In this document: piece by piece, positions 1 through 42,568 of the stretch
Layout of the letters: each line of letters begins with the position of its first letter
Position numbering within the stretch: the stretch's first letter is position 1
Source: Paracoccaceae bacterium
GTDB lineage: Bacteria > Pseudomonadota > Alphaproteobacteria > Rhodobacterales > Rhodobacteraceae
Direction of reading: 5' to 3'
NCBI GenBank assembly: GCA_902543185.1
Contig: CACBXB010000015.1
Location: forward strand, 1 to 42,568
DNA length: 42,568 nucleotides
Notes under the pieces: generated by a model
Database searches by the model: none
What the model saw: the letters and a program-made list of their open reading frames with translations, nothing else
Told to the model about the DNA's origin: nothing
Translations under genes and position numbers: made by a program

Positions 1-315
1 TTAACCGCTGAAATTGCTCAAAATTCACCCTAATTTTTTGCGACTATATGTTTTTACATTGGTGGAGACTACAGGATAATATGTCACAACTAACAAGGCA
101 ACAATTTTAGAAGAAATTTTTGACTATTTTATATCTAAGGCAGGTAACATGAGTTCTACTAACTGCAACTGAACTGAGCTGAGCTGACAATTTCATAAAC
201 ATTTTTTATCGAGAGAAAGAATTTTAGTCCTTGCATATCTTCTGTGCAATATAGCTTTTTATTTTAATTGCCAATAATCACAAAGAGTTTATGCTTTTAC
301 GAAAAGGTATTTCAA
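1..315. other. Intergenic region upstream of the first Rieske gene
   Basis: I see no supported gene in this left edge. Short leftward and rightward readings are closed quickly by stops. Around 165-188 there is a small imperfect CTGA/GAGCT repeat tract, which I cannot assign. A promoter for the following oxygenase gene is expected here, but I found no convincing -35/-10 pair. The DNA is A/T rich, as expected for an intergenic region. Confidence 0.5.
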
Positions 316-1512
316 TTGGGTCAAGAAAATATAAACATACCGAACGATTGGGATAGATCAGGCCTTCCAGCCTGGAGCTTTTTCAACAAGGAAATGTTTG
401 AAGCTGAAAAGGATTTACTTTTTAGACGCCATTGGCAGCTTATCTGTCATAGCAACGATATACCGAAACCAGGAGATTTCATAACTTGGAATTTAATTGG
501 CGAACGAGCCCTGGTTATTAGAGGTAAAGATAGAAAAGTTAGAGCATTTCATAATTTGTGCAAACATCGTGGTTCGCGGGTAATAGCCGACGACGCAGGA
601 ACATGTAAATCAACAATAACTTGTCCCTTTCATGGCTGGACTTATAATCTTGACGGCACTTTAAGGGGTGCCTCACAACCATCATCTCTTCCCAAACTAG
701 ACCCTGTTGAATATGGCCTACCCCCTTTAGAAATGGACATATGGAATGGCTTTATTTTTGTTAGATTTCAGCCTGGACCACAGCCTGCACTTTCAGCAAT
801 TTTAAAAAAATTTGACAACGAAGTTTCACAGTACGAACTCTTTGATCTTGAACCTACCGGAGAAGGTTTCTGGACAGAGAAAATACATGCCAATTGGAAG
901 TGTGTCCGCGACGTTGATAATGAAGGCTACCATGTTCCTATGGCGCATCCAGGACTGCATGATCTATTTGGTCAAAATTATTACGATGAGCCGATAGAAG
1001 GCGGTCTATCTAGATCTGTTGGATCTTTTAGTTCCGGGATTGGACGCCTGTGGAGCGTGAGAAACTATAAAAAATTGCTGCGCGCCAAAGATACTTTGGA
1101 CGAAACTCATAAGAAATGTTGGCTATACATCGGCGTTTTCCCAAATCTTGTGTTTGGCCTATACCCAGATTCAGTAATCTTCTACCAAGAGTATCCATTA
1201 GAAAATGGAAAAACTATACAACGCGGTGGTAATTATAAATTTGCAAAAGAAAATCGTGAAATGAGAATTTCAAGGTACCTGAGCATGAGAATTGATCGAT
1301 TAACAAGTAAAGAAGACGAACAGTTGATCGAATGGTCTTGGGAAGCAGCATTCTCCAGCGCTTACGAAGGGGTGTTGTTATCTGATTTGGAGTATGGGGT
1401 GAAAGCATACCACGATACTTTAAAAAAATATTTCCCTGTTCTATCAGGTCCGGAACCAGAGACCGGTAAACTGCTGCAGGCAAATGAACGACTACTTGCT
1501 AAAAAAGAATGA
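316..1512 (+). CDS. Rieske 2Fe-2S aromatic-ring/quaternary-amine oxygenase, large subunit
   Basis: This is a cytoplasmic Rieske mononuclear-iron oxygenase alpha subunit. Counting from the TTG at 316, the Rieske ligands are C82, H84, C103 and H106 (CKHRG and CPFHGW). The mononuclear iron site is DNEGYHVPMAH, with H206 and H211. In this family electrons pass from the cluster to the iron, and many members start N-demethylation or hydroxylation of betaine-like compounds. The frame is open from a TTG at 268, but I prefer 316 because AAAAGG precedes it by 8 nt and homologues begin just before the LPAW segment. It converges on the GcvT-like gene. No dedicated reductase gene lies next to it. The substrate is unknown; the family call is secure. 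Confidence 0.9.
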   Translation: MGQENINIPNDWDRSGLPAWSFFNKEMFEAEKDLLFRRHWQLICHSNDIPKPGDFITWNLIGERALVIRGKDRKVRAFHNLCKHRGSRVIADDAGTCKSTITCPFHGWTYNLDGTLRGASQPSSLPKLDPVEYGLPPLEMDIWNGFIFVRFQPGPQPALSAILKKFDNEVSQYELFDLEPTGEGFWTEKIHANWKCVRDVDNEGYHVPMAHPGLHDLFGQNYYDEPIEGGLSRSVGSFSSGIGRLWSVRNYKKLLRAKDTLDETHKKCWLYIGVFPNLVFGLYPDSVIFYQEYPLENGKTIQRGGNYKFAKENREMRISRYLSMRIDRLTSKEDEQLIEWSWEAAFSSAYEGVLLSDLEYGVKAYHDTLKKYFPVLSGPEPETGKLLQANERLLAKKE

Positions 1513-1670
1513 AGATCAATTGAACAATTATTATTGGCAATATACTAGCTGATGCCGAGAAATCTTGAAAACTATTAACTCTATTTAGCTTAAGGTAGTT
1601 AATCTGAAAACTGCTAAATTCTCTCCGTGAGATAAAGAGTCTACCGGGAAAGTGAGTAATATCTCATGGG

Positions 1671-2888
1671 TCAAAAATTGACTGGTGGACAAGAGGATCT
1701 CCTTGCCAAATTGATAAATGGTGGCTTTACTATAGAGACTTTTTTCATAAGTTTATAATATTGTAACTCTTTCAAAGAGTATATTTCGACCCATAAGTTT
1801 TCCATTATGGATTTTGATGAGCCCAATTTCAATTGAGCAATAGCTATAGATTTTTTAGCCATTGGCGACCAAACAGCAGAAGTTACAGTACCAACCTCAT
1901 CTTTTTTGTTGTAATAAATAATTGATCCCTCGACTGGTTCTTTTCCATCTATTTCTAAAGCATAAATTTTGAAAGCTTTACCGTTTTCCAACTCACTATT
2001 TACAATAGCCTTCTTTCCATTGAAAAATCCTTTGTCCAAGTCAACTAACCATCCAAGACCAAGATCGTCAGGGCGCCTACATCTATTTGACCTTATCGCG
2101 TGATCAGATGAAATAAAATCAATGTTAGCCACTATAAAACCTGCTTCTATTCTAGCCATATTTAGAGCGTTATATCCAATCGCCGTCAGTCCATGATTTT
2201 TGCCTGCGGCCCAGATTTTCTCAATAATTTCATTAGCCGCATTATTTTTCATAAAGATTTCGTAGCCTAAGTCTCCGGTAAAACCAGTTCTAGAGATCAT
2301 AATTGGATAATTCGAAATTTTTGCTTGAATAAGATGGAACGGCTTCAAATTATCAATCCTGTTAACCCCTAAAAGGCGGAGAATTGCAGCAGAAGTAGGG
2401 CCCTGAAGGGATATCCCACAGATGTGCTTACTCTCATCAATAATTTCAACATCAAAACCATGTGAGGTATCAATCAGCCAAGGAAGATGCTTTTCCTGAG
2501 AACACAATCGAAAGTCATTATCCGAAATCCTAAAAAGCGTTCCATCATCAATTACAAAACCCTCCTGATCACACCACAAAGTATACTTAACAGTGGCAAC
2601 ATTCTGTTTGGCAACATCTCTCACAGTGAGTTTGTTTAAAAAATCTTCAGCCTGTGGCCCTATAATTCTATATTTGTTTAAAGGACTGATATCGAAGACA
2701 CTACAAGTAGATCGGATAGAGAAATATTCCAACTCCTCGTCCGATAAAATTGTTGGAGATTTGTATCCATTCCAATTATACCAATGACCCTCAGTTTCTT
2801 GCTCAGCAAAAAAATCATAAAAAGGTGACCGGAAAAGTGGTTCGCTAAATGTTATGTCCCTATCTTTTCTCTCTTTTGACTTAGTCAT
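1671..2888 (-). CDS. GcvT-like aminomethyltransferase (folate-binding)
   Basis: This 405-residue protein has the T-protein/GcvT fold, including a VIDD segment near residue 115 and a C-terminal GcvT domain. Family members transfer the one-carbon unit from a methylated amine, or from an aminomethyl adduct, to tetrahydrofolate. Free-standing copies are typical partners of sarcosine, dimethylglycine or DMSP-type demethylation. It is not the glycine-cleavage T protein in context: no gcvH or gcvP is nearby. Its ATG overlaps the stop of the upstream FAD oxidoreductase by four bases (ATGA), so it is the third gene of a leftward operon (6065 to 1671). I infer that it captures the methyl group or formaldehyde released by the oxidoreductases or Rieske enzymes. 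Confidence 0.87.
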   Translation of the reverse strand: MTKSKERKDRDITFSEPLFRSPFYDFFAEQETEGHWYNWNGYKSPTILSDEELEYFSIRSTCSVFDISPLNKYRIIGPQAEDFLNKLTVRDVAKQNVATVKYTLWCDQEGFVIDDGTLFRISDNDFRLCSQEKHLPWLIDTSHGFDVEIIDESKHICGISLQGPTSAAILRLLGVNRIDNLKPFHLIQAKISNYPIMISRTGFTGDLGYEIFMKNNAANEIIEKIWAAGKNHGLTAIGYNALNMARIEAGFIVANIDFISSDHAIRSNRCRRPDDLGLGWLVDLDKGFFNGKKAIVNSELENGKAFKIYALEIDGKEPVEGSIIYYNKKDEVGTVTSAVWSPMAKKSIAIAQLKLGSSKSIMENLWVEIYSLKELQYYKLMKKVSIVKPPFINLARRSSCPPVNF

Positions 2889-4447
2889 TTACTACTCTCT
2901 CGTAAAATCTTTTTTGCAGCATTCAAACCTGACAAGCCAAAAAGATTACCCCCTGGATGAGTGCCTGCTCCACAAATAAAAAGGCCATCAATTGGGGTGG
3001 AATAATCTGACACATCAAATGTCGGCCTCAATGAATAAAGACTATCTATTTGCAATTCACTGTGGTGCCAATGACCCCCAGCAACGAAGTATTTTTTTTC
3101 AGTTTCATTCGGAAGTAAAAGGCTTTTAAATAAAATACTCTTTGTAAATTCAGGAGCCCACTTTTGAATTGTTGTAATAACCTTATTCATCAAAACTTGC
3201 TTTGACTTTTTTGGTTCACCTTTCGGCGTATATGGCGTATTCTGAATACAAATGGAGGCCGTAACTGCTCCATTTAGAGACGACCCAGAGGTAATCTTAC
3301 TGAAATACATTTCAAAATTAGGATCAGAAGGAAGTTCATTATATTTAAGAGAGTTAAAGTTACTTTCTACCGATTCCAGGGACGGAGCATAAACGTATCG
3401 GCAGTTTGATTCTAAGTTTTGCGAAGCGTGAAGCTTTGGAAATTCCTCCAAAATGATGTTGAGCTTACTGGTATTTCCTGAACACCTGAGAGCTTTAATC
3501 CGTCGTGTTAGATCAGTCTCCAGATTTTTAGGACCTACCAAGTCAAGAAAAGTGTTCACTGGGCTGATAGAAGAGACAATGGTTTTTGCAGAATATTCCA
3601 CTCCATTTTCTAGCTTTACGCCAGTCGCCACTGAGTCCGATATATTAAGTGAACTGACCTTGCTTTTAAAAAGGAAATCTACTCCATTTTCCTCAGCTGA
3701 TTTAAATAAAGCATTAATAAAACTGGTAACGCCACCATTAATAGATAATGATTTCTCTTCGTAGGAAGATTTCATTTGTGAAAGTTTATATAGTAAACCT
3801 AGATAGGACGTAGGTGATCTGGGTCCTAATTTTATTCCTAATGTTGAATCAAAAGAAATTAGTCCTTTGAGAGAAGATGTTTCAAGTTCCTCTTCCACTA
3901 AATCGGCAATGCACATAGTAATCATTCGTAAAAGTTCTTGGAATTGTTCTTTACCTTGCAACCTCAATTTTGCTGCTGTCATAATTAAATTGGCTTTACT
4001 AGCAAATGTTTTTTGATTTCTTCCAACAGGAATTTGTGATGCCAATTTTTGAAAGAGATGGCTCTGGTTAAAAAACTTCTTTCTGAGTTCTTTCCATCTT
4101 CTGAATTCGTCCTCTCTTATACCTTCTATACTTTTTCCAAATTCACTGCCAAATACAATATCGTCATTTTTTAGGCTCAGGCCTACGGTCTTCAATCCAT
4201 CTTCATTAAACAAAAGCTCATATTTGTTGAGCCCCAAATCTTGCACAACATCTTTTGAAATACCAAGTGCATTACTAGCCAATTCCGGAGCTTGAAAACC
4301 TTCGAATAAAACTTCATTCCTCGCCATTCCACCATATGTTTCGCTAGCTTCAAGTAAAAGAACTCTCCTTCCAGAAGAAGCCAACTTTGAAGCTACGATG
4401 AGACCATTGTGTCCAGCCCCAATTACGATAACATCATAAGACTTCAT
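2885..4447 (-). CDS. Phytoene-desaturase-like FAD/NAD(P) oxidoreductase (second copy)
   Basis: This is a COG1233-type FAD oxidoreductase of about 520 residues. An N-terminal Rossmann motif (GAGHNG, residues 10-15, then an acidic residue about 20 on) binds FAD. The C terminus has the GLFICGAGTHPGG FAD-contact motif. The frame continues upstream to 4480, but I start at the ATG at 4447 because AGGGA sits six bases before it and the next residues lead straight into the Rossmann strand. It overlaps the upstream paralogue by 14 nt and the downstream GcvT-like gene by 4 nt, so translation is probably coupled. No carotenoid genes are present, so a desaturase role in pigment synthesis is unlikely. An amine or ring oxidation role is inferred from the neighbours. 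Confidence 0.87.
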   Translation of the reverse strand: MKSYDVIVIGAGHNGLIVASKLASSGRRVLLLEASETYGGMARNEVLFEGFQAPELASNALGISKDVVQDLGLNKYELLFNEDGLKTVGLSLKNDDIVFGSEFGKSIEGIREDEFRRWKELRKKFFNQSHLFQKLASQIPVGRNQKTFASKANLIMTAAKLRLQGKEQFQELLRMITMCIADLVEEELETSSLKGLISFDSTLGIKLGPRSPTSYLGLLYKLSQMKSSYEEKSLSINGGVTSFINALFKSAEENGVDFLFKSKVSSLNISDSVATGVKLENGVEYSAKTIVSSISPVNTFLDLVGPKNLETDLTRRIKALRCSGNTSKLNIILEEFPKLHASQNLESNCRYVYAPSLESVESNFNSLKYNELPSDPNFEMYFSKITSGSSLNGAVTASICIQNTPYTPKGEPKKSKQVLMNKVITTIQKWAPEFTKSILFKSLLLPNETEKKYFVAGGHWHHSELQIDSLYSLRPTFDVSDYSTPIDGLFICGAGTHPGGNLFGLSGLNAAKKILRESSK

Positions 4448-6065
4448 AAGCGTCCCTAATATCAGAGTTAGGCAAATCAAGATCCTTTAGTATTTCAACG
4501 GCAGCATTTCGGCCAGGAGCACCCATTACACCACCACCTGGGTGGGTAGATGAACCACACATATATAGACCTTTAATGGGACTTCTATATTGAGCATAAC
4601 CGGGTATTGGTCTGTTGAACAAAAGCTGGTCAAAAGTTAACTCGCCCTGAAAAATGTTCCCCTCAGTCAAACCAACCTCCTCTTCAAGCTCTTTGGGAGT
4701 TCTTACTTCCATATGTAGAATTTTATCTTTGAATCCCGGCGAATAATCTGCAATCTGTTGGATCACAGTTTCTCCAAATGCATCCTTATTCTCTTTAGTC
4801 CAATTTTTGCCTCCTACTTTTGGGGGACAATATTGAACAAAGCAACTCATGAAATGCTTTCCAGGAGGGGCCATGGTAGGATCTGTTAAAGTAGGTATCA
4901 TCATGTCTAAAAATGGATCCCGGGACCAAGTTCCCATTTTCCAATCATCGTAAGCTCTCTCCATCCTTTCAATACTGTCCGTGAAATGAATATCACCTTT
5001 TAAACATGGATTACTTTCTGAGACACCTAGGAATTTTGGCATACTATCAAGGGCGATATTAACCTTTCCTGATGAGCCACGTATTTTAAAATTATTCACT
5101 TTTTTTATAAAGTTTGGTGGCAGATGTTCAGGATCAGCTAATTTTAAAAATGTACGCTTTACGTCAGCATTTGACACAACATTTTTCGCCAAATACTCGT
5201 CACCATTTTTTAATATCACACCTCTAACTCTAGCGCCTTTAATATCAACTTTCTCCACCTCAGAATTGTTGAGTAACGTACCACCCATTGCTCTAAAGGA
5301 AGAAGTCAAAGCCTTTGAAATAGCTCCCATTCCTCCGCGGGCATAGCCCCACGCTCCGATTGAACCATCAACTTCGCCCATATAGTGATGCAGAAGGACG
5401 TATGCGGTACCTGGTGACATTGGCCCCAAAGCTGTTCCGATGATGCCTGAAACTGCCAGAGAAGCCTTTATTACTTCATTTTCAAAATATTCATCTAAAA
5501 AATCTGAAATTGACATAGTCCAGAATCGAACAGTATCAGCCAATTCACTAGCAGTTAAGTCATTTACTTTACGCAACAGATAAAGCATTTCTGAGAGATC
5601 TCTAAATTTAAAGCTCGCCGGATCTGGTGCAGTTCTCATTAAAAGTGGCTGAATAAATCTGCATTGCTTAAGAATATCCCTAGAGTATCTCGAATAAGAC
5701 TCGCTGTCTTTTACACTAAACCGCTCTAACTCTCGCTTTTTTGCCTGGTAGTTTCTGTAAGATGCAAGATAGTCACCATCTCTTGTGAATACCGCTCCGC
5801 CCTCTATGGCAACAATCTGTAGTCCATGTTTTGGCAACTCCAAATCTCGCATGATTTCAGGTCTAAAAAGACTGCAAACATAGGAACAGTTTGAATATAA
5901 AATTCCAGGATGGAGTTCACGACTAACCGTAGCACCTCCTATCCAATCATTTTTTTCGAGAACTAGAACGTTTAACCCTGCTTTTTGAAGGTAACACGCA
6001 TTGACCAAGCCATTATGACCAGAACCGATCACTATTACATCAAAGTTTTTTTCCACAGACTGCAC
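4434..6065 (-). CDS. Phytoene-desaturase-like FAD/NAD(P) oxidoreductase (first copy)
   Basis: This 543-residue protein is the first gene of the leftward operon and a paralogue of the next one. GSGHNG at residues 14-19 begins the FAD-binding fold, followed by VLEKNDWIGGA. The C terminus carries GLYMCGSSTHPGGG. The start is a GTG at 6065; a GTG at 6056 is an alternative, since the only purine-rich stretch (AGG) is close to the first. The tandem pair may act on successive intermediates or form a heteromer. The sequence shows the family and cofactor but not the substrate. The promoter is probably the TTGACG element in the inverted repeat near 6265. Confidence 0.87.
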   Translation of the reverse strand: MQSVEKNFDVIVIGSGHNGLVNACYLQKAGLNVLVLEKNDWIGGATVSRELHPGILYSNCSYVCSLFRPEIMRDLELPKHGLQIVAIEGGAVFTRDGDYLASYRNYQAKKRELERFSVKDSESYSRYSRDILKQCRFIQPLLMRTAPDPASFKFRDLSEMLYLLRKVNDLTASELADTVRFWTMSISDFLDEYFENEVIKASLAVSGIIGTALGPMSPGTAYVLLHHYMGEVDGSIGAWGYARGGMGAISKALTSSFRAMGGTLLNNSEVEKVDIKGARVRGVILKNGDEYLAKNVVSNADVKRTFLKLADPEHLPPNFIKKVNNFKIRGSSGKVNIALDSMPKFLGVSESNPCLKGDIHFTDSIERMERAYDDWKMGTWSRDPFLDMMIPTLTDPTMAPPGKHFMSCFVQYCPPKVGGKNWTKENKDAFGETVIQQIADYSPGFKDKILHMEVRTPKELEEEVGLTEGNIFQGELTFDQLLFNRPIPGYAQYRSPIKGLYMCGSSTHPGGGVMGAPGRNAAVEILKDLDLPNSDIRDAYEVL

Positions 6066-6446
6066 TACCTAAGTTGAAAAGTTAATTCTAACCACACCTT
6101 AACATTACAAAATAGCGAGTCAAAAAATTGATTATTATTTTATTGTAATAATTGAAGTTTTTTATTTTCAGATAAACTTAAGTTCCTATTATTGAAACTT
6201 GTTATAGAAAGCACGTATATTTTTCGGAACAACATGATGCATATTCTTCTTTGAACAACACTTCGTCAACGAATTATAGCTATTTTTCTTGACGAAGCAA
6301 AGCCATTAAGCATTATGGCTTTTTAGTGACAAATACCACTGACAGTAATTTAGTATGCTACTTGAGAATTGAAACGGGGATGAAAAATTTTTAGCTTAAC
6401 ATTTAAAGACGAAACAAAAAAGGGCTGGAAACTTCTATCTACTCCA
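6066..6446. promoter_or_regulatory. Divergent promoter region between oxidoreductase operon and ABC transporter
   Basis: No confirmed gene is present except the probable start of the permease reading frame near 6380-6446. The stretch is very A/T rich and holds two inverted repeats: 6261-6269 with 6289-6297 (CTTCGTCAA/TTGACGAAG), and 6301-6306 with 6315-6320 (AGCCAT/ATGGCT) followed by five T. The first repeat puts a TTGACG hexamer facing outward on each strand. Its layout suggests shared control of uptake and catabolism by one regulator encoded elsewhere. Confidence 0.55.
6261..6297. promoter_or_regulatory. Inverted repeat with mirrored TTGACG -35 elements (putative operator)
   Basis: Arms of nine bases match perfectly across a 19-nt spacer, and the spacer contains ATAGCTAT almost exactly at the symmetry centre. 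Rightward, TTGACG at 6289 is followed 17 bp later by ATTATG. Leftward, TTGACG reading down from 6269 is followed 17 bp later by GAATAT, a weaker match. Dual promoter and operator function is inferred from position and spacing only. Confidence 0.45.
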
Positions 6447-7253
6447 TTGGCGTTCAGCATCATTCTACTGGCAGCTCCACTGACGATGATGTTCCTATTG
6501 AGCTTTTGGACACAAGATTATTTAGTTCTAAACAAAACTTTCACTTTAAATAATTACATTGAAGCTTTTACACAGCCTGTCTACCAATTACTATTTTCGA
6601 GATCTCTGTACATTTCGCTAACGGTAACTTTTTTTACCGTTTTGCTGGCCTACCCAATGGCTTATTTTATTTCTTTTTATGGCGGCAACAGAAAAGCACT
6701 TTGGCTGTTCTTAATTACGATACCATTTTGGACAAGTTACCTTCTTAGAATGTTTTTATGGAAGGTCATTCTGGGATATAATGGCGTTCTAAATTCATTT
6801 CTGTTGTGGTTGGAAATGATAAGTGAACCCCTCACTTTTATTTTATATAATTCTAATGCCGTGATTATTGCGCTCACACATGGCTGGGCACCTTTTGCTA
6901 TTTTACCAATTTTTGTTTCCCTTGAAAAAATTGATAGATCCTTACTCGAAGCAAGTAGAGATTTAGGAGATGGACCAATTAAACAATTTTTTAGGGTAAT
7001 CCTGCCTTTATCAATGCCTGGTGTGGTAGGTGCCTCCCTAATAATTTTCATTCCCACTGTTGGAGATTACATCACACCTAAATTAGTTGGCGGTACTGAT
7101 GGCCTAATGATCGCAAATATGATCCAAGTCCAATTCTCTAAAGCAAATAACGCCCCTCTCGCTGCGGCTTTATCTGTTTCCTCATTAGTAATTGTAGCCT
7201 TTATCTCAATTGTTTTTGTTCTCTTCAACAAAAAATACTTAAGGAGGTATTAA
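6447..7253 (+). CDS. ABC transporter permease, PotB-like (polyamine/opine family)
   Basis: This inner-membrane permease has about six membrane segments and the cytoplasmic EAA loop (LLEASRDLGDGPIKQFFRVI). It is the first permease of a PotABCD-type importer. The 268-residue frame given starts at TTG 6447, but that begins inside the first membrane helix and has no ribosome site. Codons stay open upstream to 6384. A natural start would be the ATG at 6380, which is in another frame; removing one T from the T5 run 6388-6392 would join it and give a normal N terminus (MKNFSLTFKDETKKGW). An ATT start at 6387, seven bases after GGGG, is an alternative. So the gene is either mis-started or has a one-base indel. 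Confidence 0.85.
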   Translation: MAFSIILLAAPLTMMFLLSFWTQDYLVLNKTFTLNNYIEAFTQPVYQLLFSRSLYISLTVTFFTVLLAYPMAYFISFYGGNRKALWLFLITIPFWTSYLLRMFLWKVILGYNGVLNSFLLWLEMISEPLTFILYNSNAVIIALTHGWAPFAILPIFVSLEKIDRSLLEASRDLGDGPIKQFFRVILPLSMPGVVGASLIIFIPTVGDYITPKLVGGTDGLMIANMIQVQFSKANNAPLAAALSVSSLVIVAFISIVFVLFNKKYLRRY

Positions 7254-7254
7254 G

Positions 7255-8052
7255 ATGGGCCGTTCCGGCAAATTCCTCAAAATTTTTGCGGTTACATATT
7301 TGATATTTTTGTATGCACCAGCGTTACTGCTTCCAATATTTTCATTTAATTCAAGCCAGATTATTGCTTTTCCGTTATCAGGTTTTACCACCGGTTGGTT
7401 CAAAGCATTATTGTATCAAGAGACTTTACATGAAGCCCTAAAAAATTCACTTATTGTAGCTGCGTCATCAAGTATTTTTGCTACAATATTGGGCACACTA
7501 GCTTCACGCTCTTCAAGTAGGTATAATTTTCCCGGCAAACAATTTTCGCTAACTTTTATATTGGCACCACTGGTTTTGCCTGAAATAATAGTTGGTGTAT
7601 CACTTTTGATCGTACTAATTCAGCTCGGATTACCACTTAATCTTTGGAGCGTCGTTTTAGGCCATACTCTACTAATTATGCCGTTCTCAATACTCATCAT
7701 GAATTCTGCCTTTAACAATCTTGACATAAGTTTAGAAGAAGCATCTCTCGATCTTGGCGAAACGCCAATTGGAACCTTCCGCCGCGTGATCCTACCGCTG
7801 GTTTATCCTGGTATAATGGCTAGCTTATTACTAGGTTTTACGTTGTCTTTAGACGAATTTATAATAGCATTTTTCTTAACTGGAACAGAGACTACATTAC
7901 CAGTTTACATATGGTCATTGTTTAGATTTCCAAAACAATTACCGACTACAATGGCACTAGGTACAATTCTAATCTTGGTTTCGTTAATTTTGCTATCTCT
8001 TAGTGAGTATTTTCGAAGAAGAGCAGCAAAATCGCAAACGTCCTTATTGTAA
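7255..8052 (+). CDS. ABC transporter permease, PotC-like
   Basis: This is the second inner-membrane permease of the importer: 265 residues, about six membrane helices, and an EAA loop (LEEASLDLGETPIGTFRRVI) that docks with the ATPase. The ATG at 7255 lies one base after the preceding stop, and a full AAGGAGGT ribosome site sits about seven bases upstream, so the start is firm. It pairs with the PotB-like permease as a heterodimer. The family covers polyamines, opines and other cationic or zwitterionic amines, and the exact solute cannot be told from the permease sequence. Confidence 0.93.
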   Translation: MGRSGKFLKIFAVTYLIFLYAPALLLPIFSFNSSQIIAFPLSGFTTGWFKALLYQETLHEALKNSLIVAASSSIFATILGTLASRSSSRYNFPGKQFSLTFILAPLVLPEIIVGVSLLIVLIQLGLPLNLWSVVLGHTLLIMPFSILIMNSAFNNLDISLEEASLDLGETPIGTFRRVILPLVYPGIMASLLLGFTLSLDEFIIAFFLTGTETTLPVYIWSLFRFPKQLPTTMALGTILILVSLILLSLSEYFRRRAAKSQTSLL

Positions 8053-8074
8053 AATTTAAAGGAATTTTTAAACA

Positions 8075-9151
8075 ATGGTTAAATTAGTTCAGGTTGAAAA
8101 TGTCTTTAAAAGCTTTGGTGACGTTAATGCTGTGAATGGTGTTTCTTTAGACATTGAAGAAGGCCAATTCTATTCACTTTTAGGCCCTTCTGGTTGTGGT
8201 AAAACTACGCTATTACGACTAATTGCTGGCTTCGAAAAACCAACTTCTGGGCAAGTCTTTATCGATAATACTTCGATGGAAGGTATTGAGCCTAATTTAC
8301 GGCCAACAAATATGGTTTTCCAAAATTATGCTATTTTTCCGCATTTGAATGTAGAAGAAAATGTGGCCTACGGATTGCGAAACAAACGTGAAAATAGAAA
8401 CAAACAAAACAAACTTGTTGATGAAGCACTTGAGCTAGTAGGATTATCCGGTCTCAATAAACGTTCTGCTAATGCCCTTTCCGGAGGCCAAAAGCAGCGG
8501 GTTGCTCTAGCACGTGCGCTAATATTAAAACCAAAAGTTCTCTTATTAGACGAGCCACTCTCAGCTTTAGACAAGAAACTAAGAGAGCAGATGCAGTCAG
8601 AACTAAGACACCTGCAGCGAGCCGTTGGGATTACTTTTATACTTGTAACCCATGACCAATACGAAGCGCTTACAATGAGTGACAGAGTAGCCGTTATGTT
8701 CGATGGAAAGGTAGCACAAGAAGCTTCACCTAGAGATCTCTACGAACTTCCAACTTCACAAAAAGTTGCGTCTTTCATTGGAGAGATGACTTTTATTGAA
8801 GGTGAAATTATAGGTGAAAACAAAAATTTAAAGGTTCAGTCTGAAATTTTTGGCCAAATAAATATAGACAAGTCTCGGGTTTTTGGCCAATCATCTAAAA
8901 AGATTATTCTTGGAATACGGCCCGAGAAAATAACCATAGTTCCAAAAACTTCTCGATCAAAAAATTTAGTTTCTGGAAAGATAATTGATGTATCATACTT
9001 CGGCGAAACAACTAACTATAAAGTTTCATGCGGGACTATTGAAACTTTGACGATCTCGTCGCAAAATTCTGTTGGCCAGCCTAGTTATTCCGTTGGTAAA
9101 GAAATCCAGTTAAAGGCTGATTTGGATAATATAATAGCCTTTTCAGCTTGA
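8075..9151 (+). CDS. ABC transporter ATP-binding protein, PotA-like
   Basis: This is the cytoplasmic ATPase of the importer, 358 residues. Walker A is GPSGCGKT (37-44), the Q-loop is at Q83, the signature LSGGQ is at 135-139 and Walker B is LLLDE (156-160). The C-terminal third is a TOBE-type regulatory domain, as in PotA/MalK-like subunits. It follows the PotC-like permease by 22 bp with AAAGGA upstream. The gene ends at the first base of a strong hairpin terminator. All motifs are intact, so the subunit should be active. Confidence 0.95.
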   Translation: MVKLVQVENVFKSFGDVNAVNGVSLDIEEGQFYSLLGPSGCGKTTLLRLIAGFEKPTSGQVFIDNTSMEGIEPNLRPTNMVFQNYAIFPHLNVEENVAYGLRNKRENRNKQNKLVDEALELVGLSGLNKRSANALSGGQKQRVALARALILKPKVLLLDEPLSALDKKLREQMQSELRHLQRAVGITFILVTHDQYEALTMSDRVAVMFDGKVAQEASPRDLYELPTSQKVASFIGEMTFIEGEIIGENKNLKVQSEIFGQINIDKSRVFGQSSKKIILGIRPEKITIVPKTSRSKNLVSGKIIDVSYFGETTNYKVSCGTIETLTISSQNSVGQPSYSVGKEIQLKADLDNIIAFSA

Positions 9152-9186
9152 TTTCAGAGGCGAAGTTCGCCTCTGAAATTTTTAAT
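9151..9186. terminator. Bidirectional rho-independent terminator
   Basis: ATTTCAGAGGCGAA (9151-9164) pairs perfectly with 9166-9179, a 14-base inverted repeat with a one-base centre. It is followed by a T run on the plus strand and preceded by A/T-rich sequence on the other. It separates the transporter operon from the convergent binding-protein gene and can stop both transcripts. Confidence 0.85.
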
Positions 9187-9196
9187 TTAGTCCTAT

Positions 9197-10258
9197 TTAG
9201 AAGCCACTTTTAATGAGCTCCCATTCTTTAATCATTTTTTCCCTGAGAGCAGGGTCAGAAGGTTTCTGGAACAAAGAACCCTCAGTGTAACTTGCTAACG
9301 GCTCCCATCCATTTTCTTTACCAACAGTTGCCATGACTTCTTTATTCGTATGTCCGTAACCCCACTCAGTAACGATATATTCTGCAGAGGCGTTAGAAAG
9401 CCAAGCATCAAGAAAATCGTATGCTTTTTGTTCTGAACCAGGTGCATCTTTCATCATTGTATATCCACATACCCAAGTTGAAGAGCCTTCTTTGGTATCT
9501 CGTTTGAAGACTGTCTCCGGTGCGTCTTCTTCCCAACCGAGAGTAAATGCAACCTCATTCCACGTCCATTCTAAAAGAATTTCTCCACTCTTCATAAGCG
9601 CAGCACCTTCAGCACCGTCAGCATGATATTGTCTGACGTTCTTGTGCACTTTTCTTAAAAAATCCGAAGCCTTTTTAAAATCCTCATCCGTAGATTTGGT
9701 CCAATCCATAACTCCTACGGCCAGATAACCTAGCGCATAGGCATCGTCTACGTTATCAATGATTGACACACGCCCTTGAAATTTTGGATCAGCAAAGACG
9801 TACAACGAGCTGGCTTCTTCTGCAGATACTTCCTCAGCGTTGTATGTTAATGCTGTTGCGCCCCAATCTATCGGAAGTGCCCATTGAACTCCATCAACTT
9901 GAAAGCCCTCCATTCCAGCAAATCCCGGATCAACCTTGTCAAAGTTTGACAGTCTAGAAGTATCAATTGGTTTTATAATTCCTGCGTTTCGCCATTTTAC
10001 TACTGACTGCGAACAGGGATGCCCTAAGTCAGCCCGAAAACCTGCACGCACTTTTTGAAAAGCTTCTTCCTCATCTGAAAAGAAAGAATAAGTTGGCGCA
10101 TCGCCGTATTTTTTCATATAATCTTGGAAGAACATTTCGTCTTCATATCCACCCCAGTCGAACACCACCAGTTCACTGTCCGCTGCAAATGCAGAAGCAC
10201 CGAATGAAAATGCAGTTGCAGCCACCAGGTAACTTAAAGTTTTTCTCATTTTTCTCAC
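9197..10258 (-). CDS. Periplasmic substrate-binding protein, PotD/PotF-like
   Basis: This 353-residue solute-binding protein has a clear Sec signal peptide: basic MRKMRK, a hydrophobic core, and a likely cut after AFA at residue 25. The mature start (SELVVFDWGGYED) is typical of the spermidine/putrescine-binding family. It should deliver solute to the permeases encoded at 6.4-8.1 kb, although it is transcribed separately, toward them. The start is the ATG at 10258, with AGGAAG eight bases upstream; a second ATG nine bases on arises from a tandem ATGAGAAAA repeat. Separate transcription fits the higher dose normally needed for binding proteins. The ligand is unknown. Confidence 0.92.
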   Translation of the reverse strand: MRKMRKTLSYLVAATAFSFGASAFAADSELVVFDWGGYEDEMFFQDYMKKYGDAPTYSFFSDEEEAFQKVRAGFRADLGHPCSQSVVKWRNAGIIKPIDTSRLSNFDKVDPGFAGMEGFQVDGVQWALPIDWGATALTYNAEEVSAEEASSLYVFADPKFQGRVSIIDNVDDAYALGYLAVGVMDWTKSTDEDFKKASDFLRKVHKNVRQYHADGAEGAALMKSGEILLEWTWNEVAFTLGWEEDAPETVFKRDTKEGSSTWVCGYTMMKDAPGSEQKAYDFLDAWLSNASAEYIVTEWGYGHTNKEVMATVGKENGWEPLASYTEGSLFQKPSDPALREKMIKEWELIKSGF

Positions 10259-10457
10259 TTCCTTTTTAAGTTCATAGTCTAAGCTTCATACAATACTTTA
10301 ATTTGTACTGAGTCTAGAGAAATAGAAAGACTTAAATTTAGAAACACAGTCTTTATAGTTCAATTTTTTAAATTTTCTCTGACTTCAGTAGGTTGCATAG
10401 TGTGATACTGCACTGTAGCATCTTTAAAAATTCAAAAGCTAGAAGTAGATAAAGCCC

Positions 10458-11741
10458 TTGAGTGCACCTCTTCCAACTAACCCCGATATTGTTATAATTG
10501 GTGCTGGCTCATCGGGTCTTTCAGCAGCAAAAAAGCTTCAGGAACTAGGAAACTCGTATATAGTCTTAGAGGCTTTAGATCGTATCGGAGGTCGGGCTTA
10601 TACGGAGAGTGATATTCTTGGCCAACCTGTTGATCATGGTTGTTCTTGGATATCAGGCTCCGACAATAACTTCTTTTCAGATTTGGGTAAAAATAATAAA
10701 TTTACACTTGTGGACCACTCCAACCCAAAAATCGAAATGTTCGAAAGAGACGGTACAAAATCTCCAAAAGAAGCAATAAAAGAATACAATCAATCTGAAA
10801 TTATAATAAAAGAAATTCTTCGAGACACCGGCCGTAGAGGAATAGATATACCAGCATCAAGAATAATTCCAAAAGTTCCATATGGCGAATGTTTCCAGAA
10901 CTGGGAGGGAGCTTTAAACTACGCTGTTGATGTAGATCAAATATCAACAGCAGAATATTGGAATACAAAAGATACCCAACCAAGCTTTATAGTAAAAGAG
11001 GGTTTAGGTAGTTTAGTAGCTACATTAAACAACAACTTTCCTATCGCTTTCAATACAAGTGTACTTAATATAGATTATTCAGGTTCAGGCGTAAAAGTTA
11101 TTACTTCCAAGGGAACAATTTTGGCTAGGGCTTGCATTTGTACCGTTTCAATTGGTGTTTTGAAGTCCGAAAAAATAAAGTTTACTCCTACACTTTCCAA
11201 TAATGTGCAAAAGGCGCTTTCTGGTATTCAAATGGGGCTCCTTGTAAAAATTCCTCTTCTCTTCGATGGGAGTAGATTAGGATTTAGTGAAAATAGTTTC
11301 GTGCAATATGACATTGCTGCAAAAAATATTGGGAGTGGCTGCTATTTCTTAGCATGGCCAACTGGACATGACTATATAGTTGGGTTTATCGGTGGGCGAT
11401 TTGCCTGGGACTTAACGAAGCAAGGCGAAGACGGTATTGTGGAATACGCCCTTTCTAAACTCGAGTCTTTGGCTGGATGCGATATCCGTAAACATTTTCT
11501 AAAAGGATTTGCTTCCGATTGGGCAAATAATCCACTGACTAAAGGATCCTATTCTGCAGTTAAACCAGGCTGTTATGGCGCACGAGAGTTGCTTAGTGAA
11601 CCTATTGCAGAAAAGTTAATATTTGCAGGTGAGGCAACGGCAGGTGATTTAGCAGGTCTAGTGAATGGAGCATATGAGAGCGGTAAAATGGCAGCTACTC
11701 GAATATCCAAAATCATCAAACTTAAAAACAAGTCTCTTTAA
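10458..11741 (+). CDS. Flavin-containing amine oxidase family protein
   Basis: This 427-residue FAD enzyme belongs to the monoamine/polyamine oxidase family (COG1231). GAGSSG at residues 15-20 starts the FAD Rossmann fold, followed by LEALDRIGGRAYTE. The C-terminal FAD-contact segment reads IFAGEATAGDLAGLVNGAYESG. Such enzymes oxidise a primary, secondary or tertiary amine to an imine, which hydrolyses to an aldehyde plus an amine. No signal peptide is seen, so it is cytoplasmic. The start is TTG 10458 with AGAAG upstream. Placement between the binding protein and a betaine-type Rieske oxygenase supports a role in breaking down the imported amine. Confidence 0.9.
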   Translation: MSAPLPTNPDIVIIGAGSSGLSAAKKLQELGNSYIVLEALDRIGGRAYTESDILGQPVDHGCSWISGSDNNFFSDLGKNNKFTLVDHSNPKIEMFERDGTKSPKEAIKEYNQSEIIIKEILRDTGRRGIDIPASRIIPKVPYGECFQNWEGALNYAVDVDQISTAEYWNTKDTQPSFIVKEGLGSLVATLNNNFPIAFNTSVLNIDYSGSGVKVITSKGTILARACICTVSIGVLKSEKIKFTPTLSNNVQKALSGIQMGLLVKIPLLFDGSRLGFSENSFVQYDIAAKNIGSGCYFLAWPTGHDYIVGFIGGRFAWDLTKQGEDGIVEYALSKLESLAGCDIRKHFLKGFASDWANNPLTKGSYSAVKPGCYGARELLSEPIAEKLIFAGEATAGDLAGLVNGAYESGKMAATRISKIIKLKNKSL

Positions 11742-11850
11742 TTTACGGTTAAATTCTAAAAATATCTTTATGTCTTGACCAAATAAATAACTTAATTGCT
11801 CCCTTAATAATTTGCCAACTAATTGGAGCAGTATTTTTCATAAAAAAGCT

Positions 11851-13065
11851 TTAAGATTTAACATTTATTTTTTTTTCTAATTGTTTCACGTAACCAGCAT
11901 GAAACGCTTTAATGCCCCACTCCATGTTAGATAAAGGCCCTGGAACGTAGTGATCAGAGTTGACCCCTTTTTGATTAAGTCCAATGATGCGCTCATCGTC
12001 TTGTGATGTACAATGCCATAACCAGGTGAGATCTTCTAAGTTATAATCCAGACCCTCTTTGGCATCCTCTCTCACCATCCAAATTACCTCAATATCCGTA
12101 AGCTGAAGAGACCTTGGAATAAACCGATAGCCTATTACATGATCTGAATAAGATAAAAAGTTATTCAAAATACCAATTTGTAAATCAGTCGTTCCACCAT
12201 CAAAATCTTTAAGTTTCCCAAGTAGTGGCGCTAATTGTTTCCCGGACTTGCTACCAGTTTGATAGCCTTGAAAAAGGGGATAGCGGGAGAAATAAAAATC
12301 CATTTCTACATCTTTTGACCCAAGACCATTTATTTGAAGTTCGTCACCCGATAGTCCCACTTCAATACTTCTCTTAAGCATACAACTTTTCAATTCGATA
12401 TTGGCGTTTGATGGATCTTTTAAGCTGTGCGACTTCGAATACTCTAAATGTGCGGGTGCACAATGATAGCATTCCATGTAATTCTCCAAAGCCAATTTCC
12501 AATTAGCAGCTACTGGATAAATTTTGCTATGCACAATTTTTAAATTCTCAAATTCAAAAGGTTCAACCAAGGTCCCTAGTTTAAGTAAACCTTCGTCTAT
12601 ATTAGGTGGATCATCTGATATACAGACAAAAATCAGCCCGTGGAAAATCCGAAGATTAACTTTTTTTAATGAATGTTCTGATTTATCAAAGCTGTCTCCC
12701 ATTTCACGCGCAGCGCGTAGATTTCCATCAAGTTCATAAGTCCATGCATGATAGGGGCAGGCAAACACACGAGTATTTCCACTCTTTTCTAGACAAACTC
12801 TTGAACCTCTATGGCGACATACATTCAATAATGCATTTACATCTTTATTTTTATCACGAGCTACTATTACAGACTCATAACCGTAATCGAATAAGAAAAA
12901 GTCTCCGGTATTGGGAATTTGGTTTACATGCCCAACCCAAATCCAACTGTGGTTCCAATAGTGCTCGATATCCATCTTATATAACGTCTCAGACGTATAA
13001 AATTGGCGCGGGAGACTATGGGACACTTGGTAATTCGAAATTAGTTCCTTTAATTTCTCTTCCAC
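11851..13065 (-). CDS. Rieske oxygenase, glycine-betaine/choline monooxygenase-like
   Basis: This 404-residue Rieske oxygenase is of the GbcA/choline-monooxygenase type. Rieske ligands are C83, H85, C103 and H106. The catalytic site is ENYMECYHCAPAH, with iron ligands H201 and H206. The N terminus (LPRQFYTSETLYKMDIEHYW) is typical of betaine demethylases. In that family the enzyme oxidatively removes an N-methyl group, releasing formaldehyde, and needs a separate reductase; none is encoded nearby. The start is a GTG at 13065 with GGAG eight bases before it. It diverges clearly from the Rieske enzyme at the left end, so the two probably act on different substrates or steps. Confidence 0.9.
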   Translation of the reverse strand: MEEKLKELISNYQVSHSLPRQFYTSETLYKMDIEHYWNHSWIWVGHVNQIPNTGDFFLFDYGYESVIVARDKNKDVNALLNVCRHRGSRVCLEKSGNTRVFACPYHAWTYELDGNLRAAREMGDSFDKSEHSLKKVNLRIFHGLIFVCISDDPPNIDEGLLKLGTLVEPFEFENLKIVHSKIYPVAANWKLALENYMECYHCAPAHLEYSKSHSLKDPSNANIELKSCMLKRSIEVGLSGDELQINGLGSKDVEMDFYFSRYPLFQGYQTGSKSGKQLAPLLGKLKDFDGGTTDLQIGILNNFLSYSDHVIGYRFIPRSLQLTDIEVIWMVREDAKEGLDYNLEDLTWLWHCTSQDDERIIGLNQKGVNSDHYVPGPLSNMEWGIKAFHAGYVKQLEKKINVKS

Positions 13066-13338
13066 TCTGCCATCTCCAACCTTAAAGAACTACCCATGGT
13101 CATACTACAGAAATCGTCTCCCAAATATAGAATTCTTTTTCGACAATATCTCAAATATCTTTGATAATCGAGCACTCTACTCAGACCTAAAATACAACCG
13201 TAAACAGGTTACTGTTCTGGCTGTCAAGCCTCTGATTATATGAAATAAGAATGTGGATTGAAGGGAAACTTAATTATGATTTGTGTAAAAATTTTTTGAA
13301 AGATAATGGTATCGGCAGACTGCTTAGCTCTGGTTATA

Positions 13339-13363
13339 ATTGGAGCGGGTAGCGGGAATCGAA
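13339..13363. repeat. attachment-site-like copy of the tRNA-Gly(TCC) 3' end
   Basis: These 25 bases are identical to 16234-16258, which is the TPsiC arm, acceptor strand and CCA end of the intact tRNA-Gly plus two flanking bases. Identity stops after CGAA, where the T-stem continues in the real tRNA. Duplicated tRNA 3' ends of this kind mark the far end of elements integrated by tyrosine recombinases. The interval to the intact tRNA is about 2.9 kb. Confidence 0.75.
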
Positions 13364-13405
13364 ACCGTAATAAGCAGTGCGCGTGCTGCAAAAAACCTGA
13401 TTTTA

Positions 13406-13468
13406 TTGTACTAAATTGTACTAAAAAGCACCCGTATATACCCTATGTGTGGCACCCGTTTGGCACCC
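13406..13468. repeat. Short direct repeats near the left att copy (arm-site-like)
   Basis: TTGTACTAAA occurs twice in perfect tandem (13406-13415 and 13416-13425), a 10-bp period close to one helical turn. GGCACCC occurs at 13451-13457 and 13462-13468, with a third partial copy GCACCC at 13429. A matching GGCACC pair lies near the intact tRNA at 16171-16188. Their arrangement resembles arm-type integrase sites; this is inference. Confidence 0.45.
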
Positions 13469-13512
13469 TGGAGCCCAATTTTGTTAAATTAGCCTAAATA
13501 TTTATTTTCTAT

Positions 13513-14610
13513 CTAATTTTGCCCCTCAATATTTAATCTCGCTGTTTTACTACTCTTGGATTGAAGCATTTTTATAATTTCTGTTAATTTTTCCTTATCT
13601 CCCAAACTGTTTACCGGGATAGAGAATTCAGAATTTGTTACAACATTCCCAAATCTCTCAAAAAGTTTTTGTCCAATAGTTTCAAAAGTACCTATTACTA
13701 CGAATTTTTCTAAAATCTCATCTGAAATCAGATCAGGTAATTGCTCCCATTTTTGTGCTCTAGATAAAAGTTTTGCTTCATTAGCGAGATCTTCTAAACC
13801 ATGATGACTAAAGGCTTTTATATATGAAGGTGTCGATAAATAAAAAGCAATTCGAGCACGAGCATCTTTAATCTTGGTTTGAAGCTCTTCTTCATTAGGC
13901 GCCGTAGCAATCAATGGCTTCATAGAAACTTTGAAGTTTTTTAACGACCTACCTTCAGCTTTGGCGCCCGCTTGTATTTGTGGGAGCATTTCCTGTTTTA
14001 TAAAAGATGGCGTACAAACTGGATGCGGCCTAACTCCATCAGCGACTTGGCCTGCCACAAAACACATATACTCATTCACTGCTGCCAGATGTATTGGTAT
14101 TTTAGGATGTTCAATTGGACCAGCATCAAAAAGAGGAACCATGAGGTTTAAATTGTAAAATTCACCCTGATAATCTAATTTACTGCCATTTTGCCATGTA
14201 TCCCAAACAGCCTTAACCGCTTTAACATAGTCTCTCATCCATGGACCTAATGGGTTAGCTTTAATTCCATATCGCCTTTCTATGTGAGCTTTTACCTGAG
14301 GCCCAAGCCCTAAAGTAAATCGACCTTTTGAAAACTTTTGTAAGGTCCAGGCACTTAGTGCCATCACTGTGGGACTTCTTGGGAAAGTTATTGTAACTGC
14401 AGTACCTATACCAAGAGATTTTGTAGAATTTGCCGCCAAGGTTAAAACCGTAAATGGATCGTCCTTAGTCTCTTCTGTCATAACAGAGGAATAGCCAATT
14501 TCCTCAACCAATTTAGATTGATCTGCAACTTTATGTATATCCAAAGGATCAGACGGGGTTCTCAAACCTGGGTCGACTTTTCCTAAAGGAAGTAAAGTTT
14601 CCATATCCAT
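13513..14610 (-). CDS. LLM-class (luciferase-like) flavin/F420 oxidoreductase
   Basis: This 365-residue TIM-barrel protein belongs to the bacterial-luciferase-like monooxygenase superfamily. It resembles the F420-dependent oxidoreductase subgroup, as seen in GYSSVMTEETKDDPF, GRFTLGLGPQVKAHIERRYG and the barrel-end FVVIGTFETIGQKL. The cofactor (F420 or FMN) cannot be fixed from sequence; Rhodobacterales are not classical F420 users, so FMN is as likely. The ATG at 14610 has AAGGA nine bases upstream. It lies 15 bp after the CoA-ligase-like gene, so the two form an operon inside the tRNA-Gly-flanked interval. They may process one carboxylic acid via its CoA thioester, but this is a guess. Confidence 0.85.
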   Translation of the reverse strand: MDMETLLPLGKVDPGLRTPSDPLDIHKVADQSKLVEEIGYSSVMTEETKDDPFTVLTLAANSTKSLGIGTAVTITFPRSPTVMALSAWTLQKFSKGRFTLGLGPQVKAHIERRYGIKANPLGPWMRDYVKAVKAVWDTWQNGSKLDYQGEFYNLNLMVPLFDAGPIEHPKIPIHLAAVNEYMCFVAGQVADGVRPHPVCTPSFIKQEMLPQIQAGAKAEGRSLKNFKVSMKPLIATAPNEEELQTKIKDARARIAFYLSTPSYIKAFSHHGLEDLANEAKLLSRAQKWEQLPDLISDEILEKFVVIGTFETIGQKLFERFGNVVTNSEFSIPVNSLGDKEKLTEIIKMLQSKSSKTARLNIEGQN

Positions 14611-14625
14611 TTAAATTATCCTTTG

Positions 14626-15918
14626 TTACTTTTCTCTTTGGTCTATCACTCGTATCGCTTTGCCAATAGATCTTTCAATACTGGCAGGTGGACGAATTAC
14701 TACTTTTGCCCGAACGCCAGTCCAGGCTTTGATATTTTCTTCCAAAGCAACCTTCGAATTTTGCACCTCTGTTGAGATAGCCTCAACCCTAGGTTCTACC
14801 CAAACTTCCAGTTCGTCAAGATTATGGCGTTTGTAAACATGGATCTGATATTGAGCAGAAAGCGCCGGAATTTTTAATATTTCTTCTTCAACTTGTGATG
14901 GAAAAATATTCACTCCACGAATAATAAGCATATCATCCGATCTTCCTTTAAACCTCTCGATACGTCGCATCGTTTTAGCGGTTCCAGGAAGGAGCCTGGT
15001 TAGATCTTTTGTTCTGTATCTAATCACCGGCGTTGCTTCCTTTGTCAGGCTCGTAATTACTAATTCGCCAAATTCGCCATCAGGAAGAACTTCACCAGTT
15101 TCAGGATCTATTATTTCAGGGTAAAAATGATCTTCCCAAATTGTAGGACCATCTAAATCCTCTAAATATTCTGAAGCCACTCCTGGCCCAATTACCTCAG
15201 ATATTCCATAATAATTTATTGCTTGTAAATTTAATCTAAAATTAATTTCGCTCCGCATAGCCTCAGTCCACGGCTCAGCCCCAACAAACGCTAATTTGAG
15301 TGATAGATCTCGTTTTACATCAATATTTTGTCTTTCAATTTCATCAGCTATGGTAAGTAAATAAGATGGCGTAATTGCAATAATATTGGGTTTTAAATCG
15401 ACTAAAAGTTGAACTTGTCTCTCCGTTTGGCCACCTGACACTGGTATTACAGTACAGCCAAGTTTGTGAGCGCCATCATGAGTACCAAAACCTCCAGTAA
15501 ATAGGCCATAGCCATACGATATTTGTATACAATCGCCTTTCTTTGCCCCGCCTACTTTCAAAGAACGACAGGTTAGCTGCGACCAAGTATCTAGATCATT
15601 TTTGGTATAACCAACAATTGTAGACTTTCCTGTTGTTCCACTCGAAGCATGAATTCTATGTATCTCATTTAAAGGAACAGCAAACATATCAAATGGATAG
15701 TTTGATCGAAAATCCTCTTTAGTAGTAAAAGGAAATTTAGAGAGGTCATAAATTGATTTTAAATCATCAAAGTGTAGACCTATTTTCTGACATTTTTCTT
15801 TAAAATAATTTAGATTTGAATAAGCGTTCGTTATTGTTGATTTAAGACCGGTAAATTGAATATCTCTAAGTTCATCTTTACTGATTTGGTCGAAGGCGTC
15901 AAATCTTAAACTAGCCAT
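14626..15918 (-). CDS. Phenylacetate-CoA ligase family (PaaK-like) adenylate-forming enzyme
   Basis: This 430-residue ANL-superfamily enzyme has the ATP-binding loop SSGTTGKST (92-100), the YGISEVIGPG motif near 240 and the hinge/C-terminal RGVNIFPSQVEEEIL segment, all standard for PaaK. PaaK makes phenylacetyl-CoA from phenylacetate, ATP and CoA. No other paa genes are present, so the acid used here may be a different aromatic or short acid. The length is normal and no frame damage is seen. It is the upstream gene of the two-gene cargo between the tRNA-Gly repeats. Confidence 0.9.
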   Translation of the reverse strand: MASLRFDAFDQISKDELRDIQFTGLKSTITNAYSNLNYFKEKCQKIGLHFDDLKSIYDLSKFPFTTKEDFRSNYPFDMFAVPLNEIHRIHASSGTTGKSTIVGYTKNDLDTWSQLTCRSLKVGGAKKGDCIQISYGYGLFTGGFGTHDGAHKLGCTVIPVSGGQTERQVQLLVDLKPNIIAITPSYLLTIADEIERQNIDVKRDLSLKLAFVGAEPWTEAMRSEINFRLNLQAINYYGISEVIGPGVASEYLEDLDGPTIWEDHFYPEIIDPETGEVLPDGEFGELVITSLTKEATPVIRYRTKDLTRLLPGTAKTMRRIERFKGRSDDMLIIRGVNIFPSQVEEEILKIPALSAQYQIHVYKRHNLDELEVWVEPRVEAISTEVQNSKVALEENIKAWTGVRAKVVIRPPASIERSIGKAIRVIDQREK

Positions 15919-16233
15919 TTTAAAGCATCCATTTAATTCATTTCGGGTTTTGGATTAACAAAGTTTCATCGAATATATGCACTAAGCATAAATTGTTTTT
16001 ATTTCATTTCGTTTTGGTATTTCAAAGTCTTTTGTCAGCTTTTGATGAGGTTTCGCGATTACGTGGGGTCACAAAGTATAAAATTTGAGCACTATAATTT
16101 CCGATATCACTTTTTGACACTATTTGAAGTACTGTTTTGCTTTTCTTCCCGATACCCGATAGTTTTTTTTGGCACCCAGCTCGGCACCAAGCAGCTTAAA
16201 AAATCATTAAGTAACTGTTTTATATTTGAAAAT
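15919..16233. other. Gene-free stretch at the right (tRNA) end of the element
   Basis: I find no supported gene and no integrase fragment in any frame. Two GGCACC repeats at 16171-16177 and 16183-16188 echo those at the left end. The region holds the promoter of the PaaK-like gene in principle, but no clear -35/-10 pair is visible. It is A/T rich, like the other intergenic stretches. Confidence 0.55.
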
Positions 16234-16258
16234 ATTGGAGCGGGTAGCGGGAATCGAA
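16234..16258. repeat. tRNA-Gly 3'-end copy at the intact tRNA (att-like)
   Basis: This is the right-hand member of the 25-bp direct repeat shared with 13339-13363. It overlaps the 3' end of the functional tRNA-Gly gene, so the integration event kept the tRNA whole, as tyrosine-recombinase elements normally do. Confidence 0.75.
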
Positions 16259-16309
16259 CCCGCACCTTAAGCTTGGAAGGCTCTTATGATACCATTTCAC
16301 CATACCCGC
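16236..16309 (-). tRNA. tRNA-Gly (anticodon TCC)
   Basis: A full cloverleaf can be drawn. The acceptor stem is GCGGGTA/TACCCGC, the anticodon loop is CTTCCAA with anticodon TCC, the T-loop is GGGTTCGATTCCC, and CCA is encoded. The discriminator is U, usual for bacterial tRNA-Gly. The top base pair of the anticodon stem is an A-A mismatch, with a G-U below it, so that stem is weaker than usual. The 3' end is the presumed target of the 2.9-kb element to its left. Confidence 0.95.
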
Positions 16310-16398
16310 TCAACAAATTCTGGTGATAGTAGAATGAGCTTTAACCGTCAAGTCGATAGCGGTGTTGTAATTTAAAGTTTATAAAGCTGAGTGTAGCT

Positions 16399-17058
16399 TT
16401 AAATGGGAGAGATAAGATCTGGGCCGGAGGACCTATTCGAATTTATATTTTTTGATACTTTATAGGCATTTAGCGTTTCATCGTCTGTTGGCTTCATCAA
16501 AACAGATGCCCCATGACCCTTTTCACCTAACCAAAGGCCCCAGTTACTTCTCTCCAAAACAAGTGGTAAGCGATGATGAATTCTAGATAATTTAGTATTG
16601 CTAGCAGTAGTTACAATTGCACATGTTTTAATTATGCCAATTTCATCACTCCACTCTTGCCAAACTCCTCCAAAAACCATGGGAGCATTGTCATTTCTCG
16701 TAATAAACCAGGGTATTTTATTTTCCTCTAAATCCTTGCTCCATTCATAAAATCCAGTACAGGGAATTAAACACCTACGTGCCCGGCTCGCATTTGAAAA
16801 AGCAGGCCTTTTGGCAATAGTTTCACTTCGTGCATTTATTAAAAGTGGTCCTCCATTCAGTTCCCGATACCAATTAGGAACAAAACCCCACCTCAAACTT
16901 TCGAGTTTTCTACCTGACCCATTATAAATAACCGCATGAATGAAATTCGTTGGACAGACATTAAAATTAGGCACATCAGGCAAATCATTAGCAGGCTGCG
17001 CGTCAAAAAGTTGTGACATCGCATCTGATGGTATTGTAATTGCAAATCGCCCACACAT
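16399..17058 (-). CDS. SRAP/HMCES-YedK family abasic-site-processing protein
   Basis: This 219-residue SRAP protein has Cys2 exposed after Met removal (MCGRF), N75 in INARSET, E105 in GFYEW and the RIHHRLPLVL histidine near 161. These are the known active-site positions of YedK. The family forms a thiazolidine crosslink with abasic sites in single-stranded DNA, protecting replication forks. The ATG at 17058 is fixed by the need for Cys at position 2. It is divergent from the alpha/beta hydrolase, 55 bp away, and lies 89 bp beyond the tRNA-Gly 5' end, outside the putative element. All catalytic residues are present. Confidence 0.93.
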   Translation of the reverse strand: MCGRFAITIPSDAMSQLFDAQPANDLPDVPNFNVCPTNFIHAVIYNGSGRKLESLRWGFVPNWYRELNGGPLLINARSETIAKRPAFSNASRARRCLIPCTGFYEWSKDLEENKIPWFITRNDNAPMVFGGVWQEWSDEIGIIKTCAIVTTASNTKLSRIHHRLPLVLERSNWGLWLGEKGHGASVLMKPTDDETLNAYKVSKNINSNRSSGPDLISPI

Positions 17059-17113
17059 CCCCCATCTATATTTCTAGTTTGAAAACTTGTCAGCAGGAGA
17101 TTATGAAGTTTAA

Positions 17114-17881
17114 ATGCTTAATTATTTAACCCACGGCGCTGAAAATTCTCCTCCACTGATGATTATCCACGGGCTTTACGGGTCTGGAAGAAATTGGGGT
17201 GTAATCGCCAAACGGTTATCAGATAAATTTCATGTCATTGCTGTCGATTTAAGGAACCATGGCGAAAGCCCTTGGTTTGATTCACATAATTATCACGATA
17301 TGGCTGAAGACCTCGTCGAAGTTATTACTTATTTAAATATAAGACCCGATATAATTGGTCATTCAATGGGGGGGAAAGCGGCAATGGTATTAGCATTAAA
17401 GAATCCTAATCTCGTCAATAGGTTACTTATAGCAGACATTGCCCCCGTAAAATACGAACATGACCAGTCAAAGTTTATAGAGGCGATGCAGAAAGTTGAT
17501 CTGTCAAAAGTAGAAAAAAGATCAGATGCTATAATGGCTCTTTCTAATTTTTTAGAGGACAAATCACTACAAAACTTTTTTACGCAGTCGTTAGATTTGA
17601 AAACCAAAAGTTGGAAATTAAACCTTGATATTTTGAGTTCACAAATGCACGAGATTTTGAGTTTTCCCAAAATAGATGAAAAATTTTCAGGGCATACATT
17701 ATTTTTTAGAGGTGAAAATAGTGAATATATTCGCGCTGAGCATCGAGAAATTATCAATTCATTATTTATCAAGGCGAGATTTGCGACGCTAAAAGATGCC
17801 GGTCATTGGCTTCATGCCGAAAAGCCGCGTGAATTTGAAAATGCGGCAAGATTATTTTTTACGTTACAGGATAGCTTTTAA
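17114..17881 (+). CDS. Alpha/beta hydrolase, YbfF-like esterase
   Basis: This 255-residue hydrolase has the nucleophile elbow GHSMGG, the LRNHGESPW segment and a terminal GHWLHAEKP histidine, giving a normal Ser-Asp-His triad of the YbfF/esterase group. The physiological ester or thioester is unknown. The ATG at 17114 matches where homologues begin, but the only good ribosome site (CAGGAG, about 17096) is nearer an out-of-frame ATG at 17104 that soon stops. This leaves room for a short leader or imperfect start context. lepA follows 60 bp on, on the same strand. Confidence 0.9.
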   Translation: MLNYLTHGAENSPPLMIIHGLYGSGRNWGVIAKRLSDKFHVIAVDLRNHGESPWFDSHNYHDMAEDLVEVITYLNIRPDIIGHSMGGKAAMVLALKNPNLVNRLLIADIAPVKYEHDQSKFIEAMQKVDLSKVEKRSDAIMALSNFLEDKSLQNFFTQSLDLKTKSWKLNLDILSSQMHEILSFPKIDEKFSGHTLFFRGENSEYIRAEHREIINSLFIKARFATLKDAGHWLHAEKPREFENAARLFFTLQDSF

Positions 17882-17941
17882 AATAATTTTTAAAGTTTAA
17901 CTCAAAGATTAATTATGCTTGAGTAGTGGTACATTAACACC

Positions 17942-19777
17942 TTGACCAAACCCCAAAATAGCCACATATCCATGGCTATGGTAGATATCGATAAAATAAG
18001 AAATTTTTCAATTGTTGCTCACATTGACCACGGCAAATCAACGTTGGCGGATCGACTAATTCAGTCAACGAATACAGTGGCTGATCGGGACATGAAAGAG
18101 CAGCTTTTAGATAGTATGGATATTGAACGCGAACGTGGAATAACGATCAAAGCTAATACTGTAAGAATAGACTACACAGCCGCAAGTGGCGAAGAGTTCG
18201 TCTTAAATCTAATCGATACGCCCGGCCATGTGGATTTTGCATATGAAGTTTCTAGGTCAATGAGAGCAGTTGAGGGGTCCTTGTTGGTAGTCGACAGCAC
18301 TCAAGGCGTTGAGGCTCAAACACTCGCAAATGTTTATCAAGCTATAGATGCAGATCACGAAATTGTACCGGTTCTAAACAAAATTGACTTACCGGCATCA
18401 GATTGCGAGCGCGTTTCTGAACAAATCGAAGACGTTATCGGGATTGATGCATCTGAGGCATTGGAAGTTTCTGCAAAGTCAGGGCTTGGAATTCAAGAAA
18501 CATTAGAAGCAATAGTTGAAAAACTTCCCCCTCCAAAAGGTGACAGGAATTCTCCCTTAAAAGCGATGTTAGTTGATAGCTGGTACGATGCTTATCTCGG
18601 TGTTGTTGTATTGGTTCGAATAATGGACGGCGTTCTAGGTAAAGGCGACAAGGTAAAGATGTTTTCAAATGGGTCCGTTCATACAGTGGACCGTATAGGT
18701 GTTTTTCGCCCTGAAATGCAGTCAACTGAAAAACTAGGGCCCGGAGAAATAGGATTTATCACCGCATCTATTAAGCAAGTCCGAGATACAAGAGTTGGGG
18801 ATACAATTACCCACGAGAGAAAAGGCGCAGAGGAACCTTTACCAGGGTTTAATCCAAGCCAACCAGTCGTTTTTTGTGGCCTATTTCCTGTTGACAGCTC
18901 TGAATTTGAAGACTTAAGAGAAGCAATTGAGAAGTTAGCCCTCAATGATGCATCGTTCAGTTTTGAAATGGAAACCTCAGCAGCACTTGGCTTTGGTTTC
19001 CGTTGTGGATTTTTAGGATTATTACATCTTGAGGTTATACGTGATCGCGTTGAGCGTGAGTATGACATTGAATTGATTACTACAGCGCCGTCTGTAATTT
19101 ATCACATTTATATGAACGATGGGAATAGTATGCAACTACACAACCCAGCTGATATGCCTGATTTAAGCAAGGTGGACCATCTAGAAGAACCGAGAATCAA
19201 AGCAACTATATTAGTCCCGGACGATTATCTTGGTGATGTATTAAAACTTTGTCAGGACCGTAGAGGCATTCAAGAGGACTTAACTTATGCGGGCTCACGT
19301 GCAATGGTTGTATACGATTTACCGCTAAACGAGGTTGTTTTTGATTTTTACGACCGATTAAAGTCAGTTACCAAAGGCTACGCATCCTTCGATTATCAAA
19401 TGACTGGGTACAGGGAAGATAATTTAGTTAAAATGTCGATCCTGGTAAATGAAGAACCAGTTGATGCCTTGTCAGTTATGGTCCATCGAGACAGGGCTGA
19501 GATGCGGGGGCGTGCCATGTGTGAAAAACTAAAATATTTAATCCCACGGCACATGTTTAAGATACCAATTCAAGCCGCAATTGGAGGGAAAGTAATCGCA
19601 CGTGAAACTCTAGCAGCATTGCGAAAAGACGTGACAGCTAAATGCTATGGTGGTGATGCAACCAGGAAAAGAAAGCTTTTAGACAAGCAAAAAGCAGGTA
19701 AGAAACGAATGCGACAGTTTGGTAAAGTAGATATTCCGCAAGAGGCGTTTATTTCAGCGCTTAAAATGGATAATTAG
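17942..19777 (+). CDS. lepA: Elongation factor 4 (LepA), ribosome back-translocase
   Basis: This GTPase acts on the ribosome. From the TTG start the G1 motif AHIDHGKST spans 26-34, followed by switch [10 protein letters not shown], the NKID guanine motif, domains II-IV, and the LepA-specific C-terminal domain ending in [10 protein letters not shown]. The length (611) is slightly above the usual 600 because of the N-terminal extension; starts at the ATG at 17972 or 17978 would give the more usual N terminus. No strong ribosome site marks any of them. All GTP-binding motifs are intact. Confidence 0.97.
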
Positions 19778-19801
19778 AAGCTTTTTCAGCAGTCATTATT
19801 A

Positions 19802-19878
19802 TGGTACCGCCTCCCCGGCTCGAACGGGGGACCTCTGGATCCACAATCCAGCGCTCTAACCAACTGAGCTAAGGCGGC
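19802..19878 (-). tRNA. tRNA-His (anticodon GTG), alphaproteobacterial A73 type
   Basis: The cloverleaf is complete. The acceptor is GCCGCCT/AGGCGGT, the D-arm GCTCAGTTGGTTAGAGC, the anticodon stem-loop CTGGA-TTGTGGA-TCCAG, the T-arm CCCCG/CGGGG, and CCA is encoded. The discriminator is A73 and position 72 is U opposite G1, instead of the C73 with paired G-1 used by most bacteria. This A73/U72 form is known from a large alphaproteobacterial group with a divergent HisRS. The gene does have a G just upstream, but with A73 it could not pair. Confidence 0.95.
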
Positions 19879-20021
19879 CCACCATCGCGATGTATCTCTG
19901 CGACTAATCAAATGCAAGTTAAATTCTATATTTTGGTAGGTTGTAATTTTTTTTGGCAACCCAGTTACTTGCAAAATTTATATTTGAATATTAAGCCCCT
20001 CTTGAGGCGTTAGGATATTAC

Positions 20022-20216
20022 ATGGGAATAAATAAACAATCAGATATAGAAGCAAACTTACAAATTGGCCCAACAGATATTGGAATGGTCCGGATTTATG
20101 TTTCCGCCGGGGGCACAGAAATACCAATGGATTTCGATCCTGAAGAAGCTGACGAAATTTCGGAAGAAATAAGGCTAGCCGCTCTAGCTGCCCGTCAGGT
20201 GACAAAAAAAAGCTAG
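20022..20216 (+). CDS. Small conserved protein, DUF6324-like
   Basis: This 64-residue acidic soluble protein has two visible parts: IGPTDIGMVRIYV and a helix-rich acidic tail (DFDPEEADEISEEIRLAALA). I recognise it as a DUF6324-type protein common in Rhodobacteraceae; the function is unknown. The ATG at 20022 follows GAGGCG by about 15 bp, so the ribosome site is weak. It converges on mmcB, with three bases between the stops, an arrangement I associate with Rhodobacteraceae genomes. No signal peptide or membrane segment is present. Confidence 0.85.
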   Translation: MGINKQSDIEANLQIGPTDIGMVRIYVSAGGTEIPMDFDPEEADEISEEIRLAALAARQVTKKS

Positions 20217-20219
20217 TTG

Positions 20220-20654
20220 TCATATTTTTGGGTCTGTATGTGTAAGCAATCTATTACAGGCCGATCTAGCTATTGATTTTGTGATTTTTTTTCGTCTTGC
20301 TGCCGATAATTTGTTCAGTGGAGCCTCTCTGAGAAACGAAGCATCGTAGGCGTCGGCGATAATTACGCCAGTATCAGAAGGTAGAATGTCAATTGGAAAG
20401 GTGCTATCCACTGCCCAAAAATATCTATCGCACCAGTCTATATAATTTTGCCACTTTTTATCAGACTTAAAGTCACTCTGGCCTGATTTACATTCTACTA
20501 TCCAAATTTCGTCCGATATTCCTATTGTTATAATATCAACTCGCAAACCGCTAGTTGGCGAAAATTCACTTAAACTCGAGAAACCTATTTGAGCAAAATG
20601 CCTCATTACACCTCGAGCTATTCTGCTAACATTTTTTGGTGTTTCTAATTTCAT
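20220..20654 (-). CDS. mmcB: MmcB family DNA repair protein
   Basis: This 144-residue protein of the MmcB family (PF06319) has a PD-(D/E)xK-like nuclease core: RVDIITIG followed by EIWIVECKSGQSDF, with the conserved Asp, Glu and Lys (VEC-K). In Caulobacter MmcB is part of the mitomycin-C damage response and works with translesion or repair functions. The ATG at 20654 gives the standard N terminus (MKLETPKNVSRIARGVMRHF). It is transcribed away from the ncRNA promoter region at 20.7 kb and ends 3 bp from the DUF6324-like gene. All family-typical residues are intact. Confidence 0.9.
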   Translation of the reverse strand: MKLETPKNVSRIARGVMRHFAQIGFSSLSEFSPTSGLRVDIITIGISDEIWIVECKSGQSDFKSDKKWQNYIDWCDRYFWAVDSTFPIDILPSDTGVIIADAYDASFLREAPLNKLSAARRKKITKSIARSACNRLLTHTDPKI

Positions 20655-20722
20655 GATGATAAATTGACCCGACTAATTTGGTAAAACAAGAAGAAGCTCA
20701 ATAAATATTCATCTAAGATTAG

Positions 20723-20751
20723 TTGAAACTCTTTCAGCACGTGACTATATC
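20723..20751 (+). promoter_or_regulatory. Sigma70-type promoter for the structured ncRNA
   Basis: TTGAAA (20723-20728) and TATATC (20746-20751) are separated by exactly 17 bp. This is one of the best -35/-10 pairs in the window. Transcription would begin near 20758, just at the 5' end of the GCGGG arm of the RNA. Confidence 0.65.
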
Positions 20752-20757
20752 CTCATT

Positions 20758-20919
20758 GTTGCGGGTTCTGCTTTGTTCGTAATGGTTGCATTCCGGTGGC
20801 CTTAAGCAATTCCGAGGGAGCTGGCTCTGTCCTGGCCCTGGCCTGGTTATCCGGTGCCCACCTGTAAATACAGGTCCTCGGGAATGAGATAACCTAACGG
20901 CAGTTGCGGTCCCGCTCCC
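20758..20919 (+). ncRNA. ssrS: Structured ncRNA, 6S RNA candidate
   Basis: This stretch of about 160 nt between mmcB and nusB is much more G/C rich than the surrounding intergenic DNA and has its own promoter. The ends can pair (GCGGG at 20761 with CCCGC at 20911). Inside, GGTTATC (20845-20851) pairs with GATAACC (20888-20894), enclosing ACCTGT/ACAGGT (20860-20875) with an AAAT loop. It has no open frame of note. Length, end pairing and a GCCTTAA stretch suggest 6S RNA, the RNA polymerase-sigma70 decoy, of the alphaproteobacterial type. The identity rests on recall and on asymmetric folding by eye, so another housekeeping RNA is possible. Confidence 0.6.
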
Positions 20920-20928
20920 AAATAAACA

Positions 20929-21411
20929 TTAGCTAAACTCGTTGGGACATACCTCTCTAGCCATATGGTCTAGCACAGCATTTACAAAATTTGGCTCTTT
21001 GCCATCTGGGAAAAAGGCGTGAGCAAGCGCTACATACTCAGTAATCACAATTTTGGGTGGGGTTTTTATCTGTACTATTTCAGCAGCTGCGGATCTAAAA
21101 AGTGATCTTAAAGTTGGATCTATTCGGGCTATTGGCCATTTTTCAACTAATGCTCGATCTGTAAGCTGATCTATAGATGCTTGATAATTAACTGCTGCCC
21201 CTAAGATTGATTTAAAAAAAGTTTCATCTCCTGCAAGCATCTGACCTTCTTCATAATTCGCAGCAAATCTATGCGTTATAAATTCATCCGCTACTTGATC
21301 AATAGATTGGCCCAATTGTTCCATTTGAAACAGTGCCTGAATTATGTAGAGACGAGTTGCAGAGCGAATTTTTCTTTTTTGATTACCAGAAATTTGATCG
21401 ACTTGTGACAT
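20929..21411 (-). CDS. nusB: Transcription antitermination factor NusB
   Basis: This 160-residue all-helical NusB protein carries RSATRLYIIQALFQMEQ at the N terminus and the C-terminal PPKIVITEYVALAHAF and FVNAVLDHMAR motifs. It binds boxA RNA with NusE (S10) in rRNA antitermination. It is the last gene of the ribB-ribH-nusB operon, 43 bp after ribH, the usual alphaproteobacterial linkage. The length is normal and the ATG at 21411 has AAAGAAG before it. Confidence 0.95.
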   Translation of the reverse strand: MSQVDQISGNQKRKIRSATRLYIIQALFQMEQLGQSIDQVADEFITHRFAANYEEGQMLAGDETFFKSILGAAVNYQASIDQLTDRALVEKWPIARIDPTLRSLFRSAAAEIVQIKTPPKIVITEYVALAHAFFPDGKEPNFVNAVLDHMAREVCPNEFS

Positions 21412-21454
21412 TATTAGCTTCTTTCATAAGTGCCTATTGCCAACAACCAATCAT

Positions 21455-21958
21455 TCAGTCAGCCTTAAACCCTATACCCTTTTTGTTATCAGCCCACTTA
21501 TGACTTAGAGATAAAAGATGCAAGGCGGCTGCGGCTGCACCACCCCCTTTGTTTTGCTTTTCAGGATCAGCACGCTCCTGAGCTTGCTCGACATTTTCCA
21601 CAGTTAAAATCCCATTACCTATACATAAACCTTGAAGGCCTAGTAGCGTAAGCCCCCTACTACTATCATTACACACCGTTTCATAGTGGGTTGTTTCACC
21701 TCGTATCACACATCCCAAGGCTACGTAGGCATCAAACTCCTCTAATCTTTCAGCAATACCAATAGCAGTTGCTATCTCCAAGGCTCCTGGAACCTCGACG
21801 ACATCAAAAGTCCCATTTGATGCTGATATTTCTGTTTTGGCACCTTTCAGCAAATTTTCAGCAATGGACTGGTAATATGGTGCTACGACAATAAGAACTT
21901 TGGGCTCATTTTGAAAAGAAGCTCTGGGCAAAGCGTGGCGTTCTATTTTTCCAGCCAT
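21455..21958 (-). CDS. ribH: 6,7-dimethyl-8-ribityllumazine synthase
   Basis: This 167-residue lumazine synthase condenses 5-amino-6-ribitylaminouracil with 3,4-dihydroxy-2-butanone 4-phosphate. Signature segments are EVPGALEIATAIGIA, GCVIRGETTHYETVCND (with the catalytic His) and GILTVENVEQAQERA, ending NKGGGAAAAAL. The start codon shares one base with the ribB stop (TGATG), showing tight translational coupling. All active-site segments are present. Confidence 0.96.
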   Translation of the reverse strand: MAGKIERHALPRASFQNEPKVLIVVAPYYQSIAENLLKGAKTEISASNGTFDVVEVPGALEIATAIGIAERLEEFDAYVALGCVIRGETTHYETVCNDSSRGLTLLGLQGLCIGNGILTVENVEQAQERADPEKQNKGGGAAAAALHLLSLSHKWADNKKGIGFKAD

Positions 21959-23085
21959 CAGCCAAGCTCCGAGATTTTACGGGTCGATGTTATTGCTAAA
22001 CCATAAGCTTCAAGGCCTACTACTTTAGGGGTAGGTGAGTTTGTCAGTAACTCTAATTTTGACAGCCCTAGGGATGATAAAATTTGCGCACCTAATCCAT
22101 ATTGTCTAAGCGTTCTAGGTGAACTATTATCGTTGTTTTCTATTTTCATCGCCGTGTCGCGCAATAAAACAACCACACCTCGTCCCTCTTCTGCTACCAT
22201 ATTCATAGCTACTCTAAATTCATCTGCCCTGCCCCTAGGTCCTACCCCCACTATATCTAACATAGGATCCATTGCATGCATTCTAACCAACACAGGTTTA
22301 TCACCTGTAAGGTCGCCCTTGATTAAAACAATATGCTGATCGCCATGGGTTTCATCTTCATAAACCTTCATATCCCACTCACCACCAAACTCTGAAAAAA
22401 TCTTAGTCTGATCACTAGCCCGAACAAGATTATCATGTCTCCTACGGTAGGCAATCAAATCACTTATTGTGCCAATTTTTAATCCGTGTTTCTGAGCGAA
22501 CCCAGTGAGCTCTGGAAGACGCGCCATTGTTCCATCTTCATTCATAATCTCACAAATAACACCTGATGAGTTTAATCCTGCTAAACGAGATATATCGACT
22601 GCCGCCTCCGTATGACCCGCTCTAACTAGAACGCCCCCACTTCTGGCTCGCAAAGGGAAAACATGCCCAGGCGTTGCTATATCCGTCATACCTTTAGAAG
22701 TATCGATAGCTACTGCCACGGTTCGCGCTCTGTCATGAGCTGATATCCCAGTTGTAACACCTTCGCGCGCTTCTATAGAGATCGTAAAAGCTGTTTCATG
22801 CCTAGACGAATTATTCGTACTCATTAATTCTAAACCTAATTGGTCAACTCTTTCAGATGTTAAGGCCAAGCAAATTAATCCTCTGCCATTAGTCGCCATA
22901 AAATTTATCGCATCTGGAGTTGCCATTTGTGCGGGAATTACAAGATCACCTTCGTTTTCACGGTCTTCATGATCAATCAAAATAAACATCCGACCGTTTC
23001 GGGCATCTTCTATTATTTCGTCTATCGAAGATATCACTTCTCGATAATTATCTTCTACAATTCCAGGCTTATCAAAATTCATCAA
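21958..23085 (-). CDS. ribB: 3,4-dihydroxy-2-butanone-4-phosphate synthase with degenerate RibA-like tail
   Basis: Residues 1 to about 205 are a complete RibB domain: DHEDRENEGDLV, TNNSSRHETAF, TPGHVFPLRAR and GHTEAAVDIS. It converts ribulose 5-phosphate to dihydroxybutanone phosphate and formate. The remaining 170 residues have the GTP-cyclohydrolase II outline but no cysteine at all, so the zinc site of RibA (the CDCG region) is missing; GVGPRGRADEFRVA sits where it should be. That tail cannot be an active RibA. This 'RibBX' form is known in Rhodobacterales and relatives, so a true RibA must be elsewhere. I see no FMN riboswitch in the 190 bp upstream. Confidence 0.94.
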   Translation of the reverse strand: MMNFDKPGIVEDNYREVISSIDEIIEDARNGRMFILIDHEDRENEGDLVIPAQMATPDAINFMATNGRGLICLALTSERVDQLGLELMSTNNSSRHETAFTISIEAREGVTTGISAHDRARTVAVAIDTSKGMTDIATPGHVFPLRARSGGVLVRAGHTEAAVDISRLAGLNSSGVICEIMNEDGTMARLPELTGFAQKHGLKIGTISDLIAYRRRHDNLVRASDQTKIFSEFGGEWDMKVYEDETHGDQHIVLIKGDLTGDKPVLVRMHAMDPMLDIVGVGPRGRADEFRVAMNMVAEEGRGVVVLLRDTAMKIENNDNSSPRTLRQYGLGAQILSSLGLSKLELLTNSPTPKVVGLEAYGLAITSTRKISELG

Positions 23086-23272
23086 ACGTCCTCTAAAAAA
23101 GGTGTGATACCAACAACGTTGTTCAGATACCAGTTTTTCTTAAAAGTTCAAATAAGCGAAGTATATTTTTAATCTAGGCCTTAAATTCAGTATCGAAACA
23201 TAGCATTTCTTTCAAAATTAAAATTAAAAAATCATTATTATTTACTGAGCATCAGTCTTTTTCTATCGAAAC

Positions 23273-24064
23273 TCAGTGTGAATTCTGAGACAGTTCTTGT
23301 AATTGATAAAGTGCAATAGCAGCAGCATTAGAGACATTTAAAGAACCAAAATCTGTTGAAAATGGAATTTTAACCATAAACTTAACTGTTTGCTTAGTAC
23401 GAAATCTTAACCCGGACCCCTCAGAACCCAACACCAAAGCAGTTGGTCGGTCTGAAATTTCTTGGACATCTGCCAACGTATTTTCTGCTTCACTATCAAG
23501 CCCAATAGAGATAAATCCCATTTTTTCTAAATATTGTATCGTATCTGCCAAATTACGGATGCGAATGTAAGGTTGTCGTTCTAATGCACCGCTAGCACTC
23601 TTTGCCAATGCGCCAGTTTCCGAAGGGCTATGGATTTTTGTCCCTACTACAGCGCTCACACCGAAGACCTCTGCAGACCTCAAAATAGCACCAACATTAT
23701 GCGGATCTGTGACTTGATCTAACAAAATCAATCGTGGGGTATTACTTCTAGAATTCATGATTACATCTTCCAAAGAACCCCACTGTAAGCTTTCCACTTC
23801 CAATACCGCACCTTGATGAACGGAATTTTTGTCAATAGGCGGTTTAAATTGACGGGCATCAAATATTTCAGGGGTTAACCCAGAAACAGAAATACACTCA
23901 CTAAGTTTTGCTGCAGCATTTTTTGTCATCATCAACCTAAATTTTTTTCTGTTCTGGTTCACAAGAGCATCGCGGACAGCATGCAGGCCGAAAATCCAAT
24001 AGGTCTGTTTCTGAGCAGTTTTTTCATCTTTTTCTTTTTTTATAACCCATTTTGGTTTTTTCAT
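23273..24064 (-). CDS. rlmB: 23S rRNA (guanosine-2'-O-)-methyltransferase RlmB (TrmH family)
   Basis: This SpoU/TrmH-family methyltransferase modifies the 2'-O of a 23S rRNA guanosine (G2251 in E. coli). It has an N-terminal L30e-like substrate-binding domain (FGLHAVRDALVN) and the SPOUT knot with LLDQVTDPHNVGAILRSAEVFG, ALVLGSEGSGLR and IPFSTDFGSLNVSNAAAIALYQ. The frame is open to 24112, but I use the ATG at 24064 because AAAGGGC lies about nine bases upstream and the protein then begins with a basic tail (MKKPKWVIKKEK). It is divergent from tRNA-Tyr, a linkage common in alphaproteobacteria. Confidence 0.93.
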   Translation of the reverse strand: MKKPKWVIKKEKDEKTAQKQTYWIFGLHAVRDALVNQNRKKFRLMMTKNAAAKLSECISVSGLTPEIFDARQFKPPIDKNSVHQGAVLEVESLQWGSLEDVIMNSRSNTPRLILLDQVTDPHNVGAILRSAEVFGVSAVVGTKIHSPSETGALAKSASGALERQPYIRIRNLADTIQYLEKMGFISIGLDSEAENTLADVQEISDRPTALVLGSEGSGLRFRTKQTVKFMVKIPFSTDFGSLNVSNAAAIALYQLQELSQNSH

Positions 24065-24231
24065 AAAAAAATGCCCTTTGATAAATTTTGTTTCGATAAA
24101 CCTCCGCATCAATTAACACATACAGTTAATATTTTGAAGCGAGGGAAAGGGTTTTTAGATAGCAGCATTTTATCATTGACCTCTTTTCGAGTCACTTGTA
24201 AGCAACCGTTTAGAATGAGAAAATCAAAAGT

Positions 24232-24315
24232 GGGCGACAGGCCGCAAGGTGTGGCAGGGGACTGTAACTCCCTCGCGGAGACGCACGCCTGGTTCGATTC
24301 CAGGGTCGCCCACCA
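24232..24315 (+). tRNA. tRNA-Tyr (anticodon GTA)
   Basis: This is a class II tRNA with a long variable arm. The acceptor is GGGCGAC/GTCGCCC, the anticodon stem-loop GGGGA-CTGTAAC-TCCCT (GTA), the variable arm about 24274-24288, the T-arm CCTGG/CCAGG, the discriminator A, and CCA is encoded. It lies divergent from rlmB. Confidence 0.96.
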
Positions 24316-24419
24316 CATTTTTCGAATTGGCTTTTTAAAAAATTAAAACAGATCCAAGCAATTGAAAATCCAAGAAAAAAGCAGAATAAAATTTAAAGCG
24401 AAGGCACGCATTATAAAAT

Positions 24420-25220
24420 TTAATCAAAGTCTAGAAATTTCTTGCAAATCTCAACAAAGCCTTTTCCTCCTTTTGAGCGGGAAACATATGTAGGCAGATA
24501 TGTCATTTCAGATTTAAAATCCTTCACATTTGCAACCCCACAAGAATTTGGAAAATATTGGAATAATGGTTCATCATTTGGGCTATCACCACAAAAAATG
24601 AACTCATCTTTACAACTATCAAGATCAGTATCAAAAATTTCTTTTGTAAAAACTCTTGTCATTTCCAGTTTGGAGTAGTCACCAAACCAAGCATTTACAT
24701 GAATTGAAGATATTTTAGCAGTAGCTCCAGACTCATCAACAATTTCTTTAATTTTTTTTACTGCTTCAATCGGTAAATTGGGGACATCTTCACAAAAATC
24801 TATGGCAAGATCGGATATGCGAGAGAATTGGTCGCTGGAGACGGCACATCCTGCGACCTCATTGAGAACCTTTTGTTTAATTTTTTCGAGTTTTTTACGG
24901 CCTTCCGATCTCTCTTTTTCACTTTGAATATATCTCCTTATCATTTTCTTTTTCTTTTTCTTTTGATCATAAGAAAAGAAAAAGGCACCATTTTCGCCAA
25001 TGACACCTTTCACAGGCCAAAATCGAGCGATCATATCACACCAACCTGCAGGCCGCCCAGTTATTGGAATGAAATCTATGCCTTGCTCCGATATATTTTC
25101 TATGGCTGAGTAAGCTTCTGCGCTAAGTATACCATTTGTTGTTATGGTATCATCGATATCACTAAAAATACCCCTTAGAGATTGACGCAAAGTATCTGGA
25201 ATTTGATCTAGTGGTTTCAA
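24420..25220 (-). CDS. HAD-superfamily (IIB type) sugar-phosphatase-like hydrolase
   Basis: This 266-residue HAD hydrolase has motif I SDIDDT with nucleophile D21 and acid D23, motif II PITGRPAGW and motif IV CGDSPNDEPLF. The cap placement fits class IIB enzymes such as trehalose-6-phosphate or mannosyl-3-phosphoglycerate phosphatases, but the substrate cannot be named. The start is a TTG at 25220 with AAGGA seven bases upstream. A run of six lysines near residue 91 comes from a (CTTTTT)3 repeat in the DNA. It is the last gene of the leftward cluster, 64 bp after iolB, and may or may not share its transcript. Confidence 0.85.
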   Translation of the reverse strand: MKPLDQIPDTLRQSLRGIFSDIDDTITTNGILSAEAYSAIENISEQGIDFIPITGRPAGWCDMIARFWPVKGVIGENGAFFFSYDQKKKKKKMIRRYIQSEKERSEGRKKLEKIKQKVLNEVAGCAVSSDQFSRISDLAIDFCEDVPNLPIEAVKKIKEIVDESGATAKISSIHVNAWFGDYSKLEMTRVFTKEIFDTDLDSCKDEFIFCGDSPNDEPLFQYFPNSCGVANVKDFKSEMTYLPTYVSRSKGGKGFVEICKKFLDFD

Positions 25221-25284
25221 TAGGGATCCTTAAATTTAACTTTTTTTATCATAAATAAAACTTGCTCGTGGTAACATTAGAGAG

Positions 25285-26100
25285 CTAAGAAGTATCTTTT
25301 TCAGCGATCCAATTATGATCTGGATGATTTTTAAATCGCCATTTCCTTAATGGGCCAGCCATCACATTTAAGTAGTACATCTCATACCCATAAGGCACAG
25401 CGCATGGATGGTGCCCCTTAGGAACCAATACAACATCATGATTTTCTACTGTCATTGTCTCATCAAGAGAGCCATCTTCAGTGAAAACCCTCTGATGCCC
25501 ATAGCCTTTTGATGGGTTTAAACGGTGATAATATGTCTCTTCAAGATAAGTCATATTTGGAAAATCATCCTTATCATGTCGATGTGGAGGATAAGATGAC
25601 CAATGACCAGATGGTGTAAAAACCTCTGTCACTAGCAAGCTGCTTGCAACATCTCGCTCCTCCATAGCAATATTGTTTATGTACCTGGTGTTAGTTCCCT
25701 TTCCGCGAGCTGTTAGCTCAATTCCTGTAGGCCCAATCTGCCTAGCTTCGTATTTTTTCGAACAAGGTGCTGAACAAACCGCGAGAGTACACTTACTAGT
25801 GGAATCGACAGACCAATTAGTTTCACTTGAAACATAAACGCAATGCGGTGGAGACTTTTCAAACACATCCAAACGATCTCCAAGCACTCCAAACTTCTTA
25901 CCGTCTGCTATGATTTCTGCGTGACCTTCCACCAAAACCAAGATGACCTCTCTATCGAAAGTTTCTTGTCCTATCGACTGGCCCTCTTCCAATAAATACA
26001 GATCGAAACCTACATAACTCCATCCGGCCTTTTCGGGAGAAATATCATGAATTTTTCCTAGTTTACTGGCAGGCTTCATCAATAATCTGGGCATCCTCAT
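25285..26100 (-). CDS. iolB: 5-deoxy-glucuronate isomerase IolB
   Basis: This 271-residue bicupin of the KduI/IolB family isomerises 5-deoxy-D-glucuronate to 2-deoxy-5-keto-D-gluconate in myo-inositol breakdown. Metal-binding residues are visible in SYPPHRHDKDDFPN followed by LEETYYHRL, and the C terminus ends in GPLRKWRFKNHPDHNWI as in IolB. The other classic iol genes (iolA, C, D) are absent from the window, so it is either an isolated part of a dispersed inositol pathway or works on another deoxy-uronate here. It follows the broken uxuA by 8 bp. The ATG at 26100 has an AGG-type site upstream. Confidence 0.93.
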   Translation of the reverse strand: MRMPRLLMKPASKLGKIHDISPEKAGWSYVGFDLYLLEEGQSIGQETFDREVILVLVEGHAEIIADGKKFGVLGDRLDVFEKSPPHCVYVSSETNWSVDSTSKCTLAVCSAPCSKKYEARQIGPTGIELTARGKGTNTRYINNIAMEERDVASSLLVTEVFTPSGHWSSYPPHRHDKDDFPNMTYLEETYYHRLNPSKGYGHQRVFTEDGSLDETMTVENHDVVLVPKGHHPCAVPYGYEMYYLNVMAGPLRKWRFKNHPDHNWIAEKDTS

Positions 26101-26108
26101 TCCTCATT

Positions 26109-26549
26109 TCATACTTTGTGTTCAAGAGCTTTGAAAACTCCCCTCAACTCAGCCAGGCCCTTTAATCGACCAATAGCAGGATATCCTGGCATTGCATTAC
26201 GTCCATGATCATCAAGGATATTCTGACCGTGATCAGATAGCATGGGAATAGACCAATCTTCCCGTCCTTCAGCCTTGCAACGATTTTCTTCTCGAATTAT
26301 TTCAGAGATAGTCTCAATCATATCTTTGTGTCCTGATAAATGCTCGTCTTCGAAGAAACTAGTTGATATACCTTCTTGTTCTCTATTAACATTTCTCAGA
26401 TCAAGGAAATGAATATGCTTTCCCATTCGGGAAACCGCTCCAGGTTCCAAATGATAAAGTGAGGTAGCTATACCGGAGGCGCCTGTTTGCCTTATATCGC
26501 TAAAAATGGCCTTATCTTCTGGTCCAAACCACCGCCAAGTTTCAATCAT
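26109..26549 (-). pseudogene. uxuA: Mannonate dehydratase UxuA with large in-frame internal deletion
   Basis: Only 146 residues remain of a protein normally about 390-400 long. The N-terminal 39 residues (MIETWRWFGPEDKA to LEPGAV) match the start of UxuA. The next residues (RMGKHIHFLDLRNV onward, then the DHGQNILDD and GYPAIGRLKGLAELRG segments) match its last quarter. The roughly 240 residues between are gone without breaking the frame; the junction is near 26432. From family knowledge, most of the active-site metal ligands lie in the missing part. The ATG at 26549 has GGAG six bases upstream, so translation is still possible. A small independent family is very unlikely given both perfect ends. 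Confidence 0.85.
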
Positions 26550-27609
26550 GATCGCTCCACAAATCAAATTTTGAAACAATCCCAAAGCGTTTTGCTAATA
26601 GCCTAAGTTGCTCGATAGTGATGGGATCAAGAACAACACCATTTTTATCTCTTTGGCGCGCAATTTGCCACTCTCTGTCTCCTGGGGCCATGACAAATGA
26701 CTTTTGTTTAGCCGTACTATTTCGAAGTAAACTTAGATATTTCTGCATTCCTTCTTTAAATAAATAAGAACCTATAAAACCCTCTGGATCTATAGCAATT
26801 ACAAATGCACCTAATTCTCTTGGTGTTGTCATATCTGGGCCAGACATTGGCAACAACTCAGGTGATAGTTTCATACCTGTTAACACTGCCGAAAAAATTT
26901 CAGAAATTCCACCAAGTCCTGCTCCTTTAAACCCAAACCGTGCTCCAAGAGGATCAAGCATTTCAACAGCATGCGGGTCCTGCGTAGAATTCCCAGTGTT
27001 ATCAGAAGCAACGTCCTGGGGTAATTTTTGATCTAATGAACGAAACAGTTCAACTCTATTAAAAGGTACCGAACTTGTTGCCATATCAAAAAGCCAAGGA
27101 TCTAGTTCACCTGTAGGAACAGCCATCGAAATTGGGTTAGTGCCATGAAATCTTTCCGCTCCGTCATATAGTCTCACAAAACTATCAGAATTGCAGAAAG
27201 CTAATGCAATCATATTTTTTTTTGCAGCGTGTAGCGTATAAGCTCCTGCGGGACCAAAGTGAGACGAATTCATAATGCCAACACCCGCAATACCATTTTT
27301 TTTGGCCATCTCTATTGCGTAATCCATTGCCCTATAGGTTGGTAGAGCACCTTGGGAATGATCCCCGTCTAGAAACCCACTACCCGACTTTAACTTTTTA
27401 AATTTAATGGAAGGGTTTTTATTCAGCCTACCAGTCTCCAAGACCTTAATGTAATGAGGTATCAAACGAACCCCATGACTATCCACTCCAAAGCGAGTGC
27501 CATGCATAACGCTAGAAACACAAGCACTTGCAACACTTTCGTCCACGCCTATCAAATCAAAAAGCTTAAGACAAAATTCCTCAATTTTATTAAGTGGTTT
27601 TGGTTTCAT
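26542..27609 (-). CDS. Ldh2/malate-lactate dehydrogenase family oxidoreductase
   Basis: This protein of about 355 residues is in the Ldh2 family (AllD/ComC/YlbC/DlgD), NAD(P)-dependent dehydrogenases with their own fold. The RFGVDSHGVRLIPHY motif holds the catalytic His, and SSHFGPAGAYTLHAA and FHGTNPISMAVP belong to the cofactor site. Members reduce or oxidise 2-oxo acids such as ureidoglycolate, sulfolactate and 2,3-diketo-L-gulonate. I use the ATG at 27609 (AAAGG six bases upstream) over the GTG at 27615. It overlaps both neighbours by a few bases, so it is within an operon. The role in the sugar-acid cluster is inferred. Confidence 0.88.
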   Translation of the reverse strand: MKPKPLNKIEEFCLKLFDLIGVDESVASACVSSVMHGTRFGVDSHGVRLIPHYIKVLETGRLNKNPSIKFKKLKSGSGFLDGDHSQGALPTYRAMDYAIEMAKKNGIAGVGIMNSSHFGPAGAYTLHAAKKNMIALAFCNSDSFVRLYDGAERFHGTNPISMAVPTGELDPWLFDMATSSVPFNRVELFRSLDQKLPQDVASDNTGNSTQDPHAVEMLDPLGARFGFKGAGLGGISEIFSAVLTGMKLSPELLPMSGPDMTTPRELGAFVIAIDPEGFIGSYLFKEGMQKYLSLLRNSTAKQKSFVMAPGDREWQIARQRDKNGVVLDPITIEQLRLLAKRFGIVSKFDLWSDHD

Positions 27610-28528
27610 TTTCACCTTTTGTCACTTCATCCTGAATATTGATGCCATTCATTTTTGCAATATGATCCACAAGCATAGGGACATAATCATCTCCAGCACC
27701 AATTGCTGTAGCATGCATATAATACTGTTTAGCTGCAGCACTCATTAAATTGGCCATTCCAGCATCATGTGCCATCTGATTAACATAACTGATATCTTTT
27801 GCTGCATTTGTCAGTGTGAATTTATGGGCATCTGGATCTCGTCCGACTAAGTACCGCATGAATGTCTCAAAGAAACCTGTATTAAGCCGACTATTACCAA
27901 TTACATCATTTACTTTTTGCGGGGAAATTCCTGATTTTGCAGCTAAAACAGTTGCTTCAGAATAAAGTGCTCCATAACTCATAGCGAGGAAATTCATTAT
28001 TAATTTCATTTTATGACCTGAACCAATAGGCCCTAAATGAGTTGCAGTTGCTGACCATGATCCTATTATTGGCTTAACAAGCTCAAAAATATGATCATCG
28101 GCCCCGACCAATGCATCTAAAGTCCCTAAGGCAGCCTCTTTTGGTGTTCGGCCCAGTGGAGCATCAACAAACTCTATACCCACTTCTTTCAAGGCTTTAG
28201 ACATACGAAGCGATGAATCTGGATCAGAAGTAGATGTGTCAATAACAATCACTCCAGCTCTAGCATTTTCTATAATTCCGCCAGGACCTTCTAAAACATT
28301 TTCTACCTGACTTGAGTTTGAGAGGCATAAATGAATTATTTCAGAAGATTTCACTAGAGTAGCTATTGAGCCAGCTTCCACCGCACCTTTTTTAACCAAA
28401 TCATCAATAGGCGTACGATTTCGGTTTCCTTTTATCATAAGCGGGTAGCCATTTTTAAGTAGGTTTGAAGCCATGCCATGACCCATGAATCCGACACCAA
28501 TAAAACCTATTGTTGGTTTTTCACTCAT
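27590..28528 (-). CDS. 3-hydroxyisobutyrate-dehydrogenase-family (GarR-like) oxidoreductase
   Basis: This 312-residue beta-hydroxyacid dehydrogenase has the Rossmann motif GFIGVGFMGHGMA at the N terminus, DAPLGRTPKEAALGTLDAL in the substrate region and GSGHKMKLIMNF with the catalytic Lys. Family substrates include tartronate semialdehyde, 3-hydroxyisobutyrate and threonate; the sequence does not choose. The ...LGRTPKEA segment departs from the usual PVSGG form, so substrate recognition may be different. It overlaps the TIM-barrel gene by one base and the Ldh2 gene by about 20 bases. Confidence 0.9.
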   Translation of the reverse strand: MSEKPTIGFIGVGFMGHGMASNLLKNGYPLMIKGNRNRTPIDDLVKKGAVEAGSIATLVKSSEIIHLCLSNSSQVENVLEGPGGIIENARAGVIVIDTSTSDPDSSLRMSKALKEVGIEFVDAPLGRTPKEAALGTLDALVGADDHIFELVKPIIGSWSATATHLGPIGSGHKMKLIMNFLAMSYGALYSEATVLAAKSGISPQKVNDVIGNSRLNTGFFETFMRYLVGRDPDAHKFTLTNAAKDISYVNQMAHDAGMANLMSAAAKQYYMHATAIGAGDDYVPMLVDHIAKMNGINIQDEVTKGENETKTT

Positions 28529-29397
28529 TAGACTTCTCCAAAAATTTCTTTAAATTTATCAATGCATTTGCGAAAACCATCTTCAAAATTTCCATTTCCT
28601 GGATGGTAAACACTTTCAAATGAAATCACGCCCTCATATTGGTCTTTTCTGAGAGCTGCTGCGATAGGGTTAAACAGAGGACCCAGCTGTCCCTGTCCCA
28701 TTTCCTTTACGGTGAGTGTTGCCTTTGGAGTATCTACAAGGACATCTTTTATATGAATATGCCCTAGATACCCACCTCTTACTTCTTCATACCCATCTGG
28801 AAATGCTAACTCGTGACACCAACAATTATTTCCCGGGTCCCATAGGACTTTCAGGGTATCTTTTGCATTCAATTCATCTATCAGTTTTCGAGCAGTATAG
28901 TTGGAATTGACCATCGTACCGTTACCCGTCTCAACTGCTAACTTTACACCAGCGCTTCGAGCAAATTCCACGGCAGGTTCTATCATAGGTGCCATAGTAT
29001 CCCAGGCACCGTGAGCAACATTCCACTTTTCTGCACCATTAAATCCCCATAAAATTTGTTCTTTTTTTTGCGTCATTATTCGAACAAAAGGCGATCCAAC
29101 AATATAGGCCATATCAACTACTCTTTTGAGAGCATCCATATGCCTAATATGTAAAGTATCACCCGGTTTGTTTTGAGCTGTCATTCCAGCAAAGATATGA
29201 CGCGATAGACAACTAACTGGCTTACCACGGTCTCTCAGCAGTTTATCAATATCTTTTATTTCTTCTTTAGAATGGTCACCAACCTCTTTTTCGCCAACAA
29301 ACTGTAGCTCTGCATATTTTAGATCAAACTCATCCATAACATCTACAGAATAAGCCAGGTTTCGGCTTATTCCATCGCAAATTACACCTAACTTCAT
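28528..29397 (-). CDS. Xylose-isomerase-like TIM-barrel sugar isomerase/epimerase
   Basis: This 289-residue protein is of the IolE/IolI/hydroxypyruvate-isomerase superfamily. Metal-ligand segments at barrel strand ends are AVETGNG (Glu), LWDPGNNCW (Asp), HIHIKD (His) and ISFESVYHPG (Glu). Such enzymes isomerise or epimerise keto sugars or inositol intermediates; the substrate is unknown. The ATG at 29397 follows GGGGTTGAG, a fair ribosome site. It is 9 bp after the upstream dehydrogenase gene and overlaps the downstream one by one base, so it is in the middle of a tight operon. All four metal ligands are present. Confidence 0.88.
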   Translation of the reverse strand: MKLGVICDGISRNLAYSVDVMDEFDLKYAELQFVGEKEVGDHSKEEIKDIDKLLRDRGKPVSCLSRHIFAGMTAQNKPGDTLHIRHMDALKRVVDMAYIVGSPFVRIMTQKKEQILWGFNGAEKWNVAHGAWDTMAPMIEPAVEFARSAGVKLAVETGNGTMVNSNYTARKLIDELNAKDTLKVLWDPGNNCWCHELAFPDGYEEVRGGYLGHIHIKDVLVDTPKATLTVKEMGQGQLGPLFNPIAAALRKDQYEGVISFESVYHPGNGNFEDGFRKCIDKFKEIFGEV

Positions 29398-29406
29398 CTC
29401 AACCCC

Positions 29407-30297
29407 CTAACGATGCAGTTCAGCACCAACAATTTCTTCGATAACGCGCGTACAAACCCAATTATCACCATCCGGATATTTTGTGCGTCCGGCGTGAAAT
29501 ATCTGCATTGCTGCTGAGGCCGTATGCATTGGAACCCCAAGGTTTTCTGCAAGATTCAAAGAAATTGTTAAATCTTTGTGCATTGTATTTATATGACTTC
29601 CTGTACCTTCAAACTGTCGGTCAATAATTTTTTGCAAAGCATTATTTACTATGCCACACCCAGCAGAAGATGTTGAAAAAACAGTATGTAAAACTTCACC
29701 ACTGATGCCAGCTTTCGCTGCCAAAGCAGAGGCTTCAAATGTTGCCGAAAATTGTGCTCCTATCAATGATTGCAAACAGGCTTTTACCGTTTGACCTTGA
29801 CCTGGCTCCGTCCCAACATGATGAATGTTTGAAGAGATGGCCTGTAAAACATCTCTATTTTTACTCATCACATCGTCTGGTGCAGAGGCCATAAGCGTAA
29901 GTGTGCCCGACTGCGCGCCCGGAAACCCACCAGAAACTGGCGTATCTATAAGTTTAATACCAGTATCTTTAATTAATTGGCCAATCTCCTCAGCTTCTGA
30001 AGGCTTGATAGTAGCAGAAAGAATTACTGTGCTGCCTTTTAACATATTTTTTGTAAGACCATCTTCATCAAAAATGATTGATTTTACCTGACTGCCATTC
30101 ATAACCATTACGAAAACAGCATCACATTTTTTCCCGATATCAGAAATTGATGTCTCTAATGAGCCCCCCATTTCTTTAAACGCTTCTTGCCGTGCAGGCA
30201 GAAGATCAGATCCAAAAACTTTAAATCCATTTTTTATCAAATTGAGGGCAATGCCACTGCCCATATCGCCTAAGCCAATTACACCGATTTTTTTCAT
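29407..30297 (-). CDS. 3-hydroxyisobutyrate-dehydrogenase-family oxidoreductase (second copy)
   Basis: This 296-residue enzyme has GVIGLGDMGSGIALNL (cofactor), DTPVSGGFPGAQSGTL (substrate) and GQGQTVKACLQ (catalytic Lys), close to the L-threonate dehydrogenase and tartronate-semialdehyde-reductase groups. It is one of three members of this family in the cluster and differs from each of the others, so they are probably not redundant recent copies. It sits 9 bp after the SDR gene. The reaction is likely NAD(P)-dependent oxidation or reduction of a 2- or 3-hydroxy acid. Confidence 0.9.
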   Translation of the reverse strand: MKKIGVIGLGDMGSGIALNLIKNGFKVFGSDLLPARQEAFKEMGGSLETSISDIGKKCDAVFVMVMNGSQVKSIIFDEDGLTKNMLKGSTVILSATIKPSEAEEIGQLIKDTGIKLIDTPVSGGFPGAQSGTLTLMASAPDDVMSKNRDVLQAISSNIHHVGTEPGQGQTVKACLQSLIGAQFSATFEASALAAKAGISGEVLHTVFSTSSAGCGIVNNALQKIIDRQFEGTGSHINTMHKDLTISLNLAENLGVPMHTASAAMQIFHAGRTKYPDGDNWVCTRVIEEIVGAELHR

Positions 30298-30306
30298 TTT
30301 TCACCT

Positions 30307-31047
30307 TTAATAAGTTGATCTTCCACCTGATAAGTCAAAAACGGCACCAGTGGTGAAGGAGTTTTCAGAACTCGCCATCCAAGCTATCATGCTAGAAATT
30401 TCCTGTACCTCTACAAAACGGCCCCTTGGAATTTTCGAAAGCATATAATCTATATGCTCCTGCGACATTTGATCAAAAATAGCAGTTTTAGCAGCAGCTG
30501 GAGTAACGCAGTTTACGGCTATGTTAAAATCTGCCAGCTCTTTCCCAAGCGACTTGGTTAATGCAATGACACCTGCCTTTGAAGCGGAGTATGCGCCTGC
30601 ATTCGGGTTCCCATCTTTACCAGCGACTGAAGCTATATTGATAATTCGACCATACCCGCTTGCCTTCATGTATGGGACAATAGCCTTATTAACGTAATAT
30701 GTTCCTGTGAGGTTTACCGAAATTATCTGATCCCATGCTTCATTATCATAATCAATTATCGGTTCATTTGGACCAGCTATGCCGGCCGAATTGACAAGTA
30801 TATCAATTCTTTCACTACCTTTAGTCGAGGTTTCTGCAGCATTTTGCACTGAAACCCAGTCCGTGATATTGCACTGAATTGCCTCTGCGTTTATAGTATC
30901 AGCCGCCTTCTGGGCTGCTGCGAAATCCAAATCCCAGATTTTAACGGTAGCACCGCTTTTTGATAATCTTTCAGCCACAGAATAACCGATACCATTTGCT
31001 CCCCCCGTAACAACAGCCACTTGATTTTTGAAATCATATGAGTTCAT
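30307..31047 (-). CDS. Short-chain dehydrogenase/reductase (SDR)
   Basis: This 246-residue classical SDR has TGGANGIG (cofactor), NSAGIAG, the catalytic Ser in IINIASVAG and YSASK (Tyr and Lys). Its closest look is to sugar or 3-oxoacyl-ACP reductase-type SDRs in sugar-acid operons such as 2-keto-3-deoxy-L-fuconate dehydrogenase; the acidic residue after the second strand (IWDLDF) suggests NAD(H). The start overlaps the end of the upstream Gfo/Idh/MocA gene by 14 bases. All catalytic residues are intact. Confidence 0.9.
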   Translation of the reverse strand: MNSYDFKNQVAVVTGGANGIGYSVAERLSKSGATVKIWDLDFAAAQKAADTINAEAIQCNITDWVSVQNAAETSTKGSERIDILVNSAGIAGPNEPIIDYDNEAWDQIISVNLTGTYYVNKAIVPYMKASGYGRIINIASVAGKDGNPNAGAYSASKAGVIALTKSLGKELADFNIAVNCVTPAAAKTAIFDQMSQEHIDYMLSKIPRGRFVEVQEISSMIAWMASSENSFTTGAVFDLSGGRSTY

Positions 31048-32065
31048 TTCTTTTTTCTCCCTCTGCCATTTCTTGTGCTTTAATTGCGAGCTCCATTACC
31101 TTAAATGGATGCTCTTGAGGCATAGCCGTTTCACTTCTTTCAACAACATCAACTAAAAAATTATAAAAATACGGGCAACCAGCATCTCCGCCGTATATTT
31201 TTTCATACTTTGTACCGTTAGTAAGATAAACGTAGTTCCCTTCCTCTTCACTACCGATATCACAGTATTTTCTTATTTCTATGCTACCTTCAGTTCCCAA
31301 TAAAAATAACCTACCGTCACCCCATGTTGGCAAAGCATCCGGCGTAAACCAATCTAGTCTGATATAACCACTAGCCTTTTTAGAACGCAGAGCAATTTCC
31401 CCAAAATCTGAGAAATTTGTAAACTCTTGGTGCCCCATATTCCTAATTGATGCCAAAGTTATCTCAGTACGTTCTGACTTGGTAAAAAACAAAAATTGAT
31501 CAATCTGATGCGACCCTATATCAGCCAGTATTCCTCCATTTTGATTGGGATCAAAAAACCAATTTGGTCGAGAACCTGAATTCAATCTATGAGGCCCAAG
31601 ACCCAACGTATGAATTATATCTCCTATTGCCCCATCTGAAACCAGTTTAGATGCAAGAGTTACTGCAGGAACTTCAAATCGCTCGGAAAAATCTACCGAC
31701 CAGATGCGACCGGTTTTATGAACCGTTTGCCTTAATTTCTGCAAATCACCGAAGGATACGCATCCAGGTTTATCTGACATGACATCCTTACCATGGTTCA
31801 TTGCGGAAATAGATATTTTCGCCCTTTCACTAGGGATCGCTGAGGTTAAAATTACCTGTATATTTGGATCCTCCAGCAAACTACGAGGGTCCGTGAATCG
31901 CTTGGCTTTCGGAAAGCGTTTTCTAAAACCTGCAAGTGTGTTAGGTGAACCTTCTGTATACCAACCTGCCAGCTCAGCACCTAACTCAACCAAAAACTGA
32001 GCCTGAATATATACATGCCTATGATCGATACCAATAATTCCAAATTTTACATTAAAATCGTTCAA
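31034..32065 (-). CDS. Gfo/Idh/MocA family oxidoreductase, atypical nucleotide motif
   Basis: This 343-residue protein has the two-domain Gfo/Idh/MocA layout: N-terminal Rossmann fold, then an alpha/beta domain with the GGILADIGSHQIDQFLFF helix carrying the usual His. The first glycine motif reads GIIGIDHRHVYIQA rather than GxGxxG, and the conserved EKP is DKP in VMSDKPGC, so cofactor contacts may be altered. These dehydrogenases act on sugars, inositols or their acids. It lies one base after the preceding Gfo/Idh/MocA gene, so the two are co-translated. Confidence 0.87.
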   Translation of the reverse strand: MNDFNVKFGIIGIDHRHVYIQAQFLVELGAELAGWYTEGSPNTLAGFRKRFPKAKRFTDPRSLLEDPNIQVILTSAIPSERAKISISAMNHGKDVMSDKPGCVSFGDLQKLRQTVHKTGRIWSVDFSERFEVPAVTLASKLVSDGAIGDIIHTLGLGPHRLNSGSRPNWFFDPNQNGGILADIGSHQIDQFLFFTKSERTEITLASIRNMGHQEFTNFSDFGEIALRSKKASGYIRLDWFTPDALPTWGDGRLFLLGTEGSIEIRKYCDIGSEEEGNYVYLTNGTKYEKIYGGDAGCPYFYNFLVDVVERSETAMPQEHPFKVMELAIKAQEMAEGEKRNELI

Positions 32066-32066
32066 T

Positions 32067-33086
32067 TTAAATGATCACTTTCTTACCTAAATTTGAAGAA
32101 TTGATAATTGTATCAATTAACTTATGAACAGGCAGAGCACTTTCAGCAGAAATTTGAATTTTTTGTTTGTTAGTAAATTCACTCCAAAAATCATCTAGGA
32201 CACTTGCATGCCAGGCATAGCTAAAGTCCATTGGGTCGCTTCCACTTCCTGTTTGGGAACCTGACTCAAGCTGTTCTAGTTTCCCATCATGATTAAAAAT
32301 TTTTAAATCAGCGCCGCTTATATTTACTGTTGCTTCAGAGCAATTTAGAATGATTTCTTCTTTAGACCCCGGGAAATGAGTAGTTGAAGCCATTAATGTT
32401 CCTCTCGCACCAGACTCGAAGGTCAATAAAGCCCCTGAAAAATCCTCTGCCTCCATTTTATGTAGGGAGGATGTGTGGATCATACCTTGGACCTCTTTTA
32501 CCGGTCCACACAGCAATAGCATAATATCCAGAGTGTGTATTGCTTGGGTTATCAATACGCCACCTCCATCCCTAAACAATGTACCTCTTCCATCTTGATC
32601 ATAGTAATCTTGTTCTCTCCACCAAGGTATACGGACTTCGACAGTTGCGATATTACCCAATCGTTTTTCATCAAGTAACTTCTTTAAAGCTTCTATTGAT
32701 GGCCTTTTTCTATGCTGTAAAAAAACACCGATAGGTATGTTATAGATCTTGCCTTGATCGACTATACTCTGAGACCTTTCAAAATCTCTTTCTAAGGGCT
32801 TTTCAACGATGAAGGGCTTTCCTGCTTTCGTAAGAGCTTTAACATAATCCAAACGAGCATTTGGCGGAGTTAAAAGTAATACTAAGTCAACATTTTCGTC
32901 ATTACATAGATCTGAAAAATTTTTAAATGCTATTGCGTTTTCCGTAAAACTTTTAGCAAAATCTTTAGTCTTTAAATTATCGCGTGAGAAAACTCCATAG
33001 ACCTCAAAACCATCCAGAGAATTAACAGCTTGAACGTGTACACCAGCCACCATTCCCAGGCCAACGATAGCAACACGACAGGTCAT
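32067..33086 (-). CDS. Gfo/Idh/MocA family oxidoreductase
   Basis: This 339-residue NAD(P)-dependent sugar/inositol dehydrogenase-like protein has the cofactor motif GLGMVAGVH, VEKPLERD with the catalytic-site Lys, and RDGGGVLITQAIHTLDIML in the C-terminal domain. The substrate is unknown; inositol, uronate and amino-sugar dehydrogenases share these marks. It begins with a 4-base overlap (ATGA) with the EamA permease gene. With the atypical paralogue directly downstream, it may form a functional pair. Confidence 0.9.
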   Translation of the reverse strand: MTCRVAIVGLGMVAGVHVQAVNSLDGFEVYGVFSRDNLKTKDFAKSFTENAIAFKNFSDLCNDENVDLVLLLTPPNARLDYVKALTKAGKPFIVEKPLERDFERSQSIVDQGKIYNIPIGVFLQHRKRPSIEALKKLLDEKRLGNIATVEVRIPWWREQDYYDQDGRGTLFRDGGGVLITQAIHTLDIMLLLCGPVKEVQGMIHTSSLHKMEAEDFSGALLTFESGARGTLMASTTHFPGSKEEIILNCSEATVNISGADLKIFNHDGKLEQLESGSQTGSGSDPMDFSYAWHASVLDDFWSEFTNKQKIQISAESALPVHKLIDTIINSSNLGKKVII

Positions 33087-33994
33087 CTAGAAGCTACCTT
33101 TGAAGTATTCAAGCTTTCTCTCCACCAAATTGAAATGCCTGAGAAAACAATCAAGAAAGCGCCAGCAAAAACTAAAAAATCTGGTCTAGATCCAAAAACA
33201 AAATAGGAAGCTAATGTCATGAAAATGATATTTGAGTAAGAAAATGGCATCAGGGTGGCAGCTGAAGAAAACAGATGTGCCCTGGCAAAGACTTCATGAC
33301 CCGCCCAAGCTACTATACCCATAAAAAACATTAGCACCCATGATAATGACGAACTTGGGCTCTCCCAATAAATCAAGACTAAAGGTAAAAAAACTATTGT
33401 CCCAAACCCACCCGCAAAAAATTGCATGGTCGAAGCTGTAACAACCCCAGACAATTGCCTAGTTACTAGTGAGAAAACTGAAATTGCAATTGCATTGTGA
33501 ACACATAATAAGGCAGCCCAATGAAATTGAGCATCAAATGGGCGAATTATTACCAAAACACCGAAAAACCCCAAAAAGATAGCTATTATTTTCCAAATAT
33601 CAACAAACTCCCGCAGATAAACCATAGAAATGGCGGCAACTATTATTGGCGAAGAAAACATGATCGCAGACGTCATAGTTAACGGGAGATATTTAATCGC
33701 AATAAAATTAAAAAATGTACAAATGACCAGTAAAGTCGCACGAAAAGATAAAAGCAAAAATGTCTTTCGCTCCATTTTTCTCGTAACAGCAAAAGGTCCA
33801 GCAGCACCTAATAAAGTGCAGCCAAACTGAACTGCATAACGCATAAACACTACTTGAACCGTGGAAATAGAAGTTAAAACTAACCATTTAGCCGAAGTGT
33901 CTACAAGAGCAAAAAGGCACCATGCACTTAGCATCAGAAATATTCCGATAGCAACATTATTCTGCCTTGGGGTTATTTCTGGCTCAGTAAACAC
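33083..33994 (-). CDS. EamA/DMT-superfamily permease
   Basis: This 303-residue inner-membrane protein has ten predicted hydrophobic segments arranged as two EamA repeats, with FMRYAVQFG and LTMTSAIMFSSPIIVAA typical of the first. DMT members export or import small metabolites, but the direction and substrate are not visible. The frame starts at a GTG (33994), since the only nearby ATG is followed by a stop. It is inside the sugar-acid operon, so it may move an intermediate. A gap of about 115 bp separates it from the gene upstream. Confidence 0.87.
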   Translation of the reverse strand: MFTEPEITPRQNNVAIGIFLMLSAWCLFALVDTSAKWLVLTSISTVQVVFMRYAVQFGCTLLGAAGPFAVTRKMERKTFLLLSFRATLLVICTFFNFIAIKYLPLTMTSAIMFSSPIIVAAISMVYLREFVDIWKIIAIFLGFFGVLVIIRPFDAQFHWAALLCVHNAIAISVFSLVTRQLSGVVTASTMQFFAGGFGTIVFLPLVLIYWESPSSSLSWVLMFFMGIVAWAGHEVFARAHLFSSAATLMPFSYSNIIFMTLASYFVFGSRPDFLVFAGAFLIVFSGISIWWRESLNTSKVASR

Positions 33995-34109
33995 TTACAT
34001 TTTATCCACTTAATATTCATTTTTAAAACAATCAATCATTTCGCAAACCTGTACGTAACCCGTCAGTCCTAAACTGACAAACCCAACTTTTTAAATCCAT
34101 ATTGTCCTC

Positions 34110-35111
34110 TTACTCAAATTTTGCCACTGGCATTGTTGCTTGTTCTATTTGGAGTATTACCGCCAATGTTTCACGGGCTGATTTAGCATCTACAATTGGA
34201 GCAGCTTTTCCTCGTATCACATCAGAAAAATGCTCAAGTTGTCTAATCAAAGGGGCTGCTTCGGAAATATTTTGATGCTCCATAATTGGTTTTTCGTTCC
34301 AATTTGAAGCACCACTCCATAATTTTAATGTGGGAAATTCCAAACCACCATTCGTGCATGCAATGAACATTGAAGATTGATTGGTTTTAGGTATATAGGG
34401 ACTTTCTCCAGTTCCAGCTTCAAAACCCCAGGGGGTTGGTGTTGCATCTGAAAAAGCTACTGTAGCTACCATTCCTGTATTAAATCCTAAAACCACTCCA
34501 CCATTTTCGTGCCTTTTGGCATTTCTAACTATGTTTGTTCCTGAACCTACAACAGATATTATTTCTCCAAAAAAAGCCCTCAACGTATCTACATCATGTA
34601 TTAGGTTTTGCTTAATAGGTCCGCCATCAATACCCTTGCGCCATTCAACATCAAAATACTCATCTTGTTTTCGCATTAACCACATTAAAGACGCGGCAAC
34701 AGGTCTTCCGATTTTACCCGATTTTAGAATATTAATTGTCTCATTAACTAAAGGGTGGTGGCGGCGATGATGACCAACCAAAATACTTAGGCCAGTCTTT
34801 TCAGAGGCATTTATCATTTTATCTGCTTCTAGAAGTGTAGCCGCTACGGGCTTTTCAACCAAAACATGCATGCCCATTTCTAGAGATTGTATAGTAAGAT
34901 CTGCATGCGTGTCAGTTGGTGTGGCTAAAATTATACCCTCAGCAACTTTATTTACCTCATTTAATGAATGGTAAGTTTTCACACCTTCAATTTTTTCTTC
35001 GGTTATGAGAGGGTCAATAACCCCAACCAATTCTAAATCTGGGTGTTCTAAAATATGCTGCATATGTCTGTGCCCAATCAGACCGGTCCCAGCCAACAGC
35101 AATTTAACCAT
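34110..35111 (-). CDS. Gfo/Idh/MocA family oxidoreductase
   Basis: From the ATG at 35111 this is a 333-residue dehydrogenase. It has GTGLIGHRHMQ (cofactor), VLVEKPVAATL (EKP) and GGPIKQNLIHDVDTLRAFFG with the catalytic His/Asp. I use this start because it overlaps the UxaA stop by one base (TAATG) and leads directly into the Rossmann strand; longer in-frame codons upstream would intrude into uxaA. It is likely a sugar-acid or inositol dehydrogenase, one of three in the cluster. Direct coupling to UxaA suggests linked reactions. Confidence 0.9.
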   Translation of the reverse strand: MVKLLLAGTGLIGHRHMQHILEHPDLELVGVIDPLITEEKIEGVKTYHSLNEVNKVAEGIILATPTDTHADLTIQSLEMGMHVLVEKPVAATLLEADKMINASEKTGLSILVGHHRRHHPLVNETINILKSGKIGRPVAASLMWLMRKQDEYFDVEWRKGIDGGPIKQNLIHDVDTLRAFFGEIISVVGSGTNIVRNAKRHENGGVVLGFNTGMVATVAFSDATPTPWGFEAGTGESPYIPKTNQSSMFIACTNGGLEFPTLKLWSGASNWNEKPIMEHQNISEAAPLIRQLEHFSDVIRGKAAPIVDAKSARETLAVILQIEQATMPVAKFE

Positions 35112-36622
35112 TACATTACAGCCCCAATTTGCCAAGGGACAAATTCATAATCACCCAAACCTTGTAATTCAGACTTTGATTTCTCACCAGATGCCACTCG
35201 AAGGATCATTTCATAAATTTGTTGTCCTTTTTCTTCCACTGAAAGTTTACCATCGAGAATTTCCCCACAATTCACATCCATATCATCTTCCATACGGCTA
35301 TACATTTCGGTATTTGTTGCCAGTTTTATTGTAGGAGCTGGTTTAGAGCCAAAAGCTGAACCTCGACCAGTAGTAAAACAAACAAGATTACAACCACCGG
35401 CTATTTGGCCTGTTACTGAGGCAGGGTCGTAACCTGGGCTATCCATAAAAACGAACCCCCTCTCCTTCACAATATCAGCGTATTTATATACTCCCATTAA
35501 AGGAGTATTCCCACCTTTGACAGATGCTCCGAGTGACTTCTCCAATATTGTTGTCAAACCGCCCTTCTTGTTGCCGGGACTAGGGTTATTATCCATCGAG
35601 CCATTGTTTCGATGCGTATAATCTTCCCACCATTTAATTAAATTCACTAGTTTTTCACCGGTAGCCTGATCGACGGAACGCTTTGTCAACAAATGCTCCG
35701 CTCCATAAATTTCTGGTGTTTCAGCTAATACACCGGTACCCCCTTGAGAGACTAGTATATCACAAGCTTTGCCTAAGGCAGGGTTGGCAGTAATCCCAGA
35801 CCAAGCGTCTGATCCTCCACATTGAAGAGCAAGCTTTATTTTCGATGCTGGACATCTCTCACGGTATGCCTGATTGGCTAAAGGTAACATCTCTTTTACT
35901 TTTTTTATCCCAATTTCAATAGTTTTTCCAAGGCCAGCAACATTTTGAATATTCATTGTTTGAAATAGTGGACCCTGCTCAAGTCCATAGGCATCAAGTA
36001 GCCAATCAAGCTGGTTCATTTCGCAACCCAACCCAACCATTAATACTCCTGCATGATTTGGATGTCGGGCGTAACCCCACATCACGCGTTGGAGGGCCTC
36101 AAATCCTTCACCATCGCCAGCCATGCCGCAACCCGTTCCATGAACGAACGCGACAACTCCATCAACATTTGGATACTCACTTAATTCGCTTGGTCCAAAA
36201 GCATCGGCAATGCGCCTTGCTGCGGTAGCCGAACAATTAACCGACGTCACTATGGCAATATAGTTTCTAGTCCCAATATTTCCGTTAGCACGGCGAAACC
36301 CCATAAAGCTATCAACGGCATCATTATCAACCAGTTCAACTGGATCATTATCTGTACAAAATTCGTATTCAGTCTGGGTATTTCGAAACTCAACGTTGTG
36401 TGTATGGACATGCTCACCAGCTTTGATTTCGGCAGAAGCAAAACCAATACATTGACCATATTTTGTAACCTGATGGCCCTTTTTTATATTACATGAGGCA
36501 ATCTTATGTCCCACCGGAATATTTTGCAGAATATTGATTTCTTCAAAAGAAATACCTGCGGTAACTGCTTTAGTTGCAATTACTACATTATCAACTTTGC
36601 TCAATCTTACGAAAAACGTCAT
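35111..36622 (-). CDS. uxaA: UxaA-family (altronate/galactarate-type) dehydratase
   Basis: This 503-residue protein has the two-part UxaA layout in a single chain: an N-terminal SAF domain (IPVGHKIASCNIKKGHQV), then the large dehydratase domain (GFRRANGNIGTRNYIAI, LQCGGSDAWSGITANPALG, FTTGRGSAFGSKPAPTIK). UxaA converts D-altronate to 2-keto-3-deoxy-D-gluconate using iron. Paralogues act on galactarate or other sugar acids, so the exact acid is uncertain. With the mannonate dehydratase in the same cluster broken, this appears to be the only intact sugar-acid dehydratase. The ATG at 36622 has GGAAAAGAA upstream. Confidence 0.92.
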   Translation of the reverse strand: MTFFVRLSKVDNVVIATKAVTAGISFEEINILQNIPVGHKIASCNIKKGHQVTKYGQCIGFASAEIKAGEHVHTHNVEFRNTQTEYEFCTDNDPVELVDNDAVDSFMGFRRANGNIGTRNYIAIVTSVNCSATAARRIADAFGPSELSEYPNVDGVVAFVHGTGCGMAGDGEGFEALQRVMWGYARHPNHAGVLMVGLGCEMNQLDWLLDAYGLEQGPLFQTMNIQNVAGLGKTIEIGIKKVKEMLPLANQAYRERCPASKIKLALQCGGSDAWSGITANPALGKACDILVSQGGTGVLAETPEIYGAEHLLTKRSVDQATGEKLVNLIKWWEDYTHRNNGSMDNNPSPGNKKGGLTTILEKSLGASVKGGNTPLMGVYKYADIVKERGFVFMDSPGYDPASVTGQIAGGCNLVCFTTGRGSAFGSKPAPTIKLATNTEMYSRMEDDMDVNCGEILDGKLSVEEKGQQIYEMILRVASGEKSKSELQGLGDYEFVPWQIGAVM

Positions 36623-36718
36623 TTCTTTTCCAAAAAGCCAACGAGTTTTAAAAATTGGTAGCCACTCATTTAACTTACACGAATAATTTTATTCTAATAG
36701 ACCTTCAATTATCACTGG

Positions 36719-38344
36719 TTATAACAGGACTTCTATAATTGGCGGCCATATTAGCAGCACCGTCAAGGCAAGAATTTGAATTCCTATAAATGGTAAAAAC
36801 CCTTTAAATATATCCGTAAGAGATATGTGAGCGGGTGCAACAGATTTTAGGTAAAACGCTGCAGGCCCGAATGGCGGTGATAGAAAACTCACCTGCATAT
36901 TCATACAAAATAAGACACCAAACCAAACCGCTAAATACTTTGGCTGTAGCTCACCGATCAAACCAATCTCCTCGATTGGTAGTCGTTGTACGATAGGAAG
37001 AAAAACAGGAATTATCAAAAGAACGATCCCAACCCAATCCATAAACGCGCCCATGAAAAGTAAGATAACCATCATAAGAAGAAGTATTCCCATGGTGGGA
37101 ACGTCCAGGCCAACGATTAAATCTGCAACGTATTGCGGCCCTCCAGCAATTGTATAAGCACCTGCAAGTGCTGCAGCGCCAATTGTCACCCAGATAATGG
37201 TTCCGGTAGACTTCAACGTGCGCATCAAGCTTTCCCAAACGAGGTCAAAACTGGCTTCACCTCGAAAAACAGCAATAATGAGAACGGCAACAACACCCAT
37301 TCCCGCAGCTTCAGTAATTCCAGAGATGCCGCCGTAGATCGATCCGAGAACCACGCCTATCACTACGATTGGAGCCACTAGGCCCTTGCCCATTTCCCAA
37401 CCAATCTTTGCCCTTTCAATACCGAAAGCAAAGAAAATTAACGCCAGCGATATCACGGTATAAGCGCCAAACCAAGGTATGTAATCCGCAGTACCATAGG
37501 CAATCAAGTCAACGCCCTCTTCGTAAACGTTTTGACCAGTAACAGTGAAGAATAGGACACGCAGCAATAACGCTGCAGAGAAACCACCCACAATTATAGA
37601 CATAAATGCCCCAAACAGTTTCCACTTTTCTGCGCCCTGTGGGTCCCCTGGCTGTGGTTCCGGCAAAGGTGCCTGCTCAGGATTTAATTGGGTGCGAATA
37701 ATAATGTAGACTATGAAAAAAGAGGCAAGCATAAACCCAGGCAAAAAGGCGGCGGTAAATAATGCTTTAATTGAAGTCTCAGTGATCAAGCCGAATATAA
37801 TCAAAACGATCGATGGAGGTATCATTGTCCCCAAAGAACCAGACGCGCAGATTGTTCCTATAGCGAGGTTCTGATTATAGCCGAGTTTGAGCATTTGCGG
37901 CAGTGCAATTAGACCCAGCAAAACAACTTCGCCACCAATAATTCCAGACATTGCAGCCATGATCACAGCCATAATTGAAGTTACAATGGCAATTCCACCT
38001 CGGGCACTCGAAAGCCACACGTTTAGTGAAGCATACATATCTTTTGCAATACCTGATCTTTCGAGCAGAGCCGCCATGAAAATAAAGAGTGGGACCGATA
38101 TGAGAACATAGTCCGTCAGGAGCCCATATATTTTCTGGGCCAGTATATTCAAAGGCCCCGTTCCAAATTTTCGGGTCAGTAACCCATCACCAAAAGTAGT
38201 AGGATCCAGAAGCAGCATTGGCTCAAATTTCATAACCAATACAAGAACAGCTAAAATAGCCGAAGCCATACCAAGCGGCATGCCAATAGCAAGCAATAAC
38301 ATTAAGCCTAATAGCAGGACTAGCGAAATAGTTCCAATATCCAT
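36719..38344 (-). CDS. TRAP transporter large permease (DctM-like)
   Basis: This 541-residue inner-membrane subunit has at least twelve hydrophobic helices and TRAP-typical SGSLGTMIPPSIVLIIFG and LSPPFGPAAFYLKSVAP. It imports an organic acid using the sodium gradient. It is longer than the common 425-residue DctM: residues about 215-330 add a proline-rich loop (PEQAPLPEPQPGDPQGAE) and further helices. Long DctM forms are known in mannitol/keto-acid-type TRAP systems. It begins on the last base of the DctQ gene, so the two are coupled. Confidence 0.93.
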   Translation of the reverse strand: MDIGTISLVLLLGLMLLLAIGMPLGMASAILAVLVLVMKFEPMLLLDPTTFGDGLLTRKFGTGPLNILAQKIYGLLTDYVLISVPLFIFMAALLERSGIAKDMYASLNVWLSSARGGIAIVTSIMAVIMAAMSGIIGGEVVLLGLIALPQMLKLGYNQNLAIGTICASGSLGTMIPPSIVLIIFGLITETSIKALFTAAFLPGFMLASFFIVYIIIRTQLNPEQAPLPEPQPGDPQGAEKWKLFGAFMSIIVGGFSAALLLRVLFFTVTGQNVYEEGVDLIAYGTADYIPWFGAYTVISLALIFFAFGIERAKIGWEMGKGLVAPIVVIGVVLGSIYGGISGITEAAGMGVVAVLIIAVFRGEASFDLVWESLMRTLKSTGTIIWVTIGAAALAGAYTIAGGPQYVADLIVGLDVPTMGILLLMMVILLFMGAFMDWVGIVLLIIPVFLPIVQRLPIEEIGLIGELQPKYLAVWFGVLFCMNMQVSFLSPPFGPAAFYLKSVAPAHISLTDIFKGFLPFIGIQILALTVLLIWPPIIEVLL

Positions 38345-39132
38345 TACTTTTCTCCTACTGACTTTTTAAGTCTTTCGATTTCTTCTTCGTCAATGTCGTC
38401 TGCTGCAGTGTGTACCTCAGGTTCTTTATTCCAGTCATTGATTAAGTTGAGTAGTGATTGAGCTGCGACTAAGCAAACAACCAATAAAACCAAAGGTTTT
38501 AAAGTTGACGGTATTGGTGGATCAAATATCGTTCCAAAAGTTTCCCAGCGCAAAAACTTAGCTTTGGCCTCACCATAGCCGCCATAAATGAGGAAAAACG
38601 CGAACGTTATAATTAGAAATGTCGAAATGCAGTCACAGGTTCTTTGAAGGTTACGAGGTAACATATCGTAGAGTAGAAAAATTCGGATATGGCTTCGCTG
38701 CTGCATCGCATAGAAGCCTGAAAGGATAAACACAAACCCTGCCATCCATAAAGATAATTCATTCGCCCACAAAGTCGGCCTTTCGAATACATATCGTAAA
38801 ACAACCTCCCACATCATTACTCCCACCAACAAAGCGACAAGGAGCATTGTGACTCTGCCAACGAACATGGCGATCTTATCTGTTGACGTATAGTCTTCGA
38901 TCTCCATTGGTGCTCTTTTGACTGTCAAGGTCCCAAGAATGAAGAAGATTGGTATTCCAATTAATGCGGCATAATCTAAAAAGTTTATCTCACGATACCT
39001 GGCAGCAAGAGCGTCTGTATAACCACCAAAAGCCATTATATACGTGGCACCATGCCAAATTGCCCATCCTGAGCAACCGATGAATAACAGAGGATAGATC
39101 CACTGAGTGAATGCATTATCAAACGTCTTCAT
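38344..39132 (-). CDS. TRAP transporter small permease (DctQ-like)
   Basis: This 262-residue membrane protein is the small TRAP subunit. The DctQ core is seen in VVLRYVFERPTLWANELSLWMAGFVFILSG and QQRSHIRIFLLYD. It is longer than a usual 160-180-residue DctQ because of an N-terminal extension with two or so extra membrane segments, which matches the enlarged DctM partner. The C-terminal tail is acidic. Its ribosome site (AAAGG) follows the terminator-like hairpin downstream of dctP. Confidence 0.92.
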   Translation of the reverse strand: MKTFDNAFTQWIYPLLFIGCSGWAIWHGATYIMAFGGYTDALAARYREINFLDYAALIGIPIFFILGTLTVKRAPMEIEDYTSTDKIAMFVGRVTMLLVALLVGVMMWEVVLRYVFERPTLWANELSLWMAGFVFILSGFYAMQQRSHIRIFLLYDMLPRNLQRTCDCISTFLIITFAFFLIYGGYGEAKAKFLRWETFGTIFDPPIPSTLKPLVLLVVCLVAAQSLLNLINDWNKEPEVHTAADDIDEEEIERLKKSVGEK

Positions 39133-39149
39133 TGCTAAACCTTTTAAAT

Positions 39150-39183
39150 AAAAAAATTGACAAGCCCTTAGTGAGGGCTTGTC
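39150..39183 (-). terminator. Intra-operon terminator/attenuator between dctP and dctQ
   Basis: On the minus strand, GACAAGCCCT (39183-39174) pairs perfectly with AGGGCTTGTC (39168-39159) around a 5-base loop, followed by a run of T. It lies after the DctP stop and before the DctQ start. Partial termination here would make binding-protein mRNA exceed permease mRNA. Confidence 0.8.
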
Positions 39184-39198
39184 ATCAAAGTGCTTAAA

Positions 39199-40215
39199 TT
39201 ATTTTACCAGACCTAGCTGATCTAAATAAGCAATGTGGCTTGCAACCAACGCTTTTGCTTCAGGCGTTGTCGCAAATTCTGGCCATGACGCTTGTGCGGC
39301 TGCACGAAACGCTCCCAAGTCTTCTTCTGACCACTGCCATAGGGTTACTCCCTCAGCACGTAATTGTGCTGCTGCTTCAGCATTCTTTGTTTCGAATGTC
39401 AAAGCTGTTCGGAGCGCTAGAGCTTCCATAGCAACTAGCATAATTTTTCTATGATGTTCAGGCATTGCATCCCAGACAGCCTTGTTACACGTCAAGTGAT
39501 CTGACGGCATAGAGTGGAAGCCAGGAAAATTTGTATGCTTAACAATATCGTAAAGTCCTAGACCAACATTGTTAGCTAGGCCAGAAGCATCAGCACCGTC
39601 GATAATACCAGTTTCAAGCGCTGTAAAAATCTCTGTGAAGTCCATCACAATTGGCTTAGCGCCCAATTTTTCAAAGATTTTTGTGGCCAGACCTGGTGGT
39701 GATCGAAATTTAAAATTCCTTAGCGAGTCTGGGCCGTCAAGAGGCTGAGAAGAAGCTAAGCTTTCCTGTCCATAAACCCACCAGCCAATCAGCTGCATGT
39801 CATATGCATTGTACAAGGCCTGAGCATCTTCTAGCCCACCACTGTAGAGCCAGCTGAGCTGCTGATACGGCGTTGCGTAACCACCCATAATATCACCAAC
39901 GAATTGGAAAGCTGGGTTCTTACCAACTTGATAACCAGCGCCAGTCATATCACAATCTAAAATTCCTGTTGCAGCCGCATCGAATGTTTCAACTGATTTA
40001 ACAACAGATGAAGAATAAAACATCTCTACTGTAATCTCACCGTTAGACATCTTATTGATGTCCTCCATATATTGAGCTGCCAATTTACCTGAAACAGTTT
40101 CAGGTGCGTAGTGCGTTTGAATACGCAAGTTTGTTGCATGACCACCAGCGAAGGCCGACGTTGCCATGAGTGCTGCTGCACCGAAAGCCGCAGCTACAGT
40201 TTTACTTAAACTCAT
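39199..40215 (-). CDS. TRAP transporter periplasmic solute-binding protein (DctP-like)
   Basis: This 338-residue binding protein has a Sec signal peptide (cut likely after AFA at residue 23) and the TRAP solute-binding fold: the LKFRSPP-like stretch NFKFRSPPG holding the acid-binding Arg, and GIIDGADASG. The frame is open to 40296, but I start at the ATG at 40215 because GGGAGGA lies six bases upstream and the signal peptide begins there. It feeds DctQ/DctM downstream. The neighbouring sugar-acid enzymes suggest an aldonate, uronate or related hydroxy acid as ligand. Confidence 0.94.
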   Translation of the reverse strand: MSLSKTVAAAFGAAALMATSAFAGGHATNLRIQTHYAPETVSGKLAAQYMEDINKMSNGEITVEMFYSSSVVKSVETFDAAATGILDCDMTGAGYQVGKNPAFQFVGDIMGGYATPYQQLSWLYSGGLEDAQALYNAYDMQLIGWWVYGQESLASSQPLDGPDSLRNFKFRSPPGLATKIFEKLGAKPIVMDFTEIFTALETGIIDGADASGLANNVGLGLYDIVKHTNFPGFHSMPSDHLTCNKAVWDAMPEHHRKIMLVAMEALALRTALTFETKNAEAAAQLRAEGVTLWQWSEEDLGAFRAAAQASWPEFATTPEAKALVASHIAYLDQLGLVK

Positions 40216-40407
40216 AAGAGTCCTCCCTTTAATTTTTCGGTCCTTACAATCTAAATGACCTGCCGACAAAATTACCGTGATAAAATTATCTGGCAAGGGA
40301 AAAATAAATTTAATGTAAAAAACCCCACGATAATCATCTAACTCTTGGCATTTTTATGATTATTCTACAAAAAATTGTGAAAAAACCGATACTTCAGAAT
40401 CAGTCAG

Positions 40408-41376
40408 CTAATTTTTAATCACATTACTTTGTAAATCATCTTCAATATAAATTTGAATAATGTCTTCAAATGAGCCTTCTGCAGAAAACCCCAAATCCAA
40501 AGCTATTTTTGTATCAAAGTTCTGAGGCCAGCCCTTAACAATTTCAATAATTTTTTCATCAGGCTTCGGCTCAATTAACTTGACCACTTGATTTCCTGCG
40601 ATTAATCGAAGAGCTTCAATTTGTTCTTCTACCGTGCAACTTAAACCAGGCATATTTAATGCACCATTAAATGTAAGAGAATTCCGATTTAAATTTTCTG
40701 CATGCCTCAGAAAGCTGACTGCTGAGCGTGGAGAAGCATGCCAATGTCGGACATCTGTCGACACCGGTAAATTAGCCTTTAGTCCGTTAAGTGGCTCCCT
40801 AATTATGCCAGAAAAGAAGGAGGACGCCGCTAAGTTAGGCTTGCCAGGTCGAACACATATGGTTGGAAGGCGAATGGCCAAACCTTCGCAAAAACCTTTT
40901 CTAATAAAATCGTTAAGCATTAATTCGCAACAAGCTTTTTGTGCTCCATAAGAAGTACGAGGCGCAGTCAAAAAATCATCAGTTATCTTATTTGGAAATG
41001 GTGAACCAAACACTGCTATGGAAGAAGTGAATATAATCTTAGGCCGATACTGCCCATCCGACTTCAAATACTTATCTCTTATTTGATCTAAAAAAGACCA
41101 AAATGCATGTATATTTACGTCCCAGCCTTTTGAAAAGTCTACCTCCGCTTCCCCTGAAACAACAGATGCGAGATAGAAAATTGTGTCAGGAAGGTCAGTC
41201 AGTGCTTTTTCTAAAATGCCGACATCAGTCACCGAGCCAATGATCTTTTTTGCACTTGCATCAATACTCTCAGGAAATGCCATATCGAGGAGTGAGACAG
41301 TATCGTTATTTTTATATGACAGAGCAAGCTTTTGACCTATCATTCCACCGCCACCAATTATCAAAACAGAAGTCAT
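40408..41376 (-). CDS. denD: D-erythronate-dehydrogenase-like NAD-dependent epimerase family protein (DenD)
   Basis: This 322-residue extended SDR has IIGGGGMIGQKLA (cofactor), FTSSIAVFG (Ser) and YGAQKACCELML (Tyr, Lys). The RPGKPNLAASSFFSGIIREPL and DVRHWHASPRSAV segments are typical of the DenD group that oxidises D-erythronate to 2-keto-D-erythronate in four-carbon sugar-acid breakdown. The other genes of that pathway (kinase OtnK, decarboxylase-aldolase OtnC) are absent here, so related substrates are possible. It overlaps the GarR-like gene by four bases (ATGA). Confidence 0.88.
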   Translation of the reverse strand: MTSVLIIGGGGMIGQKLALSYKNNDTVSLLDMAFPESIDASAKKIIGSVTDVGILEKALTDLPDTIFYLASVVSGEAEVDFSKGWDVNIHAFWSFLDQIRDKYLKSDGQYRPKIIFTSSIAVFGSPFPNKITDDFLTAPRTSYGAQKACCELMLNDFIRKGFCEGLAIRLPTICVRPGKPNLAASSFFSGIIREPLNGLKANLPVSTDVRHWHASPRSAVSFLRHAENLNRNSLTFNGALNMPGLSCTVEEQIEALRLIAGNQVVKLIEPKPDEKIIEIVKGWPQNFDTKIALDLGFSAEGSFEDIIQIYIEDDLQSNVIKN

Positions 41377-42248
41377 GTTGTTCTCCCATTAATATCTAGC
41401 AATTCTAGAAATAAGGCTGAATGATCTAACTCTGAGCCTTCTAACGATTTCACCAACCTACTGTATCTGTCGTGAGCAGACTGAGAAAAAGGCAGATCAA
41501 TTTTTAAAGCCTTTGCCTCTAATAAAATATTCTGCAGATCTTTTAGGTGCAAACGACTTGGCCCCCCTGGAATAAAATTCCTGTCACTCATCCGCTTCCC
41601 ATGTTGTTGCAAAATTGTGCTATCTGCAAAACCACCGAGCAAGGCATCTCGAACAGCCCCAACATCTGCGCCCCCCTCCTCAAGCAATAAAGTAGCCTCC
41701 GCTACAGCGCCTATTGTAATCGCAACAATAGCTTGATTTGCCAGCTTAGCTAATTGGCCAGAACCTACTGGTCCAACAAAAACTGCTCGACCAAGCGGCT
41801 TGAAAGCATCTTCCACTTTTTCAAATACTGAACTATTGCCCCCTACCATAATTGCGAGCGAACCATTTTCCGCACCTGTAGTTCCACCTGATACAGGAGC
41901 ATCAAGATACTCGACGTTTATTTCACTTAGACTTCTTGAATGGGCTTTAGACTCATCTGGCTTTATTGAACCCATTTCTACCCAAGTAGATTTTGGAGAT
42001 AAATTTTCTCGTAATTTTTTGTCATTTTGAACTTCTTGGCTGGCTTTACCATCAGAAAGCATTGAAATAATCACGTCTGCATTTTGAACTGCTTCAGAAG
42101 GCAAGATTTCAACTTCAACCTTAAAATCTTTTAGGAAAGCCGCCTTTGAAGGTGTTCTATTCCAAGCTGAGACTTTAAATCCAGCAACTGCTAAATTTCT
42201 AGCCATTGGGCCACCCATTAAACCAGTGCCTAAAAATGCAATCTTCAT
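41373..42248 (-). CDS. GarR-like 2-hydroxy-3-oxopropionate reductase family protein
   Basis: This 291-residue beta-hydroxyacid dehydrogenase has GTGLMGGPMARNL (cofactor), LDAPVSGGTTGAENGSLAIMVGG and GSGQLAKLANQAIVA with the catalytic Lys. The C-terminal DRNFIPGGPSRLHLKDL and LDHSAL are much like GarR, the tartronate-semialdehyde reductase that makes D-glycerate. It is the first gene of the leftward operon, followed by the DenD-like gene. The ATG at 42248 opens the operon. A GarR role would close a branch to glycerate, but threonate-dehydrogenase activity is also possible. Confidence 0.9.
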   Translation of the reverse strand: MKIAFLGTGLMGGPMARNLAVAGFKVSAWNRTPSKAAFLKDFKVEVEILPSEAVQNADVIISMLSDGKASQEVQNDKKLRENLSPKSTWVEMGSIKPDESKAHSRSLSEINVEYLDAPVSGGTTGAENGSLAIMVGGNSSVFEKVEDAFKPLGRAVFVGPVGSGQLAKLANQAIVAITIGAVAEATLLLEEGGADVGAVRDALLGGFADSTILQQHGKRMSDRNFIPGGPSRLHLKDLQNILLEAKALKIDLPFSQSAHDRYSRLVKSLEGSELDHSALFLELLDINGRTT

Positions 42249-42487
42249 CTAAATTCCAACTCTGTGCGTTTTCACGAGAAATAGCCTAAAGTTATAAAAA
42301 TATTTTTCAACCGCATCAATTTTTAAAATTGTTTCGATTTAGACTAAATATTTTCCACTTAAGTCTTGGCACCACTAAAAGCCATTGCTACTGTTTTCTA
42401 AAATTGAGGAAGTCGCTCACCTATATCAGTTGTATTGCAGCAAATAAAGTTTGGCTTTAAGCCATCAAAATTCTTGGGGATTAGAAA
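42249..42487. promoter_or_regulatory. Divergent promoter region, sugar-acid cluster
   Basis: No gene is seen. The region separates the GarR-like gene (leftward) from the SDR (rightward) and must contain both promoters. A 13-bp palindrome TGGCTTTAAGCCA (42452-42464) lies 23 bp before the SDR ATG and could be an operator. The ACTTAAGT palindrome near 42356 is shorter. Neither has an obvious regulator gene nearby. Confidence 0.4.
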
Positions 42488-42568
42488 ATGACAAAACGCC
42501 TTAGTGGTAAAAGAGCCTTGGTTACAGCGGCTGGACAAGGAATTGGTAGAGCAACCGCTTTAGCAATG
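42488..42568 (+). CDS. SDR-family oxidoreductase, N-terminal fragment cut by window edge
   Basis: The reading frame starts at the ATG at 42488 and runs off the right edge. The 27 visible residues contain KRALVTAAGQGIGRATALAM, the N-terminal strand and TAAGQGIG cofactor motif of a classical SDR. GGGGATTAG upstream gives a usable ribosome site. It is divergent from the sugar-acid cluster, and an SDR of the keto-deoxy-sugar-acid dehydrogenase kind would fit, but the catalytic part is not visible. Confidence 0.8.
   Translation, partial: MTKRLSGKRALVTAAGQGIGRATALAM

Follow-up and report, generated by a model that had tools for sequence, protein, structure and literature searches.

Gene content of the locus

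The window is the whole stretch of DNA analyzed, positions 1-42,568 of contig CACBXB010000015.1 from a Paracoccaceae bacterium (GCA_902543185.1), and an ORF listing together with Pfam and NCBIfam matches served as the basis for gene content. The genes considered here are as follows.

268-1512, + strand: RO1, Rieske oxygenase alpha subunit (Pfam/NCBIfam, PDB match, motif)
1671-2888, - strand: stand-alone GcvT-like protein, 405 aa (Pfam/NCBIfam, motifs RTGFTGDLGY and VIDDGT)
2885-4447 (ATG start), - strand: CrtB, downstream member of the CrtO/CrtI-like FAD protein pair (Pfam/NCBIfam, fold)
4434-6065, - strand: CrtA, upstream member of the CrtO/CrtI-like FAD protein pair (Pfam/NCBIfam, fold)
6447-7253, + strand: PotB-like permease of importer type A (Pfam/NCBIfam)
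7255-8052, + strand: PotC-like permease (Pfam/NCBIfam)
8075-9151, + strand: PotA-like ATPase (355.5 bits, the cut-off of the potA subfamily being 355.6)
9197-10258, - strand: PotD-like binding protein, type A (comparison with PotD residues)
10458-11741, + strand: AO, flavin amine oxidase (Pfam/NCBIfam, PDB matches)
11851-13065, - strand: RO2, Group V-type Rieske oxygenase alpha subunit with ENYMECYHC (NCBIfam, PDB, motif)

The genes named in a preliminary description of this DNA are thus present where it placed them. That description spoke of seven enzyme classes and an importer; the importer stands, and the enzymes fall into four classes (Rieske, CrtI-like FAD, GcvT and amine oxidase). The RO1 ORF begins at 268, position 316 being an in-frame TTG, and CrtB has an alternative TTG start at 4480. 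The translational overlaps reported earlier are real: given the CrtB start at ATG 4447, CrtA and CrtB overlap by 14 bases, and CrtB and GcvT overlap by 4 bases. No Rieske reductase gene was recognized in the module from the ORFs and Pfam/NCBIfam matches, and PF00175 had a single match in the window's own genome (75% complete), outside the module. A luciferase-like gene and a CoA ligase gene (13513-15918) were rejected as module parts, with no match (E 1e-20) in any locus searched.

A conserved CrtA-CrtB-GcvT trio

We collected 80 loci solely by similarity to CrtA. CrtB was directly downstream of CrtA in all 80, and a GcvT-like gene came next after CrtB in 76; three of the other four are at contig ends and one is without the gene. 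The 14-base CrtA/CrtB overlap was kept in 75 of 77 loci. Across the 59 named loci whose 10-kb flanks were complete, the trio was always intact and was accompanied by PotABC (55 loci), a class III aminotransferase (51), RO1 (38) and, next to the trio, a conserved SAM methyltransferase (36). This linkage exceeds chance, as judged against 20 control regions (18 kb each) drawn from genomes that the searches had brought up, which had PotA with PotB/C in 0/20, a Rieske gene in 0/20 and a GcvT-like gene in 1/20. In an unbiased reverse test of 385 genomes, the window's own excluded, the 20 GcvT-like matches closest to the window's all adjoined a CrtA-like gene, with both FAD genes visible at 19.

Rhizobiales make up the majority of the 80 carriers, others belong to Rhodobacteraceae and SAR116, and the linkage is deeply conserved across many marine and land bacteria. 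The neighborhood of CrtI-like pair, GcvT and PotABC anticipated earlier is conserved (trio in 59/59 and PotABC in 55/59 full-flank loci), so that the objection raised with it, that homologs might be scattered without linkage in relatives, fails. Near the distant trios L164-L168 and L033, neither an importer nor a Rieske gene was found within the flanks searched (up to ~9 kb a side, E 1e-8). Long open frames (simple gene caller) in G123, G419 and G048, considered as fusions of trio genes, resolved into separate genes. A TetR gene is also among the neighbors; it had been overlooked in the first reading, as had the class III aminotransferase, an importer/oxidase swap and the wide Rhizobiales spread.

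Carotenoid-type flavoproteins beside a GcvT-like protein

At present the pair proteins have no annotation beyond 'NAD(P)/FAD-dependent oxidoreductase'. The curated model closest to CrtA and CrtB is the carotene ketolase CrtO, at 309.3 and 155.1 bits against a cut-off of 1000, and crtI_fam gave 127 and 64.6 bits (cut-off 238.1); by score, neither protein reaches the carotenoid families. By fold they do belong with CrtO/CrtI: AlphaFold models of the single chains (pLDDT 87.4 and 84.4) best matched 4rep, a carotenoid desaturase, with TMq 0.75 and 0.72. Their neighbors in both sequence and fold are carotenoid desaturases or ketolases, not DAO-type demethylases.

The paralog set comprised 27 CrtA-like loci. 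GcvT was found in all three with tandem FAD pairs (L034, L195 and L200) and in one of the 24 non-tandem loci, on the other strand (L170). The generalization that GcvT goes with tandem FAD pairs and not with singletons was rejected, since two further tandem pairs (L182 and L231, genus g139) are without GcvT. A general link between CrtA-like genes and the Pot importer was also rejected: an importer occurs in 3 of the 27 loci (L170, L171 and L187, which were chosen after the importer had already been noticed) and in 0/20 of one picked subset. CrtA-like singletons adjoin RO1-like Rieske genes in L204-L206 and in Sphingobium.

The window's GcvT-like protein has the motifs RTG(F/Y)TGDLGY and DDGT, present in 97 and 94, respectively, of 106 GcvT rows (identity at least 31%, some genomes entered twice). 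The former is the folate-type motif and the latter the DD motif of GcvT proteins. In the profile search the protein missed the cut-off of each named family listed, including two glycine cleavage T models (192.7 against 300 and 147.8 against 235.85), the DMSP demethylase DmdA (100.9 bits, cut-off 410), Tdm (243 against 1100) and soxA (140 against 1164). Its best PDB match was Tdm (142 bits); DMGO, DMGDH and sarcosine oxidase alpha were also matched. The GcvT domain is fused to a partner domain in DMGDH and Sox, with which the length of the matched PDB chains (793-965) agrees. In G052, the gene after the trio is DmdA-like (349.9 bits, with 410 as the cut-off).

Rieske oxygenases

Some Group V Rieske oxygenases are described as having a bridging Glu and a Cys-x-x-Cys by the mononuclear iron site (PMC10952381). 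RO2 carries the Glu/Cys-x-x-Cys signature (LENYMECYHC) in 11/11 rows, and RO1 has Glu at the bridging position and no Cys pair (DVDNEGYHV in 55 of 59 rows). The solved structure nearest to RO1 is that of carnitine monooxygenase CntA, with an alignment confined to residues 35-235, and the chains nearest to RO2 are 3vca, 4qup and 3n0q, the first two of which we take to be the stachydrine demethylase Stc2. Both proteins missed the cut-off of 670 for the glycine betaine monooxygenase GbcA (303.8 for RO2, 120.6 for RO1). The nearest structures and motif rows bear out the suggested resemblance to quaternary-ammonium oxygenases.

RO2 is linked to the trio in the window's genus and in L161, L169 and L175, and linkage of AO to the trio was seen only within that genus. 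Among the 72 named loci that lie outside the genus, some of them truncated, none had either gene, and the idea of RO2 and AO as fixed parts of the module was not upheld. For RO1, a CrtA or CrtA-like gene was within ~12 kb in 8/8 records of a plasmid collection. Exclusivity of RO1 to CrtA held there but was broken in a class survey, where G339 and G212, two of the four genomes with RO1 at at least 50% identity, had no CrtA match and G141 had RO1 on a different contig from CrtA. In G339, RO1 and importer A are near an agmatinase gene (over cut-off), two glutamine-synthetase-like genes and two aminotransferase genes.

Importers and amine oxidases

Compared with PotD at its ligand residues, the type A binding protein keeps the five aromatic positions and has changed at the acidic ones: E36>G, D168>N and D257>C lose the acid, and E171>D alone retains one. 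With the aromatics kept and most acids lost, the type A ligand should, from this comparison, carry fewer amines than spermidine. In the sister genomes G007 and G009, AO and importer A are replaced by a type B polyamine-type importer and a histamine/trimethylamine-dehydrogenase-like enzyme. In the type B importer, the acids corresponding to the PotF ligand residues D247 and D278 are retained. The substitute enzyme shares 64% identity with a protein of Parasedimentitalea whose nearest structures are histamine and trimethylamine dehydrogenase. Among solved structures, AO itself is nearest to LSD2/LSD1, followed by bacterial amine oxidases and the polyamine oxidase FMS1. Leisingera has RO2, a TMADH-like enzyme and the type A importer as a unit, with no annotated trio gene in the 25 kb shown, and an agmatinase gene over cut-off near a type A importer. 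The earlier view that the neighbors are amine enzymes is supported.

Proposed function and alternatives

We regard it as close to an even call that the module serves catabolism of an imported cationic amine, most likely N-methylated and of the polyamine or betaine type. Given the observed gene content, linkage, overlaps, motifs and swaps, we infer the reactions, their order, a complex and the substrate as follows. The PotD-like protein and PotABC would import the cationic amine, from which RO1, plus RO2 where present, would remove N-methyl group(s) as formaldehyde. CrtA and CrtB, co-translated and probably complexed, would then oxidize another N-methyl group as far as the iminium, and the GcvT-like protein would hand this carbon to tetrahydrofolate. 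AO, or the histamine/TMA-dehydrogenase-like enzyme in sister genomes, would perform another amine oxidation, and the class III aminotransferase would convert the freed primary amine to an aldehyde for further oxidation. In favor of this scheme are the conserved trio, the reverse test, the GcvT and Rieske motifs, the structures nearest to RO1, RO2, AO and the relative of the AO substitute, the frequent PotABC and aminotransferase genes, and the polyamine-type neighbors in G339 and Leisingera. The SAM methyltransferase beside the trio has no place in it, and the carotenoid type of CrtA/CrtB, the bare distant trios, RO1 without CrtA, the GcvT scores below cut-offs and the absence of a recognized reductase gene from the module are evidence against it.

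A plain polyamine- or agmatine-type catabolism in which no N-methyl groups take part, with RO1, the importer and the aminotransferase acting on a diamine and the FAD pair and GcvT on a later C1-yielding intermediate, seems unlikely. It would fit the PotF-type acids of the type B importer that replaces type A in G007 and G009, the genes for an agmatinase and glutamine-synthetase-like proteins that neighbor RO1 in G339, and the resemblance of AO to polyamine oxidase, among others. However, two quaternary-ammonium-like Rieske oxygenases and a GcvT are hard to fit without methyl groups, most polyamine acids are gone from type A binding proteins, and the window's own genome, 75% complete, has one agmatinase-family match, below cut-off. 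The CrtO model (309 and 155 bits) and the carotenoid desaturase fold would fit an FAD pair acting on C-C or C-H bonds in a substrate resembling a lipid or terpenoid, with the GcvT-like protein removing O- or S-methyl groups in the manner of DmdA or LigM, as would the DmdA-like gene after the trio in G052 and the singletons beside RO1-like genes in L204-L206 and Sphingobium; we consider this improbable, as the CrtO cut-off of 1000 is missed by far and amine importers and aminotransferases are the partners in orthologous clusters.

A betaine pathway of an established kind (for proline betaine, carnitine or gamma-butyrobetaine) whose later enzymes are unfamiliar would explain the structures nearest to RO1 and RO2 and the Leisingera unit, but we give it only a small chance, since RO2 is in 0/72 named loci outside the genus and RO1 aligns to CntA over residues 35-235 only, with the Cys pair absent. 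Homarine or trigonelline, the substrates suggested in the preliminary description, are very improbable: the Rieske enzymes, the N-methyl theme and the presumably marine setting of close relatives fit them, but no pyridine-ring-cleavage gene was among the neighbors typed (a part of all neighbors), the 80 carriers belong mostly to Rhizobiales, and the recurrent class III aminotransferase points to a primary amine. A homarine operon has reportedly been described; we found no homarine gene cluster in the open-licence literature searched. The earlier interpretation is therefore supported in part, through the conserved neighborhood, the Rieske resemblance and the amine context, and not in its fixed RO2 and AO or its substrates.

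Returning to catabolism of an N-methylated cationic amine, we tentatively suggest, as less likely than not, that CrtA, CrtB and GcvT may together make up a folate-linked N-demethylase of three parts that uses the CrtI/CrtO fold and has arisen convergently with dimethylglycine dehydrogenase and sarcosine oxidase. It would be an exchangeable cassette spread through Alphaproteobacteria, feeding into Rieske-initiated degradation of a methylated amine or polyamine in marine and soil settings. A CrtI/CrtO-type flavoprotein pair acting with a stand-alone GcvT would, if true, be new; no description of this combination was found in the open-licence literature. Such a module would assign a function to proteins with only a generic oxidoreductase annotation, and with the module conserved and the importer ligand directly screenable, one compound class would become testable. 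Methylated amines are an important share of marine dissolved organic nitrogen (PMC13390433).

Comparison with known systems

All four parts of the PotABCD/PotFGHI polyamine importers are present, and type A keeps the aromatic positions of PotD; in contrast to PotD, the equivalents of E36, D168 and D257 are lost, and all parts score below the PotABCD cut-offs. The histamine dehydrogenase/trimethylamine dehydrogenase/NdpC class, to which the Parasedimentitalea relative of the G007/G009 substitute belongs, is absent from the window's module. With the Group V oxygenases (CntA, GbcA and Stc2), RO2 shares ENYMECYHC, and RO1 and RO2 are nearest to CntA and 3vca/4qup, respectively, although RO1 has the Glu without the Cys pair and its CntA alignment is limited to residues 35-235. 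CrtA and CrtB have their sequence family and fold in common with the carotenoid enzymes CrtI, CrtD and CrtO, but differ in scoring far below the cut-offs, in their amine-type context and in their overlapping tandem with GcvT. Finally, DMGDH/DMGO, sarcosine oxidase alpha and Tdm resemble the module in having a GcvT-type domain, proposed to carry oxidized N-methyl C1 to folate; unlike in DMGDH, Sox and Tdm, where it is part of a fusion, GcvT here is a stand-alone protein beside two CrtO/CrtI-like proteins.

Gene content and linkage of the cluster

The gene set at 268-13065, defined by ORFs and family matches, comprises genes for two Rieske oxygenase alpha subunits (RO1 and RO2), two CrtO/CrtI-like FAD proteins (CrtA and CrtB), a GcvT-like protein, PotB, PotC, PotA, a PotD-like binding protein and a flavin amine oxidase (AO). 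Among the best 25 NCBIfam families per window protein, none matched above its curated cut-off, PotA falling short by 0.1 bit. Next to RO2, at 13513-15918, translations suggest a luciferase-like monooxygenase and a phenylacetate-CoA-ligase-like gene, neither of which was found in the other loci searched. A long series of minus-strand ORFs, many overlapping or adjoining, occupies 20220-42248, almost to the window's end.

A CrtA profile scan over genomes of 84,980 species returned at least 539 relatives, of which we retained the best 80 loci, from the window's genus, SAR116, other Rhodobacteraceae and mostly Rhizobiales. Within these best 80, CrtB directly follows CrtA in every case, and GcvT is next in line in 76; three of the exceptions (L085, L088 and L104) lie on contigs that end too early. 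The sole long-enough locus lacking GcvT is L091, a 6.3-kb and perhaps misjoined metagenome contig, in which other DNA, seemingly unlike that of the remaining loci, follows CrtB (4800-6321). The CrtA-CrtB-GcvT-like trio was present in all 59 of the best 80 loci that have complete 10-kb flanks, together with the binding protein (56), PotABC (55), a small ORF (53), TetR (52), a class III aminotransferase (51), RO1 (38), a SAM methyltransferase (36), RO2 (4), a histamine-dehydrogenase-like enzyme (3) and AO (3). Since the loci were selected by CrtA alone, these counts carry no bias toward linkage; many of the loci are closely related, so the counts are not independent.

Surveys of the class scored only the top three or four candidates per genome. 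Across 385 genomes (the window's own included), CrtA was found at ≥49% identity in 17 others (a fragment in one case). All 17 have another FAD gene next to it and 16 also an adjacent GcvT; in the remaining one, the contig stops at that point. Reciprocally, the 20 GcvT matches most similar to the window's, its own excluded, all lie beside a CrtA-like gene. The gene set is real, widespread and strongly linked, and our searches of open-licence papers listed no description of it; subscription papers or preprints may contain one.

Coupling of CrtA, CrtB and GcvT

A 14-base overlap between CrtA and CrtB, with an ATG start and more than 400 open codons, was seen in 75 of the 77 named loci with enough DNA and spans SAR116 to Mesorhizobium. 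The looser relatives L156-L169 and L175 have different overlaps or gaps at this junction, but the 14-base overlap is present in Fuscovulum (L174), though it too is a looser relative. The CrtB/GcvT junction of the window is a 4-base overlap, and annotated ends indicate the same for Rhizobium SL42 and Shinella. We read the conserved overlaps as selection for paired synthesis, and a CrtA-CrtB complex is likely.

Distribution, history and modular organization

The window's genome is 2.02 Mb and 75% complete, and its closest named CrtA relatives among the matches listed are single-cell genomes of Rhodobacteraceae, AG-390-A18 (98%) among them. CrtA was found at 96-98% in 8 of 15 other genomes of the genus (one a fragment). 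It was not found in three genus genomes that are 90-96% complete (G006, G010 and G011), so the cluster is accessory. Type A importer and AO accompany it in G001, G002, G003, G012 and G014 (the G003 contig ends within AO), and an importer with a type B binding protein and the histamine-dehydrogenase-like enzyme lie next to nearly identical CrtA in G007 and G009. One CrtA copy (L006, G009:C3:14610-16235) carries an in-frame TAG, reflecting either a pseudogene or a sequencing error. A tree of CrtA joins the genus to SAR116 (100/99), with one Paracoccaceae metagenome copy (L087) as neighbour, whereas the copies of Fuscovulum, Parasedimentitalea and G033, a member of the window's own family, fall elsewhere; this grouping suggests horizontal transfer. 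In a plasmid collection, 21 records matched at E 1e-100, and identity was ≥60% for 7.

Several families have trios for which the stretch examined shows neither an importer nor a Rieske match (L164-L168 and L033), making the trio the smallest conserved unit. RO1, importer A and the aminotransferase are a second unit, present without a CrtA match in G339 and G212. RO2, the histamine-dehydrogenase-like enzyme and a type A importer are a third, which in Leisingera has no trio genes within the 25 kb examined. The window combines the trio, RO1, importer A and RO2; AO replaces the histamine-dehydrogenase-like enzyme, and the aminotransferase of this genome is unlinked to the cluster.

Other arrangements were observed on two contigs of genome G052. 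In L033 (G052:C84, 4668-12795), two genes come after the trio, one DmdA-like (349.9 bits, cut-off 410) and one resembling ADP-forming CoA ligases. L245 (G052:C83, 292-9092) combines, within 9 kb, genes for dimethylformamidase-like, GcvT-like (28%) and RO1-like Rieske (42%) proteins with those for two binding proteins that have 35-39% identity to type A. On the Fuscovulum ytuae plasmid (L174, 25665-28917), a trio/importer run ends with a DMSP-lyase-family cupin, an amidohydrolase and a SAM methyltransferase, relatives of which, without an obvious role, account for the 36 noted among the full-flank loci.

Enzyme types

RO2 has the Group V signature, a bridging Glu plus Cys-x-x-Cys by the mononuclear iron site of some members (PMC10952381); RO1 retains the Glu only. 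AO is nearest LSD2/LSD1, followed by bacterial amine oxidases and the polyamine oxidase FMS1. Its substitute was placed by way of a Parasedimentitalea relative, which matched histamine dehydrogenase at 644 bits and trimethylamine dehydrogenase at 518 bits; NdpC (6-hydroxypseudooxynicotine oxidase) also matched, at 43-45%. The aminotransferase belongs to family NF005447, with the Rhizobium and Parasedimentitalea copies above cut-off; the nearest copy in the window's genome scored 616.6 against a cut-off of 618 and has 55-57% identity to the linked copies of sister genomes.

CrtA and CrtB are 26% identical, aligned across nearly their full length. The best match to the predicted structure of each is the carotenoid desaturase 4rep, and NicA2, putrescine oxidase and MAO also rank high for both models. 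Tandem CrtA-like pairs without GcvT occur in L182 (G419, 4878-8074) and L231 (G150, 8300-11500), each with a DAO-type gene close by on the opposite strand. Single CrtA-like genes (36-39%) adjoin RO1-like Rieske genes (34-42%) in L204, L205, L206 and L240 (Sphingobium TomTYG65, 8166-10958), with no GcvT match nearby, a putative Rieske/CrtA-like partnership.

Candidate substrates and comparison with PotD

The best single reading is catabolism of methylated amines, a putative substrate class, with folate-linked C1 capture; we would give it about an even chance of being correct. Some neighbours are of polyamine type. Within 19 kb, G339 carries RO1, importer A, an agmatinase above cut-off, two aminotransferases, two glutamine-synthetase-like genes (the one scanned scored 202 bits with the gamma-glutamylputrescine synthetase model, cut-off 650) and a DAO-type oxidase. 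An agmatinase above cut-off adjoins a type B binding protein in Leisingera, and a PuuC-like aldehyde dehydrogenase (555.6, cut-off 850) is present in L156. These neighbours are suggestive hints only of a polyamine link. The window's genome has one agmatinase-family match, under cut-off and on a different contig.

We also compared the binding proteins with PotD, at positions that we take to be ligand residues. All eight type A proteins aligned keep W34, Y37, W229, W255 and Y293 and have G in place of E36 and C in place of D257; at D168 and E171, all except the second Leisingera protein carry N and D, respectively. This pattern suggests that the type A ligand has less positive charge than polyamines do and may be a quaternary amine seated in an aromatic box. 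In type B (six proteins), D257 is always conserved and E171 is always D or E; position E36 is D or E in five and N in L243. A diamine may still be a ligand of this type.
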